Part shown: one piece after another, positions 1 through 64,000 of the stretch | Layout: each line of letters begins with the position of its first letter | How positions within the stretch are numbered: position 1 is the first letter of the stretch | NCBI GenBank assembly: GCA_016183985.1 | Contig: JACPDN010000010.1 | Span: 1-64,000 of the forward strand | Direction: 5' to 3' | Length of the DNA: 64,000 nucleotides | DNA from: Pseudomonadota bacterium | GTDB taxonomy: Bacteria > Pseudomonadota > Alphaproteobacteria > Dongiales > Dongiaceae | Position numbers and translations under genes: made by a program | Notes under the pieces: model-generated | Told to the model about the DNA's origin: nothing | Databases searched by the model: none | Seen by the model: the letters and a program-made list of their open reading frames with translations, nothing else

Positions 1-182
1 CGCCGGATCCGATGCGGTGACCGGATTCCCCTTCGGTGCTGCAGGCAGCAGCACCCGTCACGGCCGAAACGCACGGCCGGCACAACTGCCCGAGCGGTGT
101 CGCGTGGGGATCTTGAGGAAGAGAAAACGGAGACCGGATGGGTGGGAAGAGGGGGCGCCAAGGGGCGGGTAACTGCCCGGAC
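1..182. other. Upstream stretch with no recognised gene
   Basis: I see no convincing coding frame, RNA gene or repeat family in this GC-rich stretch. It precedes the promoter of the ribosomal protein operon and may be the end of an unseen upstream unit. Confidence 0.4.
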
Positions 183-211
183 TTGCTCAATAGAGGCCCC
201 CTGTGTATAAC
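183..211 (+). promoter_or_regulatory. Probable sigma-70 promoter of rpsF-rpsR-rplI
   Basis: TTGCTC (183-188) and TATAAC (206-211) are separated by exactly 17 bases, a good housekeeping-type promoter for a GC-rich genome. It would give a leader of roughly 170 nt before rpsF. The -10 overlaps a DnaA-box-like 9-mer (202-210). Confidence 0.55.
202..210 (-). promoter_or_regulatory. DnaA-box-like 9-mer in the rpsF promoter
   Basis: The minus strand reads TTATACACA, a perfect match to the consensus TTATNCACA. It lies on the -10 element, so bound DnaA would compete with RNA polymerase. A single 9-mer can occur by chance, and the AT-rich -10 contributes half of the match. Confidence 0.35.
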
Positions 212-386
212 CCGCCCGTCCATAGCCCTGCCGACCCTTCGCCTCCCTTTGGGGAGCCACCCGCTGACGGTGTGAGAGGATCGGCTAGGCCCGTGAAATG
301 ATTGGATTTTCCGATCACTTCGGCTGATGCGTTGCCGATTCCCGGCAGACCAGCAGCGGGCCGCTAAGAGCCAGAGGGAGTGTTTA
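212..386 (+). promoter_or_regulatory. Long structured 5' leader of the rpsF operon
   Basis: About 170 nt separate the proposed -10 from the rpsF start. The stretch holds short hairpins, for example 243-256 (5-bp stem) and 300-316 (7-bp stem with one G-U pair, loop TTT), and a purine-rich ribosome-binding site AGAGGGAG just before the ATG. In many bacteria an S6:S18-binding RNA motif sits in this leader. I cannot confirm that motif by eye. Confidence 0.35.
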
Positions 387-884
387 ATGCCGTTCTACGA
401 GAACGTCTTTATTGCGCGCCAGGATGTCACTGCCCAGCAGGTCGACGCCTTGGCCGAACTCTTCACGGGCATCGTGACCGCGCAAGGCGGTTCGGTGACC
501 AAGAAGGAATATTGGGGCCTCAAGGGTCTCACCTACCGCATCAACAAGAACCGCAAGGGCCATTATGTTCTGCTGAACATCAATGCCCCGGCCGGCGCCA
601 TCGCCGAGGTCGAGCGCAACATGCGTCTCAATGAAGACGTGCTGCGTTACCTCACCGTGCGCGTCGAGGAACTGGAAGCTGGCCCCAGCGCCATGCTGCA
701 GTCCAAGGGCCGTGACCGCGAAGGCGGCCGCGAGGGTGGCCGTGGCGATCGCGAAGGCGGCCGTGGTTTCGGTGGCCGCGATCGTGACGATCGTCTGCGC
801 CCGGGTCGTGAAGGTGGTTTTGGTGGTCGTGACCGTGGCGAACGCCCGGCCGCTGCTGCCGAAGGTGAAGGAGACCGTTCATGA
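387..884 (+). CDS. rpsF: 30S ribosomal protein S6
   Basis: Ribosomal protein S6 binds the 30S platform as a heterodimer with S18. The 165-residue product starts [13 protein letters not shown] and carries the S6 fold in about residues 1-100, including the conserved [11 protein letters not shown] strand. I chose ATG 387 over an upstream in-frame start at 327 because AGAGGGAG lies 8 nt ahead of it and the family starts here. The C-terminal 60 residues are a low-complexity Arg/Gly/Asp tail ([12 protein letters not shown] repeats), longer than in E. coli S6. The stop overlaps the rpsR start (ATGA), indicating translational coupling. The assignment is secure; a function for the tail is unknown. Confidence 0.97.
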
Positions 885-963
885 GCGAGTTTGATCGTGG
901 CGGCCGCGAAGGCGGTCGTGGTGGTGAAGGTGGTCGTGAAGGCGGCCGCGAGGGTGGCCGTGG
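720..963 (+). repeat. Gly/Arg-coding repeat tract across the rpsF/rpsR junction
   Basis: An exact 26-bp direct repeat occurs at 720-745 (end of rpsF) and 938-963 (start of rpsR), 218 bp apart, inside a wider series of GGCGGCCG and GGTGGTCG units. Both copies encode REGGRGG-like peptides in their own gene. Confidence 0.85.
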
Positions 964-1201
964 TGGCGCCGGCGGTGGCCGTCGTCCGTTCTTCCGCCGC
1001 AGGAAGTCGTGCCCGTTCTCGGGCCCGAACGCCCCGAAGATCGACTACAAGGACGTCAAGCTCCTCGGCCGTTTCGTGTCCGAGCGCGGCAAGATCGTAC
1101 CTTCCCGCATCACCGCGGTCAGCACCAAGAAGCAGCGCGTCCTCGCCCAGGCGATCAAGCGCGCCCGCTTCCTCGGCCTGCTGCCCTACGTGTTGAAGTA
1201 A
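881..1201 (+). CDS. rpsR: 30S ribosomal protein S18
   Basis: S18 pairs with S6 on the 30S platform. The conserved S18 domain occupies about residues 35-106 ([15 protein letters not shown], then [17 protein letters not shown], ending [15 protein letters not shown]). At 106 residues it is about 30 longer than E. coli S18 because of an N-terminal GGREGGR repeat tract that resembles the tail of the adjacent S6. The ATG overlaps the rpsF stop by 4 nt. The N-terminal extension presumably lies on the ribosome surface; its role is unknown. Residues CPFSG are those of cysteine-containing S18 proteins. Confidence 0.97.
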
Positions 1202-1214
1202 GGAGTACTTCACC

Positions 1215-1787
1215 ATGGAAATCATTCTGCTCCAGCGCGTCGAGAAGCTTGGTCACATCGGCGATGTGGTGAATGTGAAGCCGGGTTTCGCCCGCAACTT
1301 CCTTCTGCCGCAGAAGAAGGCGCTCCGCGCCACCGAAGAGAACAAGAAGCGTTTTGAGACGCAGCGCGCCCAGATCGAAGCCAACAACCTGAAGGCCAAG
1401 GAAGAGGCCCAGAAGGTCGCCGGCAAGGTCGACGGTCTGAAGATCGTCCTCATCCGCCAGGCCTCGGAAACCGGCATCCTGTTCGGTTCGGTCTCCGGCC
1501 GTGACATCGCCGAAGGCGTCACCAAGGCCGGCTTCACCGTCGACCGCCGCCAGGTGGTCCTCGACAAGCCGATCAAGACCTTGGGGTTGCACCCGGTCCG
1601 CGTTGCCCTGCACCCGGAAGTCGTCGTCTCCGTGACGGCGAACGTGGCGAAGTCGGAAGACGAAGCATTGATGCAGGAGAAGGCCGGCGGTTTCGTCGCC
1701 AAGACCGACGACGACGATACGCCCGACCTCGACAAGCTCCTCGCCGAGGCCGCGGAAGCGACCGACGAGGCGAAGACCGAAGAGTAA
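1215..1787 (+). CDS. rplI: 50S ribosomal protein L9
   Basis: L9 binds 23S rRNA and helps maintain reading frame. The N-terminal domain with the signature [17 protein letters not shown] is at residues 16-32, followed by the long connecting helix rich in Lys/Glu and the C-terminal domain. The 190-residue product is about 40 longer than E. coli L9 because of an acidic tail ([13 protein letters not shown], ending EAKTEE), as in many alphaproteobacteria. AAGGAG at 1200-1205 precedes the ATG. It is the last gene of the rpsF operon, followed by a strong terminator. Confidence 0.97.
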
Positions 1788-1811
1788 GTCACGCAACTTT
1801 CAGCGTGATCG

Positions 1812-1844
1812 AAACGGCCGCCCCTCAACCGGGGCGGCCGTTTT
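1812..1844 (+). terminator. Rho-independent terminator of rpsF-rpsR-rplI
   Basis: A perfect 10-bp GC stem (1815-1824 with 1831-1840), extended by A-T pairs 1812-1814/1841-1843, encloses a 6-nt loop and runs into TTTT. It lies 25 nt after the rplI stop. Confidence 0.88.
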
Positions 1845-1884
1845 GCTTTGGGCCCTCCCCTTGCCAGATGTTCTTTTTCTGTTC

Positions 1885-1914
1885 TTGACAATCGCGTAAT
1901 TTATATGTTATGCG
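1885..1914 (+). promoter_or_regulatory. Candidate promoter of the 1947 gene
   Basis: A perfect TTGACA (1885-1890) is followed 18 nt later by TATGCG (1909-1914) with an extended-10 TG at 1906-1907. The region is notably AT-rich against its neighbours. The -10 hexamer is weak. Confidence 0.4.
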
Positions 1915-1946
1915 TAAACTCCGATTTACCACGTCGGAGCCTCGCT

Positions 1947-3094
1947 ATGCCGCAGCCGTTCAATCAGCGTCCTTTGACCAAAACACCAAAGACCGCGAAC
2001 GAAAAGAATGAGCTTGGAGGATGGAAGGACGGACGCTTCATCTTCGACTCCCCCGAAGCCGAGGTAACCTGGCATCAGCGCGCCTATGCCCAAGGGATTC
2101 ATCCGCAGGATTGGCATCGCGGCCGCGAGGTCGACGCTGAAACGGCAAAGCTCGTAGAAGCTGGCATGGCCGGTGCCACCCCACCCATTATCGCGGGCCG
2201 GATGGCACGCCGCGCTTCGGCAATCAGCACACCATCGAACCGCCGGCCCAGCGCGCCCTGCGCCAGCGCTCCTTTGCCGGCAAAACGCTGGATCAGATCG
2301 ACGCCATTCACCGCAGCACGGGCAAACTGCCGGGCGAGGACGAAGCCGCCGCGCTGACATTTGGGAACGACAATCAACCGCCGCACGGGTTGCTCGATCC
2401 CGCCACCGTTTCGGCGCATTCAGCAGCAATTCTCGCGGGCATGCAGCGCGGGCGCCAAAGCGATCCTCTCATCACGGGCAAAGTCGCCCAAGCTACGACG
2501 CCGACCAGAGATATCGTGCCGGCCAACGATTTTGCGAAGCTTTCGCAGACTGGCGCGGCTAATGTCATGCCGCAACCGCGCGCCACGCGGGCGCCGCTGC
2601 CGCGCAAGATGCCGACAGCCCCGATCGACGCGCCCCGAATGGCCGAGCTACTGGTCTTTCAGCCCATCAGCAACGGCAGATCGTCCTTCGGGCATGTGGC
2701 CATCGACATCGATGGCACGATCTATTCATGGACTCCCGGGGGATTGTTCGTCACCACGAAGGATGACTACCTCAAGAAGAACGCCTTTCGCGACGGCACG
2801 GGATATCCCTTGAGATTGACCGACCAGGAGGCAAAAAAACTCAAGCAGCACATCCTCAATTTCGGCCAAAAGGAACACTATAACTTCGTGACGGCAAACT
2901 GTACCGATCCCATCGAGGAAGGGCTGGAGGCTCTGGGTTATCAGGTGGGACTTACCATTCTGCCGGCACAGCTCAAGGCAGCAATCATGCAGAGTCACTT
3001 GGCGAGCATAGATAGATCGAACGACTACCCCGCCGATCCTGCACAGAAATCATCCGCGGCAACAATGCCGTGGTCGTTACTATCGATGCCCTGA
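1947..3094 (+). pseudogene. Frame-disrupted permuted-papain-like (LRAT/NlpC-type) protein
   Basis: The gene starts at ATG 1947 with GGAG 7 nt upstream. It reads in one frame to about 2195 (ending ATPPIIA) and continues sensibly one base back (GPDGTPRFGNQHTIE...) to the stop at 3094. One missing G in the run at 2195-2197 explains the break; restored, it would encode 382 residues. The C-terminal part has a His in FGHVAIDIDG (codon 2693) and a Cys in NCTDPIEEGL (codon 2900). That His-then-Cys order is typical of circularly permuted NlpC/P60 (LRAT/YiiX-like) hydrolases. The N-terminal half is Pro/Gln-rich and unrecognised. It could be a real pseudogene, a programmed -1 shift or a sequencing error. 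The downstream membrane EF-hand gene is probably co-transcribed. Confidence 0.6.
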
Positions 3095-3107
3095 CGGGAG
3101 ACATCTT

Positions 3108-3440
3108 ATGCCCATCTATGCGCAGCAGACTCGGAAAGCCGGTTTCGGCAAGATCCTATGGTTCACGCTCGGCCTGACGATCGGTGTCGTCATCACCCTG
3201 TTCTTCGCCAATCTGGTCCTGCGAAGTGGCCACACTTATGCAGAGATGGATTGGAACGGGGACGGGGACACATCACTCGACGAGATGCTTCATTCGGTCG
3301 ATGTGGGCGTGCGATCCGTCGAAGTCAGTGGTTGCCCGTGCCGTTTTTTCTTTGAATACAAGGACGGGCGGCCCATCAAGACCATGTGCGATGGCAAGGT
3401 CGTCGATTTTGATCCCTATGCGCCCACAGTTGGCCCATAG
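3108..3440 (+). CDS. Membrane-anchored EF-hand protein of unknown function
   Basis: The 110-residue protein has one N-terminal transmembrane helix (about residues 14-34, ILWFTLGLTIGVVITLFF) and then a periplasmic part. A textbook 12-residue calcium-binding EF-hand loop, DWNGDGDTSLDE, follows at about residues 48-59. Three Cys occur in the C-terminal half (GCPCRFFF and MCDGK). GGGAG lies 7 nt before the ATG, and the gene starts 13 nt after the disrupted upstream gene. A single EF-hand with a membrane anchor suggests a calcium-responsive periplasmic accessory or inhibitor protein. An immunity-like role for the neighbour is only a hypothesis. Confidence 0.7.
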   Translation: MPIYAQQTRKAGFGKILWFTLGLTIGVVITLFFANLVLRSGHTYAEMDWNGDGDTSLDEMLHSVDVGVRSVEVSGCPCRFFFEYKDGRPIKTMCDGKVVDFDPYAPTVGP

Positions 3441-3525
3441 CTGGACGGATGGCCCAGGGGCGGGGAAAAAGCCGCAGCCAGCCCAGCTTGTTCGGGTGGG
3501 GTGGGGCGCGGTAAAGTAACGGGAC

Positions 3526-3957
3526 ATGCGCCCTTTGCCTCAGCAATCTCCCGCCGGTGACCGACCGGCCATCCTGACGCGCCGCTGGATCGCCCTCGCG
3601 GCGGGGCTCTTGGCGCTCTGCCTGCAGCTCGGTGCCCAAATCATGCCGGCCGAGGCGATGCAGGGCGCCATGCGCGCGGCTGCCCTCGCATCCGAGGAAG
3701 CGCAGAGCTTTGCCGCGACCTGCCTTGGCTTCGGCATGCCGGCGAAAGGCGAACCCGCCAAGCCCGGCCAGCATCAATCCTGCCCGGTCTGTTTCACGCT
3801 GGCGCAAAGCCATGGCTTTGCGGCGCCAGTGATCGATTGGGTGGCCAGCCTTGCCTGGCGCGATGCATCGTTCCATCCAGCCGCCGCATCGGGTGTCACG
3901 ACAACCGTCATCGCCGCAGCTTTCGATTCCCAGGCGCCGCCCGCTAGTGCGATCTGA
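3526..3957 (+). CDS. DUF2946-type small membrane/periplasmic protein, copper-associated
   Basis: The 143-residue product has an N-terminal hydrophobic segment (about residues 20-38, WIALAAGLLALCLQLGAQI). A Cys/His-rich centre with the motif HQSCPVCF follows, typical of DUF2946 proteins found in copper loci. It sits directly upstream of SCO1 and PCuAC genes on the same strand, which supports a role in copper handling. The biochemical function of the family is not established. The ribosome-binding site is weak (AACGGG 2 nt before ATG), so the start is moderately certain. Confidence 0.65.
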   Translation: MRPLPQQSPAGDRPAILTRRWIALAAGLLALCLQLGAQIMPAEAMQGAMRAAALASEEAQSFAATCLGFGMPAKGEPAKPGQHQSCPVCFTLAQSHGFAAPVIDWVASLAWRDASFHPAAASGVTTTVIAAAFDSQAPPASAI

Positions 3958-4017
3958 AACTTGATCGCCCGCGGGTGCTCTGCATCCGCAACATGACATT
4001 CCATCAGGAGAATTCCC

Positions 4018-4602
4018 ATGAACCGGCGCGCTCTGCTGGTCTCCGCCGTGGCCGTTGCGGCCCTGGGCGGGCTCGGCGCCAGCTATGTTCTCAACAACCG
4101 CCATGTCGCTGACAGCCTGGCCGTCGGCGGGCCGTTCAAGCTCATCGGTACGGATGGCCAGGAAGTGACCGAGACGGCAGTGAAGGGTAAGTATTCGCTC
4201 TTCTTCTTCGGCTTCACCTTCTGCCCCGACGCCTGTCCCACGGCACTCAACACCTTCACGCTGGTGCTCTCGAAACTCGGGGCCGATGCCGACAAGGTGC
4301 AGCCGGTCTTCGTCTCGATCGACCCCGAACGCGACAAACCGGCGGTGCTGAAGGAATACCTCACTTCCTTCGATCCCAGGATCATGGGCCTCACCGGCAC
4401 GCCGGAAGAAATCGCCGAAACGGCAAAGAAATTCCGCGTCTATTACGCCCGCCAAGGCGAGGGCGAGTTCTATCTGATGGATCACAGCACGGCGATCATC
4501 GTCATGAACCCCGATTTCGACTATGCCGGCGTGCTGGCCGGCAACATGCAGCCGGACGAAATGGTAACCCGGCTCAAGGAACTGATTGCTCAAGGAGCTT
4601 GA
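4018..4602 (+). CDS. SCO1/SenC copper chaperone
   Basis: SCO proteins are membrane-anchored thioredoxin-fold chaperones that deliver copper to the CuA site of cytochrome c oxidase. The 194-residue product has an N-terminal anchor (about residues 5-24). The copper-binding pair lies in FCPDACP (CxxxC), VSIDPERDKP is the conserved strand, and the third ligand His is in MDHSTAI. AGGAG lies 8 nt ahead of the ATG. The next gene starts 5 nt after the stop, so SCO1 and PCuAC are very likely co-transcribed and act together on the oxidase CuA centre. All three expected ligands are present. Confidence 0.93.
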   Translation: MNRRALLVSAVAVAALGGLGASYVLNNRHVADSLAVGGPFKLIGTDGQEVTETAVKGKYSLFFFGFTFCPDACPTALNTFTLVLSKLGADADKVQPVFVSIDPERDKPAVLKEYLTSFDPRIMGLTGTPEEIAETAKKFRVYYARQGEGEFYLMDHSTAIIVMNPDFDYAGVLAGNMQPDEMVTRLKELIAQGA

Positions 4603-4607
4603 TCACC

Positions 4608-5078
4608 ATGAAGACGTTTTTCACCTTCCTCTTTGCCGCTTTCGTTGCGATCAGCAGCTTCGGCAATCTCGCCACGGCGCATGAACAGAAGCTCGGCGCG
4701 CTCGTCCTGCACCACGCCTGGTCGCGCGCAACGCCGGCCGGCGCCAAGACCGGTGCCGCCTATGTGAAGATCGAGAATACCGGCGATACGGCGGATCAAT
4801 TGCTGAGCGTGAGCGCCGACATTGCCGCCATGACCGAGGTCCATCAGATGACGATGGAAAACGACATGATGAAGATGGGGCCGGCCGGCGTCGTCGACAT
4901 TCCCCCGCATGGCGTTGTGGAACTCAAACCCCATGGTCTCCACATCATGCTGATGGGATTGAAGAAGCCGCTCACTGAGGGCGACACTTTCCCCGTCACC
5001 CTCACCTTCGCCAAAGCCGGCAAGGTCGATCTGCAGATTGTCGTCGGCAAGGTTGATGACATGGGCGAGGAGCACTGA
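4608..5078 (+). CDS. PCuAC-type periplasmic Cu(I) chaperone
   Basis: PCuAC proteins bind Cu(I) in the periplasm and pass it to SCO1 or the CuA subunit. The 156-residue product has a Sec signal peptide (MKTFFTFLFAAFVAIS, cleavage near ATA-HEQ). It carries the family His/Met motif: EVHQM, Met-rich MTMENDMMKMGP, then PHGLHIMLMGL. I chose ATG 4608 because AGGAG at 4593-4597 is correctly spaced for it; a TTG at 4599 is too close. Together with the DUF2946 and SCO1 genes it makes a compact copper-delivery operon. Confidence 0.93.
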   Translation: MKTFFTFLFAAFVAISSFGNLATAHEQKLGALVLHHAWSRATPAGAKTGAAYVKIENTGDTADQLLSVSADIAAMTEVHQMTMENDMMKMGPAGVVDIPPHGVVELKPHGLHIMLMGLKKPLTEGDTFPVTLTFAKAGKVDLQIVVGKVDDMGEEH

Positions 5079-5092
5079 CGCAAAGCGACATG

Positions 5093-5130
5093 ACCGCTGC
5101 TCCGCGCATGCACCGCGCGGGCAGCGGTGT
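5093..5130 (+). terminator. Probable terminator of the copper operon
   Basis: ACCGCTGC (5093-5100) pairs with GCAGCGGT (5121-5128) and CCGCGC (5102-5107) with GCGCGG (5115-5120), with one bulged T and a 7-nt loop. The following TGTTGT is only partly T-rich. Confidence 0.5.
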
Positions 5131-5191
5131 TGTCAACAAGTGATTGGACGCGACTCGAATAAATCTCTTTCTCTTGTGGGCATGATTCACG

Positions 5192-5200
5192 TTATCCACA
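5192..5200 (+). promoter_or_regulatory. Perfect DnaA box upstream of dnaB
   Basis: TTATCCACA is the high-affinity DnaA consensus. It ends 38 nt before the dnaB ATG, where DnaA could modulate expression of the replicative helicase. No second box is visible in the same intergenic region. Confidence 0.5.
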
Positions 5201-5238
5201 GGCCTGCATGACGCCTGCATGCTGCTAGGGTCGCCGCC

Positions 5239-6726
5239 ATGGAAGCTACGAACACAAACAACGTCACCAGGTTGCCCGGCAGCGGTAATGCGCCGACGCG
5301 CACGCCGCCCGTCAACTTCGAAGCCGAGCAGGCGCTGCTCGGTGCCGTGCTTGCCAACAACCTGGTCTATGACCGGGTCAACGAGTTCCTGCGGCCCGAA
5401 CATTTCGCGGATCCCTTGCATGGCCGCATCTATGCCGCCATCGGCAAGCTGGTCGAGCGTGGTCAGATCGCCAATCCGGTCACGCTGAAGAACCTGTTCG
5501 ATCAGGACGGGGCGCTCTCGGAAATCGGCGGTGCCGCCTATCTCGTGCAACTCGCGCAATCCGTCGTCACGGTCATCAATGCCGAGGATTACGGCCGCAC
5601 GATCCATGATCTGTATCTGCGTCGCCAGCTGATCGACCTCGGCGAGGTCACGGTCAACGAAGCCTATATCCACGACACCGACGTCACCGCCGTCCAGCAG
5701 ATCGAGGCGGCCGAAGGCAAGCTCTTCGCGCTGGCTGAAACCGGCCAGACCGAAGGTGGTCCGAAGGATTTCAAGAGCATCGTCACCTCCGCACTGAACA
5801 TGGCGGAGGCGGCTTACAAGCGCGACAGCCATCTGACCGGCGTTACCACGGGCCTCACCGATATCGACCGCAAGCTCGGCGGATTGCAGCCTTCCGATCT
5901 CATCATCCTCGCCGGCCGCCCCTCCATGGGCAAGACCGCGCTCGCCACCAATATGGGCTTCAATGCCGCCTCGGCGTTCAAGGAGAACGACACCGGCACG
6001 CGCTACAAGGTCGCCTTCTTCTCGATGGAAATGTCCTCGGAACAGCTGGCCTTGCGTATCATGGCGGAGAAATCAGGCGTCTCGTCCGATCGCATCCGCC
6101 GTGGCGAGATCAAGAGCGATGATGAATTCACCAGCATCGTCGAAGCGTCGAACGATATGAGCACGGCCGGCTTCTTCATTGACGACACGCCGGCGCTCAC
6201 CATTCCGGCGCTCCGCACCCGCGCGCGGCGCCTGAAGCGCCAGCACGGGCTCGATCTCATCGTCATCGATTACCTGCAGCTGATGCGCTCGGCCAACAAC
6301 CGGGGTTCGGAAAACCGCGTACAGGAAATCTCGGAGATCACCCGGGGCTTGAAGGCCATCGCCAAGGAACTCAACGTGCCGGTGATCGCACTCTCGCAGC
6401 TTTCACGTGCCGTCGAACAGCGCGACGACAAGCGTCCGATGCTCTCTGACTTGCGTGAATCCGGCTCGATCGAGCAGGACGCCGACGTCGTCATGTTCGT
6501 CTACCGCGAGGAATATTACCACGAGCGCAAGAAGCCCGGGGACCACGAGACCGACAAGATGATGGAATGGCAGCGCGAAATGGAGCGCGTCCATAACGTC
6601 GCCGAAGTCATCATCGCCAAGCAGCGTCACGGCCCGATCGGCACCGTGCCGCTGCAATTCGAGGGCATGCTGACCAAGTTCAGCGATTTGCTGCGCAGCG
6701 ATTACGTCCCGGCGCAAACCGAATAG
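5239..6726 (+). CDS. dnaB: Replicative DNA helicase DnaB
   Basis: DnaB is the hexameric 5'-3' helicase at the replication fork. The 495-residue product has the N-terminal helical domain (about residues 28-130, FEAEQALLGAVL) and the RecA-like helicase domain. Walker A is GRPSMGKT (226-233), Walker B lies in LIVIDYLQLM, and the C-terminal motif has ALSQLSRAVEQR and LSDLRESGSIEQDAD. AGGG lies 8 nt before the ATG. No intein is present. alr follows 13 nt later, an arrangement common in alphaproteobacteria. A consensus DnaA box lies just upstream. Confidence 0.97.
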   Translation: MEATNTNNVTRLPGSGNAPTRTPPVNFEAEQALLGAVLANNLVYDRVNEFLRPEHFADPLHGRIYAAIGKLVERGQIANPVTLKNLFDQDGALSEIGGAAYLVQLAQSVVTVINAEDYGRTIHDLYLRRQLIDLGEVTVNEAYIHDTDVTAVQQIEAAEGKLFALAETGQTEGGPKDFKSIVTSALNMAEAAYKRDSHLTGVTTGLTDIDRKLGGLQPSDLIILAGRPSMGKTALATNMGFNAASAFKENDTGTRYKVAFFSMEMSSEQLALRIMAEKSGVSSDRIRRGEIKSDDEFTSIVEASNDMSTAGFFIDDTPALTIPALRTRARRLKRQHGLDLIVIDYLQLMRSANNRGSENRVQEISEITRGLKAIAKELNVPVIALSQLSRAVEQRDDKRPMLSDLRESGSIEQDADVVMFVYREEYYHERKKPGDHETDKMMEWQREMERVHNVAEVIIAKQRHGPIGTVPLQFEGMLTKFSDLLRSDYVPAQTE

Positions 6727-6739
6727 GCCATTGCCGGAC

Positions 6740-7861
6740 ATGTCTGATTCCTATTCAGCGGCGCTGACGATCGATATCGGCGCGATTGTCGCCAATTACC
6801 GGCTGCTCGCCGGGCGTATGTCACCGGCCCTTTGCGGGGCGGCGGTGAAGGCCGATTGTTATGGCTTAGGGGCCGCCATGATCGCGCCGCATCTCAGGCG
6901 CGCGGGCTGCAGCCATTTCTTCGTCGCCACGGTCGATGAGGGCCTGGCCTTGCGCCCGCTACTGCCCGGCGCCCGGATTTATCTGATGAACGGCCTGCCG
7001 CCGGGATCGGAACGGGACGTGGCGGGGAACGAGCTCATCCCTATCCTCAATTCCATGAATGAGATCGAGCGCTGGCAGGCCGCGAGCCGCAGTTTGGCGG
7101 CACGTCCGGCGGGCCTGCAATTCGATACCGGTTTGAACCGGTTGGGACTTTCACACGACGACGCTGTGCGGCTCATCGCCGACCCGCACCTCCTCGACGG
7201 TCTCGACCTCAGCGTAATCATGAGCCATCTGGCCTGCGCCGACGATCCGGAGCACCCGCAGAACCGGGCGCAGCTCCGGCGCTTTCGCGAAATCACCGAC
7301 AGCCTGCGCCTGCCGCCCCGTCTCGGGAACGCGCGGATCCTGCGCTCGCTCGCTGCCTCCTCCTCGATTTTCTTAGGCAGCGACTATCATTTCGACCTCG
7401 CCCGGCCGGGGGCGGCGCTCTATGGCATCAACCCTGTTTTGGGGACCGGAAACCCACTCCGCCAAGCTGTCCGGTTGCAGGCAAAAATCCTGCAATTACG
7501 CGAGGTTGACTTGAATATGACCGTTGGTTATGGTGCCTCGCATCAGTTTCGGGGGCCGTCCGTCCTGGCCACGATCGGGGTCGGATATGCGGACGGGATT
7601 TTCAGGTCACTGGGCAATCGGGGTGCGGTCTTCGTGGCTGGCCAGCGGGCCCCGATTGTGGGTCGCGTCTCGATGGATTTAATCACAATCGACGTCGGTC
7701 ACCTGCCGCGGGGAAGCGTTGCTCCGGGCATGAATGTCGATTTGATCGGCCCCGACCAGAATATCGATGCGATGGCGCGCGACGCCGGCACGATCGGCTA
7801 TGAAATCCTCACCAATCTCGGTGCGCGTTTCCAGCGCCGCTATGTGGGCGCGCAGGCATGA
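6740..7861 (+). CDS. alr: Alanine racemase
   Basis: This PLP enzyme interconverts L- and D-alanine for peptidoglycan. The PLP lysine motif is VKADCYGLG near the N-terminus, GLQFDTGLNRLGL is the conserved barrel strand, and the catalytic Tyr of the second domain is in TVGYGASHQF. The late motif RVSMDLITIDV is also present. Length 373 residues is typical. An in-frame TTG at 6731 is an alternative start, but neither start has a strong ribosome-binding site; ATG is preferred. The gene is between dnaB and the MlaE/F pair and may be co-transcribed with both. Confidence 0.94.
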   Translation: MSDSYSAALTIDIGAIVANYRLLAGRMSPALCGAAVKADCYGLGAAMIAPHLRRAGCSHFFVATVDEGLALRPLLPGARIYLMNGLPPGSERDVAGNELIPILNSMNEIERWQAASRSLAARPAGLQFDTGLNRLGLSHDDAVRLIADPHLLDGLDLSVIMSHLACADDPEHPQNRAQLRRFREITDSLRLPPRLGNARILRSLAASSSIFLGSDYHFDLARPGAALYGINPVLGTGNPLRQAVRLQAKILQLREVDLNMTVGYGASHQFRGPSVLATIGVGYADGIFRSLGNRGAVFVAGQRAPIVGRVSMDLITIDVGHLPRGSVAPGMNVDLIGPDQNIDAMARDAGTIGYEILTNLGARFQRRYVGAQA

Positions 7862-7871
7862 AGGTGCTGGG

Positions 7872-8651
7872 ATGAGTGTTCCCGTCCTGCAGCCGGTCGG
7901 GCGGACGTTCCTGGGCAGCCTGGAATCGATCGGGCGCTTGGCCCTCTTCACGCTGAAATCGCTGCTGCATTGCCTGACGCCGCCCTTCTATCCGCGGCTC
8001 ATCGTCAAGCAGATGATCGAGATCGGCTTCTATTCGCTGCCCGTGGTCGGCATGACGGCGGTCTTCACCGGCATGGTGCTGGTGCTGCAGACCTATGTCG
8101 CCGTATCGCGCTTGAATGCCGAGGCGACGATCCCCTATGTGGTGGTCATCTCGCTCACGCGCGAACTGGGCCCGGTTCTGGCCGGCTTGATGCTGGCGGG
8201 ACGTGTCGGTGCCGCGATGGCGGCCGAAATCGGCACCATGCGTGTGACCGAGCAGATCGACGCGCTGCGCACCCTTTCCACCAATCCCTTCAAATACCTG
8301 ATCGCTCCGCGCCTCATCGCCGCCGTGCTGATGCTGCCCGTCCTCGTCGGCATCGCCGATGTGATCGGCGTCTTCGGCGGCTATCTGGTCAGCGTCTACA
8401 AGCTGGATTTCAGCCCGCATATCTATCTGAAAAACACCGTCGATTTCGTCGAGACGATCGACATCGTCTCGGGCCTGGTGAAGGCCGCCGCCTTCGGCTT
8501 CGTCGTGGCTTTGATGGGTACCTATAACGGGTTCCAATCACGCGGCGGCGCGCAAGGCGTCGGCAAGGCAACGACCGATGCGGTGGTCAGCGCCTCGATC
8601 CTCATTCTCGCCGCCAATTTCGTCATTACCGGGATCTTCTTCAGCCGATGA
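7872..8651 (+). CDS. mlaE: MlaE-family ABC transporter permease
   Basis: MlaE-type permeases move phospholipids between the inner and outer membranes with an MlaF ATPase. The 259-residue protein has the family core: amphipathic N-terminus (LESIGRLALF), then membrane helices around GFYSLPVVGMTAVFTGMV and ELGPVLAGLMLAGRVGAA. The conserved loop MAAEIGTMRVTEQIDAL follows. I chose ATG 7872 because AAGG lies 7 nt upstream and the length then matches E. coli MlaE (260). The end overlaps mlaF by 4 nt. No MlaD, MlaC or MlaB gene is in this window, so partner proteins must be elsewhere. Confidence 0.9.
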   Translation: MSVPVLQPVGRTFLGSLESIGRLALFTLKSLLHCLTPPFYPRLIVKQMIEIGFYSLPVVGMTAVFTGMVLVLQTYVAVSRLNAEATIPYVVVISLTRELGPVLAGLMLAGRVGAAMAAEIGTMRVTEQIDALRTLSTNPFKYLIAPRLIAAVLMLPVLVGIADVIGVFGGYLVSVYKLDFSPHIYLKNTVDFVETIDIVSGLVKAAAFGFVVALMGTYNGFQSRGGAQGVGKATTDAVVSASILILAANFVITGIFFSR

Positions 8652-9421
8652 CCGATCTCAAGATCAAGGTGCGCGGGTTAAAGAAGGCGTTCGGGCCCAA
8701 GCAGGTGCTGAACGGCGTCGACCTCGATGTGCCGCGCGACAAATCGCTGGTCGTCATCGGCGGTTCCGGCACTGGCAAATCCGTGTTGATCAAATGCATC
8801 CTGGGGCTGATCGAGCCCGATGCCGGGTCGATCGAGATCGAGGGCCAAGAAGTCGTCGGCATGAAGACGGCCGAACGCGAAGATATCATGCGCAAATTCG
8901 GCATGCTGTTCCAGGGCTCGGCCCTCTTCGACAGCTTGCCGGTCTGGGAGAATGTCGCCTTCGGCCTCATCGCCGGGCGTGGCATGGACCGCCGGTCGGC
9001 AAAGGAAGTCGCCTTGCGCAAGCTCGCCGCCGTGGGCTTGGGCCCCGAAGTGGGCGAACTGGTTCCGGCGGAACTTTCGGGCGGCATGCAGAAGCGTGTG
9101 GCCCTCGCTCGTGCCATCGCGGTGGAGCCGGAGATCATCTTCTTCGACGAGCCGACCACCGGCCTTGATCCGATCATGGCGCAGGTGATCAACGAGCTCA
9201 TCGTCAAATGCGTGCGCTCATTGGGCGCCACGGCGCTCTCCATCACGCATGACATGCATTCCTTGCGCGCCATCGCCGATCACGCCGCCATGATCTATGA
9301 GGGCCGCATCATCTGGTCGGGCGACGCGAAAGCGGTCGACAATTCCGGCAACGCCTTCGTCGAACAATTCGTGCAAGGCCGCGCCGAAGGCCCCATCCGC
9401 ATGCCCGTCCGGCCGCTTTGA
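8648..9421 (+). CDS. mlaF: MlaF-family ABC ATPase
   Basis: This is the ATPase partner of the preceding permease in a phospholipid (Mla-type) transporter. Walker A is GGSGTGKS, the Q-loop is GMLFQGSALFDSL, the signature is LSGGMQKR, Walker B is IIFFDEPTTGLD and the switch is ITHDMHS; all are intact. The length of 257 residues is usual. The ATG overlaps the mlaE stop (ATGA). The gene is followed by an inverted-repeat element rather than by mlaD, which normally comes next in gammaproteobacteria. Confidence 0.92.
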   Translation: MTDLKIKVRGLKKAFGPKQVLNGVDLDVPRDKSLVVIGGSGTGKSVLIKCILGLIEPDAGSIEIEGQEVVGMKTAEREDIMRKFGMLFQGSALFDSLPVWENVAFGLIAGRGMDRRSAKEVALRKLAAVGLGPEVGELVPAELSGGMQKRVALARAIAVEPEIIFFDEPTTGLDPIMAQVINELIVKCVRSLGATALSITHDMHSLRAIADHAAMIYEGRIIWSGDAKAVDNSGNAFVEQFVQGRAEGPIRMPVRPL

Positions 9422-9449
9422 GGCGGGCGATGAGAGTGCGTGGCAACAG

Positions 9450-9573
9450 CCCCCTCTCCCCCACCCTCCCTCACATAGGGGGGAGGGAGTTCGACCGAGC
9501 ATGTACGCGACGCTGCGGTCAAACTGGCTGGGATTCCCTCCCCCCTACGTGGGGGAGGGTTAGGGAGAGGGGG
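9450..9573. repeat. Large C/G-tract inverted-repeat element upstream of radA
   Basis: Two arms of about 40 nt, 9450-9489 and 9533-9573, are near-perfect reverse complements (CCCCCTCTCCC... against ...GGGAGAGGGGG), separated by 43 nt. Each arm also folds on itself (CCCTCCC with GGGAGGG). This is BIME-like, a pair of oppositely oriented REP-type units. Its purine-rich right end (GGGAGAGGGGG) lies 10 nt before the radA ATG and would act as the ribosome-binding site. Confidence 0.85.
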
Positions 9574-9583
9574 TCTCGCCGCC

Positions 9584-11077
9584 ATGGCTAAGCCCGTGCG
9601 CAATTATGTCTGCCAGACCTGCGGGTCGGCCTTTCCGAAATGGGCCGGTAAGTGCGAGGCGTGCGGGGCGTGGAACTCGATCGTCGAGGAACCCGTGAGC
9701 AGCGGCGACGTGCCCAAGGGCCTCAGCGGCAAGCGCGGCAAGGGCGTTACCTTCGTGGCGCTCGATGGCGATGTGCCGCAGACGATCCGCCGGCCGACCG
9801 GCATGGCGGAATTCGACCGCGTGACCGGCGGCGGATTGGTGCGTGGCTCGGCGGTCCTCATCGGCGGCGATCCCGGCATCGGCAAATCGACCCTGATGCT
9901 GCAGGTGGCGACGATGCTGCGCGGCATCCGCGTCGCCTATATCTCGGGCGAAGAGGCGATCGAGCAGGTGCAGCTCCGCGCCAAGCGCCTTGGCGTCGGT
10001 GCCGATGAGAACCGCAAGGTCAGCGAGATCACAACCGAGCTCGCGGCCGCCACATCCTTGCGCGACATCATGGCAAGCCTCGACCGGCCGGATTGCCCCG
10101 AGATCGTCGTCATCGATTCGATCCAGACGCTCTATCTCGACAGCCTCGATTCGGCACCGGGTACCGTGGCGCAGGTGCGGACCTGCTCGGCCGAGCTTAT
10201 TCGTCTCGCCAAATCGCGTGGGTTCACCTTGCTGCTGGTCGGCCACGTCACCAAGGAAGGCCAGATTGCCGGCCCCCGCGTGCTGGAGCATATGGTCGAC
10301 ACGGTGCTCTATTTCGAAGGCGAGCGCGGGCATCACTTCCGCATCCTGCGCTCGGTCAAGAATCGCTTCGGTCCGGCCAATGAAATCGGCGTCTTCGAGA
10401 TGTCGGATCGGGGCCTCGCCGAAGTGCCCAACCCGTCGGCCCTGTTCCTCGCCGAACGGCACGGCAATATTTCCGGCGTCTCGGTCTTTGCCGGCATCGA
10501 GGGAACGCGCCCCGTGCTGGTCGAGGTGCAGGCGCTGGTCTCGCCCTCGCCGCTCGCCACACCGCGCCGTGCGGTCGTGGGTTGGGACAATGCCCGCATG
10601 GCGATGATCCTCGCTGTCCTCGAGACGCGCTGCGGACTGGGCCTCGCGGGGAGCGAAGTCTATCTCAACATCGCTGGCGGCCTGCGGATCTCGGAACCGG
10701 CGGCGGATCTCTCGGTCGCCCTGGCGCTGGTTTCCTCGCTCTCCGACCGGCCGGCGCCTTCGGACCTCATCGCCTTTGGCGAGATCGGCCTTTCCGGCGA
10801 GGTGCGCATGGTGGCGCAGGCGGAAACGCGCCTCAAGGAAGCCGCAAAACTCGGCTTCAAGCGGGCGATTCTCCCCAAACGCCTGTCCCAGGCCGGGGGC
10901 AAGCCGCTCAAAGTGGGCGGAATCCAACTCATTGAAATCGGCCATCTGCAAGAGATGATCGATTGGCTCTATAATGAAGTGCGCTCCAATGCGCTGGCTG
11001 CAACCGTTAGTGCCAGCCGCGCTCAACACCAAGGTAGCCAGGCATTGGGCCAGCAGGCAGGAGATAAGGTCCGTTGA
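9584..11077 (+). CDS. radA: DNA repair protein RadA
   Basis: RadA is a RecA-like, DnaB-type branch-migration helicase used in recombination. The 497-residue product has a complete C4 zinc finger (Cys10, 13, 24, 27), Walker A GGDPGIGKST, the RadA-specific motif KNRFG, and a C-terminal Lon-like domain (ALALVSSLSDRP, AFGEIGLSGEVR). The only candidate ribosome-binding site before ATG 9584 is the G-rich end of the upstream inverted-repeat element. The stop overlaps the cvpA TTG start by 4 nt, so the two are coupled. Confidence 0.96.
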   Translation: MAKPVRNYVCQTCGSAFPKWAGKCEACGAWNSIVEEPVSSGDVPKGLSGKRGKGVTFVALDGDVPQTIRRPTGMAEFDRVTGGGLVRGSAVLIGGDPGIGKSTLMLQVATMLRGIRVAYISGEEAIEQVQLRAKRLGVGADENRKVSEITTELAAATSLRDIMASLDRPDCPEIVVIDSIQTLYLDSLDSAPGTVAQVRTCSAELIRLAKSRGFTLLLVGHVTKEGQIAGPRVLEHMVDTVLYFEGERGHHFRILRSVKNRFGPANEIGVFEMSDRGLAEVPNPSALFLAERHGNISGVSVFAGIEGTRPVLVEVQALVSPSPLATPRRAVVGWDNARMAMILAVLETRCGLGLAGSEVYLNIAGGLRISEPAADLSVALALVSSLSDRPAPSDLIAFGEIGLSGEVRMVAQAETRLKEAAKLGFKRAILPKRLSQAGGKPLKVGGIQLIEIGHLQEMIDWLYNEVRSNALAATVSASRAQHQGSQALGQQAGDKVR

Positions 11078-11784
11078 ACTTCCTAGACGTCATCATCCTG
11101 GGTGTCATCGGGCTTTCCACCCTGCTCGCCTTCTCGCGCGGCTTCATCAAGGAATTGCTGTCGATCCTGGGCTGGATCGGCGCGGTCATCGCGACCGTCG
11201 CCTTCTTCACGCCCGCCCGCACCATCGTGCGGCAATACATCGCGGAGCCATTGCTCGCCGACATCGCCGCCGGGATCGGCATCTTCGTCGTGACGCTGGT
11301 TCTGTGCGGCATGCTCAATCATTGGATTTCGGCGCAAGTGCGCGGCAATGGGCTGGGTGCGCTCGATCGTTCCCTGGGGCTGGTCTTCGGCCTGGTGCGC
11401 GGCTCGGTCGTCGTCTGCGCCGCTTATATTCTGATGGCCTGGGCCTTGCCGAATGCGGCGGAGCGCCCAGATATGGTGAACGAAGCCCGGTTCCTGCCGG
11501 TTGTGGAACGTGGCGCGGGCTTCATGCTGAAGCTGCTGCCAGACGATATTCTCAAGACCGGCGAGGACGCCATCAACCGTTCGCTGGATGCGGTCGAGCA
11601 AGGCCAGGCGTTGGGCAATGCCCTGCAGACGATGACGCCGAATGGCACCCCTGCACCAAACACAGGGGCGAACAGCACAAACAGTGGTGCTGGTGCCCAA
11701 GAACCGGGTGGACAAGACGCCGGATCGGGGTATAAGGACGCCGAACGCAACGACCTAAACCGACTGATCCAGGGTTCCGAATAA
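11074..11784 (+). CDS. cvpA: CvpA family membrane protein
   Basis: CvpA is a four-helix inner-membrane protein linked to purF in many bacteria and to envelope homeostasis. The 236-residue protein has helices at about residues 3-20, 28-45, 62-82 and 105-123 (LGWIGAVIATVAFF, ADIAAGIGIFVVTLVLC). A hydrophilic, Asn/Gly-rich C-terminal tail follows. It starts with TTG, preceded by AGGAGA 9 nt upstream; no ATG occurs near the N-terminus. The start overlaps the radA stop. purF follows 25 nt downstream, the usual cvpA-purF order. Confidence 0.9.
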   Translation: MNFLDVIILGVIGLSTLLAFSRGFIKELLSILGWIGAVIATVAFFTPARTIVRQYIAEPLLADIAAGIGIFVVTLVLCGMLNHWISAQVRGNGLGALDRSLGLVFGLVRGSVVVCAAYILMAWALPNAAERPDMVNEARFLPVVERGAGFMLKLLPDDILKTGEDAINRSLDAVEQGQALGNALQTMTPNGTPAPNTGANSTNSGAGAQEPGGQDAGSGYKDAERNDLNRLIQGSE

Positions 11785-11809
11785 CCCGGCCGGAAAAAGG
11801 TAACTGCCG

Positions 11810-13264
11810 ATGCTTATGACACACCCCTTCGATGACGACCATTTGAAGGAGGAGTGCGGCATTATCGGCATCTTCGGCGTCGATGAAGCCGCTACCCGCA
11901 CCGTTCTCGGACTCCATGCCCTGCAGCATCGCGGGCAGGAAGCAGCCGGGATCGTTTCCCATGACGGCGAGACCTTCAATTCTCACCGGGCGATGGGTCA
12001 TGTCGCCGATAATTTTTCTGCCGAAAGTGTCGTCGGTCCCTTGAAGGGCCGCGCCGCCATCGGCCATGTGCGCTATTCGACGACCGGCGAGACGGCGCTC
12101 CGCAACGTGCAGCCGTTCTTTGCCGAGCTCGCCTTCGGCGGCATCGCCGTCGCGCATAACGGCAACCTCACCAATGCCGCCGCGATCCGGCGCGAGCTGG
12201 TGAAGCGCGGCTCGATCTTCCAGGCCTCATCCGATACCGAAGTCATTCCGCATCTGATGGCGACACATCTGCGCGGCAATGTCGTCGACCGGCTGATCAA
12301 TGCCCTCCATCAGGTGGAAGGCGCCTATTCGATCGTCGCCATCGCCAAGGATATGGTGATCGGCGTGCGCGATCCGCTGGGTGTCCGCCCGATGGTGCTG
12401 GGCAAGCTCGGCGACGGCTATATCCTCGCCTCGGAAACCTGCGCGCTCGACATCATGAGTGCCGAATATATCCGCGACGTCGACGCAGGCGAGATGATCA
12501 TTCTCGACAAGAACGGCATCACGTCGATGCGCCCCTTCTCGCCGGCCAAGCACCGCTTCTGCGTTTTCGAATACATCTATTTCGCCCGGCCGGATTCAGT
12601 GATGGAAGGCGTCAGCGTCTATGATGCCAGGAAGCGCATCGGCGCCGAGCTTTCCCGCGAAGCGGCGGTCGATGCCGATGTCGTCATCCCGGTGCCGGAT
12701 TCCGGCGTGCCGGCCGCACTCGGCTATGCCGAAGGCTCCGGCATTCCGTTCGAATACGGCATCATCCGCAATCATTATGTCGGCCGCACCTTCATCGAGC
12801 CGACGGACCAGATCCGGCATCTGGGTGTGAAGCTGAAGCACAACGCCAACCGCGCGAAGGTCGCCGGCAAGCGCATCATCCTGGTCGACGATTCGATCGT
12901 GCGTGGCACCACCTCGAAGAAGATCGTCGAGATGATGCGCCAGGCAGGTGCTACCGAAGTGCATATGCGCATCTCCAGCCCGCCCACCTCGCATTCCTGC
13001 TTCTACGGCATCGACACGCCCGAGCGCAGCAAGCTGCTGGCCGCCCGCATGTCGATCCAGGAAATGGCCGATTTCATCGGCGCCGATAGCCTCGCCTTCA
13101 TCTCATTGGACGGCCTCTATCGCGCCATGGGCCATCAGGGTCGCGACAAAGCCAATCCGCAATATTGCGACGCCTGCTTCACCGGCGATTATCCGACCGA
13201 GCTCACCGACCAGAGCAACGACAAGATCACGCAGTTGTCGCTGCTGGCCGAGAAGAGCGCTTAA
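11810..13264 (+). CDS. purF: Amidophosphoribosyltransferase
   Basis: PurF catalyses the first committed step of purine synthesis, PRPP plus glutamine to phosphoribosylamine. A short propeptide (MLMTHPFDDDHLKEE) precedes the nucleophile Cys of CGIIGIFG, so the enzyme is of the B. subtilis processed type. The glutaminase domain has LQHRGQEAAGI and GHVRYSTTG; the PRPP-binding loop is IILVDDSIVRGTTSKKIV. The C-terminal NPQYCDACFTGDYP is consistent with the Fe-S cluster type. The length of 484 residues is normal. Confidence 0.97.
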   Translation: MLMTHPFDDDHLKEECGIIGIFGVDEAATRTVLGLHALQHRGQEAAGIVSHDGETFNSHRAMGHVADNFSAESVVGPLKGRAAIGHVRYSTTGETALRNVQPFFAELAFGGIAVAHNGNLTNAAAIRRELVKRGSIFQASSDTEVIPHLMATHLRGNVVDRLINALHQVEGAYSIVAIAKDMVIGVRDPLGVRPMVLGKLGDGYILASETCALDIMSAEYIRDVDAGEMIILDKNGITSMRPFSPAKHRFCVFEYIYFARPDSVMEGVSVYDARKRIGAELSREAAVDADVVIPVPDSGVPAALGYAEGSGIPFEYGIIRNHYVGRTFIEPTDQIRHLGVKLKHNANRAKVAGKRIILVDDSIVRGTTSKKIVEMMRQAGATEVHMRISSPPTSHSCFYGIDTPERSKLLAARMSIQEMADFIGADSLAFISLDGLYRAMGHQGRDKANPQYCDACFTGDYPTELTDQSNDKITQLSLLAEKSA

Positions 13265-13267
13265 CCT

Positions 13268-13993
13268 ATGACCAATGTTGCTGAGGCCGGCCGTCTCGCC
13301 GGGAGGATCGCTCTTGTGACCGGCGCCTCGCGCGGCATCGGTGCCGCCATCGCCCGCGCCTATGCGCGGGAAGGCGCCGAGCTCATCCTCACCGCCCGCA
13401 CCACCGGCGGGCTTGAGGAGATCGACGACGAGATTAGGCAGATCAGCGGCAAGACCAGCCTGCTGGTGCCCTTCGATCTCAAGGATTTCGACGCCATCGA
13501 CCGGCTGGGCGCCGCTCTTTACGAGCGCTATGGCCGGCTCGACGTCCTGGTCGGCAATGCCGGCATGCTCGGTACACTCTCGCCCCTCGGCCATATCTCG
13601 CCCAAAGAATTCGAGGAGGTCATCGACCTCAACCTCACCGCCAATTGGCGCCTGCTCCGGGTCATGGATCCGCTGCTCAGGCAGTCGGAAGCGGGACGCG
13701 CGATCTTCGTGAGTTCCGGCGCCGCCCAGGGCCCCCGCGCCTATTGGGGCACCTATGCCATCTCAAAGGCCGCCTTGGAGATGATGGTGGGCATTTATGC
13801 CCAAGAGATTTTGCAGACCAAGGTCCGGGCCAATATGATCGACCCCGGCCGCACTCGCACCCGCATGCGGGCCAAGGCCTATCCGGGCGAAGACCCGATG
13901 ACCTTGAAGACGCCGGACGAGATCATGGCGCCCTTCGTCGAGCTCGCCACAGCCGATTTCGACGGCAATGGCGCGGTCGTAAAGGCGCAATAG
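13268..13993 (+). CDS. SDR-family NAD(P)-dependent oxidoreductase
   Basis: The 241-residue protein has the classical short-chain dehydrogenase layout: cofactor motif TGASRGIGAAIARA (about residues 18-31), NAG in GNAGMLG, catalytic Ser in FVSSGAAQG, and YAISK as the Tyr/Lys pair. It starts 3 nt after purF, so it is the last gene of the cvpA-purF unit; an SDR after purF is common in Rhodospirillales-like genomes. The substrate is not predictable from sequence. No terminator hairpin follows, only a TTTTTT run at about 14000. Confidence 0.9.
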   Translation: MTNVAEAGRLAGRIALVTGASRGIGAAIARAYAREGAELILTARTTGGLEEIDDEIRQISGKTSLLVPFDLKDFDAIDRLGAALYERYGRLDVLVGNAGMLGTLSPLGHISPKEFEEVIDLNLTANWRLLRVMDPLLRQSEAGRAIFVSSGAAQGPRAYWGTYAISKAALEMMVGIYAQEILQTKVRANMIDPGRTRTRMRAKAYPGEDPMTLKTPDEIMAPFVELATADFDGNGAVVKAQ

Positions 13994-14608
13994 CCCCTCT
14001 TTTTTGGGTTCCCTACCCTCCGATTCTGCATTCCTGTCGAATCTGGCTCTGATTCCAGGAGCTTGAGGCATTTCGGGGTATGGCGCGGCCATGTGACCCC
14101 AATCACTGCAAATCCGCGGTCCCAAGCCCAATATCAGGATGGTCGACGGCACTACCCTTCCCCTAAGGGCATCCGTCGAGAGTTTCCCTGAGTTTGCGAT
14201 TGAATATGACTTTGGGTGTACCCGGATCGGACCATGATGTCCCACCCTCAAGCACCCCGCCGGCGGGCTTTCCTGCCCCCCAACCTCGCCCGCCGGCGAC
14301 CCCTTTCTCCCGCCTCGCAAGTCCCTCCCCGCAAAAGCGTCATGCCAGCGTCATGTTGCTGCCAGAAAGTTCCGGCAATGATCGCTGCAAATGATGCCAA
14401 CCCAGCATTTGAGAGCGCAGCCATGAGCGTCGCCGCCAAACGTGATGACGTTTTTCTGAAGCCCGTGCTGATCGGCGTGCGCGGCTGGTACTTCCAGCCT
14501 TTGGCGCAGATCAAGAGCGGCTTCAAATCGGTGCGCGCGAGCTGCCTGATGCCGCGCCCGGCGAACGACCGGTAGCATCCACCGTCTCGTCGCCGACTTT
14601 CTAGATTC
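13994..14608. other. Non-coding stretch with inverted repeats
   Basis: I find no convincing gene here. A perfect 11-bp inverted repeat (14258-14268 with 14288-14298, CGCCGGCGGGC arms) and a 69-nt imperfect hairpin (14457-14525) are present. Small frames such as 14423-14575 (+) exist but overlap the hairpin, whose symmetry produces protein-like sequence on both strands. Confidence 0.5.
14457..14525. repeat. 69-nt imperfect hairpin
   Basis: Arms 14457-14488 and 14494-14525 pair at about 23 of 32 positions, with a perfect apical stem GGCTGG/CCAGCC around the loop TACTT and a perfect 7-bp base TGAAGCC/GGCTTCA. It could be a structured RNA or a decayed repeat element. Confidence 0.55.
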
Positions 14609-14687
14609 GTCATGCCCGGGCTTGGCCCGGGCATCCACTCTCTCAAGCGGCACCAGTGGATCCCCGAGTCTTCGCCCGGGGATGACG
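14609..14687. repeat. REP/BIME-like palindromic element
   Basis: Two hairpin units, GTCATGCCCGGG...CCCGGGCATCCA and TGGATCCCCGAG...CCCGGGGATGAC, sit head to head between genes. The same pattern recurs at 25379-25456, 48794-48901 and, shortened, at 29159-29189 and 60218-60246. Confidence 0.85.
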
Positions 14688-14700
14688 ATGGTGGGTGTGA

Positions 14701-15603
14701 CTACAGCTTCATCTCTTTCAGGCTGAAGTCTTTGGGCAGCTTTGCGGCGTCCAGATCCAGCCTGTCGGCCACCACCGGAATCTCGATCACGGTGGCCTCA
14801 TCGAGCGTCAGACGCAATGTCATGCCGGTGAAGAGTTCTTCCGCCTTGCCGGCACGGTCGATGTAGATGTGGTCGGTGCCCTTGGCGTTATCCTTGTTCG
14901 CAAGGTCGACCTTCGGCATCCATTCCAGCGGCGCGTCCTTCTCCATCAGATCCTGCGGCGCCACCAGCATCACGCGCTGCAGCGGCTCGTTCTCCTTGGA
15001 ATAGGCTAGGATGACGGCACCGTTCTTCTCGTCGCCGAACAACTCGTCATCGGCGGCGGTGATCTTGGCGTGGATTGCGAAGATGCGCTCGAACGCCCAG
15101 CCACCCTGCGCACCCATCGTGGCCCATTGGCCCGACTGGCCTTCGCCCGTGGCGTTGAACAGGTACTTGCCGGTTTCCAGCGAATAGACGGCGTAAGTCG
15201 GCATCTCGACACAGCAGCCAAAGCGCGTGAGGGTGAGGCAATTGCCCATCGCCGTGACGGCATCGGCCTTCCCCTCGACGGTGAAGGCGGCCGCCCCCCT
15301 GCCCTGATCGGTCACGGGATAGACGGTGACCTTGGCGGTCGCTTCCTCGAAATTCTGCTCGGCCTGTGGCCCTTCAGTCGAGACCTGGTGTTGCTCTATC
15401 TCGAGCAGCTGATAGAGCAGCACATTGTCCTGGAGTGCCGAGGCCAGGGTGTTGGTCTGGTAGCGGCGGCTGTCATTGGTGACGCGGAAATTCTCGCCGT
15501 CCTTGGCGATGGAAATCGAGGAGGGGAACGATTCCTGGATCAGCGGATCGGCAAAAGCGGGCAGCGGCAGCAGAAGGGCGGTCGCCAGGATAAGCTTGCG
15601 CAT
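14701..15603 (-). CDS. Exported protein of unknown function
   Basis: The 300-residue protein starts with a clear Sec signal peptide (MRKLILATALLLPLPAFA-DP) and has no further membrane segment, so it is predicted periplasmic or secreted. I do not recognise the family. Three Cys (NCLTLTRFGCCVEM) cluster mid-protein, and repeated Thr/Val-rich strands suggest a beta-rich fold. It lies 109 nt downstream of the PuuB-like oxidoreductase gene on the same strand. Membership in the polyamine operon is possible but unproven. Confidence 0.75.
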   Translation of the reverse strand: MRKLILATALLLPLPAFADPLIQESFPSSISIAKDGENFRVTNDSRRYQTNTLASALQDNVLLYQLLEIEQHQVSTEGPQAEQNFEEATAKVTVYPVTDQGRGAAAFTVEGKADAVTAMGNCLTLTRFGCCVEMPTYAVYSLETGKYLFNATGEGQSGQWATMGAQGGWAFERIFAIHAKITAADDELFGDEKNGAVILAYSKENEPLQRVMLVAPQDLMEKDAPLEWMPKVDLANKDNAKGTDHIYIDRAGKAEELFTGMTLRLTLDEATVIEIPVVADRLDLDAAKLPKDFSLKEMKL

Positions 15604-15712
15604 AAGGCACCTTGTGAATGGATGGCTTGCCCCTGCCCGTCCTCAGGGAAGGACAGGGTGTCACGCCTCAGTCGCGCTCACAAGATCCCGGGTTCACGCT
15701 ATTTCCCAAACA

Positions 15713-17050
15713 CTATTTCAGGGCGTCCTTGATGCCATAGGCCATATAGGCGCCGCGCAGATAAAGCGGCCGCAGGAAGGGGAGCGGGAATCTGGGCGGC
15801 GGGCGGCGGATGAAGTTCGGCCGCTCCTCAGGCCCACCCATCATGGCGCGGGCGGCGGCGCGGCCCGACCAGGTGCCCATGGCCACACCATTGCCATGAT
15901 AGCACATGGCGAAATAGACGCCGGGCTGCTCGTCCCAGGCACCGACATGCGGCACCAGATCCTGCGCCAGGCAAAGGAGGCCCGACCAGCGATGCGTGAT
16001 CTCGACATGGCGCCATTCCGGGTAATAGGCGCGGAAAGCGGCTTCGATATTATCCAGCTGCCGGTCGATGGCACCAGGTTCGGCCGACAAGCCACCGCGG
16101 CCGCCGAACATCATGCGGCCATCGGGCAGCAGGCGGAAATAATGCAGCAGATAGCGCAGGTCATAGACCGGCGTGGTGCTGGTCCAGCCTTGCGCGCCAA
16201 GCTCGTTCTGGTTCATCGGCCGCGTCACCCCGATCGAGGACAAAGCCGGCAGAACGCGCCCGCCGTAATCAGGATGGAGATCCTCGGCCGTGTAGCCGGC
16301 AGTCGCGAGCAGCACCTTGTTCGCCTTCACCCGGCCGCGCGGCGTCACCAGGATGTGTTTCGAACCTTCGCGCGACCAGTTGATGACCTCGCTCTTGGCA
16401 TAGATCCTGGCGCCGGCCTTTGAGGCAGCGGCAGCAAGGCCGTTCACATATTTCCACGGGTTGAGGCCGAAGCCCACGGGATTGGCGACACCGGCATGAA
16501 GCTCCGGCGAGTTGAGGCCCTGCTCGACCAATTGCTCCTTGCTGACGAAGACTTCCTCGGCACCGAAATTCTTCGCCATGAAGGCGGCATCTTCCTTCAA
16601 GGCGTCGATCATCGTCGTCTTGTGGGCCAGCGAGATTTCGCCGATGCCCGTCTTGTCGATATCGAGATTCTCGCGCGCCACGATGTCGGCCACCAATTCG
16701 ACGGACGCCTTTTGACTACGCCAAAAAACTTGGGCTTCCTCGAGGCCGAACTTCTCGATCATCTTGCCCCAGGGCATCTTCGAGGAGCCCATGCAGCAGA
16801 AGCCGCCATTGCGACCCGAGGCACCCCAGCCGATATAGGAGCGCTCCAGCACCACCGCTTGGACATTGTGATCGCGCTGCAGGTGATAGGCGGCCGACAA
16901 CCCCGTGAAGCCGCCGCCGATAATGGCGACATCGGTCTCGATCTCGCCTTCAAGCTCGGGATAGCCCGGGAAGTCTGTCTTCGAATCGCGCCACCAGCTC
17001 TTCACCGGATTGTCGGTATCGAGGGCGCTCGGGTGATAGAGATGCTTCAT
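15713..17050 (-). CDS. FAD-dependent amine oxidoreductase, PuuB/DadA-like
   Basis: The 445-residue protein has the N-terminal dinucleotide motif IIGGGFTGLSAAYHL (about residues 44-58) and RNGGFC, a layout shared by gamma-glutamylputrescine oxidase and other DAO-family oxidases. The N-terminal NPVKSWW is typical of the PuuB group. It probably oxidises a primary or secondary amine to an aldehyde that the adjacent aldehyde dehydrogenase (12 nt upstream in the operon) then converts. The exact substrate cannot be read from sequence; no PuuA-like ligase is seen in the window. Confidence 0.85.
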   Translation of the reverse strand: MKHLYHPSALDTDNPVKSWWRDSKTDFPGYPELEGEIETDVAIIGGGFTGLSAAYHLQRDHNVQAVVLERSYIGWGASGRNGGFCCMGSSKMPWGKMIEKFGLEEAQVFWRSQKASVELVADIVARENLDIDKTGIGEISLAHKTTMIDALKEDAAFMAKNFGAEEVFVSKEQLVEQGLNSPELHAGVANPVGFGLNPWKYVNGLAAAASKAGARIYAKSEVINWSREGSKHILVTPRGRVKANKVLLATAGYTAEDLHPDYGGRVLPALSSIGVTRPMNQNELGAQGWTSTTPVYDLRYLLHYFRLLPDGRMMFGGRGGLSAEPGAIDRQLDNIEAAFRAYYPEWRHVEITHRWSGLLCLAQDLVPHVGAWDEQPGVYFAMCYHGNGVAMGTWSGRAAARAMMGGPEERPNFIRRPPPRFPLPFLRPLYLRGAYMAYGIKDALK

Positions 17051-17062
17051 GATATTCCGTCC

Positions 17063-18574
17063 TTAACCCCAGCGGCCGCCCCGCTCGGCATAGAAACCTT
17101 CCGAATAAGGATACCACCAGGATTGCAGTTCCGCCTTCGGATCCAGCATGATCATTTTCGATTGCCGGAATGCGTTTAGCCCCAAGCGCGAGAGCGAGCG
17201 GCCCAAACCGGAGAGTTTCCAGCCGCCGAAGGGCAGCGCGTCATTGTCGCCCAGCACGTTGTTGACCCAGATCATGCCCGCCTCAAGGCGGTCCGTTGCC
17301 GCAATGGCTTCGTCGAGCTTCGCGGTGAAGATCGAAGCGCCGAGGCCGAAGCGGGAGGCGTTGGCGAGGTCGATGGCCTCGTCGAAGCTGCGGACGCGGA
17401 TGATGGGAGCGACGGGCCCGAACATCTCGGCCTGCATCAGATCCATCTCCGGTGTCACGCCGGTGAGGATGGTGGGCTCGTAGAACCAGCCGATGTTGAA
17501 GGCGGGCGGGATGCGCCCGCCGCAGCCGATCTTGGCGCCTTGCGCCACCGCCTGGTCGACGAGGCGCATGACCTTGGCGCGGGCGGCTTCCGAGACCAGC
17601 GGGCCCAGTTCCACATTGCCGAGGCCCGGGCCGATGCGTAGAGCCTTGGTCCGTCCAATCATGGCGCCCACGAAGGCATCATGCACCTTCTCATGCACGA
17701 AGATGCGCTCGGTCGAGGTGCAGATCTGGCCGGAGAGATGGAAGGCGCCGGTGACGGCAGCAGCAGCAGCAATCTCGGGATCGGCGCTGTCCATGACGAT
17801 CATCGGATCGGACCCCCCGGCCTCAATCACGCAAGGCTTCAGCAGCTTGCCGCAGCTCGCTGCCACATCGCGGCCGGCTTCGACCGAGCCGGTGAAGGCC
17901 ACGGCACCGATGCGGGCATCATTGATGAGCGCCTTCGCCGTGTCGACGCCGCCGGTGACGCAGGAAACGACACCGGCGGGGAGCGCCTTGAAATGCTCCA
18001 TGAAGGCAAGCGTCGAGAGCGAGGTTGCGGGTGCCGGCTTGATCACCACGGCATTGCCCGCAGCCAATGACGCTGCAACCGTGAAAGCCATCAGGATGAT
18101 CGGGAAATTGTAGGGGACGATATGCGCGGTGATTCCGTAAGGATACCAGCGCGCATATTGGAGCGACCCCGGCGCGGTGGGTGCCGCGACGAAGCCACCA
18201 TCCTCGCGCGCGAGTTCCGCATAGTAGCGGAAGATCGGCGCCACGTTGAGGAGCTCGCCCACGGATTCGGTAAAGGGCTTCCCCATCTCGCGCGTCATCA
18301 GTTCGGCAGCGGGACCGGCGGTCGCGTGCTCCATCGCATCGGCAAGACGGTGGAGGGCGGCGGCCCGGCTCTTGCCGTCGAGCCTCGCCCATTCGATTTG
18401 CGCGGCCTTGGCTTGGGTCAGCACGGCATCAAGGGTGGCCTGCCCGCATTGCGCCACCGTGCCGACCGTGGAGAGATCGGCCGGGTTCTTGACCTCGACA
18501 AGTGTCGCACCGGCAGCGGCGACGTGATCGTTGCCGAGGAAGATCTGGCCGAGGGTGGGGTCGAAGGTGGACAT
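17063..18574 (-). CDS. NAD(P)-dependent aldehyde dehydrogenase
   Basis: The 503-residue enzyme has the catalytic Cys285 in LSGQICTSTER and general base Glu251 in VIEAGGSDPM. FTGSVEAG is the cofactor-binding segment and PYNFPIIL the N-terminal binding motif. I chose ATG 18574 (MSTFDPTLG) because upstream in-frame codons run through a palindromic element and look non-coding. In the context of a polyamine importer and an amine oxidase it would oxidise an aminoaldehyde or succinate semialdehyde. Substrate assignment is inference from context. Confidence 0.9.
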   Translation of the reverse strand: MSTFDPTLGQIFLGNDHVAAAGATLVEVKNPADLSTVGTVAQCGQATLDAVLTQAKAAQIEWARLDGKSRAAALHRLADAMEHATAGPAAELMTREMGKPFTESVGELLNVAPIFRYYAELAREDGGFVAAPTAPGSLQYARWYPYGITAHIVPYNFPIILMAFTVAASLAAGNAVVIKPAPATSLSTLAFMEHFKALPAGVVSCVTGGVDTAKALINDARIGAVAFTGSVEAGRDVAASCGKLLKPCVIEAGGSDPMIVMDSADPEIAAAAAVTGAFHLSGQICTSTERIFVHEKVHDAFVGAMIGRTKALRIGPGLGNVELGPLVSEAARAKVMRLVDQAVAQGAKIGCGGRIPPAFNIGWFYEPTILTGVTPEMDLMQAEMFGPVAPIIRVRSFDEAIDLANASRFGLGASIFTAKLDEAIAATDRLEAGMIWVNNVLGDNDALPFGGWKLSGLGRSLSRLGLNAFRQSKMIMLDPKAELQSWWYPYSEGFYAERGGRWG

Positions 18575-18593
18575 GGGCGTTCTCTCAGTAACT

Positions 18594-18682
18594 GTCATGG
18601 CCCGCTTTAGGCGGGCCATCCACGAGTTTGTCGGCGACGTGAAGAGGCAACTCGCGGATGCGCCGCCTTCGCGGGGCATGAC
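18594..18682. repeat. REP-like inverted-repeat element in the polyamine operon
   Basis: GTCATGGCCCGC...GCGGGCCATCCACGAG and the reverse-oriented GCGGATGCGCCGCC...GCGGGGCATGAC form an imperfect long inverted repeat in the 122-nt gap between the cupin and aldehyde dehydrogenase genes. It resembles the element at 62597-62707. Confidence 0.7.
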
Positions 18683-18696
18683 AAGTGGGGGCAATC

Positions 18697-19041
18697 TTAT
18701 CGAATCATATAGACCTTGCGCACGGTCTCGTGGACGCGGCAGGTGCCTTTCCAATCTTGCGGGAAGAAGGCGATGGTGTCCGGATAGATCTCGATCACTT
18801 CGCCGCTTTCATGGGTGTAGGTGCAGCGGCCCAGCATGAAATGGCAGAACTCATCGCGCGTGACGTGGCAGTTCCAGAAGCCCGGCGTGCAGATCCAGAT
18901 ACCGGTCTCGTTCTCGCCATTCGGCCCCTTGTGCAGCAGCACGCCGGAGGTCATGGACTGGCCTTCGATCATGGTCGGGATCGGGCCCCAATCCTTCACC
19001 TCGGTCACGGATTTCGGGTTGTAGATGACGGGCGTCGTCAT
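18697..19041 (-). CDS. Cupin_3 (DUF861)-like protein 1
   Basis: A single-domain cupin of 114 residues. The conserved core reads TGIWICTPGFWNCHVTRDEF, then CHFMLGRCTYTHESGE and the second strand IAFFPQDWKGTCRVHE. Proteins of this family often accompany amine or ureide catabolism. The gene is a paralogue of the next one upstream (19056-19439), sharing the RDEFCHF core and the C-terminal KVYMIR/NVYMLR. The gap between the two is 14 nt. The cupin may bind a metal or sense a metabolite; the function is not established. Confidence 0.8.
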   Translation of the reverse strand: MTTPVIYNPKSVTEVKDWGPIPTMIEGQSMTSGVLLHKGPNGENETGIWICTPGFWNCHVTRDEFCHFMLGRCTYTHESGEVIEIYPDTIAFFPQDWKGTCRVHETVRKVYMIR

Positions 19042-19055
19042 GGATCTTCGTACTC

Positions 19056-19439
19056 CTATCGCAGCATATAGACGTTCCGCAGGGTCTCATGGACCGTGCA
19101 GATGCCGGTCCAGCCGGCGGTGAAATGGACGCAGGTGCCGGGGACGACTTCGATCACCTCGCCATCGTCGCGCATATAGGTCGCACGACCACTGATGAAG
19201 TGACAGAACTCGTCACGCGGAATGGAGAGCGGCCATTTGCCGGGCGTGACCACCCAGAGGCCGGTCTCGGGTGAGTTGCCGCCGACACTGGCATCGGGCC
19301 GCTTGAACAGCAGGCGGCCGGAGGATTTCGACGGGCCTTCCGTGCAATCCGGCTGCTCGCCCCAATCGGCGAGGTCGCTGAAATTCGTGGCGTCGTAGAT
19401 ATGCGGCGCCGAGGAAGCGAGGTTCGATCTGTTGCTCAC
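19056..19439 (-). CDS. Cupin_3 (DUF861)-like protein 2
   Basis: The 127-residue cupin is paralogous to its downstream neighbour: TGLWVVTPGKWPLSIPRDEF, CHFISGRATYMRDDGE, then CVHFTAGWTGICTVHETLRN. It has a slightly longer N-terminus. The start overlaps the upstream glycosyltransferase stop by 4 nt, so it is firmly part of the polyamine operon. Retention of two divergent copies side by side suggests different ligands or a heteromeric complex; this is inference. Confidence 0.8.
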   Translation of the reverse strand: MSNRSNLASSAPHIYDATNFSDLADWGEQPDCTEGPSKSSGRLLFKRPDASVGGNSPETGLWVVTPGKWPLSIPRDEFCHFISGRATYMRDDGEVIEVVPGTCVHFTAGWTGICTVHETLRNVYMLR

Positions 19440-20734
19440 GGTTTGAATGCCCCGGTGGTGGCGATCTCGGCGAGGATATTGGCGGCCTTCTCGGTGCCCT
19501 TGGCGGCCTGCATGTGCTTGGCAACCTCGTTGAGGCGCTGCTTCATGGCCCTATCGGCGAGCAAGCGTGCGATGGTCGAGCTCAATTGCTCTTCACTCCA
19601 GGTGTAGCGCGGCAACTGATCGCCATAGCCCGTATCGTGAATGCGGGCCGCGTTGTCGAGGCCGTCCCAGCAGAACGGCATGATGATGGCGGGCTTGCCG
19701 AAAAACAGCGCCTCGTTGAAGCTGTTATTGCCGCCGTGATGAATGAAGAGATCGACATGCGGAATGACGGCCGGCTGCGGATACCAGCTTTCGAGATGCA
19801 CATTGCCCGGCACATCGCTGTATTCGCCGATATAATCGCCGACATTCATCAGGAAGCGATAGGGCAGCTTCGCAAACGCCGCGATGAGCTTCTTGTAGAG
19901 ATCGACATCGGCCGCACCGAGCGAGCCATAGGAGACGTAGATCAGCGGCTTGTCGTTATGCGCCTTGAAGGGCGGCACGGTGTAGGTACCCTCGTCGCGG
20001 ACACAGCCTTCGAGATATTGGAACTGCGCCGGATCCAAGGGCACGCGGCGCTTGAAAGCGAGCGGCTTCGGGTAGAGCAGCAGGTTCATGGTGGGTGAGG
20101 CTTCGAAGAACTGGCCGAGCGGATAGGGCTTTTCACCCTGCTTCACCATGAATTCATTGAAGCGCGCATGGGTGGGCTTCACCAGATCGAGGAAGCGATC
20201 CTCAAACGCCTTGAAGCCGGCCTTGTCGTTCTCATGGCAGCCGGAGAGATGCGGCGGGATGTCTTCATCCGGGATCTCGTTCTCGGAGCAGGAGATAATG
20301 CGCACCCAAGGGCAGCCGGCCTTCTTGATGGCCGGGAACAGGATGACGTTGTCGACCGCGATGAGGTCGGGCTTGATGCGATCGAGATGCTTGCGCAAGC
20401 CGTCTTCGGCGATGATCGCCGAATCGACGATCGCTTCCCAGACCGGGATGACATAGGTCGGCAGCTGGTCGATCGGCGAGAGACGGAAATGCGGCTGCTT
20501 CTCGGCGATGAAATTGGCCCAGAATTTCGCGATCTCCTCATCCGACATGCCGCCCGACATGTCGACCAGGTTTTCCTCGAAACCGTATTTCTCGAAGACG
20601 CCCTTGAAGCCCTTGTCGCAGACGAAGACCGGGTTATGGCCCATGGATCTCAGGCGTTGGGCGATGCCGACGCAATTGAGGGCCGGGCCGAAGGCCGCCT
20701 CGGGAAAGAGGACGATGGTTTTGCCTTTGCTCAT
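19436..20734 (-). CDS. Family-1 (UGT-like) glycosyltransferase
   Basis: The 432-residue protein has the two-domain GT-B pattern. The N-terminal FPEAAFGPALNCVGIAQRL is an acceptor-side strand-helix. The C-terminal domain has VSYGSLGAAD and the nucleotide-sugar motif HHGGNNSFNEALFFGKP, as in macrolide/UDP-glycosyltransferases. The gene lies 24 nt after the ABC ATPase and overlaps the cupin gene by 4 nt. A small-molecule glycosyltransferase inside a polyamine transport and oxidation operon is unusual. It may glycosylate an amine, a product or a siderophore-like compound; no substrate can be assigned. Confidence 0.85.
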   Translation of the reverse strand: MSKGKTIVLFPEAAFGPALNCVGIAQRLRSMGHNPVFVCDKGFKGVFEKYGFEENLVDMSGGMSDEEIAKFWANFIAEKQPHFRLSPIDQLPTYVIPVWEAIVDSAIIAEDGLRKHLDRIKPDLIAVDNVILFPAIKKAGCPWVRIISCSENEIPDEDIPPHLSGCHENDKAGFKAFEDRFLDLVKPTHARFNEFMVKQGEKPYPLGQFFEASPTMNLLLYPKPLAFKRRVPLDPAQFQYLEGCVRDEGTYTVPPFKAHNDKPLIYVSYGSLGAADVDLYKKLIAAFAKLPYRFLMNVGDYIGEYSDVPGNVHLESWYPQPAVIPHVDLFIHHGGNNSFNEALFFGKPAIIMPFCWDGLDNAARIHDTGYGDQLPRYTWSEEQLSSTIARLLADRAMKQRLNEVAKHMQAAKGTEKAANILAEIATTGAFKP

Positions 20735-20758
20735 TTATGTCTCCCTGAACAGGCCAGC

Positions 20759-21820
20759 TTATTCGGACAAAATCAAAGAATGCGCCGCGGACCAGCCGCA
20801 CCAGACCTTGGCGCCGCGCGCGATATGAGTGGTGAGCGGATTGGCGGCCGGCAAACGTGCGACCAGCGGTTTTGCCTGGCCGGCAATCCTGAGATGCAGG
20901 ATGAGATCCTGGCCGAGATAGGCAAGCCCCTCGACCTCCGCTTGCAGATTGCCGCCATGCTCGGTTTCGCTCACCACGACCCGCTCCGGCCGCACGGCAA
21001 GTGCAGCCGCTGTGCCCGCCGCCACATCGCTGAGATTGGCGGCGTCGAAGACACCGAGGCCCGGCACCTCGAACCCGTTCACGGCGCGCTGGCCGTCGAA
21101 GAAATTCATCTGGCCGATGAAATCGGCGACGAAGCGGTTGTCCGGGCGTTCATAGAGTGTGCGCGGCTCACCCAGCTGCGCGATACGGCCCTGGCGCAGG
21201 AGGGCGATACGATCGGCCATGGTAAGCGCTTCTTCCTGGTCATGGGTCACGACCAGGAAGGCGATGCCGGTTTCCTGCTGCAGGCGTTTGAGTTCGATCT
21301 GCATCTGCTCGCGGAGTTTCTTGTCGAGGGCACCCAAGGGCTCGTCGAGCAGCAGCAGCTTGGGGCGCTTTACCAGCGCGCGCGCCAGGGCCACACGTTG
21401 CTTCTGGCCGCCGGAGAGCTGCGCCGGCTTGCGACCGCTGAGCGATGACAGCTGCACCAATGCCAAGGCTTCGTCGACGCGGCGCTTGAGGTCGGCACCG
21501 CGCATGCCTTCCATTTCCAGCCCATAGGCGACATTGCCGGCGACCGTCATGTGCGGGAACAGCGCATAGGATTGGAACATCAGATTGATCGGCCGCCTAT
21601 TGGCCTTTTGATCGGTGATGTCGATGCCGTCCAGCATGATGCGACCCTGATCGGGCTTTTCGAAGCCGGCGATCATGCGCAAGAGCGTGGTCTTGCCGCA
21701 GCCGGAAGGCCCCAGCAGCGCGAAGAACTCATTGCCGCCCACCGAGATCGACAGATTGTCGACCGCCTTGATCGGACCGAAGGCCTTGGTGACGCCGACC
21801 ACTTCGAGAAGCGCCGTCAT
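20759..21820 (-). CDS. Polyamine-type ABC transporter ATPase (PotA/PotG-like)
   Basis: The 353-residue ATPase has Walker A GPSGCGKTT, Q-loop LMFQSYALFPHMTV, signature LSGGQKQR, Walker B LLLLDEPLGALD and switch VTHDQEEAL, followed by a C-terminal TOBE-type regulatory domain (about residues 270-350). EALTMADRIALLRQGRIAQ is characteristic of the spermidine/putrescine and related subfamily. The start overlaps the permease stop by 4 nt. It powers import of the ligand bound by the product at 23518-24564. Confidence 0.92.
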   Translation of the reverse strand: MTALLEVVGVTKAFGPIKAVDNLSISVGGNEFFALLGPSGCGKTTLLRMIAGFEKPDQGRIMLDGIDITDQKANRRPINLMFQSYALFPHMTVAGNVAYGLEMEGMRGADLKRRVDEALALVQLSSLSGRKPAQLSGGQKQRVALARALVKRPKLLLLDEPLGALDKKLREQMQIELKRLQQETGIAFLVVTHDQEEALTMADRIALLRQGRIAQLGEPRTLYERPDNRFVADFIGQMNFFDGQRAVNGFEVPGLGVFDAANLSDVAAGTAAALAVRPERVVVSETEHGGNLQAEVEGLAYLGQDLILHLRIAGQAKPLVARLPAANPLTTHIARGAKVWCGWSAAHSLILSE

Positions 21821-22599
21821 GCGTCCACCTCGCGGTTGATGCGCTGCGAGAGGAAGATGAGGAAGAAGGAGACGAGCATCACGATGGTGGCCACCGCATT
21901 GACGTCCGGTGTCACACCGAAGCGGATCATGGCGTAAATCTGCATGGGAAAGGTGATGGAAGCAGCGCTGGGGCCGCTGGTGAAATAGGCGATGATGAAT
22001 TCGTCGAAGGAGAGGGTGAAGCCGAGCAGTGCCGCGGCGATGACGCCCGGCGCAATGACGGGCAATGTCACGCGGCGGAAGGTCGTGATTTCGCTGGCGC
22101 CGAGATCGATCGAGGCTTCAATGATCGAGCGGTCGAAATGCTTGAAGCGCGTGCGGACGACGGCGCAGACAAAGGAAATCATGAAGGCTGAGTGGCTGAG
22201 GATCACCGAATGGGCGCCGAGCGTCAGCTTGATGAGCGAATAGAAGCTCAAGAGGCTGATCGCCATCACGATGTCCGGGATGATCATAGGGGCGGCAATG
22301 AGCGCCTCGGTCGCCACGCGCGGACGGCGCTCTTCCAGTCCCATCGCCAGCAGCGTGCCGATGATGGTGGAGATGATGGTGGCGACGGCCGCGATGAAGA
22401 GCGAATTGCCGACGGAATGGATGATCTTCTGGTTCTCGAACAGCTTGCCGTACCATTCCAGCGAGAAGCCGGACCAGACCGTGGGCATGCCCGCCTTGTT
22501 GAAGGAGAGGGCCACCAGCACGAGGATCGGGCCGTAAAGGAAGACATAGACCAGGCCCAAATGGGCGCCAAGCCAGCTTTTCAAGGGGTGCGCGTTCAT
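21817..22599 (-). CDS. Polyamine-type ABC permease (PotC/PotI-like)
   Basis: The 260-residue permease has six predicted membrane helices and the cytoplasmic EAA loop EASIDLGASEITTFRRVTLP, typical of PotC-like subunits. FSLEWYGKLFEN near residue 45 is a family hallmark. It overlaps both neighbours by 4 nt, so it is translated in step with the other permease and the ATPase. It forms the heterodimeric channel with the product at 22596-23447. Confidence 0.92.
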   Translation of the reverse strand: MNAHPLKSWLGAHLGLVYVFLYGPILVLVALSFNKAGMPTVWSGFSLEWYGKLFENQKIIHSVGNSLFIAAVATIISTIIGTLLAMGLEERRPRVATEALIAAPMIIPDIVMAISLLSFYSLIKLTLGAHSVILSHSAFMISFVCAVVRTRFKHFDRSIIEASIDLGASEITTFRRVTLPVIAPGVIAAALLGFTLSFDEFIIAYFTSGPSAASITFPMQIYAMIRFGVTPDVNAVATIVMLVSFFLIFLSQRINREVDA

Positions 22600-23447
22600 G
22601 CGGCTGTCCCCTCGCGGTCACGGCGATTGACCAGGATCGCCTGCACGGTGAGGAGCAGCATCATGATGCCGATGACGATGGCGGCAATCGCCGAGCCGAA
22701 GGGCCAGTCGCGGGCGGTCAGGAATTGGTCGTAAATCAGGTTGCCAAGCATGGTGCGCTTGCCGCCGCCCAGCAGATCGGGTGTCACGAAGTTGCCGACC
22801 GAAAGCACAAAGACGAAGACGGAGCCGGCGGCAACACCGGGTAAGGTGAGCGGCAAGGTCACGCGCCAGAAGGTCATGAGCGATGAGGCACCGAGATCGG
22901 TCGAGGCTTCGCGGAGTTCCGGCCCCAGCTTCGAGATCGAGCTGAACAGCGCCAGGATCATGAAGGGCACATAGGCGTAAGTGAGGCCGACAATGATGGC
23001 AAAATCATTATAGAGCAGCGGCAACGGCGCATCGATCACACCCAAGCCCAACAGCGTCTTGTTGATGAGGCCTTCGCTGTTCAGGAGCACCATCCAGGCA
23101 TAGGTGCGGATGAGGTAGTTCGACCAGAGCGGCAGCATGACCAGGATGAGATAGGCCAGTTGCCGACGCTTGGGCATCAGCGCGATGCAATAGGCGGCCG
23201 GATAGCCGAGGACCAGCGAAACCAGCGTCGTGATGAGGGCGACGCGCGCCGAGGACCAGAATATCTGGGCGTAAAGAGGATCGATGGCGCGGACGTAGTT
23301 CTCGGACGTGAGGATGTAGTCGATGCCGCCATAGATTCCGCGCTCGAAGAACGAGTTCACCAGCAGCAAGGCGCAGGGAATGACCAGCAGCGCCAGAATC
23401 CAGATGATTCCGGGGCCTGTCAGCACGATGCGGCGGGAAACAACCAT
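22596..23447 (-). CDS. Polyamine-type ABC permease (PotB/PotH-like)
   Basis: The 283-residue permease has six predicted helices beginning GIIWILALLVIPCALLLVNSF and the EAA loop REASTDLGASSLMTFWRVTL. LPLWSNYLIRTYAWMVLL is the family segment before the loop. It is the first permease gene after the binding protein (70-nt gap) and overlaps the next permease by 4 nt. It makes the importer together with the second permease and the ATPase. Confidence 0.92.
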   Translation of the reverse strand: MVVSRRIVLTGPGIIWILALLVIPCALLLVNSFFERGIYGGIDYILTSENYVRAIDPLYAQIFWSSARVALITTLVSLVLGYPAAYCIALMPKRRQLAYLILVMLPLWSNYLIRTYAWMVLLNSEGLINKTLLGLGVIDAPLPLLYNDFAIIVGLTYAYVPFMILALFSSISKLGPELREASTDLGASSLMTFWRVTLPLTLPGVAAGSVFVFVLSVGNFVTPDLLGGGKRTMLGNLIYDQFLTARDWPFGSAIAAIVIGIMMLLLTVQAILVNRRDREGTAA

Positions 23448-23517
23448 GGTGACCTTTAAGAAACGGATACAGAAATGGCGGGACCGAGGGCGGCCCCGCC
23501 ATCCGTGGGTGAGCTAA

Positions 23518-24564
23518 TTAATTGGAGCTGGTGATCTCGGTCACCGTCTTCGACCACAGCTTCTGGCCATCGCCGAGATCGCGCAGCTGCTCATATTTCA
23601 GCAGCTCCGCCGGGGTGATGCCGAGATTGGGGTATTGCTTGATCAAAGCGGGGTCGAGCGCATCCATGGCGGCCTTGTTGGGCACCTTGTAGAGGATGTT
23701 CTCGGCCACCCAGCGATGCACGTCCGGCTTCAGGATGTAGTTGATGAAGGCCTCGGCCGCCTCCTTGTTCTCGGAAGCGGAGGTCACGACCATGGTATCG
23801 ACCCACATGTCGCTGCCTTCTTTCGGCACCACGTATTTGATCGCGGCATTTTCGGCGATGCCGTAATTGCACCAGCCGTCCCAGGCTTCGACCAGCGAGG
23901 CTTCGCCGGCCACGAGCTTGGTGTAGAAAGTCGTGTCGTCATAGGCCAGCAAGGTCTTCTTGGTCTCGATGAGCTGGGCCTTGGCGGCCGCGACTTCATC
24001 TTCCTTCACGGTGTTGACCGAGTAGCCCAAGGCTAGCAAAGCCGGCATCATCAGCCAGCGATCGGTCGCCAGCATGGTGGTCTTGCCCTTCAGCGCATCG
24101 GCGGGCTTCAAGAGGTCGTTCCAGGAGGTCGGCGCATCCTTCACCACATCGCTGCGATAGCAGAGGCCCGTGGTGCCCCAGGCGTAGGGGACCGAATAAT
24201 GCAGCCCCTCGTCATGGCTGAGCTTCATCGCCTCGGGGTAGAGATTGGCGAGGTTCGGGATCTTGGCATGGTCGAGCTCGGCGACGAGGCCCAGCTTGTT
24301 GAGCGCCTCGCCGAACTGGCCGGAGACGAACAGCACGTCATAGCCCTTGCCGCCCGAGGCCACGACCTTGCCCATGATTTCTTCATTGGTGGCATGGACG
24401 GTCATTTCCGCCTCTATGCCGGTTTCCTTGGTGAAATTCTCGAGCAGATCCTTGGGCATATAGCCGTCCCAGTTCGAGATGACGATCTTGCCCTCGGCGA
24501 AAGCAGCGCTGCTCAGGCTGGCGAGCACGGCGCAAACGGCGACACCCAATGTCTTGCGGATCAT
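23518..24564 (-). CDS. Polyamine-type periplasmic binding protein (PotD/PotF-like)
   Basis: The 348-residue protein has a Sec signal (MIRKTLGVAVCAVLASLSSAAFA). Mature residues KIVISNWDGYMPKDLLENFT match the N-terminus of spermidine/putrescine-binding proteins, and VPYAWGTTGLCYRSD is the conserved hinge segment. I chose ATG 24564 over a longer frame because it begins the signal peptide with GGAGG upstream. It heads the leftward operon of transporter, glycosyltransferase, cupin and oxidase genes. The ligand is a polyamine or related cation by family; the specific one is unknown. Confidence 0.9.
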   Translation of the reverse strand: MIRKTLGVAVCAVLASLSSAAFAEGKIVISNWDGYMPKDLLENFTKETGIEAEMTVHATNEEIMGKVVASGGKGYDVLFVSGQFGEALNKLGLVAELDHAKIPNLANLYPEAMKLSHDEGLHYSVPYAWGTTGLCYRSDVVKDAPTSWNDLLKPADALKGKTTMLATDRWLMMPALLALGYSVNTVKEDEVAAAKAQLIETKKTLLAYDDTTFYTKLVAGEASLVEAWDGWCNYGIAENAAIKYVVPKEGSDMWVDTMVVTSASENKEAAEAFINYILKPDVHRWVAENILYKVPNKAAMDALDPALIKQYPNLGITPAELLKYEQLRDLGDGQKLWSKTVTEITSSN

Positions 24565-24679
24565 TTTTGACCTCCCTGTTTGGCCCGCGCGGCGCTCCCA
24601 GCACCATCGCGTGCGAGGCTTTAGCATCGGGGGTGCCCGGTGAGGCCGTCAATAGAAAAATGAAAAATCGATTGACTAA

Positions 24680-24735
24680 TTTCACTGAAATGTTCTGAAG
24701 TCCAACCTAGTTCAGCGAACGAGTCCCTGTTCAGC
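24680..24735. promoter_or_regulatory. Candidate operator region for the XRE-cupin regulator
   Basis: The divergent intergenic region holds a perfect 11-bp palindrome TTTCACTGAAA (24680-24690), an imperfect inverted repeat GTTCTGAA...TTCAGCGAAC (24692-24720), and the direct repeat GTTCAGC (24710-24716 and 24729-24735). The last copy ends one base before the regulator ATG. This is a plausible autoregulatory site controlling both divergent units. Confidence 0.45.
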
Positions 24736-24736
24736 T

Positions 24737-25369
24737 ATGCCGAAAGCCAGCCAAACAACCGCCAAGTCACCGAAATCCGCCCCCCGGAAAGAAGCCGTGC
24801 CAGCCACCAAGATCGCCGATCTGTGGCTCGGCCAGCATTTGCGGGGCTTGCGCAAGATGCATGAGCTGTCGCTGGAGCAATTGGCCGAGCGCTGCGGGCT
24901 CTCCGTGGGTGCGCTTTCCCAGATCGAACGCGGCATCACCTCGCCTACCATGCGCTCGCTCAGGCGCCTCTCGGAAGTCTTCAACGTGCCGATGTCGCAG
25001 CTCTTCCATGAGGGCGATTATCCGCCGGTCGAGGAATTGGGCCGCATTGTGCGGGCGCAAGGGCGCCGCGTGCTCAGCCTCAACACGACGGGCGTGCAAA
25101 AGGAATTGCTCACCCCCGCCGTCTCGGGCGCGCTGGAAATCTACCTTGTCACCATCGCGCCCGGCGGCTCGTCGGGGCCGGAGCTCTACACCCATAAGGG
25201 CGAGGAAGGCGGTTATGTGATGGCCGGCGAGATGGTGCTGGAGATCGAGGATCGCACCTTCATTCTGAAGACCGGCGATTCCTTCCGCTTCAAGAGCCAG
25301 ACGCCGCACCGCTTTGCCAACCAGACGGACGCCGAGACGGTGGTGGTCTGGACCAACGTGGTGGGGTGA
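24737..25369 (+). CDS. XRE-family regulator with C-terminal cupin (PuuR-like)
   Basis: The 210-residue protein has a Lys/Ala-rich N-terminus, then an XRE helix-turn-helix (about residues 35-90: LRGLRKMHELSLEQLAERCG, ALSQIERGITSPT). A C-terminal cupin_2 domain follows (about 130-205, HKGEEGGYVMAGEMVLEIED, PHRFANQT). This domain order matches PuuR-type repressors of putrescine catabolism. No Shine-Dalgarno sequence precedes ATG 24737, so translation may be leaderless. The gene is divergent from the polyamine operon and probably represses it and itself; effector identity is unknown. Confidence 0.88.
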   Translation: MPKASQTTAKSPKSAPRKEAVPATKIADLWLGQHLRGLRKMHELSLEQLAERCGLSVGALSQIERGITSPTMRSLRRLSEVFNVPMSQLFHEGDYPPVEELGRIVRAQGRRVLSLNTTGVQKELLTPAVSGALEIYLVTIAPGGSSGPELYTHKGEEGGYVMAGEMVLEIEDRTFILKTGDSFRFKSQTPHRFANQTDAETVVVWTNVVG

Positions 25370-25378
25370 CATAGGCAT

Positions 25379-25456
25379 CGTCATGCCCGGACTTGTTCCG
25401 GGCATCCAGTCTATCCGCCGCTGCAGTGGATCCCCGGGACAAGCCCGGGGATGACG
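25379..25456. repeat. REP/BIME-like palindromic element
   Basis: CGTCATGCCCGGA...TCCGGGCATCCAG and GTGGATCCCCGGG...CCCGGGGATGACG form two face-to-face hairpins between the regulator and the amine oxidase, as at 14609-14687. Confidence 0.85.
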
Positions 25457-25516
25457 ACTGTTCAACAAGAGCGCCAGGCTCTAGCCGAACACAATCGGCT
25501 TCGTTAATCTCGCCCC

Positions 25517-26755
25517 ATGCAATCGACCTGTGATCTTGTCATCGTCGGTGCCGGGGCCGCTGGCCTCGCCGCCGCCAGAGCCGCCCGCGAAGCCGGGCTC
25601 AATATCGAAATTGTCGAAGCGGGCCCGCGCATCGGCGGCCGTGCATTTACCGATACCACGACCTTTGGCACGGCATTTGATCTCGGTTGCCAATGGCTCC
25701 ATGCCGCCAGCATTAATCCCTACACCAAAGCCGCGGACCGCTTGGGTTTCCGTTATCGGAAGGATTCGTTCCGCTATCGCATCCATGACGGCACATGGTG
25801 GCTCAACGACAGCCTCGTCGAGCAATTCGGCGCGAGCCTTGCTGCCACCTATGACCGGATCGCCGCGTTGGGCGAAGCCGGCGAGGACGTGCCTGCATCC
25901 CGCGCCATCGACCCAGCCGATCCCTGGGCTCCGCTCTTTCGCCGTGCCTATACCGGCTACATGGCCTGGCCCCCGGAGGAGGTTTCGACCTACGACACCT
26001 CCCGCTTCCACTTCACCGATGAGGATTGGCCGGTCGAAGACGGCTATGGCGCGCTGGTGGCAGCTGAGGGCGCCGATATCGAGGTCAATCTCGACTGCCC
26101 GGTGAAGTCGATCGATTGGGGCAGCGACGAGGTCATGGTCGGCACCGCCAAGGGTATGATCTTCTGCCGCGCGGTGCTGGTCACGGTCTCGGTCGGCGTT
26201 CTGCAGGCCGAGCGCATCAAATTCTTCCCGCTGCTGCCGGATTGGAAGCAGGACGCACTCTCCCACTTGCGCATGGGCCATGCCGAGAAGGTGGGCCTCT
26301 CCCTCAAGCGCGATATCTTCACCGGTGTCGGGCCGCATTTCGCCATACTGAACTGGGAGGGCGCGCCCACGGCCGGTTTCGTGTGCAAGCCTTTCGACCG
26401 GCAGATGGTGGCCTTGTTCGCCAGCGGGCCTTTCGCCCGCGATCTCTTTGCCCAAGGTGCCGATGCCGCCATCGCCGAGGCCAAGTCACTGTTCGCCAAG
26501 ATCTGCGGCGCCGATGTGCTGAAGGAAATCACCGCGGCACGGGCCACCAATTGGGTCACCGATCCACTGATCCTCGGCGCCTATTCGGTGCTGTCGCCGG
26601 GTGGCGGCGAGGCCCGGGGGGAACTCGCCCGCCCGATCGAGAACCGAATCTTCTTTGCCGGCGAAGCCACCTCTGTCGACGGCTTTTCGACCGCCCATGG
26701 CGCCTATAACAGCGGTCTTGCCGCCATCGAGCTCATCGCCGAGGCCCTGAAATAG
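25517..26755 (+). CDS. FAD-dependent amine oxidase (MAO/polyamine oxidase family)
   Basis: The 412-residue flavoprotein has the N-terminal FAD motif VIVGAGAAGLAAARAARE, the GG motif EAGPRIGGRAFTDT, the substrate-domain DLGCQWLHAA, and the C-terminal FAD segment RIFFAGEATSVDGFSTAHGA. These are the landmarks of monoamine/polyamine oxidases. It likely oxidises a polyamine taken up by the adjacent importer, producing an aldehyde for the dehydrogenase at 17063. It sits 147 nt after the regulator gene with a REP-like element between, so it may have its own promoter. Confidence 0.88.
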   Translation: MQSTCDLVIVGAGAAGLAAARAAREAGLNIEIVEAGPRIGGRAFTDTTTFGTAFDLGCQWLHAASINPYTKAADRLGFRYRKDSFRYRIHDGTWWLNDSLVEQFGASLAATYDRIAALGEAGEDVPASRAIDPADPWAPLFRRAYTGYMAWPPEEVSTYDTSRFHFTDEDWPVEDGYGALVAAEGADIEVNLDCPVKSIDWGSDEVMVGTAKGMIFCRAVLVTVSVGVLQAERIKFFPLLPDWKQDALSHLRMGHAEKVGLSLKRDIFTGVGPHFAILNWEGAPTAGFVCKPFDRQMVALFASGPFARDLFAQGADAAIAEAKSLFAKICGADVLKEITAARATNWVTDPLILGAYSVLSPGGGEARGELARPIENRIFFAGEATSVDGFSTAHGAYNSGLAAIELIAEALK

Positions 26756-26839
26756 CCAAGCCCTTGAAATAGGCCGCGCTTCCGCTGATCCGCGCCACAA
26801 TGCTAGAGTTCGCCCGCCATTTCCGGGGGAAGGCGGCGC

Positions 26840-29137
26840 ATGGGCTTTTTGGACAGGATCGGGAATTTCTTCGGGCGCATCGCGCGCGCCAAATTCGGCC
26901 GCATTGAGGGCATCGTCATCCCGCTCGGACTCCTGCTGGCGGCGCTGACACTGCGCCCTTACGATCCGCCGATCGTCCAGCAGATGCGCAATCTGGTGTT
27001 CGACAGCTATCAGCGCATCGCGCCGCGACAGTATGATTCCACGCTGCCCATCCGCATCGGCGATATCGACGAAAAGAGCCTCAACACATTCGGCCAATGG
27101 CCCTGGTCGCGCTCGCAGATGGCGCGCATCATCGACCGCCTGCGGGAGCTGGGCGCAGCCGTCGTCGGCATCGATATCATCTATGCCGAGCCGGATCGGA
27201 CCGCACCGGCCGCCATTGCAAAGAATCTGCCCACCGACGGCAGCTTCGATACCGCCAAGGAAATGCTGCTGCGCCTGCCGGATCCCGACCAGGATCTTGC
27301 CAATTCGATCGCGCAGATTCCGACCATCATCCCCTTTGCAGCCCTCGGCACAGATCCGCAGCGGCCACAGAACCTGCCCCTGCGCAAGGCCGGCTATGCC
27401 TTCGCCGGTGACAATCCGGTCCAATACATTCGCCCTTGGCGCTTTTGGGTGACGTCTCTGCCGGAGCTTGAGAAGGCAGCGACCGGCATCGGTTCGGTGA
27501 ATGCCGATCCCGATCCAGATGGAATCATCCGGCAGGTTTCGCTGTTTCTGCAACTGCCCGACAAGGACAACCCGACGCCGTTCTATCCCTCGATGACGGC
27601 CGAGGCGATCCGCATTGCGCAAGGGCAAACCACCTATGCAGTGAAGTCCTCAGGCGCCAGCGGGGTCATTTCATTCGGCGAGCATACCGGTATTTCGGTT
27701 GTGAAGATCGGGCAGGCCCTGATACCAACCAACTCGCAAGGTGCTGTTATCCTTTACGACACCGGCCACCAGAAAGAACGGTTCTTCTCCCTTGCCGATC
27801 TGATGTCGCCGGATTTCGACCCCAGCATTGTCGCCGGCCGCATCATCTTCATTGGCAGCTCTTCGGAAGGCTTGCGCGATTACAAGCCGACGCCGAACGA
27901 GGAATCGATGACGGGCGTGGAGATTCACGCGCAGATCGCCGAACAGATCTTCGGCGGAACCTATCTGCAGCGCCCCGACTGGGCGGATGGACTGGAATTC
28001 GTCACACTCGCCGCGCTCGGTGTCATTCTGACGATCCTGGCGCAGTTGCGCCGTGCCCTGGTCGGCTTCGGTATCGCCGCCTTCGGCATCATTGGCTCTT
28101 TCGGCGCCTCCTATTATCTCTTCATCACGCGTGGCTTCGAGCTTGATCCTCTCTATCCGGCTGGCGCCGCTTTCCTCATCTTCGTGACCGCGACGCTCAT
28201 CGGCTATATCCGGACCGAGCAGGAGAAGGCACAGGTGCGTGGGGCCTTCTCGCTTTATCTGTCGCCGGTGCTGGTCGACCAGGTCTCCAAGAACCGCGAG
28301 CAGTTGAAGCTGGGCGGCGAGAACCGCGATTTGACCGTGATGTTCTGCGATATCCGCGGCTTTACCAAGATGTCGGAAGGGTTGGATCCGCAGCAGCTGA
28401 CGCATGTGATCAACCAGTTCCTGACGCCCATGACCGATATCATCCAGGCCAATGGCGGCACGATCGATAAATATATCGGCGATTGCATCATGGCGTTCTG
28501 GAACGCGCCTCTCGACATTCCGCAGCACGAACGGAAGGCCGTGACGGCCGCCTATGGCATGCGGTCAGAGCTGGTGCGATTGAACGAGACTCTGGCGGCC
28601 GAAGCCGCCGCGACGGGCGCCAAGAAGATCGAGATCAAGATCGGCATCGGCCTCAACACCGGCATCGCCTGCGTCGGCAATATGGGGTCGAAGCAACGTT
28701 TCGGCTATTCGGCGCTGGGCGACACGGTCAATACCGCCTCACGCCTGGAAAGCCTGTCGCCGGCCTATTTCGTCGATCTGGTGTTGGGTGAGGAGACCGC
28801 TCTCGCTTCGGCAGGCTTGGCATTGCTGGAGCTTGATCAGGTGCGGGTCAAGGGCAAGAACCTGCCCGTGCGCATCTATACGGGTTTGGGCGATGAGAAG
28901 GTGGCGCAGTCCAACAGCTTTGTTGCACTGAAGAGCCTGCATGACGCGATGCTCGGCGCCTATCGCGATCAGTCCTGGTCGTCGGCCAGAGCCTCGCTGG
29001 CCCTGGCACGCGAGGCGGCGCCCGAAGCGCTGGCGAAATTCTACGACATGTACGAAGCGCGCATCACCGATTACGCCACCAACCCGCCGCCGAAGGATTG
29101 GGATGGCGTTTATGTGGCGATGACGAAGGGTGGTTGA
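26840..29137 (+). CDS. CHASE2-domain class III adenylate cyclase
   Basis: The 765-residue protein has an N-terminal helix (about residues 26-38), a large extracytoplasmic CHASE2 sensor (about 45-370), and three membrane helices (about 380-465). The cyclase domain (about 495-680) has both metal-binding aspartates, in VMFCDIRGFTKM and IDKYIGDCIMAFWN, and FGYSALGDTVNTASRLE. It probably makes cAMP in response to a periplasmic signal. GGGGGAAGG precedes the ATG. It is convergent with phoB. A cyclic-nucleotide-binding protein is encoded at 53165-53617, a possible but unlinked receiver. Confidence 0.93.
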   Translation: MGFLDRIGNFFGRIARAKFGRIEGIVIPLGLLLAALTLRPYDPPIVQQMRNLVFDSYQRIAPRQYDSTLPIRIGDIDEKSLNTFGQWPWSRSQMARIIDRLRELGAAVVGIDIIYAEPDRTAPAAIAKNLPTDGSFDTAKEMLLRLPDPDQDLANSIAQIPTIIPFAALGTDPQRPQNLPLRKAGYAFAGDNPVQYIRPWRFWVTSLPELEKAATGIGSVNADPDPDGIIRQVSLFLQLPDKDNPTPFYPSMTAEAIRIAQGQTTYAVKSSGASGVISFGEHTGISVVKIGQALIPTNSQGAVILYDTGHQKERFFSLADLMSPDFDPSIVAGRIIFIGSSSEGLRDYKPTPNEESMTGVEIHAQIAEQIFGGTYLQRPDWADGLEFVTLAALGVILTILAQLRRALVGFGIAAFGIIGSFGASYYLFITRGFELDPLYPAGAAFLIFVTATLIGYIRTEQEKAQVRGAFSLYLSPVLVDQVSKNREQLKLGGENRDLTVMFCDIRGFTKMSEGLDPQQLTHVINQFLTPMTDIIQANGGTIDKYIGDCIMAFWNAPLDIPQHERKAVTAAYGMRSELVRLNETLAAEAAATGAKKIEIKIGIGLNTGIACVGNMGSKQRFGYSALGDTVNTASRLESLSPAYFVDLVLGEETALASAGLALLELDQVRVKGKNLPVRIYTGLGDEKVAQSNSFVALKSLHDAMLGAYRDQSWSSARASLALAREAAPEALAKFYDMYEARITDYATNPPPKDWDGVYVAMTKGG

Positions 29138-29158
29138 GGAGCGGCTGTTCTTATAGAC

Positions 29159-29189
29159 CGTCATCCCCGGGCTTGACCCGGGGATGACG
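29159..29189. repeat. Short REP-like palindrome between convergent genes
   Basis: CGTCATCCCCGGG and CCCGGGGATGACG, a 13-bp near-perfect inverted repeat with a short loop, lies between the cyclase and phoB stops. It is one half of the larger elements seen elsewhere and may act as a bidirectional transcription barrier. Confidence 0.75.
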
Positions 29190-29205
29190 CGATTGTGGCG
29201 ACCGA

Positions 29206-29967
29206 TCAATCCTCGATATCGAGCGCATAACCCGCGGAGCGGACGGTGCGGATGAGGTCCGGTAGGCCGTCGACATTGATCGCCTTGCGGAGGCGCCGGA
29301 TATGGACGTCGACCGTGCGCGGTTCGACATAGATGTCGCGGCCCCAGACATGATCGAGGAGCTGCTCGCGCGAGAAGACGCGGCCCTGGTTTTCCATCAG
29401 GAACTTCAGCAGGCGGAATTCCGTCGGCCCCAGATGCAGATCCTTGTTGTCGCGGCGCACGCGATGGGTGGCGAGATCCATTTCCAGATCGGCATAGATA
29501 AGGTTTTCATCGCCCGATTGCGGCCGGGCGCGACGCAACGCCGCCTTGGCGCGCGCCATCAGCTCCGACGGGCTGAAGGGCTTGGTCACGTAATCGTCGG
29601 CGCCGGTCTCGAGACCACGGATCTTGTCCGCTTCCTCGCCCTTGGCGGTCAGCATGATGATGGCGGCGGATTTCAGGTCCGGCGTGCGGCGGATCTGCCG
29701 ACAGACCTCGATGCCGGAAACCAGCGGCAACATCCAGTCGAGGAGGATGAGATCGGGTGTTTCTTCCCGGGCCTTCACCAGGGCTTCCTCGCCGTTCATC
29801 GCCTCGACGACGCGGTAGCCTTCGGCTTCGAGATTGTATTTGAGCAGCGTCAGCAAGGCCGGTTCGTCCTCGACCACCAGCACCACGGGCTTGGCACGGC
29901 CATCGGTTGCCGTATCGCCGCGCGGCATGTCGGCCCGGCGCGAACGCTCAGCCATTGATCGCAACAT
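29206..29967 (-). CDS. phoB: Phosphate response regulator PhoB
   Basis: The 253-residue OmpR-type regulator has a receiver domain with the acidic pair VVEDEP, phospho-acceptor Asp in LILLDWMLP and Lys in DDYVTKPFS. The DNA-binding winged helix has the PhoB-like YVEPRTVDVHIRRLRKAI. I chose ATG 29967 because GGAG lies 9 nt before it; ATG 29955 is the alternative. It overlaps phoU by 20 nt, so it is the last gene of the pst-phoU-phoB operon. No phoR sensor kinase gene is present in the window. Confidence 0.94.
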   Translation of the reverse strand: MLRSMAERSRRADMPRGDTATDGRAKPVVLVVEDEPALLTLLKYNLEAEGYRVVEAMNGEEALVKAREETPDLILLDWMLPLVSGIEVCRQIRRTPDLKSAAIIMLTAKGEEADKIRGLETGADDYVTKPFSPSELMARAKAALRRARPQSGDENLIYADLEMDLATHRVRRDNKDLHLGPTEFRLLKFLMENQGRVFSREQLLDHVWGRDIYVEPRTVDVHIRRLRKAINVDGLPDLIRTVRSAGYALDIED

Positions 29968-30667
29968 TGGTCGTATCTCCCTTGGGTCGGGTCTCATCGA
30001 TCGGCTTGCCGTGGACCAGGAAATGCACCGTTTCGGCGATGTTCGTGGCGTGATCGCCGATGCGCTCGATGTTCTTGGCGATGAAGAGCAGATGGGTCGA
30101 GGCGCCGATATTGCGGGGATCTTCCATCATATAAGTGAGCAGCTCGCGGAAGAGCGAGTTGTACATCTCATCGATGCTCTCATCCGAACGCCAGGCGGCC
30201 AGCAGTCCCTCGGCATCGTCATTGGCGTAGGCCGAGAGAACGGCGTTGATCAATTTCATCGCCAGTTCGCCCATGCGCGGGATCGACCCCGTGGGCTTCA
30301 GCGGCGCCTGCTGGTTGAGCTGCAGGGTGCGCTTGGCGATGTTCTTGGCATAGTCGCCGATGCGCTCGATATCGGCCGAGATCTTGATCGCGGCGATGAC
30401 TTCCCGAAGATCCTTGGCCATCGGCTGGCGCAGCGCCAGGATCTTGAGCGAGTCCTGGGCAACCGTCATTTCCAGCGCGTCGATGCCCTTGTCGCTTTCG
30501 ATGACGCGCATCGCCTTGTCGGAATCGCGCCTGGCCAGAGCCTGGATGGCATCGCCAAGCTGGGCTTCGGCACGGCCGCCCATGGCGAGGATCTGTTCGC
30601 GGAGGCGACGGAGCTCTTCGTCGAAGCTCTTGACGATATGGTCGGTGGCTTTCTGTGGCATAGTCAT
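29948..30667 (-). CDS. phoU: Phosphate regulator PhoU
   Basis: PhoU links the Pst transporter to PhoR/PhoB signalling and represses the Pho regulon when phosphate is plentiful. The 239-residue protein is two repeats of a three-helix bundle with the metal-binding motifs IKISADIERIGDYAKNIA and FIAKNIERIGDHATNIAE. I chose ATG 30667, with GAGGAG 4 nt upstream, over an upstream in-frame start inside pstB. The gap to pstB is 8 nt; the overlap with phoB is 20 nt. Confidence 0.95.
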   Translation of the reverse strand: MTMPQKATDHIVKSFDEELRRLREQILAMGGRAEAQLGDAIQALARRDSDKAMRVIESDKGIDALEMTVAQDSLKILALRQPMAKDLREVIAAIKISADIERIGDYAKNIAKRTLQLNQQAPLKPTGSIPRMGELAMKLINAVLSAYANDDAEGLLAAWRSDESIDEMYNSLFRELLTYMMEDPRNIGASTHLLFIAKNIERIGDHATNIAETVHFLVHGKPIDETRPKGDTTNVAING

Positions 30668-30675
30668 TTTGCTCC

Positions 30676-31452
30676 TCAACCGAACCGGCCGGTGATGTAG
30701 CCCTGGGTCCGCTCGTCCTTGGGGCTGGTGAAGATCTGCTCCGTGTCGCCCCATTCGATCAGGTGACCGAGATGGAAGAAGGCAGTCTTCTGGCTGACGC
30801 GGGCGGCCTGCTGCATCGAGTGGGTCACGATGACGATGGTGAAGTTTTCCCTGAGTTCGTCAATCAATTCCTCGATCTTGGCCGTGGCGATCGGGTCGAG
30901 TGCCGAGCAGGGTTCGTCCATCAGGATCACTTCGGGGCTGACCGCGATGGCGCGGGCGATGCACAGGCGCTGCTGCTGGCCGCCGGAAAGGCCGGTACCC
31001 GGCTGATCCAGACGTTCCTTCACTTCGTTCCAGAGGCCGGCTTTTTCAAGGCTGGAGCGGACGATTTCGTCGAGCTCGCCCTTGGTCCCGGCCATGCCGT
31101 GGATGCGCGGGCCATAGGCCACGTTATCATAGATCGACTTCGGGAAGGGATTGGGCTTCTGGAACACCATGCCGATGCGGGCGCGCAGCATGACGACGTC
31201 GAGCTTCTGGTCGTAGATGTCCTGGCCGTCGAGGGTGATCTCGCCGCCGACCTTGCAGCCGTCGATCACGTCGTTCATGCGGTTGAGGCAGCGCAGGAAG
31301 GTCGACTTGCCGCAGCCAGACGGGCCGATGAGGGCCGTCACCATGCGTTCCGGCACGTCGAGATCGACGTCGAACAGGGCCTGCTTCGGACCATAATGCA
31401 CGGTCACCTTGCGGCCATGCATTTTCGCGAGTGAGGGAGAGATGGCGTTCAT
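30676..31452 (-). CDS. pstB: Phosphate ABC transporter ATPase PstB
   Basis: The 258-residue ATPase has Walker [10 protein letters not shown], the PstB-specific Q-loop [17 protein letters not shown], signature LSGGQQQR, Walker [14 protein letters not shown] and switch [17 protein letters not shown] lies 5 nt before ATG 31452. The gene overlaps the 3' end of neither neighbour's coding core: pstA ends at 31461, 8 nt upstream. It energises uptake through PstC-PstA. Confidence 0.96.
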
Positions 31453-31460
31453 GGCAACTC

Positions 31461-32759
31461 CTACCAACGCCGCTCGAAGCGGCGGCGAACAAAGATGGCA
31501 ATGGCGTTCATGGAAATGAGGAAGGCGAGCAGCACCATGATGCCGGCGCTGGTCTTTTCCACAAAGGCGCGTTCCGGGCTGTCGGCCCAGAGATAGATCT
31601 GCACCGGCAGCACTGTGGCCGGATCCGTCGGGCCATGCGGCACGTCGACGATGAAGGCCACCATGCCGATCATCAGCAGCGGGGCCGATTCACCGAGGGC
31701 CCGGGCGAGGCCGATGATGGCACCGGTCATGATGCCGGGGGTAGCGAGCGGCAGCACGTGATGGGTCACGACCTGCAACGACGAAGCGCCGATGCCATAG
31801 GCCGCCTCGCGGATCGAGGGCGGCACGGCTTTCAAGGCGGCGCGGGTGGCGATGATGATGGTGGGCAGGGTCATCAGGGCCAGCACCATGCCGCCCACCA
31901 GCGGGGCTGAGCGCGGCAGGCCGAAGACACCGAGCAGGACAGCCAGACCCAGCAGGCCGAAGACGATCGAGGGCACCGCGGCGAGGTTGTTGATATTGAC
32001 CTCGATGATTTCGGTCAACCGGTTCTTCGGCGCGAATTCCTCGAGATAGATGGCGCTCATGACACCCAGCGGCAAGGCGAGCAGCACCGTCACCAGCATG
32101 GTGAAGATCGAGCCCATCAGGGCACCCAGCACGCCCGCCTGTTCCGGTTCGCGCGAATCGCCGGCCGAGAGGAAAGTGCTGTTGAACGTGGTCTTGATCT
32201 GGTTGTTCGCGGCGAGCTTGTCGAACCAGGAGATCTGGCTGTCGGGCACCACGCGCTCGGCCTCGGCCACGTCGCGCTTGATGAAGCCCTTCTTCAGCAT
32301 GTCGATGTCGTCGGCGGCCACGACCCAGAAGCGCTTTGTGCTGCCGATAACCGACGGATCGGACAGCACGGCCTGGCGGATCGTGTCGCCGGCGCCGTTG
32401 CTGACCAGGGCATAGAGCAGCTTGCGGTCGGCGCGACTGGTGACTTCCGGGAAGGCGTTCTTCAGCGTGTCCTTGACCAGACCCTGATAGTCGGCGTTGG
32501 CCAGCGTATCGGCATCCTTCTTGCCATCCGGCGTGATGACCGCCGGATCCAGCACGACATCAAGGCCGATCTCGGTGCGGTAAAAGGCGCTGTAGCCCTT
32601 GCTGCAGACCGAAACCAGCAGCACGGCCAACATGGCGATGGCAAGGCCCACCGCGAACATGCCGTAGAAGCGGAAGCGACGTTCGGCGGCGTAGCGGCGG
32701 CGGATGCGACCGTCGCTAAGATCGGGCCGGCGGATCCCTTGTGTCGATGTATCACTCAT
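31461..32759 (-). CDS. pstA: Phosphate ABC permease PstA with extended N-terminal region
   Basis: The 432-residue permease is about 130 longer than E. coli PstA. A first helix (about residues 33-52) is followed by a roughly 140-residue extracytoplasmic region (DUF3333-type) typical of alphaproteobacterial PstA. The standard six-helix core comes next, with the EAA loop [20 protein letters not shown]. It overlaps the PstS-PstC fusion gene by 8 nt, so the two are coupled. Confidence 0.93.
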
Positions 32760-35097
32760 ATTGCTCTCGATACTTCTTGACGATGCGCAGGGCGACGATG
32801 TTGAGGATCAGCGTCACGACGAAGAGGGCAAGACCCAGGGCGAAAGCTGCCAAGGTCTTCGGGCTGTCGAATTCCTGGTCGCCCACCAGCAGGGTGACGA
32901 TCTGCACGGTGACGGTTGTCACCGCTTCCAGCGGGTTGGCGGTGAGGTTGGCGGTGAGACCCGCCGCCATCACCACGATCATGGTTTCGCCGATGGCGCG
33001 GGAGACGGCCAGCAGCACGCCGCCCATGATGCCCGGCAAGGCGGCCGGTACCACGACCTGGCGAATGGTTTCCGATTTCGTGGCGCCGAGGGCGAATGAA
33101 CCGTCACGCATGGCCTGCGGGACCGCGTTCATCACGTCGTCGGAGAGCGACGAGATGAAGGGGATGATCATGACACCCATGACCAGACCGGCGGCCAGAG
33201 CCGATTCGGAGGCGACATCGAGGCCGACGCTGGCACCCATGCCGCGAATGAGCGGCGCCACGGTGAGGGCGGCGAAGAAGCCGTAGACCACGGTCGGGAT
33301 GCCGGCCAGGATTTCAATGAGCGGCTTGGCCCAGGCGCGCGTCTTGCGGCTGGCATAATCGGAGAGGTAGATCGCCGACATCAGGCCGACCGGCACCGCC
33401 ACGATCATCGCGATGATGGTGATGAGGATGGTGCCGGCGAAGACGGGGATGGCACCGAAGGCACCGGACTGACCGACTTGGTCGGCACGGATCGCCATCT
33501 GCGGCGACCATTGCAGGCCAAAGAGGAATTCGAGGGGCGATACTTGCGCGAAGAAGCGCATGGCCTCGAAGACCAGCGACAGGACGATGCCGACCGTGGT
33601 GAGGATCGAGAGCAGCGAGCAGACGACCAGCAGGATCATGGTCATCTTTTCGACGGCGTTGCGGGCACGGAAATTGGCGCTGACATGGCGCTGCGCCCAG
33701 GCAAGGCCAATGGCGGCTGCCCCCAGGGTCGCGGCAGCGATGGCCGCCCAGATCACGTCATGCCCGGCCTTGGGATCGCCCGGCAGGTAATGCGCGGTGA
33801 CGGCGCCGAGCAGCAAGGCAAGCGCACCCGGCAGGAAGGCGCCGAGGCCCACATAGACGCCGTGATAGCTCGGCAGCGAATGAAGCTGACGCGTGGCGCC
33901 ACGCACGCTGGCAAAGGCGCGGCGGCGGCCCAATTGGAAACCGACGGAGCTCAGCAGCAACAGCAGGCCGCCGGCGATCCAGGGAAGCAGCGCCGAGGTC
34001 GCGCCGAGGTCGAGCACGGCACCCAATGAGCTGGCGATCGGCAGGGCGGCGAGCACGGCGGTGGAGACGGCCGCATGCTCGGCTTCCGGCATCGGCACCA
34101 TACCCTTGTCGGTAAGATAGCCCTGGGTACCAGACGCCTTCTCGCTCATGAACTCGGCGACGAATTCGGCCAATCCCGGCACCACGTCGCTATGCTGCTT
34201 CTTGACATAGAGATAGAGCTTGCGGGCGACCTCGTAGGAACCGTTGATGATGTTGTCTTCGGTGGGCGTCACGCCATCCATGGCGCTGCCCTGCAGCATG
34301 TCCTGGTTATCGGCGAGGAAGGAGTAGCCGAGGATGCCGAAAGCGACGGGGTTGGCGGCAAGCTTCTGCACGATGAGGTTATCGTTCTCGCCGGCATCGA
34401 TATAGGCGCCGTCTTCGCGCAGGGTCTGGCACTTGGCCTTCTTCACCTTCTCATCGGTGAGCGCTGCGATTTCCGGGAAGGTATGGCAGGCCTTGTCCAT
34501 CACCAGTTCCAGAAACGCGTCGCGCGTGCCGGAGGTCGGCGGGGGGCCCAGCACTTCGATCCTGTCGGCAGGCAGGCCGGGGTTTACTTCGGACCACAGC
34601 TTGTAGGGATTGGCGAGGAGGACGCCGTTGACCGGCACTTCCTTGGCGAGCGCCAGATAGAGATCGCGCACTGTGAGCGCGCGCGGAGCGCCGCCCTTGC
34701 CCGCGGCCAGCACGATGCCGTCATAGCCGATCTCGACCTCGACGATATCGGTGACGCCGTTCTGCTTGCAGGCTTCGACCTCGCCTTCCTTGATCGGGCG
34801 CGAGGCATTGGCGATGTCGGGGAAGCCTTCGCCCACGCCGCCGCAGAAGAGCTTCAGGCCACCGCCCGTACCGGTCGATTCGACCACGGGCGCCTTGAAG
34901 CCTTCTTGCGCGAAATGTTCGGCGACGGCGGTTGCAAAAGGATAGACGGTCGATGAGCCGACGATATGCAGCTGTTCGCGGGCCGCGGCCGCCTGCGGCA
35001 GCAGCGCGCCCAGCGCCAAGACCGCCCCGAACACGACCGCTGAAATGCTTGGCAAACCCAACCCGGCCCGATTCCGGGCGCTCTGCGCTGGCAGCAT
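32752..35097 (-). CDS. PstS-PstC fusion: phosphate-binding domain joined to permease
   Basis: One 781-residue frame joins two normally separate proteins. A signal peptide or anchor (residues 14-39) leads to a complete PstS-type phosphate-binding domain (about 41-340: GSSTVYPF, ESTGTGGGL, PPTSGTRDAF). After a short linker comes an alphaproteobacterial PstC with its extra N-terminal helices (first helix 370-388, then GRRRAFASVR; EAA-like loop about 664-690). The positive residues after the first PstC helix put that end in the cytoplasm, so the binding domain lies outside, a workable topology. I chose ATG 35097 because GGGAGAGAG lies 8 nt upstream and the PHO-box-like site would overlap the start region of the alternative ATG 35121. 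No separate pstS is seen nearby. Confidence 0.9.
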   Translation of the reverse strand: MLPAQSARNRAGLGLPSISAVVFGAVLALGALLPQAAAAREQLHIVGSSTVYPFATAVAEHFAQEGFKAPVVESTGTGGGLKLFCGGVGEGFPDIANASRPIKEGEVEACKQNGVTDIVEVEIGYDGIVLAAGKGGAPRALTVRDLYLALAKEVPVNGVLLANPYKLWSEVNPGLPADRIEVLGPPPTSGTRDAFLELVMDKACHTFPEIAALTDEKVKKAKCQTLREDGAYIDAGENDNLIVQKLAANPVAFGILGYSFLADNQDMLQGSAMDGVTPTEDNIINGSYEVARKLYLYVKKQHSDVVPGLAEFVAEFMSEKASGTQGYLTDKGMVPMPEAEHAAVSTAVLAALPIASSLGAVLDLGATSALLPWIAGGLLLLLSSVGFQLGRRRAFASVRGATRQLHSLPSYHGVYVGLGAFLPGALALLLGAVTAHYLPGDPKAGHDVIWAAIAAATLGAAAIGLAWAQRHVSANFRARNAVEKMTMILLVVCSLLSILTTVGIVLSLVFEAMRFFAQVSPLEFLFGLQWSPQMAIRADQVGQSGAFGAIPVFAGTILITIIAMIVAVPVGLMSAIYLSDYASRKTRAWAKPLIEILAGIPTVVYGFFAALTVAPLIRGMGASVGLDVASESALAAGLVMGVMIIPFISSLSDDVMNAVPQAMRDGSFALGATKSETIRQVVVPAALPGIMGGVLLAVSRAIGETMIVVMAAGLTANLTANPLEAVTTVTVQIVTLLVGDQEFDSPKTLAAFALGLALFVVTLILNIVALRIVKKYREQYE

Positions 35098-35133
35098 GAT
35101 GGAAGCTCTCTCCCTTGTCATTGCCGGCTGAGT

Positions 35134-35151
35134 ACGACACTAATGTTACAG
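35134..35151 (-). promoter_or_regulatory. PHO-box-like PhoB site upstream of the pst operon
   Basis: On the minus strand CTGTAAC-ATTA-GTGTCGT matches 10 of 14 core positions of the tandem CTGTCAT box with the correct 11-nt period. It lies 37 nt before ATG 35097, the position expected for PhoB activation of the operon that encodes phoB itself. Confidence 0.5.
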
Positions 35152-35268
35152 CTTGATGAACCCCATAAAAAGGCGCTTCTGCAATGGGTTAGAGAACCTA
35201 GGACTTGACGGGATGCGTTGGAATCGGCCAGTTTCGGGACGAAAATCACGTGAAGAAGGGCGCCGGCC

Positions 35269-35634
35269 ATGGCCTATGACAGCAACAACATCTTTGCCCG
35301 CATCCTGCGGGGCGAGATTCCCTGCGACAAGGTCTATGAAGACGACCATGTTCTCGCCTTCCGCGATATCCGCCCCCATGCCAAAGCCCATGTCCTGGTG
35401 ATCCCCAAGGGCGCCTATGTGTCGCTCGAGGATTTTTCAGCCCGGGCGTCGGATGCCGAGATTGTGGCCTTCCACCGCGCCCTCCCGAAAATCACGGCGT
35501 TGATGGGCGTCGCCGTCACCGGCTATCGCGCCATCTCCAATAGCGGCGCCGACAGCCATCAGGAAGTGCCGCATTACCATTTGCATCTGCTGGGCGGCCA
35601 ACGATTGGGGCCCCTCCTCAGCCTGCCGCATTGA
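35269..35634 (+). CDS. HIT-family (Hint-like) nucleotide hydrolase
   Basis: The 121-residue protein is a typical HinT-size histidine-triad protein. NIFARILRGEIPCDKVYED is the conserved N-terminus, HVLVIPKGAY the middle strand, and HYHLHLLGG the catalytic HxHxH triad. Such enzymes hydrolyse adenosine 5'-phosphoramidates and related nucleotides in the cytoplasm. It is divergent from the phosphate operon across 171 nt and is followed by a strong hairpin, so it is probably monocistronic. Confidence 0.92.
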   Translation: MAYDSNNIFARILRGEIPCDKVYEDDHVLAFRDIRPHAKAHVLVIPKGAYVSLEDFSARASDAEIVAFHRALPKITALMGVAVTGYRAISNSGADSHQEVPHYHLHLLGGQRLGPLLSLPH

Positions 35635-35654
35635 CGGCCAGAAGCTGTGAGCCG

Positions 35655-35681
35655 GCAGCTGTGAGTGCCGCTCACAGCTGC
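35655..35681 (+). terminator. Hairpin after the HIT gene
   Basis: A perfect 11-bp stem GCAGCTGTGAG/CTCACAGCTGC with loop TGCCG lies 20 nt after the stop. The downstream sequence has no real T-run, so termination may be weak. The 5' arm partly repeats at 35643-35651. Confidence 0.45.
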
Positions 35682-35762
35682 TGCTACATTTGATCATTTG
35701 CGCGCAAGCGCGCGGCACGCCATGAACGGCGTGGCGAGGGCCAATGCGGCGAGGGGAACGCG

Positions 35763-36365
35763 ATGCTGACACTTTACGACAGTGCCATTTCAGGGAATGC
35801 CTATAAGGTCCGCCTGATCCTCAGCCATCTTGGGCTCAGCGCAAAGCGCATCGAGATGAATGTCGATGACGGCTCCACCCGGACACCGGAATTCCTGAAG
35901 GTGAACCGGAATGGCAAGGTGCCGGCGATCGTGCTGGAAGACGGCACGACTCTCTCCGAATCGGATGCCATCCTCTATTACTTCGCCGAAGGCACGCCCT
36001 ATTGGCCGAACGACAAGCTCGATCGCGCGCGCGTGCTGCAATGGATGTTCTTCGAGCAATACAACCACGAGCCGACCATCGCGGTGGTTCGGCACTGGGT
36101 GGCGCATCTCGGCAAGACGCCCGCAAACGAGCCGGCATTGCCGGCAAAGACTGCAGCCGGCTACCGCGCGCTCGACGTCATGGAAAACCATCTGACGGCC
36201 AACGACTATTTCGTGGGCAGGCACTATTCGATCGCCGATATCGCCCTCTATGCCTATACGCATGTGGCGCATGAAGGCGGCTTCGACCTTGGCCGCTATC
36301 CGGCGATCTCAGCCTGGCTGAAGCGTGTGGCAAGCCAGCCCGGCCATATCCGCATCACGGATTGA
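35763..36365 (+). CDS. Glutathione S-transferase
   Basis: The 200-residue protein has the GST layout. The N-terminal thioredoxin-like domain runs to about residue 78 (LTLYDSAISGNAYKVRLIL, then KVPAIVLEDGTTLSESDAIL, the glutathione-binding segment). An all-helical C-terminal domain with DYFVGRHYSIADIALYAYTH follows. GAGGGGAA precedes the ATG. It stands alone, convergent with the lipoprotein gene 9 nt away. The catalytic Ser/Tyr near residue 5-10 cannot be assigned with certainty; the substrate is unknown. Confidence 0.9.
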   Translation: MLTLYDSAISGNAYKVRLILSHLGLSAKRIEMNVDDGSTRTPEFLKVNRNGKVPAIVLEDGTTLSESDAILYYFAEGTPYWPNDKLDRARVLQWMFFEQYNHEPTIAVVRHWVAHLGKTPANEPALPAKTAAGYRALDVMENHLTANDYFVGRHYSIADIALYAYTHVAHEGGFDLGRYPAISAWLKRVASQPGHIRITD

Positions 36366-36374
36366 GGCCTTGCT

Positions 36375-36725
36375 TCAATCGACGATTTCGTAATCGACCT
36401 TGATCGTCGAGCCGAAGGCGAAGATCACGCATTTCATGTCGGCCCTCTCGCACAATTTCAGCGCGCGCTCGGTGAAGCTGCCCGGTCGGCAGCGGTCGCC
36501 GGGGCAATAGGAATAGCCGGAGCCGAGGCCGTCTTCGGTCACGACGAAGACACCGCCGCCGCGCCCGAGCTTGAGCTTATAGGCTTCGAAATCCTCCCAC
36601 ACCGACCGGGCGATGCGCAGAGTCTCGTCATCGGCCACACTGACACGGGTTGGCGACGACTGGCAGGCAGCGAGAAGCGCGCCCAACACAACCGCCGCCG
36701 CCATGCCGTAGAATTGCTTCATCAT
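36375..36725 (-). CDS. Cysteine-rich lipoprotein, paralogue 1
   Basis: The 116-residue protein has a lipoprotein signal (MMKQFYGMAAAVVLGALLAAC, lipobox LLAAC) and four further Cys in SYCPGDRCRPGSF and LCERADMKCVIF. That spacing is conserved in the neighbour at 36737-37108. The pattern suggests two structural disulfides in a small periplasmic domain. I do not recognise the family. The gap to the paralogue is 11 nt, so they are co-transcribed. Starts at ATG 36725 or 36722 are equally possible. Confidence 0.75.
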   Translation of the reverse strand: MMKQFYGMAAAVVLGALLAACQSSPTRVSVADDETLRIARSVWEDFEAYKLKLGRGGGVFVVTEDGLGSGYSYCPGDRCRPGSFTERALKLCERADMKCVIFAFGSTIKVDYEIVD

Positions 36726-36736
36726 GGCACTCTCGT

Positions 36737-37108
36737 CTATTCCACGATCTCGTAGGGCACGACGACGTCGTCGCCCTTGGCGAAGACGACGCATTTGACG
36801 CCCGCATCCTCGCAGATCTTGATCGCCTGTTGGGTATAGCTGCCGGCCATGCATTGCACTTCCGGGCAATAGACATAGGTCGAGCCGGTGCCGGATTCCG
36901 TGACGACGAAGACGCCGGCGGAGGAACCGCGGATACGCAGAAATTCCTGGTAATTGGCCCAGACCGATTTGGTGATGAGCAGCTTTTCGTCCGGCTCCAG
37001 ATTGGCGCGCCCGACCTGCGGCTGGCAGGCGGCAAGCAGCAGCGAAAGCCCCGCACCCACGCCCAGGTGCCGCAGCGCTGATTTGAAACGACCCAAGGAT
37101 GCCCCCAA
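36737..37108 (-). CDS. Cysteine-rich lipoprotein, paralogue 2
   Basis: The 123-residue protein has a lipoprotein signal (LGVGAGLSLLLAAC) and the same core as its neighbour: GVFVVTESGTGSTYVYCP, then C-x(4)-GSYTQQAIKICEDAGVKCVVF, ending VPYEIVE. The likely start is TTG 37108 with AGGA 10 nt upstream; a second TTG five codons in is an alternative. The two genes arose by tandem duplication. Function is unknown. Confidence 0.7.
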   Translation of the reverse strand: MGASLGRFKSALRHLGVGAGLSLLLAACQPQVGRANLEPDEKLLITKSVWANYQEFLRIRGSSAGVFVVTESGTGSTYVYCPEVQCMAGSYTQQAIKICEDAGVKCVVFAKGDDVVVPYEIVE

Positions 37109-37185
37109 TGGTGTTAGATCCTGGAGTATCCTCGCATATTCATTGCAGACTCAACAAGACAGGAAACGCAGCCCCCAGGGTGAGA

Positions 37186-38385
37186 TCAGCGATAGGGATC
37201 CGCCGCGTCGCGCAAACCGTCGCCGAGGAAATTGAAGGCCAGCACCACGATGATGACGGGGATGATGGGCAGCATCAGCCAGGGATAAAGCGCCACGACA
37301 TTGATGTTCTGCGCCTCATTGAGCAGCACGCCCCAGGAGGTGATCGGCGCGCGGATGCCGAGCCCTAAGAAGGAGAGCGCCGTTTCGCCGAGGATCATGC
37401 TGGGAATGGCGAGCGTTGCCGAGGCAATAAGGTGGCTCATGAAGCTTGGCATCAGGTGGCGGAAGATGATGCGCCCCGGCGAAGCGCCCATCAATTGCGC
37501 AGCGACGCAGAAATCCTCCTCGCGCAGGGAGAGAAGCCGTGAGCGCACGGCACGCGCAAGGCCCGTCCAATCGATCAGCCCCAGGATGATGGTGATGCCG
37601 AAATAGACCAGCATCGGCGACCAGGTGACAGGCAGGATCGCCGCCAAAGCGAGCCAGAGCGGCAGATGCGGAATGGAGCGCAGCACCTCGATCGAGCGCT
37701 GCAGCAGATCGTCGACCCAGCCGCCATAATAGCCGGCGAGGCCGCCGAAGGTCATGCCAAGGATGAAACTGACCACCACGCCGAGGAGGCCGATGGTGAG
37801 CGAGATACGCATGCCGTAAAGGATGCGCGAAAGCATGTCGCGCCCCAGACGGTCGGAGCCTAGGAGAAACAGCGGCGTGAACTCGTCCGGCGGGCAAAAG
37901 AGATGCGTGTTGCCCTCGACCAGGCCCCAGAACTTGTAGGGCACGCCTTCGCAGAAAAAGCGGATCAGCCGCGGCTCGATCACGTTCTCGGTATAGACGC
38001 GCTGTAGGTTCTCCATGTCGAGCTTATAGTCGAGCGCATAGACGAAGGGGCCGATGAACTTGCCCTGATGCGTCCAATGCACCGATTGCGGCGGCGCGTA
38101 GATATAGTCGACATTGCGCGAATGCTGGCCGTAAGGCGCCAGGAACTCGACGCAGAGAATGGCAAGATACATCAGTGCCAGCACGAGGCCCGCCGCAACC
38201 GCGACCTTGTGACGGCGGAAGCGCAACCACATCATGCGCCATTGCGACGCCATGTAGATCTTCTCAAGCGCCGGATTGACGCTGTCGATGGCGTAAGGAT
38301 CGAACGGCGCATGGTTGACGAAGTGCGGCAGGCCGGTGCCCGATGGCGTGCGGCCCGAAGGCGTATGGGAAGTCAGATCGCTCAT
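37186..38385 (-). CDS. Peptide-type ABC permease (OppC/DppC-like)
   Basis: The 399-residue permease has an N-terminal cytoplasmic tail, a first helix at about 61-83 (VAVAAGLVLALMYLAILCVEF), then an unusually long extracytoplasmic region of about 100 residues with several aromatic residues. The five-helix permease core follows, with GSDRLGRDMLSRILYGMRIS and EAA loop VAAQLMGASPGRIIFRHLMP. It overlaps the partner permease by 4 nt and is the last gene of the run. The expanded loop may dock the large binding protein at 39427-41361. Confidence 0.92.
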   Translation of the reverse strand: MSDLTSHTPSGRTPSGTGLPHFVNHAPFDPYAIDSVNPALEKIYMASQWRMMWLRFRRHKVAVAAGLVLALMYLAILCVEFLAPYGQHSRNVDYIYAPPQSVHWTHQGKFIGPFVYALDYKLDMENLQRVYTENVIEPRLIRFFCEGVPYKFWGLVEGNTHLFCPPDEFTPLFLLGSDRLGRDMLSRILYGMRISLTIGLLGVVVSFILGMTFGGLAGYYGGWVDDLLQRSIEVLRSIPHLPLWLALAAILPVTWSPMLVYFGITIILGLIDWTGLARAVRSRLLSLREEDFCVAAQLMGASPGRIIFRHLMPSFMSHLIASATLAIPSMILGETALSFLGLGIRAPITSWGVLLNEAQNINVVALYPWLMLPIIPVIIVVLAFNFLGDGLRDAADPYR

Positions 38386-39413
38386 TTCTCGGCCCCCGCC
38401 CCCAAGCGAATTCTGGGATCCAGCAAGGCCAGCATCACATCGGAGATGAAGATGCCGATGACGGTGAGGAAGGCCATGAACATGAGGAACGAACCGGCGA
38501 GATACATGTCCTGCGAGCGCAAGGCGGAGAGCAGCATCGGTCCCGTGATGGGCAGCGACATGACCACCGAAACGATGACCGAGCCGGAAATGAGCTCGGG
38601 CAGCAGCGACCCGATATCAGCGATGAAGGGGTTGAGCGAGATACGCAGCGGATAGCGTAGCAGCAACTTCAAAGGCGGCAGGCCCTTGGCCCGGCCAGTC
38701 GTGACATATTGCTTGTTGAGCTCGTCCAAGAGATTGGCGCGCAGGCGCCGGATCATGCCGGCGGTTCCCGGCAGGCCGATCACCAGGACCGGAATCCACA
38801 TATGCTCGAATACGCTTGCGATCTTGGCCAGCGACCAGGGCTGTCCGATATAAGCCGCATCCATCATGCCGCCGATGGAGGTGCCGAACCAGATATTGGC
38901 AAAGTAGAGCAGCACCAGCGCAATCAGGAAGCTGGGCGTTGCGAGGCCAATATAGCCAAGGAAGGTGAAGACGTAGTCGAAGATCGAATATTGATGCGTC
39001 GCGGAATAGACGGCGATCGGGAAGGACACGATCCAGACGAAGAGAATCGAGGCCAAAGACACGATGACGGTCAGCATCAGCCGGTCGCCAACGACTTCCG
39101 ACACCGGCAGATTGTGTTCGAAGGAATAGCCGAGATCGCCAAAGAGAAGCCCGCCGCTCTTATGCTCCAAACCTTCCCAGCGGCCGAACATCCAGTGCAC
39201 GTATTGCACATACATCGGCTCGTCGAGGCCATAGGTCTTGCGCAGGAAATCCATCTTGTCCTGGTCCATGTTCTCGCCGCGCGACTGCATCTCGGCCATC
39301 ATGGTTTCCAGGAAGTCGCCGGGCGGGGCCTGGATGATGGCAAAGACCAGCATGCTGATGACGAGCAGCGTCGGGACCATGACCAGCACGCGCTGAATGA
39401 GATAGCGAAGCAT
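38382..39413 (-). CDS. Peptide-type ABC permease (OppB/DppB-like)
   Basis: The 343-residue permease begins MLRYLIQRVLVMVPTLLVIS, the typical OppB N-terminus. LGYSFEHNLPVSEVVGDRL is the conserved loop before helix 2, and the EAA region is TTGRAKGLPPLKLLLRYPLR. It is slightly longer than E. coli OppB (306) owing to the extracytoplasmic loop around residues 35-85. It lies 13 nt after the binding-protein gene and pairs with the downstream permease. Confidence 0.93.
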   Translation of the reverse strand: MLRYLIQRVLVMVPTLLVISMLVFAIIQAPPGDFLETMMAEMQSRGENMDQDKMDFLRKTYGLDEPMYVQYVHWMFGRWEGLEHKSGGLLFGDLGYSFEHNLPVSEVVGDRLMLTVIVSLASILFVWIVSFPIAVYSATHQYSIFDYVFTFLGYIGLATPSFLIALVLLYFANIWFGTSIGGMMDAAYIGQPWSLAKIASVFEHMWIPVLVIGLPGTAGMIRRLRANLLDELNKQYVTTGRAKGLPPLKLLLRYPLRISLNPFIADIGSLLPELISGSVIVSVVMSLPITGPMLLSALRSQDMYLAGSFLMFMAFLTVIGIFISDVMLALLDPRIRLGAGAEK

Positions 39414-39426
39414 AAGTGCCGGTTTC

Positions 39427-41361
39427 CTATTGCAGCCGGTTTTCGACGGGGCTCAGCTCCTTGGGGTTCTCTTCCCAGAAGCTGTCCGGCTTGTAGAGGC
39501 CGAAATGTGCTCCCGGCTCCCAGGACCAGATGCCCTTGGCCGGAACGTTGTGGAGGCCCGTGGCGACGATCACGGGCTGGGGAATGTTGGCGACGGTGCC
39601 AATAGTGAAGACTTGCTCGGACCAGAGTTGCAGAATTTCGTTCCAAATTCCGGCGCGGGCTTCCGTGCTGGTCGATTCACGCCAGGCTCTCAGCAAGGCG
39701 GCAAGCTTCTGTGCTTCCGGCAAGTCGATCTCCGAGCCGTTCATGCCACCGGTTTCGATATACTGGCCCCATTTGGGCCACATCAGCTGCTGCTGGGTCG
39801 AGGGGGCAAATTCCTGCGGGCTCATATCGGCCGTCGGCAAGCCGTTATCGACACCGAAAAAGACCGACATGATGCTGTCACCGGCGAAAATGCGGTCGCG
39901 GAACACCTCGCGTTGCGACGGCTTCACGAACATATCGAGGCCCAACTCGCGCCAGCTGTCCTTGATGAGTTCGAGGACGTCGGATTCCTCGGTCGATTCA
40001 CCGGCCGTGTCGACGATGATCGTCATGCGCCGCCCATCGGGCAATGTGCGGAAGCCTTCCTCATCGCGATTGGTGAGGCCGATTTCATCGAGCAGGCGAT
40101 TGGCGGTCGAGACGTCGTAGCTGGCCCAGGCCGACTGGTATTGCGACTTGTAGAGCGGCGACAGGGCCTGGATCGTATTCGCGCTCTCCTTGCCAAGACC
40201 GTAATAGATCGCCTGGTTGATCTCGTGCCGATCGATGCCGAGCGAAAGGGCGCGGCGGAACCGTACGTCGCGGTTGATCGCGCGCCAGGCTTCGTCATTG
40301 CAATTGAGATTGGGGTAGAGCGCAAAATTGGAGCCGCGGCTGTCATCCCACAGGTAAAGCCGGAAGCGCCCGTTCTTTTCCGCCTGCTTCAGGAAGGTGT
40401 AATTGTCGAAGCGGATATAGCGCGCCTGCAGATCGACTTCGCCCGCACCGGCCTTGGCTGGAATGAGTTTGCTTTCGGCGACGTCGAAAACCACCTGATC
40501 GAGATAGGGGAGCTGCTGCCCCTTGGTATCGACCCGGTAATAAAAGGGATTGCGCACAAAGACCAGACGATCCGCTGGCGGCTTCACGCGCAAGACCCAG
40601 GGATCGAGGGTGGGGAGTTTCGGGTTGTCATTGCGATATTGATTGCCGCGCCGGTTGAGAAGCGCCGCCCAGCTCGGCTGACCGCTATCTTTCACGGCTT
40701 CCTCAAGCTCGGCCGCGTCGGCGTATTTCTGATGGAATTTCTTCAGATATTTCGAGGGCGCATAGATATAAAGCGGGCCAGCCGCCGCCAGGGCCGGCAG
40801 GAAGTCGGTGTTGGGCTTCGACCAGCTGTAGCGCACCGTCGTATCGTCAATGATCTCGACCTTGGGTTTTTCGCCATCGACCAGCAGAATGCGCGGCGGG
40901 CCGGCCGGCATGAGGTCAGCATTACTGGCAACGTCCTCCCACCAGAAACGGAAGTCCTCGCTGGTAAAGGCTTTGCCGTTGGACCATTTGTGCCCTTTCC
41001 TGAGATGGAAGGTGAAGATGCGGCCTTCCTCAACGTCGTAGCTTTCCAGGAGGTCGGGCACGATCTTGTAATTGCGGTCATAGCCGACAAGGCGGGCATA
41101 GGAATAGGCCACCAGGATGCGGCTGTCCTTCGGGCTCGCCATCAGCATGCGCATCTCGCCGCCCTGACGACCCAGCTCATCCACGGTGGCGACAGCCGGA
41201 TTTTCGGGCAGTCTCTCGGCGACCGGCGGCAAATCGCCCTTGGCCTCGTCATCGGCAAAATAGGCGGGGCTTACATAGCTCCCCACCTCGGCTGCAAAGG
41301 CAAACGGGGCGCTGAGCGTCAACAGGGCCGCGAGGCCGGCCTTTACGAGGATCTTGTTCAT
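39427..41361 (-). CDS. Peptide-type periplasmic binding protein (SBP_bac_5)
   Basis: The 644-residue protein has a Sec signal (ILVKAGLAALLTLSAPFAFA) and the SBP_bac_5 fold: LVGYDRNYKIVPDLLESYDV, FTFHLRKGHKWSNGKAFTSE and VRFRRALSLGIDRHEINQAI. Its size puts it with the larger alphaproteobacterial members (YejA/MoaA-like) that bind peptides or opine-type compounds. ATG 41361 overlaps the ATPase stop by 4 nt and follows GGAG 9 nt upstream. The ligand is unknown. Confidence 0.92.
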   Translation of the reverse strand: MNKILVKAGLAALLTLSAPFAFAAEVGSYVSPAYFADDEAKGDLPPVAERLPENPAVATVDELGRQGGEMRMLMASPKDSRILVAYSYARLVGYDRNYKIVPDLLESYDVEEGRIFTFHLRKGHKWSNGKAFTSEDFRFWWEDVASNADLMPAGPPRILLVDGEKPKVEIIDDTTVRYSWSKPNTDFLPALAAAGPLYIYAPSKYLKKFHQKYADAAELEEAVKDSGQPSWAALLNRRGNQYRNDNPKLPTLDPWVLRVKPPADRLVFVRNPFYYRVDTKGQQLPYLDQVVFDVAESKLIPAKAGAGEVDLQARYIRFDNYTFLKQAEKNGRFRLYLWDDSRGSNFALYPNLNCNDEAWRAINRDVRFRRALSLGIDRHEINQAIYYGLGKESANTIQALSPLYKSQYQSAWASYDVSTANRLLDEIGLTNRDEEGFRTLPDGRRMTIIVDTAGESTEESDVLELIKDSWRELGLDMFVKPSQREVFRDRIFAGDSIMSVFFGVDNGLPTADMSPQEFAPSTQQQLMWPKWGQYIETGGMNGSEIDLPEAQKLAALLRAWRESTSTEARAGIWNEILQLWSEQVFTIGTVANIPQPVIVATGLHNVPAKGIWSWEPGAHFGLYKPDSFWEENPKELSPVENRLQ

Positions 41362-43262
41362 GCCGCGAAGCTCCGGATCGAAAGCGCGGCGCGTACCCAA
41401 TGCCCGTTGCCGATATCGACCAGGGTCGGCTGGTTGTCGGCGTCGATCGTGAAAGGCGTCGGCCAAGCCGACGGGACCGAGGTCTTGCCTTCCATGACCC
41501 GGTTGAAATCGAGCGGGTTGTCGAGCGACGGGTTGGGCACGGCAGCGAGCAATGCCTTGGTATAGGGATGCACCGGGTTGCGGAACAGCTCGGCGGTCGG
41601 CGCCACTTCCACAACGCGGCCAGCACACATCACCATGATGCGGTCGGCGACATAGTCGACCACCGCGAGATTGTGCGAGATGAAAATATAGGTGAGGCCC
41701 AACTTGGCCTTCAGATCCTTGAGCAGGTTCAGAATCTGCGCCTGGATCGAAACGTCGAGCGCCGAAACGGGTTCGTCGCAGATGATGAGATCCGGCCGCA
41801 AAGCCAATGCCCGGGCGATGCCGATGCGTTGACGCTGGCCACCCGAGAAGCTGTGCGGATAGCGCCTGAGATGGCGGATATCGAGGCCCACCAGAGCCAT
41901 CAATTCCTTCACCATTTCCTTGCGCGTTTCCGGCGTCCCGACATTGTGGATTACCAGCGGCTCGCTGATGATATCGAACACCGTCATGCGGGGATTGAGC
42001 GAGCCGATCGGATCCTGGAACACGAATTGCACGCGCTTGCGGTACTCGGCAAGGTCGGCGGCATTCATGTGCCGCACGTCAAGTGCGCGGCCGCGATCGT
42101 TGAAACGGATCTCACCTCCATCGGGCGAGAGCGCTTTCATGATGATTTTGGAAAGCGTGGTCTTGCCGCAGCCAGATTCACCGACGAGCCCCAGGCATTC
42201 GCCGCGCTGGACGTCGAAGCTGACATCGGAAACGGCCATCACCGATTTCTGCGCCGGCCCTGAGAAGAAGCCCGTCTTGCGCGTGGTGAAGCCCTTCGAG
42301 ACGTTGCTGACACTGAGCAGCGGCCCAGCTTCGTCAGCGTTCTGCGGCCAGGGCTTCTTTTCGGCAAAGAGCGGACCGGCCTCGCTCTTGATCTCGCGGA
42401 TCGGCACCAGGCGCTCATTCCCTTCCATGCCGAAGCGCGGCACGGCATGAAGCAGCGCTTTGAGATAAGGATGTTCCGGGGCATCGAAGATGTCTTCGAC
42501 CGTCCCTGATTCCATCACCTCGCCCTGATACATCACGACCACTTCGTCAGCGATGTTGGCGACGACACCAAGGTCATGGGTGATCATCAGCATGGCCATG
42601 CCGAGCTCGGATTGGAGATCGGCCATCAATTTGAGGATCTGTGCCTGGATGGTGACGTCGAGTGCGGTTGTCGGTTCGTCGGCGATGAGCAAGGCCGGCT
42701 TGCAGACCAGGGCCATGGCGATCATCGCGCGCTGGCGCAGGCCGCCCGACAATTCGAAGGGATAGGTCTTCAAGGCGCGTTCAGGATCGGGGAAGCCGAC
42801 CGCCCGCAACATCGCGGCGACGCGCTCGCGGCCTTCGGCATCTGACATCTTGGAATGAAGGTGCAGCGCCTCGCAGATCTGATGCCCGATGGTGTGGACG
42901 GGCGAGAGCGAGGTCATCGGCTCCTGGAAGATGATCGAGATGGCGCCACCGCGGATGGCGCGCATCTCCGGCCCATCGCGGTCAAGCTTGGCGATATCGA
43001 CAATGCCGCCCTTGGCACCCCAATCGCCGCCACTGCCCGCCCGCCGGTCGAACAGCATCTCGCCCGAGCGGATGGTGGCCGATTTCGGTAACAGGCCCAT
43101 GACAGCTTGTGCGCAAACGGATTTCCCTGAACCGGATTCGCCGACCAGGGCCACGGTCTTTCCGGCAGGCACGCGGAAACTGGCGCCTCGCACGGCATGG
43201 ACGGCACCGCCCTCAAGGTTGAAATCGACGACCAGGTTATGGACGCTGAGCAAATCGGTCAT
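41358..43262 (-). CDS. Fused peptide-type ABC ATPase (DppD-DppF-like)
   Basis: The 634-residue protein contains two complete ATPase domains, in order DppD-like then DppF-like. The first has Walker A GESGSGKS, an intact signature region (LSGGLRQR) and Walker [13 protein letters not shown]. The second has [17 protein letters not shown] and [12 protein letters not shown]. Each ends with an oligopeptide-transporter C-terminal extension ([24 protein letters not shown]). Such fusions serve one dedicated importer. It overlaps the bPH-like gene upstream by 4 nt and the binding protein downstream by 4 nt. Confidence 0.94.
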
Positions 43263-43753
43263 GCCGGCACCTCGATCCCCAGCGACAGCAGATTATGCGC
43301 CGTATAGGCATCGACCAGAACGCCGTTCTCCTTGGCGGCATGGGCCGCCTTGGTGACCAGGCTTTGGAAATGCGGCAGATCGGAATCGACGCTGATGCTG
43401 CTCCCATTCTCCGATTTCAGCTTCAACGTCATCCAGCCCCCCTTGTTACGCCCCAGCGCGGATCGTACCGCGTAAAAGCGCAAACTCAACCCATTGAGGT
43501 CTTTCCAGGCGATGAAACGGGACATCCAAGGCCCCGAACGGATGCCTTCTTCACCGACTGTGATCCGCGTCACATGCCGATTGGCCGCATTGGTGGTGAC
43601 GACCAGGAAGAACACGGCAAGGCCGAGGAAGAACCAGAAGATGCCGGTACCAGTTTCGGTGGTGGACAAAATCTGAACGGATGCGGCCAGGCCCAGAACC
43701 CCCAGAAGGTAATCCTTGACCAATGCCGAGAGCGGATACCGGAACTCAAGCAT
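43259..43753 (-). CDS. Small membrane protein with PH-like domain
   Basis: The 164-residue protein has two hydrophobic helices (about residues 13-29 and 37-55), then a soluble beta-rich domain (RITVGEEGIRSGPWMSRFIA, GWMTLKLKSENGSS) resembling bacterial PH-type domains. A C-terminal helical segment follows. The ribosome-binding site is weak. Its stop overlaps the start of the fused peptide-transport ATPase, so it is coupled to that importer. It follows the deacetylase gene by 34 nt. Function is unknown. Confidence 0.65.
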   Translation of the reverse strand: MLEFRYPLSALVKDYLLGVLGLAASVQILSTTETGTGIFWFFLGLAVFFLVVTTNAANRHVTRITVGEEGIRSGPWMSRFIAWKDLNGLSLRFYAVRSALGRNKGGWMTLKLKSENGSSISVDSDLPHFQSLVTKAAHAAKENGVLVDAYTAHNLLSLGIEVPA

Positions 43754-43787
43754 GGAACGCCAACCCCTAACCCCTACTTTCGCCGTT

Positions 43788-44606
43788 CTAAAGCGGCGGC
43801 CACAGCTCTCGAGGATCCTGAAATACATCCAGCCCCCCTCGCTGGGCGAGCCAATCTTGCAGTTTATCGAGAAATCGCCAAGTGGCGGTATCGTGAACGA
43901 GGTGATGGGTAAGGAGGCCGGTGGGGATTTTTGGGTCGACACTGCCCCGACGCCGCGCCGCCAGATGTGCTGCGAGCCGCCCCAGGGCCGCCGCCTCGCC
44001 GACAAAACCCCGGCTACCGCGCCAGTCAATAACATCGATCTGGGTGTTAATTTCCCGGAAGCGGGGGAATTGGGTGGCGGGTGACGCCTTGCCCGCATAG
44101 GGCAGCTCATCGAACCGGCTCACCCCCCGAAAGCCGAGGCGCGGCAACAAAGCCAGAGCCGGCTCGCCGATCCGGTTCCAGGGCGGGGTGAGGACCGGGA
44201 GGACGCAGGACCCCAATGTCTCGCGCAGGAAATTGCCAGCCACGGTCAGCGCCAGTTCGATCTCGCTCGACGGGCGTGTCGGCGGGAATTCACTTTTCTT
44301 GGCGCCCTCGGCGGCATGGTTAAGATGTCCCACGCCATGCTGCAGCACAGCAGCCCCCGGCCAGTCTGCCAGATAAGCGCCAAGCCGCGGCTGCAGCGGC
44401 CGGTCCAAGGCCATCGGGATAACGGCAAGAGCCACCGGCACACGGGCGCTGCGGCGCAATTCCTCAAGCGATGCGGTCACGTCGACCGCGTCATCGTCGC
44501 GCCACCACAGGGTCGGACGCTGCGGCAGCCCTTGCCACAGATCCCATTCGCGGGCGAGGCCGTCCCAATCAGCCACCGATCTTTCAGGCCCCGGTCTTTC
44601 AGGCAT
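43788..44606 (-). CDS. Polysaccharide-deacetylase-like protein
   Basis: The 272-residue protein fits the NodB/polysaccharide deacetylase fold. An Asp cluster RDDDAVD lies near residue 40, HGVGHLNHA matches the metal-binding HxxxH, and TPPWNRIGEP is the catalytic-pocket loop. HHLVHD near the C-terminus could supply the late His. There is no signal peptide, so it would act in the cytoplasm unless secreted otherwise. ATG 44606 overlaps the upstream glycosyltransferase by 8 nt. In context it may trim an N-acetyl group from a glycan intermediate. Confidence 0.8.
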   Translation of the reverse strand: MPERPGPERSVADWDGLAREWDLWQGLPQRPTLWWRDDDAVDVTASLEELRRSARVPVALAVIPMALDRPLQPRLGAYLADWPGAAVLQHGVGHLNHAAEGAKKSEFPPTRPSSEIELALTVAGNFLRETLGSCVLPVLTPPWNRIGEPALALLPRLGFRGVSRFDELPYAGKASPATQFPRFREINTQIDVIDWRGSRGFVGEAAALGRLAAHLAARRRGSVDPKIPTGLLTHHLVHDTATWRFLDKLQDWLAQRGGLDVFQDPRELWPPL

Positions 44607-45765
44607 GGGCGGCAGGTTTCTTGGCCAGGGCGGCGAGAATGATGTCGGCCGAATGCTGTGCGCCGTTGAAATCGAGATCGACCGGCAGCGCGCCCGTTCG
44701 CGCCCGGCGCGTGAGGGTCGCGGCGAGAAGGGCCGGGTCGAGATCCTCACCATCCAGCATGTCGAGGGCGCCGCGCTCGGCCAGCAAGGCCGCGCGCAGG
44801 GCCTGCTCGCTCTCCTGGCCCTCGGCAAAGGGGATGATCACCGATGGCGTGCGCAGGGCCAGCAATTCCATTACCGTATTGTAGCCGCCTTGGCTCAATG
44901 AAACATGGCAGGCTGCCAGCAAGTCGGTGAAATCGGGCCGGAAGCGATCGACGACAATGCCAGGGTCGATCCGTGCCGCCTCTTCGAGGATGGCAAAATC
45001 GGCTGCCGGCAGATTGCGCCCGGCAACGAAGCGCCAGCGCCGCTCCTTCAAGGTGGAAAGACGGCGCGCGGCCAGGGCCGCCTTGAAAAGCGGGCCGCCC
45101 ACCGCGCCACCACCCGCCGAAACCAGCACGTCGCCATTGCTGCGATCGGCAACCGGCGCCACGGCCAGCTTCTCGACGACATAGCCGGTGTAATTGAGCT
45201 TATCGGCGATCGATGGCGCCCGCGGGAAGGTACGCTCGAACGGCACCAGCCGCGGATCGCCATGCACAAGGACCAAGTCGAAATAGCGCCGTACCAGATC
45301 CGCCGCCTCCAGCACCCGGTCGTCGCGGCCCTTATCGACCAGAATGTCGCGGACCGAGCTTGCCACCAGCAGGCCGGCATTCTGCGCCCAGTAAAGCAGC
45401 GGCAGCAGCTCGAAACGGAACTGGCGGCGGCCGAAGGGATACATTTCGATGACCAGCGCCTGCGGCTTGAAGGCGGCCGTTTCCTTCAGCAGCAATTCGC
45501 GCCGCCGGTCCTTCCATTCACTGTCGATGACCCGGCCGCTCTCATCGAGCAAGGCGGAGAAGACCGAATCCGCCGCGAGGCATGGCGGCAGTTGCAGAAC
45601 CTGGGCCTTGCCGAAGGCGACGTCGGCCACCTTGACGCCGCCCGAGAGCACCAGCACCTCGGCACCCGCATCGGCCAGCGCCCGCGCTAGCGCCGCTGCC
45701 CGGCGCAGATGACCGATGCCGAGCAGATGCTGGACATAAAGAGCGATACGCGGTGCTTCAGCCAT
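44599..45765 (-). CDS. GT28/MurG-like glycosyltransferase 1
   Basis: The 388-residue GT-B protein opens with YVQHLLGIGHLRRAAALAR, a glycine/His-rich first loop as in MurG-like enzymes. The nucleotide-binding domain has VSAGGGAVGG and SLSQGGYNTVMELLALRTPS. It is homologous to the product at 48917-50134, which starts with the same GLGHLRR-type loop. Start 45765 overlaps the phosphatase gene by 8 nt. Donor and acceptor are unknown; the cluster suggests a glycan or glycolipid. Confidence 0.87.
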   Translation of the reverse strand: MAEAPRIALYVQHLLGIGHLRRAAALARALADAGAEVLVLSGGVKVADVAFGKAQVLQLPPCLAADSVFSALLDESGRVIDSEWKDRRRELLLKETAAFKPQALVIEMYPFGRRQFRFELLPLLYWAQNAGLLVASSVRDILVDKGRDDRVLEAADLVRRYFDLVLVHGDPRLVPFERTFPRAPSIADKLNYTGYVVEKLAVAPVADRSNGDVLVSAGGGAVGGPLFKAALAARRLSTLKERRWRFVAGRNLPAADFAILEEAARIDPGIVVDRFRPDFTDLLAACHVSLSQGGYNTVMELLALRTPSVIIPFAEGQESEQALRAALLAERGALDMLDGEDLDPALLAATLTRRARTGALPVDLDFNGAQHSADIILAALAKKPAAHA

Positions 45766-46357
45766 GTTGCCCCAGGTCGATATTGAGCTCAGCCACATCC
45801 GGCCGGCCGTCGCTTCCCAGATGAAAGAGATGCGCGCGACCGTCCCTCAGCTTGGTGGGTGGCTTTTCCGTCATCTGCCATCCCGTGGCGAGCGCGTAAA
45901 GAGCCCTTTGCACCGCTTTGTGGCTGATCAGCACGACGTCCCGCCCATCTGCGGCGAGGCGCGAAAGCAAGGGCAGCAGCCGCTCCTGCACCTCGCGCGG
46001 GCTTTCGCCATGGGGGGCGCGGAAATCGAGCCCCATCGCCTCGCGGCTCTCGGCATCGGACCCCGGCGCATCACGCAGGGCGGCAAGGCTCTGCCCCTCC
46101 CAATCGCCGAAGCTCATCTCGCGCAAGGCCGGCTCGATTTCGGCTGACACATTGGGGAAAAGAATGGCCGCCGTTTCGCGCGCCCGGATCAAGGGGCTGG
46201 TCAGCACGCGCCATCCCTGCCACGCCGCCGGCACGGTCCAGCTGGCGGCAATGATGCGCCCCTCCGCGCCCAGGCCGATATCGGTGCGGCCCTGCAGGCG
46301 TTTCTCGGCATTCCACTGCGTCGGCGCATGGCGGATGACGGCGCAATGGATGCTCAC
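45758..46357 (-). CDS. Histidine phosphatase (phosphoglycerate-mutase-like)
   Basis: The 199-residue protein has the phospho-histidine motif IRHAPTQWN at residues 8-16, then LTSPLIRARETA, the catalytic Glu region LREMSFGDWEGQSL and the second His in VLISHKAVQRAL. This is the cobalamin-type/alpha-ribazole-phosphatase-like subgroup in style. Its place between glycosyltransferase genes (4- and 8-nt overlaps) suggests it dephosphorylates a sugar phosphate or pathway intermediate. That assignment is inference. Confidence 0.9.
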   Translation of the reverse strand: MSIHCAVIRHAPTQWNAEKRLQGRTDIGLGAEGRIIAASWTVPAAWQGWRVLTSPLIRARETAAILFPNVSAEIEPALREMSFGDWEGQSLAALRDAPGSDAESREAMGLDFRAPHGESPREVQERLLPLLSRLAADGRDVVLISHKAVQRALYALATGWQMTEKPPTKLRDGRAHLFHLGSDGRPDVAELNIDLGQHG

Positions 46358-47505
46358 GCAATCACCTTTTCGCCCGTCATCTTTTCAATGGTCTTCTTGA
46401 GCGTCGCGGCCGCTGCCGCAATATCGTGGAATTTGCGTGCATGCGCGGCGGTGACCAATCGGACCGGCGCCAATTCCCGCTCAAGCGCGAAGTCGACGTC
46501 GGCGGCGAAGGCGGCGGTATCGCCAGGCGCCGACAGCCAGCCGGTCTCGCCATCCGCGATCATCGCCGGTACGCCGCCCGATGCCCCGGCAATGACCGGG
46601 GTACCGCAGGCCTGCGCCTCCAGAAGCGCCATGCCGAAGGCCTCGTTGATCGCCGGCCAGACGAAGAGATCGGCGCTGGCATATATTTCTGGTAGTTCCG
46701 ACGCAGGTTTCTGCCCCAGCCAGGCGACGCGCTTGGCGATCGGTGCGAACGCCGCCTCGACCTCGGGTCGCGCCGGCCCCTCACCCACGACCAGCAGCTG
46801 ATAGGCCCGCGTCACGTGGCGCAGCGCCTCGGCCAATGCCTTGTAAGAGGCAAGCTTGTCGCCCTTCCTCATCATGGCGACGGCAAGCAGCCAGGGCATG
46901 TCGGGGTCGAGCCGGTAATGCTGCGACAGCCTCAAACGCCCCAGCGCCCGGTCCGGCCCCCGCAGATGGTGGCCGAGGAACGCATCGATATCGAGAAAGG
47001 GCGGCAGGTCGACCAGCTTCTTGGCGGCAACAATGCCATGCAGGCATTCCTTATCCGCCGGGTTGAGGCAGAAAATGGCACGCGCCTGGCGGATCGCCGC
47101 CTCCGCCGCCGCGTGCGAAAAAGCAAAAGGACCGCCGGCCCGCTTGGGTGCGTGGCTCGCCTCAGCCACGATATAAGGAATGTCGAGCGCCGCAGCGACG
47201 CGGGGGCCGATCCAATCCACCGCCTTGTAATAGAGATGATAGGTGAACCAGGCTCTGGGCCGCTCCCCCTTGGGAAGTTTCCGGTACTTGGCGATGAGCT
47301 TGTCGGCGAGGCCGTGGCCCTTGGCGGCGAACTTCTTCTGCTCCGCCTCGCTGTCGCCGGAAAGGCGCGCGCGGAACCGGCTGGCCAGGACCGGCGTGAT
47401 GCCGCCGCGCTTCAAGGCCGCCAGCAATAGCCGCCCCACGGTGCGGTCACCGGACGGATCCGGATGATCGGGTGCCTTCAACGGCGCATAAAAGGCGATT
47501 TTCAT
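46354..47505 (-). CDS. Family-4 glycosyltransferase 1
   Basis: The 383-residue protein has the GT4 pattern. The N-terminal domain reads KIAFYAPLKAPDHPDPSGDR. The C-terminal domain has LLVVGEGPARPEVEAA, then the EX7E motif region PAINEAFGMALLEAQACGTP and GETGWLSAPGDTAAFA. It overlaps the phosphatase gene by 4 nt. The most similar neighbour type is the GT4 protein at 47554-48768, which shares the motifs but not overall sequence, so it is not a recent duplicate. Confidence 0.92.
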   Translation of the reverse strand: MKIAFYAPLKAPDHPDPSGDRTVGRLLLAALKRGGITPVLASRFRARLSGDSEAEQKKFAAKGHGLADKLIAKYRKLPKGERPRAWFTYHLYYKAVDWIGPRVAAALDIPYIVAEASHAPKRAGGPFAFSHAAAEAAIRQARAIFCLNPADKECLHGIVAAKKLVDLPPFLDIDAFLGHHLRGPDRALGRLRLSQHYRLDPDMPWLLAVAMMRKGDKLASYKALAEALRHVTRAYQLLVVGEGPARPEVEAAFAPIAKRVAWLGQKPASELPEIYASADLFVWPAINEAFGMALLEAQACGTPVIAGASGGVPAMIADGETGWLSAPGDTAAFAADVDFALERELAPVRLVTAAHARKFHDIAAAAATLKKTIEKMTGEKVIA

Positions 47506-47553
47506 GGCCCGGATGGTGCCCTCGCGATGCGGGCAGGGTCCAGGGAAAAGTGA

Positions 47554-48768
47554 CTAGTCGAGATCCGCTTTGAAACGTCTTTCGAGATCGTTGATCCCGG
47601 CATCCATGGCGAAATGGGCGTGGAGGCGGCCAAAGCCGGCATCGGCCAGTCTCTGCCGCTGCGTCGGATTATGGATGAGTGATTGTACCGCGGCGGCAAG
47701 GGCCGCGGCGTCTTCCGGCGGCACGAGGAGGCCGGTTTCACCGTCCTTGATGAGCTCGGGGATGCCGGAGATGTTGGTGGCGATGCAGGCGAGGCGCTGG
47801 CTTTGCGCTTCCATCAGCACGTTGGGGAGGCCGTCGCGGTCACCATCGGCGGCGATTTGCGCGGCGAGCACGAAGAGATCCGACCGGCGATAGGCCGCAA
47901 GCACCTGTTCCTGGGGCAGGGCACCCAGCCATTGGATGCGTGCGGTCAGCCCGAGTTTCTCGGCCTGAGCCTTCAGCGCGCCGTCGAGCGGACCGCCGCC
48001 GATATGGGTGAGGCGCCAATTGCTGTCCTTGGGCAGCTTCGCCAGAGCTTCGAGCAGGGTCGGATATCCCTTCTTCTCCACCAATCGGCCGACCGACAGG
48101 ATCTCGGCCGGGCCGGCCGTCGCCATGCGTGCCGGCGGCTCGGGGAAGCGGCGGAAATCGAGGCCGTGATAGACCAGTGCCACCTTCGCCTTGTCGGCGA
48201 CGAGGGTCTCGAGATGGGCATGGCCGCTGGCGGTACAGGTCACCAGCCAGTCGAGGCTCATAAGCTTTTCCCGCTTGTCCCAATCAGGCGAGGTCCAAAT
48301 GTCCTTGGCATGAGCAGAGCAAGACCAGGGCGTTCCCGCCATCAGATGGGCGTAATAGGCAACGGCTGCCGGCGTGTGCATGAAATGGGCATGGAGGCGC
48401 AGCGTGTCCGCCGGCATCTCCGCCACCAGCACGCAGGCCTGGCCGAAGCGACGCCCGCGATTGGGGGTGGGATCGCGCTGGAGATCCTTCAGCCATTGCC
48501 GGAGGGCGCGCCCGAAACCGGGCTGTTTCATCGCCCGCACAAGCCCGCGAAGAACCCGTCCCGGCTCCTGATAGAGATATTCCGGCAGGTAGGTGACCTT
48601 GGCCTTGATCTCGTCATGAACCGGATGGCGGTATTTGTCGGTGGGGAAGCGCAGGCTCCATATCTCAAGCGGAATCCCGCGTTGCTCCAACGCTTTGATC
48701 TCTTGCGCGATGAAGGTTTCGGAAAGGCGCGGATAGCCCTTCAACAGGAAAAGGATTTTGCCGGTCAT
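47554..48768 (-). CDS. Family-4 glycosyltransferase 2
   Basis: The 404-residue protein begins KILFLLKGYPRLSETFIAQE, the opening typical of GT4 enzymes of exopolysaccharide pathways (LSETFI). The nucleotide-sugar domain has LSVGRLVEKKGYPTLLEALA, then GLPNVLMEAQSQRLACIATN and GETGLLVPPEDAAALAAA. It lies 48 nt before the next GT4 gene and is preceded by a REP-like element. It probably adds a sugar to a surface glycan; the linkage is unknown. Confidence 0.92.
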   Translation of the reverse strand: MTGKILFLLKGYPRLSETFIAQEIKALEQRGIPLEIWSLRFPTDKYRHPVHDEIKAKVTYLPEYLYQEPGRVLRGLVRAMKQPGFGRALRQWLKDLQRDPTPNRGRRFGQACVLVAEMPADTLRLHAHFMHTPAAVAYYAHLMAGTPWSCSAHAKDIWTSPDWDKREKLMSLDWLVTCTASGHAHLETLVADKAKVALVYHGLDFRRFPEPPARMATAGPAEILSVGRLVEKKGYPTLLEALAKLPKDSNWRLTHIGGGPLDGALKAQAEKLGLTARIQWLGALPQEQVLAAYRRSDLFVLAAQIAADGDRDGLPNVLMEAQSQRLACIATNISGIPELIKDGETGLLVPPEDAAALAAAVQSLIHNPTQRQRLADAGFGRLHAHFAMDAGINDLERRFKADLD

Positions 48769-48793
48769 GCTGACTACAAAAACAATACAACAC

Positions 48794-48901
48794 CGTCATG
48801 CCCGCACTTGATCCGGGCATCCGCTGGTGCAATTGAAAGACTGGATCCCCTGGTCCCCGCCGACTCATGTCGGCATGCGCCGACATGGCCCGGGGATGAC
48901 G
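48794..48901. repeat. REP/BIME-like palindromic element with nested hairpin
   Basis: The family pattern CGTCATGCCCG...CGGGCATCCGC and TGGATCCCCTGG...CCCGGGGATGACG surrounds an extra perfect 8-bp palindrome CATGTCGG/CCGACATG (48866-48873 with 48880-48887). It sits between the glycosyltransferase genes at 47554 and 48917. Confidence 0.8.
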
Positions 48902-48916
48902 AACGAGAAAATGGCA

Positions 48917-50134
48917 TCAACGCTTGCGTTGCGCGAGACGGAGGGAGGCCGGGCGGCGGCCGCGTTCCAGCGCCTGTTGGGCGAGGCGATTGACGTTGTT
49001 GAGGCCGTCGAGCAGACCCGGCACGACCACTTCGGACGGCAAGGATTGCTGCGGCAATTGCCGCAAGGCCGTCGCCATCTTGCGCCAGTCGCGCACACCG
49101 TCATCTTCCAGCATGGCGGCAAGGCCCAGTTCTTCGGCCTTGGCGGCGCGGATGTACTGTTCCATGCGCGGGCGCGTACGCGGCACAATGAGGGCGCGCT
49201 TATCGAAGGAGACGATCTCGCAGAAGGTGTTGTAGCCGCCCATGGCGACGACGCCGATGGCGCGCGACATGACATGCTCCATCTGCGCATCGAAGGTGAT
49301 CGCCTCGACCTTGTCGAGCTTGCCAGCGCGGGTGAGAAACTCCGCTTGGCGATCCGAATGCATGAACGGCCCCAGCACCAGCAGGGCCGGATAGGGAAGG
49401 CGCTTGTCGTTTTCGTAGGCGCGCAAGACCCAGTCGATCACGTCCTCGCCATCGCCGCCGCCGCCGGTGGTGACCAGCAGATAGGGCGCATCGATCTTCT
49501 GCAGCGGCATCGGCGCACCCGGTCCTTGCGGCAGCGAGCGATGCAGATAGCCGGTATAGATCATCTTGCGCTGGACCGATTTCGGGAGGTCGATCCCTTC
49601 CAGCGGTTCGCAGATCTGCGGCAGGCCATAGATCCAGATCTGGTCGTAGAGGTCGCGCAAGGCGGGCAGCACGTTCTTCCGGCGCCATTCCGGCACCAGG
49701 GCTGCGGGCTCATCCATGATATCGCGAAGGCCCAAGACCAGATGGGTGCCGCGTTCCTTGAGCATTTCGAGGGTCTCGGTCACCTCGCCGCGCAGGCCCA
49801 GGGGCTCCTTGTCGACGATGAAGATATCGGGATCGAAGATTTCGGCAGTGTGCTTGATGATGGAGGAGCGCAGAGCCAGCGTCTCCTCGGTATCGATCAG
49901 AAGCGAGAGGGAGGTATAATCCCCCGAACGCAGCTTTATGACGCCCGGGATGCGGACGAAGTCGACACGAGCCCGGAAATTGAAGCTGCCGATGATGGGC
50001 GAGCCGGTCAGGATGATGACCGACATGTCCTTGTTCTGCTCGACCAGCCAATGGGCTATGGTCTGGCAGCGGCGCAAATGGCCGAGGCCGAACGTGTCGT
50101 GTGAATAAATAAGGACGCGGGCGCCCCTGGTCAT
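48917..50134 (-). CDS. GT28/MurG-like glycosyltransferase 2
   Basis: The 405-residue protein starts LIYSHDTFGLGHLRRCQTIA, the MurG-like first loop. It continues with VTTGGGGDGEDVIDW and VVAMGGYNTFCEIVSFDKRA in the nucleotide-binding domain. It is homologous to the product at 44599-45765. I chose ATG 50134, with GGAAG 5 nt upstream; ATG 50146 is the alternative. It heads the long leftward run and is divergent from the degenerate ABC gene. Confidence 0.87.
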   Translation of the reverse strand: MTRGARVLIYSHDTFGLGHLRRCQTIAHWLVEQNKDMSVIILTGSPIIGSFNFRARVDFVRIPGVIKLRSGDYTSLSLLIDTEETLALRSSIIKHTAEIFDPDIFIVDKEPLGLRGEVTETLEMLKERGTHLVLGLRDIMDEPAALVPEWRRKNVLPALRDLYDQIWIYGLPQICEPLEGIDLPKSVQRKMIYTGYLHRSLPQGPGAPMPLQKIDAPYLLVTTGGGGDGEDVIDWVLRAYENDKRLPYPALLVLGPFMHSDRQAEFLTRAGKLDKVEAITFDAQMEHVMSRAIGVVAMGGYNTFCEIVSFDKRALIVPRTRPRMEQYIRAAKAEELGLAAMLEDDGVRDWRKMATALRQLPQQSLPSEVVVPGLLDGLNNVNRLAQQALERGRRPASLRLAQRKR

Positions 50135-50280
50135 GGCGTCTTCCATTTGCACGCGGCCCGATCCCCCCGAACGCTGCGCACCCAGTTTTCGAGCGCCAAC
50201 CCGCTCGACGGCGCGAGTATGGCACAGGAGAAATGCCGGTCGAAAGTCAAAGTTTGGTGACTGCGCGCTAATGTCCGCAC

Positions 50281-50309
50281 TGGCCAAGGCATTGACATGG
50301 CGTGATAAT
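50281..50309 (+). promoter_or_regulatory. Candidate promoter of the 50372 ABC gene
   Basis: TGGCCA (50281-50286, 4 of 6 with TTGACA) and GATAAT (50304-50309, 5 of 6 with TATAAT) are separated by 17 nt, 63 nt before ATG 50372. The -35 is imperfect. Confidence 0.4.
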
Positions 50310-50371
50310 TCGGTTCCATTGCTAATGGGCCGGGATGGGTGAAGGCATATTTGCGGGGAAAAGCCGGGGTC

Positions 50372-53092
50372 ATGGAGCCAAAACTATTCAAATATATCTG
50401 GCGCCATTCCTGGCGCGACCAGATCCCCATCCTGATCGTCGTCGTCATCGCGCAGGTGATGTATCTCGTCTCGCTCGATTTGCCCAAGCGAATTGTGAAC
50501 GACGCCATTCAGGGCAAGGCTTTCCAAGGCAAGGCCCTCGCCGACTTCCTGAAATTCACTTTGCCCCTGCCGGATTTCCTGGGCGGGTCGGTGCAGCTGT
50601 TCTCCGGCTTTCAGCTCGATCAGCTGAGCTACCTCCTCGCCCTTTGCTTTTCCTATCTCTTCTTCGTCGTCCTCAATGGCTGGCTGAAGCAGACGGTCAA
50701 TACCGAGAAGGGGCGCCTCGGCGAGCGCATGTTGCGGCGCCTGCGCTTCGAGCTCTTTGACCGGGTACTGCAATTCCCCTTGCTGCAGTTCCGCAAGGTG
50801 AAGCAGGCCGAAATCGCCACCATGATCAAGGATGAGGTGGAGCCTCTGGGCGGCTTCATCGGCGATGCCTTCATCACGCCGGCTTATCTTGGCGGTCTCG
50901 CCGCCACAGCCCTCCTCTTCATTTTCATGCAGAACATGTCGATGGGTTTTGTGACCATCGGCATGCTGGCGGTGCAGATCGTCGTCATCCCGAAGCTGCG
51001 CGTGAAGATCCTGATGCTGGGCAAGCAGCGCCAGATCACGGCGCGCCAGCTTGCCGGCCGCATCGCTGAAAGCGTCGATGGCGCAATCGAAATCCACGCA
51101 AACGACACGTCGAATTACGAGCGCGCCGACATCGTCCATCGTTTGGGCCGCATCTTCCAGATCCGCTTCGAGCTTTATCAACGGAAGTTTCTGGTCAAAT
51201 ACATCAACAACATGCTCGCCCAGACGACGCCCTTCCTCTACTTCGTCATCGGCGGCTATTACGCGCTCAAAGGCCAGTTCGATGTGGGCACGCTGCTTGC
51301 CGTCATCAGCGCCTATAAGGATCTGCCATCGCCGATCAAGGAATTGATCGACTGGGACCAGCAGCGCCAGGACGTGCAGATCAAATACGACCAGGTGATC
51401 GAGCAATTCACGCCGCCGGGCATGCTGGATCCGCGGCTGCAGCATATCGATAACGAGAATGAGATCGCGCCTGCATCGGTCAGGTTGGAGCGTGTTACCT
51501 ATCACGACGAAAGTGGCGCCGCACTGGCCGAAGACATTTCATTGGAGATTGCGCCCGGCGAACATTTGGCCATCGTCGGCGGCAATAACAGCGGCAAGGA
51601 GGCAGTCGCCGCCTTGATGGCACGGCTGGTGCGCCCGTTCAGCGGCAATCTGCGCTATGGCGAGCGGGATCTCTTGGACCTTCCGGAATCCGTCACCGGT
51701 CGCCGCTTCGCCTATCTCGGCGACGAGACCTATCTGTTGCCGGTTTCGCTGGAAGAAAACCTGCTTTACAGCCTGAAACACCGGCCTTTGCGCGAAGCCG
51801 TCTATGAAGGTGCCGATCTTTCGGCCTTTGAGCGCCGGCTTTACGAAACCAAGCGTGCCGGCAGCCCCACCTTCGACTATTTCGCGGATTGGATCGATTA
51901 TCAGGGGGCCGGTGTTGCCGATCGCGCGGCCCTTGAAGAACGCGTGCGGGCATTGCTGATCACGGTGGAGTTCGAGGAAGATGTCTATCAGTTCGGCCTG
52001 CGCGGCCGCATCGAATCCACCAACCGCAACGGTCTTGCCGAAGAGTTCCTGAAAGCGCGCGGCGGCGTTCGTGCCCGTCTCGATGAGCCGCAATTTGCAA
52101 GCCTCGTCGAACCTTTCGACCCGGAGCATTACAACCGCAATATGACGGTGGCGGAAAACATCCTGTTCGGTACGGCGCTCGATGCGACCTTCGCGCCGGA
52201 ATCGCTTGCCACCAACGCCCATCTTTCCAGCGTGCTGAATGCGGCGGAGGTTACCGGCGACCTCATCGCGCTCGGCCAGCAGATCGCCTCGACCATGGTG
52301 GAGCTCTTCGCCGATCTGCCGGCGGGGCATCCCTTCTTCGAGCAGTTCAGCTTCATTTCGGCCGAGGATCTGCCGCGCTTCCAGCAATTGGTGACGCGCC
52401 TGCAACGCACGGGGCTTGATGCCGCGACGGCTGAGGACAAGCGGCGCCTCATCGCCCTGACCTTCCCCTATATCGAAGCGCGGCACCGCCTGGGGCTGAT
52501 TGACGATACGTTCGAGGATAAGCTCCTGAAGGCGCGCAAGCAGTTCCGCGAGCTGCTGCCGAAGCCCCAGGCCCAGGCCATCGAGTTTTACGATCCCGCC
52601 CGCTACAACGCCGCCGCGACCGTGCAGGACAACATCCTGTTCGGCCGTCTGGTTTACGGCCAGGCGCAGGCGGCGCAGAAGGTCGGCGCGGTCCTTTCGG
52701 AGGTGATCGACAGCCTGTCGCTGCGGCCCCAGGTCATTGCCGTGGGCCTCACCTTCAATGTGGGGGCGGCGGGCAAGAAATTGTCCTTTGCCCAACGCCA
52801 GAAGGCCGGGTTGATCCGCGCCTTGCTCAAACGGCCGCAGCTTGTCATTCTCAACAATACGTTGTCGGCTTTCGACGAGGCCAGCCAGCGGCGCCTTCTT
52901 ACCGGGATTCGGGCGGATCTAAAGGGTGCCGCCTTGGTTTTCATTACTCATACGGCCGCCTTGGCGCGCAATTTCGATCGCATCGTGGTGATGCAAAGCG
53001 GGCGTATCGTCGAGACGGGCAGACCTGCGGAACTCGACCGGGTCAATTCGAAATTCCAGGTGCTGTTGGGTGCGCCTGAGCCCGTGGGGTAA
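50372..53092 (+). CDS. ABC exporter-like protein with degenerate, expanded nucleotide-binding domain
   Basis: The 906-residue protein has a six-helix exporter-type membrane domain (about residues 15-340) and an NBD expanded by several hundred residues. Walker A reads GGNNSGKE (about 403-410), with Glu in place of Ser/Thr. The signature is LSFAQRQK instead of LSGGQ, and Walker B ends VILNN instead of ILDE; the switch His is kept in FITHT. Three segments resemble the ENILFG region that normally follows the Q-loop: LEENLLYSL (about 460), TVAENILFG (about 592) and TVQDNILFG (about 750). The start is ATG 50372; GTG 50339 is an alternative. It probably binds but cannot normally hydrolyse ATP. It sits divergent from a glycan gene cluster. 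Confidence 0.85.
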   Translation: MEPKLFKYIWRHSWRDQIPILIVVVIAQVMYLVSLDLPKRIVNDAIQGKAFQGKALADFLKFTLPLPDFLGGSVQLFSGFQLDQLSYLLALCFSYLFFVVLNGWLKQTVNTEKGRLGERMLRRLRFELFDRVLQFPLLQFRKVKQAEIATMIKDEVEPLGGFIGDAFITPAYLGGLAATALLFIFMQNMSMGFVTIGMLAVQIVVIPKLRVKILMLGKQRQITARQLAGRIAESVDGAIEIHANDTSNYERADIVHRLGRIFQIRFELYQRKFLVKYINNMLAQTTPFLYFVIGGYYALKGQFDVGTLLAVISAYKDLPSPIKELIDWDQQRQDVQIKYDQVIEQFTPPGMLDPRLQHIDNENEIAPASVRLERVTYHDESGAALAEDISLEIAPGEHLAIVGGNNSGKEAVAALMARLVRPFSGNLRYGERDLLDLPESVTGRRFAYLGDETYLLPVSLEENLLYSLKHRPLREAVYEGADLSAFERRLYETKRAGSPTFDYFADWIDYQGAGVADRAALEERVRALLITVEFEEDVYQFGLRGRIESTNRNGLAEEFLKARGGVRARLDEPQFASLVEPFDPEHYNRNMTVAENILFGTALDATFAPESLATNAHLSSVLNAAEVTGDLIALGQQIASTMVELFADLPAGHPFFEQFSFISAEDLPRFQQLVTRLQRTGLDAATAEDKRRLIALTFPYIEARHRLGLIDDTFEDKLLKARKQFRELLPKPQAQAIEFYDPARYNAAATVQDNILFGRLVYGQAQAAQKVGAVLSEVIDSLSLRPQVIAVGLTFNVGAAGKKLSFAQRQKAGLIRALLKRPQLVILNNTLSAFDEASQRRLLTGIRADLKGAALVFITHTAALARNFDRIVVMQSGRIVETGRPAELDRVNSKFQVLLGAPEPVG

Positions 53093-53164
53093 GGCCCTTG
53101 CGAGCGGGCCGATCCTTAACGGGGTCGGCAGGAGATGGTTTAAGTTGCTATCGGGATGGGTGCC

Positions 53165-53617
53165 ATGAGTATTCAGGAAGACGTCGAAGCCCTAAAGCGC
53201 ATTCCGCTGTTTGCCAAGGTCGAGCCGGCCAAGCTGAAGCTGATGGCCTTCGCCAGCGAACGCGCGCAGTACCAGCCGGGCGATCTGCTGTTCCATCAGG
53301 GTGACACGGCGGATGCAGCCTTCATCATCCTGTCGGGTTCCGCCGACATTCTGGTCGAGACTGAAAACGGGCCGCTGCGGGTCGCCGATGTCGGTCCGGG
53401 TGCCTTCGTGGGTGAGATCGGCATTTTGATGGACGTGCCCCGCACCGCCACAATCCGCGCCACCGAAAAGATGACGGTGCTGAAGATCACAAAGGAACTT
53501 TTCTTCCGCATGGTTACCGATTTTCCATCGATCGGCATAGAGGTGATGCGAGTGCTTGCCCAGCGCATCGAACATATGAACGTCCAGCTGCGCGAAGCGG
53601 TGGCGGCGAAAAAGTGA
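53165..53617 (+). CDS. Cyclic-nucleotide-binding (CRP-like effector domain) protein
   Basis: The 150-residue protein is a lone cNMP-binding domain. YQPGDLLFHQGDTADAAFII is the opening strand pair, and the phosphate-binding cassette FVGEIGILMDVPRTATIRA has the conserved Glu and Arg. There is no helix-turn-helix, so it is not a transcription factor by itself. It starts 72 nt after the degenerate ABC gene and is probably co-transcribed. It may confer cAMP or cGMP control on that transporter or on a partner. ATG 53165 is preferred to 53156 by the GGATGGG spacing. Confidence 0.88.
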   Translation: MSIQEDVEALKRIPLFAKVEPAKLKLMAFASERAQYQPGDLLFHQGDTADAAFIILSGSADILVETENGPLRVADVGPGAFVGEIGILMDVPRTATIRATEKMTVLKITKELFFRMVTDFPSIGIEVMRVLAQRIEHMNVQLREAVAAKK

Positions 53618-53651
53618 GCGCTCAATTGTTTGGCGGGAATGGCCTCTCATC

Positions 53652-54146
53652 ATGAGCCGCCTCGATAGTTTCATCCGCCGCCTCGAAGCCCAGCGCAGTT
53701 GCCTGGGCAACGCCGCACAGCGGACGCAAAAGCTTGCCGGCGTCGTGCTGGAACTGGGTCTTGGCAACGGCCGCACTTTCGACCATCTGCGCGAAATCTG
53801 CGCCGGGCGCGAGATCTATGTTTTCGACCGGCAGGTGGCAGCGCATCCTGATTGCATCCCGGCACCCAACCGGATGTTCCTCGGTGATTTCACGGAAACA
53901 TTGAAGGAAGCCCGCGCGCAGCTCGGCGATGCCGCGGCCTGCCTCATCCATGTCGATCTCGGCAGCGGCGACACCGCCGCGAGCCTCGCTTTGGCCAGGT
54001 GCATCGCGCCGGATATCGCTGCCCTAATGGCGCCGCATGCCATCGTGGTGAGCGACCAGCCGATCGATGAGCCGAGCCTCAAACCCCTGCCATTGCCCGA
54101 AGGCGTGCGGCCTGGGCGATATTTCATGGGTAAGAAGCTGGCGTGA
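53652..54146 (+). CDS. Small class I SAM-dependent methyltransferase-like protein
   Basis: The 164-residue protein has motif I VLELGLGNGRTFDHL, the acidic second strand IYVFDRQVA and ACLIHVDLGSGD as motif IV. These are characteristic of a class I SAM methyltransferase, but it is short for a full enzyme and lacks an obvious C-terminal substrate domain. It starts 34 nt after the cNMP-binding protein gene. The substrate is unknown; a glycan or lipid intermediate is plausible from context. Confidence 0.75.
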   Translation: MSRLDSFIRRLEAQRSCLGNAAQRTQKLAGVVLELGLGNGRTFDHLREICAGREIYVFDRQVAAHPDCIPAPNRMFLGDFTETLKEARAQLGDAAACLIHVDLGSGDTAASLALARCIAPDIAALMAPHAIVVSDQPIDEPSLKPLPLPEGVRPGRYFMGKKLA

Positions 54147-54240
54147 TGGGCGTCATGGCCGCTTCAGCCCCAATTTTGCCACGAAAGCGGGACACGATCC
54201 CGGCACGACACCAGAAGCTGCCAGAGATTTGGAAGAGTAG

Positions 54241-56331
54241 ATGCGCTTGAAGCCTTTTATCGCCGCCCTCGCCGGCCTTCTTTTCCTCAGCCATGCGGCT
54301 GCCGCCAAGGTCAACGACGACCGCGTGACCCTGCCGCGCGAAAAGGGCACGCCCATGGGGACGGTGGGGATGGTGCTGCATCTGGGTGCCGCGGGCTCGG
54401 CGCTGGGTACGGGCTTCCTGGTTTCGCCCTGTCATGTGCTCACTGCCGCTCATGTGGTGTCCGAACCGGAAGGCATTTCGGCGGACCAGGTGCTGCTGTT
54501 CTTCATCGGCAGCGGCGATCTGGGGCCGGAATATTACGAGGCCAATTCCTTTGCCGAGTTGAGCCCGGCCCGACCGGTCGTCTGGGGCGAGTCCCGTGAC
54601 CTCCATAAAGGCTCGACCGCAGACCGGCGCGAAGCCTGGCAGAAGGCCGGGTGGGATGATTGGGCACTGCTGAAGCTCGATAAATGCCTTGGCGACGAAG
54701 GTTACGGCTATCTGAAGCTGCAGCCCATGGCGACCACGGATTTTACGCGTCAAGGCAACACGCTGCCGATCACGTCGATCGGCCTGCCCGCCGATCACGA
54801 CAATGAGAAGCTGACCATCGACCCCGCTTGCACGCTGTTCGGCCAGATCGACAGCACCGGCTGGCAGCATGATTGCACCAGCATGCCCGGAAATTCCGGC
54901 GGTCCCATTCTGGCCGCCAGGCCCGATGCGGGTGAAAAATGGCCTCGGGTAATGGGCATTACCGTGATCTCGACCAGTGAGCATCCCGAAGAACTGAAGC
55001 CCATGATCAACGATCCGGCGGCGCCGGATTATCTCGGCAATCTGCCGACCGCCGTGCCGGTTTCCGCCTTCATCAACAAGATCGCCCCTTATCTGCCGAA
55101 AGACCCCCTGGTCTCGACCTACCTTGCCAAGCATTCGGATGCCGATCGTGGCTACAATATCGACGATCCGAAAAAGCCGATCGCCGATCTTACTGCCGCC
55201 ATCGCCAAGAAGCCGCGCTCGGCGCTGCTCCTCACCATGCGCGGCTCGTGGCTCGAAGTGGCAAAGGATGAATCAGCCGCCCTTATCGACTATTCGGCAG
55301 CCCTCCGCGCCGACGCCAATTTCGCACCCGCCCTTTATGCCCGGGCGCAGCTGCGTGGCTATCGCGACGACAAGATGCAGGGCGACGCCAAGGCAGCGCT
55401 TGCCGATCTCGACGTGCTGATCAAGCGCTTTCCCGATGATCCCAGCCTGCGCATCACCCGTGGGGCACTCCTTTCCGGCAGCTATGACTACCGCGCAGCA
55501 CTCATCGATTATGACGCCGCTCTGAAGCTCGACCCCGATAACATCTCGGCCCGGCTGACACGCGCCAATGCCCGTGTCGAATTGGGGGATATGAAGGGCG
55601 CCAAAGCGGATTTCGACGCCGCCGTCGCCGCCCGCGACGACAACGCCTATCTGCTGGTGGAGCGGGCCAATTACCAGTTGCGTGCGGGCGATCACGCGGC
55701 TGCCTTCAAGGACATCGAGGCGGCTCTGAAGATCGAGCCGGACATGCCGACGGCGATCAACGCACGCGCCATCGTCCATCTCGATCTTGGCGAGGTGGAT
55801 AAGGCGCTGTCGGATGCCAATCTGACGGTCAGCCTGGACCGCGACCCATCGAGCGGTCACATCGCTCTGCGCGGCACCATCCATCATATCAAGGGCGACC
55901 TCAAAGCCGCGATTGCCGACTATCGCCAGGCGGAGAAACTCAACCCCACCGAGCCTTTCGATGCGTTGATGCTCTATATCGCGCTCGGCCAGGCCGACCG
56001 GATGGCGGAAGCAAAGGAAGAACTGCGCCAGTTGCTGAGGCGTTGGCCGACCACGGAATGGCCAAGCCCGCTGGCCCTGCGCCTGCTCGGCGAAAACTCG
56101 GACGCCGATCTGAAGAAGGCGGCCGAAGCCGGCACCGAAGTCCTGCGCAAATACCAGGATTTCGACTGGCATTTCTATCTCGGGGCCCAGGCAATGCTGC
56201 TGGGCGACGAGGCGAAAGCGAAGGCCTATTTCCAGCATGTCGTCGACACCGACATGCGCCAGTTCCTGGAATACAATCTTGCCCGCATCTTCCTGGAGAA
56301 GCTGGGTGGCAGCGCCTATGTCAAAGGCTGA
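54241..56331 (+). CDS. Secreted trypsin-like serine protease with TPR repeats
   Basis: The 696-residue protein has a Sec signal (FIAALAGLLFLSHAAAA). A trypsin-fold domain (about residues 35-280) has the triad His in LTAAHVV, Asp in WDDWALLKL and Ser in MPGNSGGPI. The C-terminal half (about 310-690) is a series of TPR-like helices (ALIDYDAALKLDPDNISARL, AFKDIEAALKIEPDMPTAIN). GGAAGAG is just before ATG 54241. It may process or regulate envelope proteins, with TPRs recruiting a substrate. The last gene of the + strand run; the sulfatase-like gene is convergent. Confidence 0.9.
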   Translation: MRLKPFIAALAGLLFLSHAAAAKVNDDRVTLPREKGTPMGTVGMVLHLGAAGSALGTGFLVSPCHVLTAAHVVSEPEGISADQVLLFFIGSGDLGPEYYEANSFAELSPARPVVWGESRDLHKGSTADRREAWQKAGWDDWALLKLDKCLGDEGYGYLKLQPMATTDFTRQGNTLPITSIGLPADHDNEKLTIDPACTLFGQIDSTGWQHDCTSMPGNSGGPILAARPDAGEKWPRVMGITVISTSEHPEELKPMINDPAAPDYLGNLPTAVPVSAFINKIAPYLPKDPLVSTYLAKHSDADRGYNIDDPKKPIADLTAAIAKKPRSALLLTMRGSWLEVAKDESAALIDYSAALRADANFAPALYARAQLRGYRDDKMQGDAKAALADLDVLIKRFPDDPSLRITRGALLSGSYDYRAALIDYDAALKLDPDNISARLTRANARVELGDMKGAKADFDAAVAARDDNAYLLVERANYQLRAGDHAAAFKDIEAALKIEPDMPTAINARAIVHLDLGEVDKALSDANLTVSLDRDPSSGHIALRGTIHHIKGDLKAAIADYRQAEKLNPTEPFDALMLYIALGQADRMAEAKEELRQLLRRWPTTEWPSPLALRLLGENSDADLKKAAEAGTEVLRKYQDFDWHFYLGAQAMLLGDEAKAKAYFQHVVDTDMRQFLEYNLARIFLEKLGGSAYVKG

Positions 56332-56363
56332 TTGATCAGCCTTTCGGGCACAGCTTTGCGGAA

Positions 56364-57692
56364 TCAGCCCTTCGGGCTGAGGCGGAACCAGCTGACCTGG
56401 CGGGGCGTGAAGAGGTCGCGGGCCTTACGGTACCAAAGCGGCGGCGCGTGATCGCCGACGATGAGAATCTCGGTGGGCGGCACGTCCGCCGCGGCAAAGC
56501 TCGCGGCGATGGTCTGCAACAGCTCGATCCAGGCGTCGGCCATGATGCAAACCTCGCGCTCCGGCACGGCGGAATCCTTCCGGCTGCAATCGAGATGGTG
56601 ATAGCCCTGGTCGACGATCACCGGCACATGCGTGTTGAAGGTCAGCAGATAGCCGAATTGTGGCGTGGTGGCAGCCTTGAGATGCGCCGCCAGGTCACGC
56701 ACCAGCTTGGGATCGCAGATGCCGACAAAGACGTCGCCGCAGAGCTTTTCGCCCGGCTGCATCATATCCTCACCGAAGTGTCGCTCCTGGAAGCCGATAT
56801 GCGGCCACCATTTGGAGCGCTCGAACATTCCGCCTGAAAAACCGTGATAGGCGCTGGTCGTGTAGCCGGCATCGGCCATCTTGAATGGCAGGCAATCGGG
56901 CCGCGGCGCATCGATATTGCCGAGGTAAGAGTCGCGGGTCTGGCAGAACTCACGCATCTCGGCCGATGTCGTACCGCCGATGAAATTATTCATGCCGCTG
57001 GTAACGTCATAGCGGGTTTCAATGCCGTTCGAGCGGATCGCCTGCTCAAGCAGGCCTTGCATCTCCGGGTCGGTGAAATGCCCCATCGCCTCGACGATGA
57101 CGACCAGCATGTGCCGGCCGTTGGGCTGTTCGATCAGCTTCATATAGCCGGAATTTCCGATAGCCGATTCGAACGGCAGCGCCTGCCCCAGTTTCAGCCA
57201 GAGAGCCGAATCGCGGGGTGTGTTGAGCCAGATATCGGCCGGCAAGGCGACAACGCCGAGACAGAGCATTGCAGTTGCGTTGGCATGGCGCAATTTGGAA
57301 CCCTGCCGCAGCAACAGATAGAAGATGAGGCCGAAAATACCGCCCAGCAGCACGATCAGGACGATATAGAGTTTCGAACTCAAAATATCGAGTTCATTGA
57401 TGAAGCGCAGCGCGAACAGCGCCTCCGTCAACGTCAGGCCGAAAAGCTGGGTGGCACAGAACATGACGTCGAAGGAGAAAGCGACGACAAGGGCCGCCAC
57501 CACCGCCCAACCGGGCAGGAAACGGATGCTGACGGCCGCCAGCAGATAGAGAATGATCGGCAGCGAGCGTGGCGGCACGCTGATGCCGATCAGCGACAGC
57601 GCGACAAAGGCGACGTTGGGCAGGACGAGGCCCACCATGATCAGCAGGACGGTGGGCTGCCGCAGCCAGTTGATGATCGCCTTGCCCCCCAT
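56364..57692 (-). CDS. Sulfatase-fold membrane protein (phosphoethanolamine-transferase-like)
   Basis: The 442-residue protein has about four to five N-terminal helices (residues 8-165) and a periplasmic alkaline-phosphatase-superfamily domain. The N-terminal metal motif is VIVEAMGHFTDPE, the nucleophile region FIGGTTSAEMREFCQ carries Thr residues, and the late metal ligand motif is IVGDHAPPLW. Such proteins transfer phosphoethanolamine or phosphoglycerol to lipid A, glycans or teichoic-acid-like polymers. It starts 11 nt after the acetylpolyamine amidohydrolase gene, so it is operonic. A 7-bp hairpin TCAGCCC/GGGCTGA overlaps its stop. Confidence 0.82.
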   Translation of the reverse strand: MGGKAIINWLRQPTVLLIMVGLVLPNVAFVALSLIGISVPPRSLPIILYLLAAVSIRFLPGWAVVAALVVAFSFDVMFCATQLFGLTLTEALFALRFINELDILSSKLYIVLIVLLGGIFGLIFYLLLRQGSKLRHANATAMLCLGVVALPADIWLNTPRDSALWLKLGQALPFESAIGNSGYMKLIEQPNGRHMLVVIVEAMGHFTDPEMQGLLEQAIRSNGIETRYDVTSGMNNFIGGTTSAEMREFCQTRDSYLGNIDAPRPDCLPFKMADAGYTTSAYHGFSGGMFERSKWWPHIGFQERHFGEDMMQPGEKLCGDVFVGICDPKLVRDLAAHLKAATTPQFGYLLTFNTHVPVIVDQGYHHLDCSRKDSAVPEREVCIMADAWIELLQTIAASFAAADVPPTEILIVGDHAPPLWYRKARDLFTPRQVSWFRLSPKG

Positions 57693-57703
57693 CCCTGCCC
57701 TTT

Positions 57704-58747
57704 CTAGCGCTGCTCGAAACCCATCAGCACATTGACCGTATTCACACCCAGCGCTTCGACCGCATAGCCTCCCTCCATCACGAAGAGAGTCGGCAGATCC
57801 GCCCACGCAATACGTTCGCCCAGGCGGTGATAATCCCCTTCCGCCAATTTGAAGCGCGAGATCGGATCGTGCTCGAAAGTATCGAGGCCGAGCGAGACGA
57901 CCAGCGCCTCCGCGCCATATTGCTCGAGCCTTTTGAGCGCATGCTCCAGCGCCTCCGCGTAGCGGCGCCAATCGGTGCCCCAGGGCAGCGGCAGGTTCAT
58001 GTGATAGCCTTCACCGGCCCCCACCCCAATTTCGTCGGCATAGCCGAGGAAGTAAGGGAATTCCTGCTTCGGATCGGCATGAAGCGAAATGGTGAGCACA
58101 TCGTTGCGCTCGAAGAACATTGCTTGCGTGCCGTTGCCATGATGATAGTCGACATCGAGGATGGCAACCCGCTTGGCCCCCTGGTCGCGGAAGGCCTGCG
58201 CCGCTATGCCGGCATTGTTCAGGAAACAATAACCGCCATAGAAATCGCTGCCGGCATGATGTCCCGGCGGGCGGCAGAGAGCGAAGGCCGATTTCTCGCC
58301 GGTCGCCACCAGCTTCTGCGCGGTCAGAGCCACATTGGCCGAGGAAAGCACCGCACGCCACGTCCCCGGCGTGATCGGCGTCCCGGCGTCGATGGCGTAA
58401 TAGCCGAGCTTGCCGTCGATACTGTCGGAGAGCCGCCGCCCCAAGGCGCCACGCGAGAGTCCCGGCACGGGCCAGACATGGGGAAGCGCGTCGAAAGTGC
58501 GGCCGGTCGCCGCCCATTCGCTCCAGGCTGTGCGCAGGAACTCGACCAGGCCCTTGTCGTGAACTTTGAGAATCGGGTCGAGACCAAAATCCTGCGGGGG
58601 CAGGATGTCGCCGAGCTTGGTCGCCTTGACCCGCTCGACAACGATCTCTGCCCGCCGGGGCATTTCATGGGCCTGCATGAACTGCCCTTCGAGCAGTTCA
58701 TGCTTGCCGTCCTGCAAACGATGATCTTCGCTGTAGATCGTCCGCAT
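57704..58747 (-). CDS. Acetylpolyamine amidohydrolase (HDAC family)
   Basis: The 347-residue enzyme is a Zn-dependent deacetylase of the histone deacetylase superfamily. The His pair RPPGHHAGSDFYGGYCFLNN, the zinc-binding DVDYHHGNGTQ and the late SLGLDTFEHDP are all present. Sequence style and the N-terminus MRTIYSEDHRLQDGKHELLE match the Mycoplana ramosa acetylpolyamine amidohydrolase, which releases acetate from acetylputrescine, -spermidine and -spermine. Start ATG 58747 gives the family length. It lies 5 nt after the amidase gene. It fits with the second polyamine-type binding protein upstream. Confidence 0.9.
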   Translation of the reverse strand: MRTIYSEDHRLQDGKHELLEGQFMQAHEMPRRAEIVVERVKATKLGDILPPQDFGLDPILKVHDKGLVEFLRTAWSEWAATGRTFDALPHVWPVPGLSRGALGRRLSDSIDGKLGYYAIDAGTPITPGTWRAVLSSANVALTAQKLVATGEKSAFALCRPPGHHAGSDFYGGYCFLNNAGIAAQAFRDQGAKRVAILDVDYHHGNGTQAMFFERNDVLTISLHADPKQEFPYFLGYADEIGVGAGEGYHMNLPLPWGTDWRRYAEALEHALKRLEQYGAEALVVSLGLDTFEHDPISRFKLAEGDYHRLGERIAWADLPTLFVMEGGYAVEALGVNTVNVLMGFEQR

Positions 58748-58752
58748 GATGT

Positions 58753-60189
58753 TCAGAGATCCGGGCGCGCGCGGCGTGTGTTGTACCAGCCACCCACCGC
58801 CGTCTCGAACGCCATGCCGGCACGGAAAACGTCGGCATCGGAATAGGTGCGCCCGATGAGCTGGATCGAGGTCGGAACGCCGTTCGTCGCATGCCCCGTC
58901 GGCACGGCAAGAACCGGGCAGCGCGAGAGCGTGTTGAACGGTGTCGTCATGCACCAGGCCAAGACCTTGGGCAACGGCGAGATCTTGCCGTTGATGCGCA
59001 CGACGTCCTTGTTCTCGTTGAAATCCGCCTTCACTGCAGGAAGAGCCGTCGTCGGGCAAATGAAGAGATCGTATTTCTCCAGCATCGGCCCGAAGGTCTC
59101 ATACATCTTCACCGCCCCTTCCATTGATTTGAAGAAGAGGTCGGCATTCGATTTCGCACCCTTGCGCGCGAAGTTGCGAGCGTAGACGGTCATCAGATTG
59201 GCCTGCTTCTTGGCCGTCTGATTGAGCTGGGTGCCGAAGAGATGTTCGAGATGGCGCATGCCGGTGTCGATCGCATCGCGGGTCCAACCGAGATCCACTT
59301 CCTCGACCGTGGCACCGAGGCTCTTGAAGACGCGCAGCGCCTTCTTCGTGTTGGCGATCACTTCCTTATCGACATCGTAGACGCCGAGATCGAACGAATA
59401 GGCGATCTTCCAACCCTTGATCGGCTTGTATTCGGTGGGCAGGCGCAGCTTGGGCCTGAGCGACGCAATGTCATAGGGGCTGGGCCCGCAGACGACATTC
59501 TGCAGCAGGATGGCGTCGGCGATGGTCCGTGTCATCGGGCCGGTATGGCAATAGGGGTCGAGGTTGAAGGGCGCATCGTCCGGGTTGCGGCCATAGGGCG
59601 GCTTGTAGCCGACGACGCCGCAGGCCGCGGCCGGAATGCGGATCGACCCGCCGATATCGGAACCCATGGCAAGGAGCGACGTGCCGGCCGCGAGTGACGC
59701 GCCCGACCCGCCGGAAGAGCCACCCGGCGTAAATTTGCGATTCCAGGGATTGCGTGTCACACCCCAAAGTCGCGAATGCGTATAGGCGGCGCAGGAGAAT
59801 TCCGGCGTCGCCGTGCGCGCATGCACGATCCCACCGGCTTTGAGGATGCGCTCATTGTTGGGCGAGGTCTTGTCCGGCACGAAATCCTTGGTCGTCAGCG
59901 AACCATAGGAAGTGGGTTTGCCGGCGATCCAGCTCTCATCCTTGATCGCGATGGGCAGGCCTTCGAGCACGCCTACCTTACCGTCGCGCTTCATGAACTT
60001 CGCTTCGGCGGCTTTGGCAAGATCCATCGCTTCGTCGTAATGCTTGAAGGTGAAGGCGTTGATCTTCTTCTCGACCGTTTCGGCGCGCTCGATCACGGCC
60101 GACATCAACTCGACCGGCGAGAGCTTGCGCTTGCGAAAGAGTGCTGCCGCTTCCGTGGCGCTCATATAGACAAGATCGTCGTTCTTCAT
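58753..60189 (-). CDS. Amidase signature family hydrolase
   Basis: The 478-residue enzyme has the Ser-Ser-Lys amidase triad: Lys in LPIAIKDESW and the Ser pair in FTPGGSSGGSGASLAAG. DIGGSIRIPAAACGVVGYKP is the conserved substrate segment. The family hydrolyses amides, including cyclic 6-aminohexanoate dimers (NylA), fatty amides and nitrile-derived amides. The neighbours are two NylB-like hydrolases and an acetylpolyamine amidohydrolase. It starts 58 nt after the hydrolase at 60248 with a REP-like palindrome between. The physiological amide is unknown. Confidence 0.92.
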   Translation of the reverse strand: MKNDDLVYMSATEAAALFRKRKLSPVELMSAVIERAETVEKKINAFTFKHYDEAMDLAKAAEAKFMKRDGKVGVLEGLPIAIKDESWIAGKPTSYGSLTTKDFVPDKTSPNNERILKAGGIVHARTATPEFSCAAYTHSRLWGVTRNPWNRKFTPGGSSGGSGASLAAGTSLLAMGSDIGGSIRIPAAACGVVGYKPPYGRNPDDAPFNLDPYCHTGPMTRTIADAILLQNVVCGPSPYDIASLRPKLRLPTEYKPIKGWKIAYSFDLGVYDVDKEVIANTKKALRVFKSLGATVEEVDLGWTRDAIDTGMRHLEHLFGTQLNQTAKKQANLMTVYARNFARKGAKSNADLFFKSMEGAVKMYETFGPMLEKYDLFICPTTALPAVKADFNENKDVVRINGKISPLPKVLAWCMTTPFNTLSRCPVLAVPTGHATNGVPTSIQLIGRTYSDADVFRAGMAFETAVGGWYNTRRARPDL

Positions 60190-60217
60190 GATGTTCCCCT
60201 ATCTCCCCTTCACATTC

Positions 60218-60246
60218 GTCATGCCCGGGCTTGTCCTGGGCATGAC
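60218..60246. repeat. Short REP-like palindrome
   Basis: GTCATGCCCGGG...CCTGGGCATGAC, one hairpin of the intergenic repeat family, lies between the amidase and the upstream hydrolase gene. Confidence 0.75.
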
Positions 60247-60247
60247 A

Positions 60248-61417
60248 TCACAAATTAAGTGCGCGCTTGAGCGCGTTCATGGCCGCCAGCGTTTCCCTGA
60301 GCAGCGTATTGTTCCTGAAATCCGGCCAGGAAGACAGCTTCACGGCGGTGAAGCTCGCAGCCGGATCGGAATAAATCAACTGGCCGAAGACACCCCGGCA
60401 CATCAACACGGGCCGACGATGATCTTCCAGCCAGAACTGATGGCGATACGCACCTTCCGGTGTGGCAATGCGGTAGTCGCCGGTGAATTTGCCATGATCG
60501 CCCTGGCGGCTGGCCTGCACCCATTCCGCCGGCACGATCTGGCGCCCGTTGAAGAGGCCGTCTTGCGTGAGCATTTCGCCGAAGCGGGCGTAGTCGCGCA
60601 GGCAAGCGTTGAAGCCGCCATCCGCCAGCGCGTAGCCTGAGGCATCGACGGTATAGCAGGCACTCTCTTCCGCGCCCAAAGGCTGCCACAGATCGCGACT
60701 GACGATATCGGGCAGGCGACGGCCGGAAATGCGCTCCAACGCAAAGGCCAGCACATCCGTCTCGATCGAGCGATAGGAGAATTGCGCGCCGTGATCGAAG
60801 GCGCGCTTCTTGAGATTCAACACCACGTCCCAGCACGTCTCCGGCCAATCGCGGCCGTCATTGGGGCGCGGCCGCCACTGGCAGGCGACGTCGATCTTGG
60901 CGATGTCGGAGAAGGGATCGGTATAGGTCTCGTCGAAAGAGACGCCGGATTGCATGTCCAGGATCTGGCTCACGGTGGCGCCCGCATAAGCGGTCGCGGC
61001 GAGTTCGGGCAGATAGCGCGTGATCGGCGAGGCGACGTCGATCCAGCCGCGCGCCTGGTAGATGCCGACGAGAATGCCGATCAGCGACTTGCCGACAGAT
61101 TGCGAGAGGTGCAGCGTGCGCTCGGTCATGCCGTTCATGTAGCGCTCGAACACGATACTGCCCTTGTGCAGCACGATGAAGCCATCGGTAAATGTCTCAT
61201 CGAGAAACTGGCCGATCGATTTCTCGCCATTCTCGCCGCGATAACGGATGGCGTCACATTGGCGCGGCGCCCGCGTGAAAACGCTGGAGCCCTCGCGCCC
61301 GCGCCAGACTTCGGCGGTCGGCACGATCTCCCGCACATGCTGGAATGACCAGCGGTTCCAGGGCGCGCGGTCCCAGCCGTCGCGCGGCGGATAGTTGAGG
61401 TTGTTGTGATCAAGCAT
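60248..61417 (-). CDS. Beta-lactamase-fold serine hydrolase (NylB-like), paralogue 1
   Basis: The 389-residue enzyme has the SxxK motif SQSVGKSLIG (about residues 118-127) and the second catalytic motif FSYRSIETD (Tyr in YxS). Length and the motif pair match the beta-lactamase/6-aminohexanoate-dimer hydrolase (EstB/NylB) group. No signal peptide is evident, so it is probably cytoplasmic. It overlaps its paralogue at 61410-62591 by 8 nt. With the downstream amidase it could hydrolyse amide-linked amino acids or amides of polyamines. Confidence 0.85.
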   Translation of the reverse strand: MLDHNNLNYPPRDGWDRAPWNRWSFQHVREIVPTAEVWRGREGSSVFTRAPRQCDAIRYRGENGEKSIGQFLDETFTDGFIVLHKGSIVFERYMNGMTERTLHLSQSVGKSLIGILVGIYQARGWIDVASPITRYLPELAATAYAGATVSQILDMQSGVSFDETYTDPFSDIAKIDVACQWRPRPNDGRDWPETCWDVVLNLKKRAFDHGAQFSYRSIETDVLAFALERISGRRLPDIVSRDLWQPLGAEESACYTVDASGYALADGGFNACLRDYARFGEMLTQDGLFNGRQIVPAEWVQASRQGDHGKFTGDYRIATPEGAYRHQFWLEDHRRPVLMCRGVFGQLIYSDPAASFTAVKLSSWPDFRNNTLLRETLAAMNALKRALNL

Positions 61418-62591
61418 GGATGAGGGCCCTCTTCACCGCAGCGCAAGCCGCTTCCTGTTCGACGAAACGCGCATCGTCCAGGAAGTCTGGCCAGGATGAC
61501 AATTTGACGATGACAATTCTCGTGTCCGGATCGGCATGGATCCATTGCCCGAAGACGCCGAGACAGTTCGTGGCACGGCCGCGATAATCCGGCAGCCAGA
61601 ACTGGTTGCGATATGCGCCAAAGGGCATGGTCTGACGATAATCGGCACCGAATTGGGCAGCATCGCCACGCCGGGTCTCGGCAATCCAGGATGACGGCAC
61701 AACCTGACAATCGCCGATGCGGCCGTCCTGTGCGATCATCAGCCCGAAGCGGGCATAGTCGCGCAAGGTCGCGTTGAACCCGCCATCGGCCAGCGCATAG
61801 CCTTCCGCATCCACCGTGTAATAGGCACTCTCCTCGCAGCCGAGCTTCTGCCAGATCTCGGTAGCGATGAGTTCCGGCAATCGGCGTCCGGTCACGCGTT
61901 CGGCGACGAAGGCCAGCACGTCGGTTTCGATCGAGCGGTAATTGAAGCGGCTGCCATGTTCGGCATCGCGCCGCGTCAGGCCCAGAATCTGCCACCAGAT
62001 CGATTTGGGCCAGGGCCGCGTGTCGCCTTCGGGCTTGGGCTTCCATCCCGACGCCACATCGGTCTGCCCGACATCGGAGAAGGGATCGGTATAGGTCTCG
62101 TCATAGGCAACGCCCGAACTCATATCGAGGACGTGTTGCAAGGTGGCGCCTTCATAGCCCGTGGCCTTGAGCTCCGGCAGATAATCGGTGATCCGTCCAG
62201 CCGGGTCGAGATCGCCACGGCCGGCTAGAATGCCGATGAGGCAGCCGGTCAGCGATTTCGCGACCGATTGCGACAGATGGCTGGAGCGCTCGGTCATGCC
62301 GTTCATATAGCGCTCGAAAACGATGGCGCCGTCCTTGAGAACGATGAAGCCGTCGGTGAAATTGTCGTCGAGAAACTGGCGGATCGTCAGTTCGCCGCGC
62401 GCCGCCTGGAAGCGGACATCATCGAGGCGGAAGGCGCGTCGCGGCAGATCGCTGATCGGGCCCGAACCGCGCCAAACCTCGGCGGTCGGCAGGATCTCGC
62501 GGATATGGTGGAACGCCCAGCGATTATGGGGCGCCCGATCCCAATCGGCACGGGGAATACGGGGAGAATGTGCTCCGGCGTTCATCGCCAT
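61410..62591 (-). CDS. Beta-lactamase-fold serine hydrolase (NylB-like), paralogue 2
   Basis: The 393-residue protein is a close tandem paralogue of its neighbour: RAPHNRWAFHHIREILPTAE matches RAPWNRWSFQHVREIVPTAE. SxxK is SQSVAKSLTG and the Tyr motif FNYRSIETDVLAF. Both catalytic residues are intact in each copy. Starts at GTG 62594, ATG 62591 or ATG 62585 are possible; none has a strong ribosome-binding site. The intact pair suggests two related substrates rather than a decaying copy. Confidence 0.85.
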   Translation of the reverse strand: MAMNAGAHSPRIPRADWDRAPHNRWAFHHIREILPTAEVWRGSGPISDLPRRAFRLDDVRFQAARGELTIRQFLDDNFTDGFIVLKDGAIVFERYMNGMTERSSHLSQSVAKSLTGCLIGILAGRGDLDPAGRITDYLPELKATGYEGATLQHVLDMSSGVAYDETYTDPFSDVGQTDVASGWKPKPEGDTRPWPKSIWWQILGLTRRDAEHGSRFNYRSIETDVLAFVAERVTGRRLPELIATEIWQKLGCEESAYYTVDAEGYALADGGFNATLRDYARFGLMIAQDGRIGDCQVVPSSWIAETRRGDAAQFGADYRQTMPFGAYRNQFWLPDYRGRATNCLGVFGQWIHADPDTRIVIVKLSSWPDFLDDARFVEQEAACAAVKRALIHA

Positions 62592-62596
62592 CACTC

Positions 62597-62707
62597 GTCA
62601 TGGTCCGCGAAGGCGGACCACCCACGATGTTGCCGGCGATTTTGCCGGCTACTGCCAAGGCAATTCTGTCAGCAACTCATGGGTGGTCCGCCTGCGCGGA
62701 CCATGAC
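62597..62707. repeat. Long inverted-repeat element upstream of the hydrolase operon
   Basis: Arms 62597-62624 and 62680-62707 (28 nt each, one mismatch; GTCATGGTCCGCGAAGG against its complement) enclose 55 nt with a second GCCGGC inverted pair. It resembles 18594-18682. Confidence 0.85.
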
Positions 62708-62768
62708 GGCTCATTGTGAACCGTCATGTGCGACCACCCCATCGGGTGGTGTAACTCTCTGCTCGCAC

Positions 62769-62800
62769 ATGGCGCCCGTTCTTGGAAGAACGGGCGCCAT
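62769..62800. repeat. Perfect 15-bp palindrome after the binding-protein gene
   Basis: ATGGCGCCCGTTCTT is followed by GG and then its exact complement. It lies 20 nt beyond the stop of the gene at 62821-63984, where an intrinsic terminator is expected, but no T-run follows on that strand. It may act as a processing or attenuation hairpin. Confidence 0.6.
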
Positions 62801-62820
62801 GGCAATCGGCAGTTGCAAGC

Positions 62821-63984
62821 TTACTTCGTCAGCTCGGTCCAGATGGCGGTGTAGAGTTCCGTCACTTCCGGCGGGCAGGCTGCCTGGATGAAGGTCTTCT
62901 GGCCTTCCGGCAGGTTGATTTCCGGTGCCGCGGCAAATTCCTTGTCGAGGAACTTGTCCGAACCGGTGATGCCGTTGGCGTATTTCGCGAAGTCCGAAAT
63001 CAGCGCAGCGTTTTCCGGGTCCATGATGAAGTTCTGGAACTTCTTCGCGTTCTCGATGTTCGCCGCACCCTTGATGACCGCGACGTTATCCATCCAGACG
63101 GCGAGACCTTCCTTCGGGTAGCCATAGACGATCTTCGGGTTCTGGAGACGGGCGCGCATCGAAGCGCCGTTCCAGTTCAGGCCCGCCATGATGTCTTCCT
63201 TGGCGTATTTCTCGACATTGCCGTAATCCATCGAAATCCAGTTCGGCTTCGAGGCCATCAGCACGTCACGGACCTGCTTCAGTTCGTCCTTGTTGCCGTT
63301 GCACACCGGGTTGAAGCCCTTATAGGCAAGGGCCGCACCGATGACGTCGTTCATTTCGGGAACGACGTTGGTCTTGCCCTTCAGCTCGGCCGGGGTGTCA
63401 AACAGAATCGCCCAGGTGTTCGGATCGCCCTTATAGGCACCGGTGTTGACGGTGAGGCCCGTGGTGCCCCACTGCCAGGGAACCGTGTAGTTGCGACCCT
63501 TGTCGAAATCGACATCGACCCAGCGCGGGTCCATGTTCTTGAAGTTCGACATGGTGTTCGGCTTGGTTTCTTCCAGCAGGCCTTCATTGATGAAGACCGC
63601 GACGAAGTTGTTGCTGGGCACCACGATGTCGAAGCCATGGCCGCCGGCCTTGATCTTGGCGAGAGCAACGTCGTTCGAGTCGTAATCGGTGACCGTCACC
63701 TTGACGTTGTTCTCTTTCTCGAACTTCTCGATCAGCTTGGGGTTGGTGTAGTTGCCCCAATTGTAGATGTTGAGCGAACCACCGGCCGGCGCTGCGGCAG
63801 CGGCTTCGCTGGTCGCCGTCGAAGCAGCGGGTGCCGCGTCGCTGGTGGCGGTCGAAGCAGCTTCGCTGGTCGCCGTCGAAGCGCCTTCCGACGCCGCTTC
63901 TTCCTTCTTCTCACCGCAGGCGCTCAGCGCCAGCATGATGGTGACGGCCATGGCCGTGCTTTTAAATGCCTGTAGATATGTCAC
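62821..63984 (-). CDS. Polyamine-type binding lipoprotein (PotD/PotF-like)
   Basis: The 387-residue protein has a lipoprotein signal with lipobox LSAC (about residues 18-21). A low-complexity Ala/Ser/Thr linker (about 28-65, units of STATSEA) comes next. The mature domain LNIYNWGNYTNPKLIEKFEK and VPWQWGTTGLTVNTG match spermidine/putrescine-binding proteins. I chose GTG 63984 because GGAGG sits 5 nt upstream; the longer TTG start overlaps that site. No permease genes are visible on its 3' side, so its importer partners must lie upstream beyond the window or elsewhere. Confidence 0.88.
   Translation of the reverse strand: MTYLQAFKSTAMAVTIMLALSACGEKKEEAASEGASTATSEAASTATSDAAPAASTATSEAAAAAPAGGSLNIYNWGNYTNPKLIEKFEKENNVKVTVTDYDSNDVALAKIKAGGHGFDIVVPSNNFVAVFINEGLLEETKPNTMSNFKNMDPRWVDVDFDKGRNYTVPWQWGTTGLTVNTGAYKGDPNTWAILFDTPAELKGKTNVVPEMNDVIGAALAYKGFNPVCNGNKDELKQVRDVLMASKPNWISMDYGNVEKYAKEDIMAGLNWNGASMRARLQNPKIVYGYPKEGLAVWMDNVAVIKGAANIENAKKFQNFIMDPENAALISDFAKYANGITGSDKFLDKEFAAAPEINLPEGQKTFIQAACPPEVTELYTAIWTELTK
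63806..63882 (-). repeat. Three 20-bp repeats in the linker of the binding lipoprotein
   Basis: TCGCTGGTCGCCGTCGAAGC at 63806-63825 recurs at 63839-63858 (with two mismatches) and exactly at 63863-63882. Each unit encodes an ASTATSEA-like segment in frame, so copy number changes would alter linker length without disrupting the protein. Confidence 0.85.
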
Positions 63985-64000
63985 TTGATCCTCCAACTTG

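What the first reader, a model, noticed from the sequence alone, without database searches (positions are those of the whole stretch)
1947..3440. Frame-disrupted permuted-papain-like protein next to a membrane EF-hand protein
Reading frames on either side of about 2195 join into one 382-residue protein if a single G is restored. The C-terminal half has a His-then-Cys order typical of permuted NlpC/P60 (LRAT-like) hydrolases. The next gene encodes a one-helix protein with a perfect EF-hand loop. The pair sits alone between core operons behind an AT-rich promoter, which fits an acquired toxin/partner pair, but that role is unproven.
Basis: partly seen in the sequence, partly recalled or inferred. 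Interest (0 to 1): 0.55.

Follow-up and report, generated by a model that had tools for sequence, protein, structure and literature searches.

The report
Broken toxin gene with immunity partner
In a bacterium of the genus Dongia this is a damaged copy of what looks like a bacteria-against-bacteria toxin gene beside its calcium-binding membrane immunity gene; it belongs to a toxin family that seems to be switched on by DNA damage and whose way of reaching other cells is unknown.

Summary
The gene at 1947-3094 is one gene split over two frames; the break lies inside an N-terminal module of about 114 residues. The C-terminal part (2630-3091) is a permuted NlpC/P60 domain: Pfam Lnb_N, His then Cys, and a model resembling T6SS effector TseH. 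The EF-hand protein is its partner: both genes are neighbours in two other Dongia genomes, and in four Pseudomonas plasmid records the same domain lies in an Rhs-annotated gene with the EF-hand match adjoining it. So it is very likely a toxin/immunity pair, probably lipid-attacking in the periplasm (inferred).

The module defines a polymorphic-toxin family seen only in this genus: 20 genes collected, with several toxin ends including a CdiA-type RNase, mostly followed by matched partners. And 13 of 20 carry an exact GTTC-N7-GTTC box (alphaproteobacterial LexA/SOS motif) in the promoter zone; lexA has one too, but so do unrelated intergenic repeats. T6SS and contractile-sheath marker genes are absent from seven Dongia genomes, so the toxins resemble SOS-induced bacteriocins; delivery is unknown. 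The window copy looks recently inactivated (3 of 5 family genes here are split, 0 of 17 neighbours), but sequencing error is not excluded.

The parts
1870..1884 (+). GTTC-N7-GTTC direct repeat, LexA (SOS) box of the alphaproteobacterial type
   Evidence: only exact match in the 64 kb window (1.6 expected by chance, so its place and not its presence is the point); same element in the promoter zone of 13 of 20 family genes; motif from a passage of PMC8565304
1885..1890 (+). TTGACA, -35-like hexamer abutting the box
   Evidence: sequence; the consensus scan found 0 complete sigma-70 promoters
1947..2198 (+). first frame of the toxin gene: short leader and first half of the N-terminal module (profile positions 1-64 at 2007-2198)
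2174..2353 (+). second half of the module (profile positions 57-111), in another frame; the break lies about the overlap 2174-2198
2180..3094 (+). second frame of the toxin gene: end of module, linker, C-terminal domain, stop
2630..3091 (+). C-terminal toxin domain, permuted NlpC/P60 (Lnb_N/DUF4105-like); His codon 2693-2695, Cys codon 2900-2902
   Evidence: Pfam PF13387, alignment A5, model m39a74b6b91ef and structural matches
3108..3440 (+). partner: one N-terminal membrane helix (residues 16-34), then an EF-hand loop (3249-3284) and a conserved Cys pair; predicted immunity protein

Best explanation
The locus is a toxin/immunity pair of a polymorphic-toxin family whose N-terminal module was found only in the genus Dongia. 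Intact members are repressed by LexA and made after DNA damage (inferred from the box). The module and linker carry the toxin out of the producer and/or into a target (inferred, route unknown), and the C-terminal domain does the damage. Here that domain is a permuted NlpC/P60 enzyme, most likely a phospholipase or acyl-transferring enzyme acting at the periplasmic face of the target membrane, as reported for the related Tox-Act1 (inferred by relationship). The EF-hand protein, anchored with its Ca-binding part outside, protects the producer (inferred). The window copy is broken inside the module while the toxin domain, box and partner are preserved, so it is probably a recently inactivated toxin whose immunity gene still serves.
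For: Both genes occur together in 3 of 7 Dongia genomes and in none of 54 further relatives; they adjoin in 4 of 4 plasmid records that hold the domain; the one other phylum-sample genome with the domain has it at an Rhs-type end (Rhs recognised by eye). Module shared with other toxin ends: RNAse_A_bac, CHAP-like below cut-off, and a family followed by 232-240-aa partners in 7 genes. Box: 13 of 20 genes, only 3 other exact boxes in 282.5 kb; lexA 5 of 5; one-mismatch box at 4 of 4 full-length recA. Fold: 3kw0 Z 10.7, TseH Z 9.6. Tox-Act1 precedent: passages of PMC12994826. Real decay: 3 of 5 family genes in G000 split against 0 of 17 neighbours, Fisher p 0.0065.
Against: No experiment. The 20 promoters are related, so the box count is not 20 independent events, and the zone was chosen after seeing the sequences. 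recA has no exact box. In G000 only 3 of 16 sites of the stricter box pattern are at module genes and 1 at a doubled-module gene; 8 lead multicopy intergenic repeats and 4 lie elsewhere; G004, which has no module gene, has 11 such sites. No delivery system, receptor domain or lysis gene was identified. Nine other genomes have an EF-hand relative without this toxin domain in 1.5 kb flanks, and L137 has no EF-hand partner in its flank. The C-domain model rests on 4 sequences (pLDDT 76), and Foldseek alone gave no match under 1e-3.
Confidence: 0.6

Rival explanations
1. The frame break in the window is a sequencing or assembly error and the gene is intact in the living strain; everything else stands.
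For: The reads could not be seen. The compared pieces differ between G000 and G003 less by amino-acid changes than by silent ones, so the break, if real, is recent. The orthologue in the fragmented assembly G003 is also broken.
Against: 17 of 17 comparable neighbouring genes in G000 are in one frame while 3 of 5 family genes are split; the three breaks inside the module (window, L003, L043) lie at different places and not in long single-base runs.
Confidence: 0.25
2. The family is intracellular: SOS-triggered toxins that kill or stall the producer itself, for example after phage infection, rather than being delivered to neighbours.
For: No export route was found; SOS control suits a damage response.
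Against: Partners with an N-terminal membrane helix (this one by hydropathy; the partner of the CHAP-like gene L043 by eye) suggest toxins acting in the periplasm; the toxin ends are those of delivered Rhs and CdiA proteins; no PADLOC match in 7 proteins.
Confidence: 0.15
3. The C-domain is a housekeeping Lnb-type lipoprotein acyltransferase and the EF-hand protein a helper.
For: The only Pfam hit is Lnb_N; passages of PMC12994826 report Lnb as the Bacteroides lipoprotein N-acyltransferase.
Against: Found in 3 of 7 Dongia genomes and 2 of 398 genomes of the phylum sample; attached to toxin modules and Rhs-type proteins.
Confidence: 0.04
4. The partner is not an immunity protein but a lysis or release factor for the toxin.
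For: Small membrane protein directly behind an SOS-type toxin gene, near the place of lysis genes in colicin operons (recalled).
Against: In 61 relatives it occurs only beside this toxin type, and it adjoins the same domain in an Rhs setting; other toxin types have other partners, whereas a lysis factor would be shared.
Confidence: 0.08

Closest known systems
Tox-Act1/Imm-Act1 (Salmonella T6SS, PMC12994826; passages seen)
   Same: permuted NlpC/P60 toxin domain related to DUF4105/Lnb, His then Cys, adjacent gene for a membrane immunity protein
   Different: T6SS-delivered; Imm-Act1 has two membrane helices, here one helix plus EF-hand; no T6SS marker in Dongia; membership in the Tox-Act1 clade not tested by a tree
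Rhs-annotated gene with the same domain and an adjoining EF-hand match on Pseudomonas amygdali plasmids
   Same: same toxin domain (32.9% identity) and same partner (33.7%) side by side
   Different: Rhs delivery part instead of the Dongia module; region not fetched, so the exact domain layout was not read
CDI and other polymorphic toxin systems (PMC3482391; passages seen)
   Same: constant N-terminus, exchangeable toxin ends, matched partner genes, a many-copy partner array (G006)
   Different: no recognised leader domain or secretion system; LexA-type box
Colicins and nuclease bacteriocins (PMC5536347, and PMC6240691; passages seen)
   Same: SOS control (here by box only), toxin followed by immunity gene, mid-sized proteins (211-675 aa here)
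   Different: not gammaproteobacterial; no receptor or translocation domain recognised; PMC5536347 reports nuclease bacteriocins only in gammaproteobacteria

Membership tests
Polymorphic toxin system | constant N-terminal part with differing C-terminal toxin domains | tested here: met
   module A1 with Lnb-like, RNase A, CHAP-like and other ends
Polymorphic toxin system | adjacent gene whose type follows the toxin domain | tested here: met
   17 of 17 module genes examined have a same-strand ORF of at least 60 aa at the stop: 7 of the 232-240-aa family, 2 with the RNase A ends, 1 SUKH-like (below cut-off), 1 with a membrane helix behind the CHAP-like end, 3 larger (312-357 aa) behind L049-L051; in L040 it is the split-off toxin end, and for L056 and L058 the type is unclear. 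The EF-hand partner follows 3 of 3 Lnb-like ends
Polymorphic toxin system | a recognised export route | tested here: inconclusive
   T6SS VipB 0 of 7, contractile sheath 0 of 7, VirB4 2 of 7 Dongia genomes; other routes not searched
T6SS effector | T6SS in the genome | tested here: not met
   PF05943 absent from G000 and six congeners, found in the control E. coli and in G008; one marker only
Permuted NlpC/P60 (Lnb/DUF4105, LRAT-like) | profile match and permuted papain-like fold, His before Cys | tested here: met
Tox-Act1 phospholipase toxins | phospholipase activity and place in the Tox-Act1 clade | not tested
   activity needs a bench test; no tree was built
EF-hand protein | canonical 12-residue calcium loop | tested here: met
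   in 3 of 3 Dongia partners, window included; profile hits in solved structures are calcium-binding proteins such as NCS-1, calcineurin B and aequorin, but only at E 0.06-1
Colicin-like bacteriocin | LexA control | tested here: met
   box in 13 of 20 promoter zones and at lexA; by motif only
Colicin-like bacteriocin | receptor and Ton/Tol translocation parts; release by lysis | not tested
   no test run here

The most novel reading that the evidence does not exclude
Dongia carries the first family of SOS-induced, colicin-type protein bacteriocins of Alphaproteobacteria: a new N-terminal module of about 114 residues serves as the release or uptake part, and toxin ends are exchanged with Rhs and CDI systems, with no T6SS involved.
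Probability: 0.35. Interest if true: 0.75.

Novelty: new variant of a known kind. Interest (0 to 1): 0.55.

Why it matters
PMC5536347 (passages) states that nuclease bacteriocins are found only in gammaproteobacteria and that the reason is unclear; an SOS-type family with CdiA-type RNase ends in an alphaproteobacterial genus without T6SS markers makes that question testable. The pair also points to a calcium-binding, membrane-anchored immunity type for NlpC/P60 toxins, and the module is a candidate new trafficking domain. Searches of the held open-licence papers that showed neither this family nor an SOS-controlled polymorphic toxin of this class: (most listed papers seen as listing only; passages of PMC6240691, PMC3482391 and PMC13384398 seen). 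Subscription papers are not in that library.

Tried and rejected
Rejected: housekeeping Lnb enzyme (too rare, and attached to toxin parts); phage origin of the pair (no match to the toxin domain in the phage collection, nor to a sister toxin; module not in viral contigs); stable-RNA promoters as the meaning of the box (no tRNA or Rfam match in 17 loci with non-toxin boxes); programmed frameshift (breaks differ in place between G000 and G003); phase variation (no long run at the breaks).

Led nowhere: NCBIfam, PHROGs and PADLOC for the window proteins (PHROGs gave only E 0.11 and 0.28); PDB sequence search for the C-domain and for an RNase-type partner; the full-length model of a sister toxin has pLDDT 55, with the module at about 64-87, and the structure look-ups barely covered the module, so its fold relation is unknown. 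A BFVD match to a phage protein (E 5e-4, TM 0.13) rests on that weak model. Linker hits to phrog_5880 and phrog_37988 (E 5e-6 to 4e-4, in 3 of 10 proteins) were not followed. A plasmid search with sister toxin L041 gave one record, a Fusobacterium match to its toxin end only. Papers on EF-hands in T6SS describe them in effectors, not immunity proteins (passages of PMC12992299 and PMC7283901).

Dropped before counts: the remnant L044:9739-9936 is not among the 20 genes; L093 and L070 were found through the box and are not in the box statistic; in the frame control 18 rows were found (flanks of window, L042, L040 and L041; none for L043), and the one with two frames is a pair of tandem partner genes and was taken out, leaving 17 (rows are best-scoring non-overlapping ORFs, not checked one by one). 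In one search the sixth segment was cut in the wrong frame for L003 and is not used. L003 is counted as a module gene from the frames and its match; the profile did not list it.

Full report
WHERE IT IS. The window lies on contig C2 of a 4.65 Mb genome, G000. Contigs of congeners agree in length with named records: G002:C19 (190306 bases, uncultured Dongia MAG), G003:C141 (10250 bases, Dongia mobilis MAG) and G001:C212 (4310 bases, titled only Rhodospirillaceae bacterium). Dongia belongs to Dongiaceae, Rhodospirillales. That G000 is of the same genus rests on the label.

THE BREAK. An HMM from nine intact relatives (A1) hits the window twice, at 2007-2198 for profile positions 1-64 and at 2174-2353 for positions 57-111, in different frames. 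The gene is therefore one gene split inside its N-terminal module. Between G000 and G003 the pieces are 43% (35 codons), 46% (138 codons) and 62% (C-domain, 154 codons) identical, with amino-acid-changing differences below silent ones, which are near or at saturation: the gene was kept for long and, if broken, broken recently. The orthologue behind rplI in G003 (L003) is also split in the module, elsewhere. In G000 three of the five A1-type genes are split (C2; C10 near 156 kb, CHAP-like; C1, where the toxin end lies in an overlapping separate ORF), against 0 of 17 neighbouring genes comparable with relatives at 80% identity or more (Fisher p 0.0065; the comparison was set up after the splits were seen). 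This speaks for real decay of toxin genes, though the reads cannot be seen, and for C1 a natural split with its own start is possible.

THE TOXIN DOMAIN. Residues coded by 2630-3091 match Lnb_N (PF13387, 29.4 bits, cut-off 22.2). His and Cys are invariant in the window and three relatives. The model (pLDDT 76, pTM 0.74) aligns to 3kw0, a Bacillus cereus cysteine peptidase (Z 10.7, 125 residues, 2.6 A; recalled as YiiX-like), to TseH, a T6SS effector (Z 9.6, 130 residues, 3.6 A), and to a MARTX effector domain (Z 7.0). Foldseek alone gave nothing under 1e-3. PMC12994826 (passages) reports that Tox-Act1, sister to DUF4105/Lnb, is a periplasm-acting phospholipase neutralised by a membrane immunity protein, and that permuted members tend to act on lipids. 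I infer the same kind of action here.

THE PARTNER. The 110-residue protein has a helix at 16-34 with three Lys/Arg and no acid before it, so its C-terminal part is predicted outside; the EF loop and a Cys pair are kept in 3 of 3 Dongia partners. In 61 relatives it occurs in three genomes only, next to the toxin domain each time. In plasmids the toxin domain hits four records and the partner hits the same four, in adjoining, slightly overlapping positions (for example 16477-16887 and 16851-17144), in an Rhs-annotated gene; a fifth partner hit (Xanthomonas, E 0.7) is not meaningful. In 398 genomes of the phylum sample the toxin domain occurs in two, G000 and G580; the latter is at the end of a protein whose Rhs-type core I recognised by eye, without an EF-hand partner in its flank. 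EF-hand relatives in nine other genomes do not sit beside this toxin domain in 1.5 kb flanks, so the EF-hand family is wider than this role.

THE FAMILY. The module is found in 4 of 385 class genomes, all of this genus, and in six of seven Dongia genomes by protein search (G004 has none). A pattern scan of the collection of 84,980 named genomes gave three loci, all on contigs that agree with G001, G002 and G003. The first window piece has no Pfam match at E 5. Twenty genes were collected: 19 with the module and the G006 gene L004 with a related doubled module (profile comparison 89% probability, E 2e-6). Ends include the CdiA RNase A domain (PF18431 at 1.9e-24 and 5.2e-21; structure 5e3e Z 12.3) and a CHAP-like domain below cut-off. 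Same-strand followers are listed: 14 of 17 look like partners, one is a split-off toxin end and two are unclear. G006 holds four copies of one partner type within 4.4 kb, with a module remnant between them, like the 'homogeneous polyimmunity' loci of PMC3482391 (passages).

CONTROL. Upstream of the genes I noticed GTTC-N7-GTTC next to a TTGACA-like hexamer. Exact boxes lie in the promoter zone of 13 of 20 genes; only 3 more occur in the rest of 288.5 kb (nominal p 3e-28, not independent because the genes are related, and the zone was set after looking). Six more genes have the box with one mismatch, which alone is weak; one (L054) has none. PMC8565304 (passage) gives GTTC-N7-GTTC as the LexA motif of Alphaproteobacteria. 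lexA itself has an exact box in 5 of 5 Dongia genomes; recA has none exact in 4 full-length copies, but a one-mismatch box in 4 of 4. Against specificity: the stricter pattern GTTCN5TTGTTC has 16 sites in G000 (3 for the reversed control), of which 3 are at module genes, 1 at a doubled-module gene, 8 at multicopy intergenic elements and 4 elsewhere; G004, without the module, has 11 (3 for the control). So the regulon is wider than the toxins. I conclude that the family is probably LexA-controlled.

DELIVERY. T6SS VipB is absent from 7 of 7 Dongia genomes, contractile sheath from 7 of 7, and VirB4 is present in 2 of 7, one of which (G004) lacks the module. With SOS-type control, a three-part build and an immunity gene, the nearest functional analogue is a colicin-type bacteriocin, but no receptor, Ton/Tol or lysis feature was tested. 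This is the open part of the finding.

VERDICT. The pair itself is a new member of a known kind; the module family under LexA-type control in a genus without T6SS markers is a new variant of a known kind.

Noticed in passing
window 1-180; L092, L099, L101, L103 (G000); L072, L087 (G006): The window starts inside a multicopy GC-rich intergenic element whose full copies are led by a GTTC-N7-GTTC-TTGACA promoter; no Rfam, tRNA or clear coding match. It may be an SOS-driven non-coding RNA.
   Followed up: partly
L044 8132-12485 (G006:C2): Four genes of one 230-234-residue partner family with a module remnant at 9739-9936: an orphan immunity array.
   Followed up: partly
L041 7522-8223 and 8289-8987 (G000:C10): Two tandem copies of the same partner family behind an intact module toxin.
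   Followed up: no
L093 (G000:C2 near 593 kb), L070 (G002:C4 near 858 kb): Proteins with a doubled, diverged form of the module behind an exact box; their reading frames run off the locus and the ends were not identified.
   Followed up: partly
L039:601-1236, L056:6079-6969: Short module proteins ending in a small cysteine-rich part with no Pfam family; possibly a new small toxin end.
   Followed up: no
L042, L053, L046 middle region: Linker between module and toxin end weakly matches phage families phrog_5880 and phrog_37988.
   Followed up: no
L061 (G005:C1:727761): Exact box before a gene that looks like an OLD/AAA ATPase (name from recognition), a plausible further SOS target.
   Followed up: no

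Follow-up and report, generated by a model that had tools for sequence, protein, structure and literature searches.

The ATPase is the defining part of an ABC transporter. In type IV exporters of the MsbA/ABCB kind, such as MsbA, TmrAB and TM287/288, a six-helix transmembrane domain (TMD) is combined with a full nucleotide-binding domain (NBD) fold, the helical arm of which normally couples to the membrane domain. CFTR and SUR, ABCC proteins that serve as a channel and a regulator, respectively, have an ABC exporter fold with degenerate nucleotide sites and are not ATP-driven pumps. The NHLM bacteriocin-type exporters (TIGR03896) are ABC transporters associated with cNMP-binding domains. In SbmA/BacA (SLiPT), the TMD fold of an ABC exporter occurs with no NBD at all, and SbmA, an ABC-type TMD without ATPase, is driven by the proton gradient (PMC13316013). 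Among heterodimeric exporters, degenerate halves are common (PMC12038006).

Here, we describe a protein that has both the six-helix TMD and the full NBD fold in common with the MsbA kind. It differs from that kind in having no catalytic motifs, in the 400 rather than approximately 104 residues that separate Walker A from the signature, in a helical subdomain that is tripled and in its cyclic-nucleotide-binding (CNB) partner protein. The gene lies at 50372–53092 on the forward (+) strand of the window, which is the whole 64,000-nucleotide stretch of DNA that was analysed. It encodes a degenerate ABC exporter of 906 amino acids, comprising a TMD followed by a pseudo-NBD with the triplicated helical subdomain. 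The open reading frame is intact and the ATG at 50372 is consistent with the conserved N-terminus of the family.

In Pfam, the protein matches PF00664 and PF00005 above cut-off and nothing else; the SbmA_BacA family, in particular, is not matched. The TMD spans residues 1–345 (50372–51406, +) and is of the exporter-type ABC_membrane family (PF00664, E 7e-13, residues 25–313). It is the best-conserved region of the family, with a mean majority-residue fraction of 0.60 over 66 non-redundant homologues. For the NBD, PF00005 covers the first part only. The best NCBIfam match is MsbA (TIGR02203), at 161 bits against a cut-off of 602, and the scores also fall below the NHLM-type cut-offs (TIGR03896, 41 against 161 bits; TIGR03796, 148 against 853).

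The AlphaFold2 model of the whole chain has a mean pLDDT of 82, which rises to approximately 90 in the NBD. The core of the modelled NBD superimposes on the ComA NBD (3vx4) over 239 of 239 residues with a Z of 28.0 and an rmsd of 1.8 Å, and the whole chain matches TmrAB, MsbA and TM287/288 with a Z of approximately 27. In the model, therefore, the fold is that of a type IV ABC exporter, with the TMD and the C-terminal NBD fold both present.

The ATP site presents a different picture. The Walker A motif, GGNNSGKE (residues 403–410; 51578–51601, +), has Glu in place of Ser/Thr; the signature is a degenerate LSFAQ (residues 804–808; 52781–52795, +); and the Walker B strand (residues 824–829; 52841–52858, +) ends in ILNN (826–829), that is, in Asn-Asn. 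These three changes, listed in an earlier note on this DNA, are confirmed in the translation and prove to be family-wide among 136 aligned homologues. The note had also named canonical Walker A, Walker B and signature motifs in homologues as a finding that would overturn its reading, and not one of the 136 is canonical at all key positions. By comparison, 13 canonical exporter NBDs sampled at ten places of the same genome all have GK(S/T), LSGG(Q/E), Asp-Glu and the switch His. The distance from Walker A to the signature is 103–104 residues in 13 of these 13, as against 400 in the window protein (the note had estimated roughly 110 and about 390); in the homologues, 400 is the mode and the range is 373–472. 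Thus, as read from the translation, the motifs of an ATP-hydrolysing exporter, namely Walker A GK(S/T), LSGGQ and the Walker B Asp with the catalytic Glu, are absent from the window protein.

The substitutions across the family follow a pattern. The residue after the Walker A Lys is Asp or Glu in 116 of 136 homologues and Ser or Thr in 5, and the Lys itself, or Arg, is retained in 129. Gly806 of the signature is found in 6/136 and Gly807 in 12/136. At the Walker B Asp828 position, Asn occurs in 104 and Asp in 16 of the 136. The catalytic Glu829, which the window protein does not have, is present in 91/136, and Glu, Asp or Gln occupies that position in 115. The switch His does survive in the window protein, as claimed earlier (H860; 52949–52951, +), but this does not hold as a family trait, with only 19 of 136 homologues retaining it and 117 missing it. 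The 136 homologues are rich in Reyranella sequences; reduced at 70% identity to 66 sequences, they show the same picture.

The Walker A Lys/Arg is often retained, as is a polar or acidic residue where the catalytic Glu would be, which suggests that many members may still bind nucleotide or even hydrolyse it slowly. In 14 of the 66 non-redundant members, the P-loop Gly or the Lys/Arg is gone (for example, SSSEAERAAF and APSEEDRRAL), and the TMD and the repeats are still conserved in the family despite this loss. Judged by these sequences, ATP binding cannot be essential family-wide. The proposal that such a protein would bind ATP without turning it over is, therefore, too specific.

The degenerate protein is found in 130 of 385 alphaproteobacterial genomes (membership being a match with an E of 1e-60 or better), nearly always as a single copy. 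Named genomes supplied a further 80 loci, among which those of Dongia are closest to the window protein (72–79% identity). No occurrence was found outside the Alphaproteobacteria in a 398-genome sample of the phylum, a sample in which the share of other classes is not shown. Relative to the nearest relative, dN/dS is 0.046 for the TMD, 0.048 for the N-terminal part of the NBD, 0.088 for the insert and 0.041–0.066 for the remainder. A pseudogene or a sequencing error is ruled out by the intact frame, by full-length homologues of 92–51% identity in many assemblies and by the dN/dS of 0.04–0.09, and decay had already been argued against in the note from the frame and the normal membrane domain. 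The sequences indicate an old family under constraint. In the literature that was searched, nothing was found on this family, on its ABC–CNB fusions or on its repeated helical subdomains.

The pseudo-NBD contains three repeat units. Unit A (approximately residues 445–570; 51704–52081, +) runs from the Q-loop strand and ENLLYS (N463) to a KAR helix (R563). Unit B (approximately residues 573–731; 52088–52564, +) runs from ENILFG (N596) to a second KAR helix (R722) and is an extra helical subdomain. Unit C (approximately residues 732–820; 52565–52831, +) contains DNILFG (N754), the degenerate signature and R816, and is the counterpart of the ordinary helical subdomain. In hhalign comparisons of family segments, unit B (553–711) matches unit C (712–860) with an E of 2.8e-16, while A matches C, and separately B, at approximately 2e-6. 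Control segments from the TMD give an E of 0.02 or worse in the same comparison, which rules out a chance likeness of the ENILFG segments.

The units can also be aligned to the profile of the canonical NBDs of the genome. Here, unit C matches from the Q-strand through Walker B (E 2.5e-22), unit A matches in the register of the Q-loop and EN(I/L) (E 6.5e-10), and unit B falls in the same register, weakly, with an E of 7.5e-4. The residues Asn463/596/754 and Arg563/722/816 are in register and, at 97–100% conservation, rank with the least variable positions in the whole chain. From their order and spacing, Arg563 and Arg722 are probably the equivalents of the ARA Arg in the signature helix.

Further support for the repeats came from modelling the insert alone (residues 476–735, without unit C). 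The six best VIA-align rows for this model are all ABC NBDs, with Z from 6.8 to 4.3, and include CFTR NBD1 (6.8), ABCC6 (6.6), MsbA (6.0), IrtAB (5.7) and ABCD4 (5.2); the best unrelated row has a Z of 3.9. These alignments run from the Q-loop to the signature helix, as in residues 415–492 of MsbA. Foldseek gave no significant match to the insert model (E above 2), and a Foldseek search with the whole chain did not, by itself, resolve the repeats. Taken alone, the fold match of the insert is moderate evidence, and it agrees with the profiles. The suggestion that part of the helical subdomain had been multiplied is thus borne out by profile similarity, by invariant residues in register and by the likeness of the isolated, modelled insert to the helical subdomains of MsbA, CFTR and ABCC6; the other outcome that the note had named as a refutation, a predicted structure lacking any repeat of the subdomain, did not occur. 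On these profiles and models, the helical subdomain is truly repeated, as three homologous units. This is an architecture for which no description was found in the literature searched.

The gene that follows on the same strand (53156–53617, +) encodes a stand-alone CNB protein of 153 amino acids, the proposed regulatory subunit (PF00027, E 7.3e-21). Its phosphate-binding cassette, GEIGILMDVPRTATIRA (53411–53461, +), has Arg in 133 of 133 sequences and Glu or Asp in 132 of 133. In known cNMP receptors, such as the CRP and PKA domains, these are the residues by which the cassette touches the ribose and the phosphate. PF00027, the cassette Glu and the invariant Arg are common to CRP/FNR-type proteins; the CNB protein differs from these in that it stands alone and is tied to an ABC exporter fold. 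Pfam finds only PF00027 in it, with no DNA-binding domain or helix-turn-helix of the kind that makes a CRP/FNR transcription factor.

The CNB gene lies directly downstream of the ABC gene, on the same strand, at 120 of 136 loci, and in 12 distant homologues it is fused to the C-terminus of the ABC protein. What is new here is this link, or fusion, of an ABC exporter fold to an otherwise stand-alone CNB protein; the earlier note mentions neither this partner nor the glycosyltransferase genes and NBD-less relatives described below. Only four loci are without it. Two of the genomes concerned (G157 and G224) have an orthologue (54–57%) elsewhere, between GT28 and methyltransferase genes, and a third genome is only 63% complete. 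As the CNB gene stays with the GT28 and methyltransferase genes where the ABC gene has moved, the CNB protein may also serve that locus. The complete genome G108 has the ABC protein but not this CNB protein, and no class III cyclase scores above cut-off there; the CNB protein is, therefore, not strictly required. Absence of the CNB gene is not significantly linked to a more canonical ATP site (p 0.14), and two such genomes have the CNB gene elsewhere.

Class III cyclases occur in 129 of the 130 genomes that bear the family, with G108 as the exception, and in 116 of the 255 others in the 385-genome sample. Genome size and phylogeny both confound this co-occurrence, which is given limited weight. 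At four loci (L120, L136, L137 and L153) cyclase genes adjoin the ABC gene, and on a Mesorhizobium plasmid (L171) they flank the cluster.

Downstream of the CNB gene lies a SAM methyltransferase of the Methyltransf_17 family (53652–54146, +; PF12692, E 1.3e-52), which is found at 88 of 136 loci. Upstream of the ABC gene, and on the opposite strand, are four glycosyltransferase genes: a divergently encoded GT28-like enzyme (48917–50239, −; PF04101) with a homologue at 103/136 loci; two GT4 enzymes (47554–48768 and 46354–47505, both −; PF00534) with homologues at 76/136 and 73/136; and a second GT28-like enzyme (44599–45798, −; PF04101) at 98/136, some of these perhaps being matches to the related GT28 at 48917. 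At least one of the four is present at 104 of 136 loci, though many contigs are short. A related layout is seen at L170, on pSymB of Sinorhizobium meliloti, and at the Mesorhizobium locus L171: glycosyltransferase genes adjoin the ABC–CNB pair and share the strand of the ABC gene, and L171 also has a polysaccharide deacetylase and a nucleotide-sugar dehydrogenase. A link of these genes to a glycan or glycolipid of the envelope is likely. An opp-type importer was rejected as a conserved partner: the flanks covered at most loci stop short of it, so that its linkage is established only in the window and in S. meliloti.

The same genome also encodes a protein of approximately 314 residues that consists of a TMD only and matches PF00664 only. 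It has homologues of 34–41% identity in several other alphaproteobacteria, and none of these NBD-less proteins is matched by SbmA_BacA in Pfam. In a tree of TMDs, it groups with the 906-residue family, apart from nine canonical exporters of the genome, with a support of 0.98. The NBD-less proteins are the closest TMD relatives found for the family, which makes an ATP-independent function plausible for this TMD lineage.

The family-wide loss of the ATP site, the purifying selection, the triplication, the linkage and fusion to a CNB protein with an intact cassette and the common neighbourhood are all computed results. The mechanism that we propose to join them is a pseudo-ATPase exporter fold, tied to a conserved glycosyltransferase cluster and gated by cNMP, and we put the chances of this at about even. 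Here, the TMD and NBD folds have been retained while the ATP site was given up, and the helical arm has been triplicated, which would have turned the NBD into a large cytoplasmic platform. The CNB protein would bind a cyclic nucleotide made by the class III cyclases and dock on the platform of repeat units. Binding of cNMP would then move the TMD between states, so that a second messenger would gate transport or conductance in place of ATP hydrolysis driving it, and ATP-driven turnover would be absent. The conserved glycosyltransferases encoded divergently from the ABC gene probably make the cargo or client, as a glycan or glycolipid of the envelope. A broader statement, made more tentatively, is that an ABC-fold family found across the class has switched from ATP to a cyclic nucleotide for both its energy and its control. 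It would then be a channel, scramblase or carrier that is opened by a ligand and independent of ATP, its NBD serving as a cNMP-reading platform, and a related lineage would have given up the NBD.

Several other readings accommodate part of these data. The substitutions at the ATP site are conserved and are not those of random decay: Lys/Arg is kept, an acidic residue follows it, Asn replaces the Walker B Asp and the catalytic Glu often remains, on an NBD core that, as modelled, still overlays that of ComA. An ATP-driven exporter with a rebuilt site could explain this if the acidic residue had moved from Walker B to Walker A, so that Mg-ATP is held and slowly hydrolysed by a homodimer, with the CNB protein acting as a modulator only. 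We regard this as unlikely, since the signature Gly-Gly is gone almost everywhere, the switch His is mostly gone, the window protein has no catalytic Glu and 14 of 66 members have no P-loop. In addition, a shift of the Mg site was rejected because the pairing of Asp/Glu410 with Asn828 is weak in the non-redundant set (odds ratio 3.0, p 0.058). The missing site could instead be supplied in trans: in a heterodimer of the TAP or TM287/288 type, the window protein would be the degenerate half and an unlinked canonical half would provide the active site, with the CNB protein regulating the pair. Canonical exporters are indeed present elsewhere in the genome, but no canonical half holds a conserved adjacent position, and the matches to a canonical exporter in the flanks are scattered, other ABC proteins. 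Known degenerate halves retain, as a minimum, those residues with which they complete the site of their partner, whereas in this family the signature and the P-loop drift as well; this is the reading to which we give the least credence.

That the closest TMD relatives found have no NBD would suit a carrier on the ABC exporter fold that is driven by protons or another gradient, in the manner of SbmA/BacA, with the pseudo-NBD and CNB protein as a regulatory clamp. Against this, both the 906-residue and the NBD-less families belong to PF00664 and not to SbmA_BacA, and no proton-coupling residues were identified; such a carrier seems distinctly improbable. The 906-residue protein also differs from SbmA/BacA in that it retains and elaborates a pseudo-NBD. 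A membrane sensor or scaffold without cargo, comparable to SUR, would report the level of cNMP to the enzymes for glycosyl or methyl transfer; a CNB protein devoid of a DNA-binding domain, the conserved glycosyltransferase neighbourhood and the large extra cytoplasmic subdomains all fit it. The TMD, however, is the best-conserved region and has invariant residues along its helices, as expected of a working membrane domain, and a sensor is slightly less probable again than the carrier. The comparison with CFTR and SUR has a further limit. Those proteins respond to ATP and retain one consensus site for it, whereas here a consensus site is found in 0 of 136 homologues and a cyclic nucleotide is the likely ligand. 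With a single NBD per chain and no consensus site, a homodimer cannot provide one consensus and one degenerate site, but a heterodimer with an unlinked canonical half might.

Gating by a cyclic nucleotide is the best single reading, at the strength given above. Beside CFTR, SUR and SbmA, a widespread family that combines an ABC fold devoid of ATPase motifs with a cNMP-binding subunit would be a natural test of what the exporter fold can do without ATP. If the proposal is true, second-messenger signalling in the Alphaproteobacteria, Sinorhizobium and Mesorhizobium included, would gain an effector in the membrane, distinct from transcription factors.

The gene for the stand-alone cyclic-nucleotide-binding (CNB) protein lies between the GT28 and Methyltransf_17 genes at loci L197 and L198 (genomes G224 and G157), with the ABC gene located elsewhere in the genome. 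Because the CNB gene keeps its place although the ABC gene is elsewhere, GT28-CNB-methyltransferase is a unit in its own right.

A dipeptide-type ABC importer comprising a double ATPase, binding protein and permeases (37186-43262, minus strand) adjoins the glycosyltransferase block in the window, and one on S. meliloti pSymB (L170:24-4700) likewise adjoins the block there. The predicted trypsin-like protease with TPR repeats in a C-terminal run (54241-56331, plus strand) is close to the ABC gene in just 6 of 136 loci. The Mesorhizobium plasmid cluster, L171, has two class III nucleotide cyclases, on either side of it, and encodes a DUF3095 protein within; the intervals for these features are 1-979, 13555-14718 and 16410-17750.

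Exporter-type ABC transmembrane domains (TMDs) of about 310-380 aa that lack any NBD form a conserved family, represented in the window's genome at G000:C13:1397412-1398353 (minus strand; loci L158/L172) and elsewhere at loci L176-L183. The nearest relatives found were the TMDs of the degenerate 906-aa ABC family.

Some members of the latter (L130, L131, L132, L133 and L134) occur as two related copies per genome, with the CNB fused. Here, the P-loop is wholly erased (0-1 of 9 canonical residues), and it is possible that two dead halves form heterodimers.

The complete, 2.0-Mb genome G108 retains the degenerate ABC gene (locus L119), and neither the stand-alone CNB protein nor a class III cyclase scoring above the cut-off is present there. 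This genome may represent a natural test of the cNMP link.
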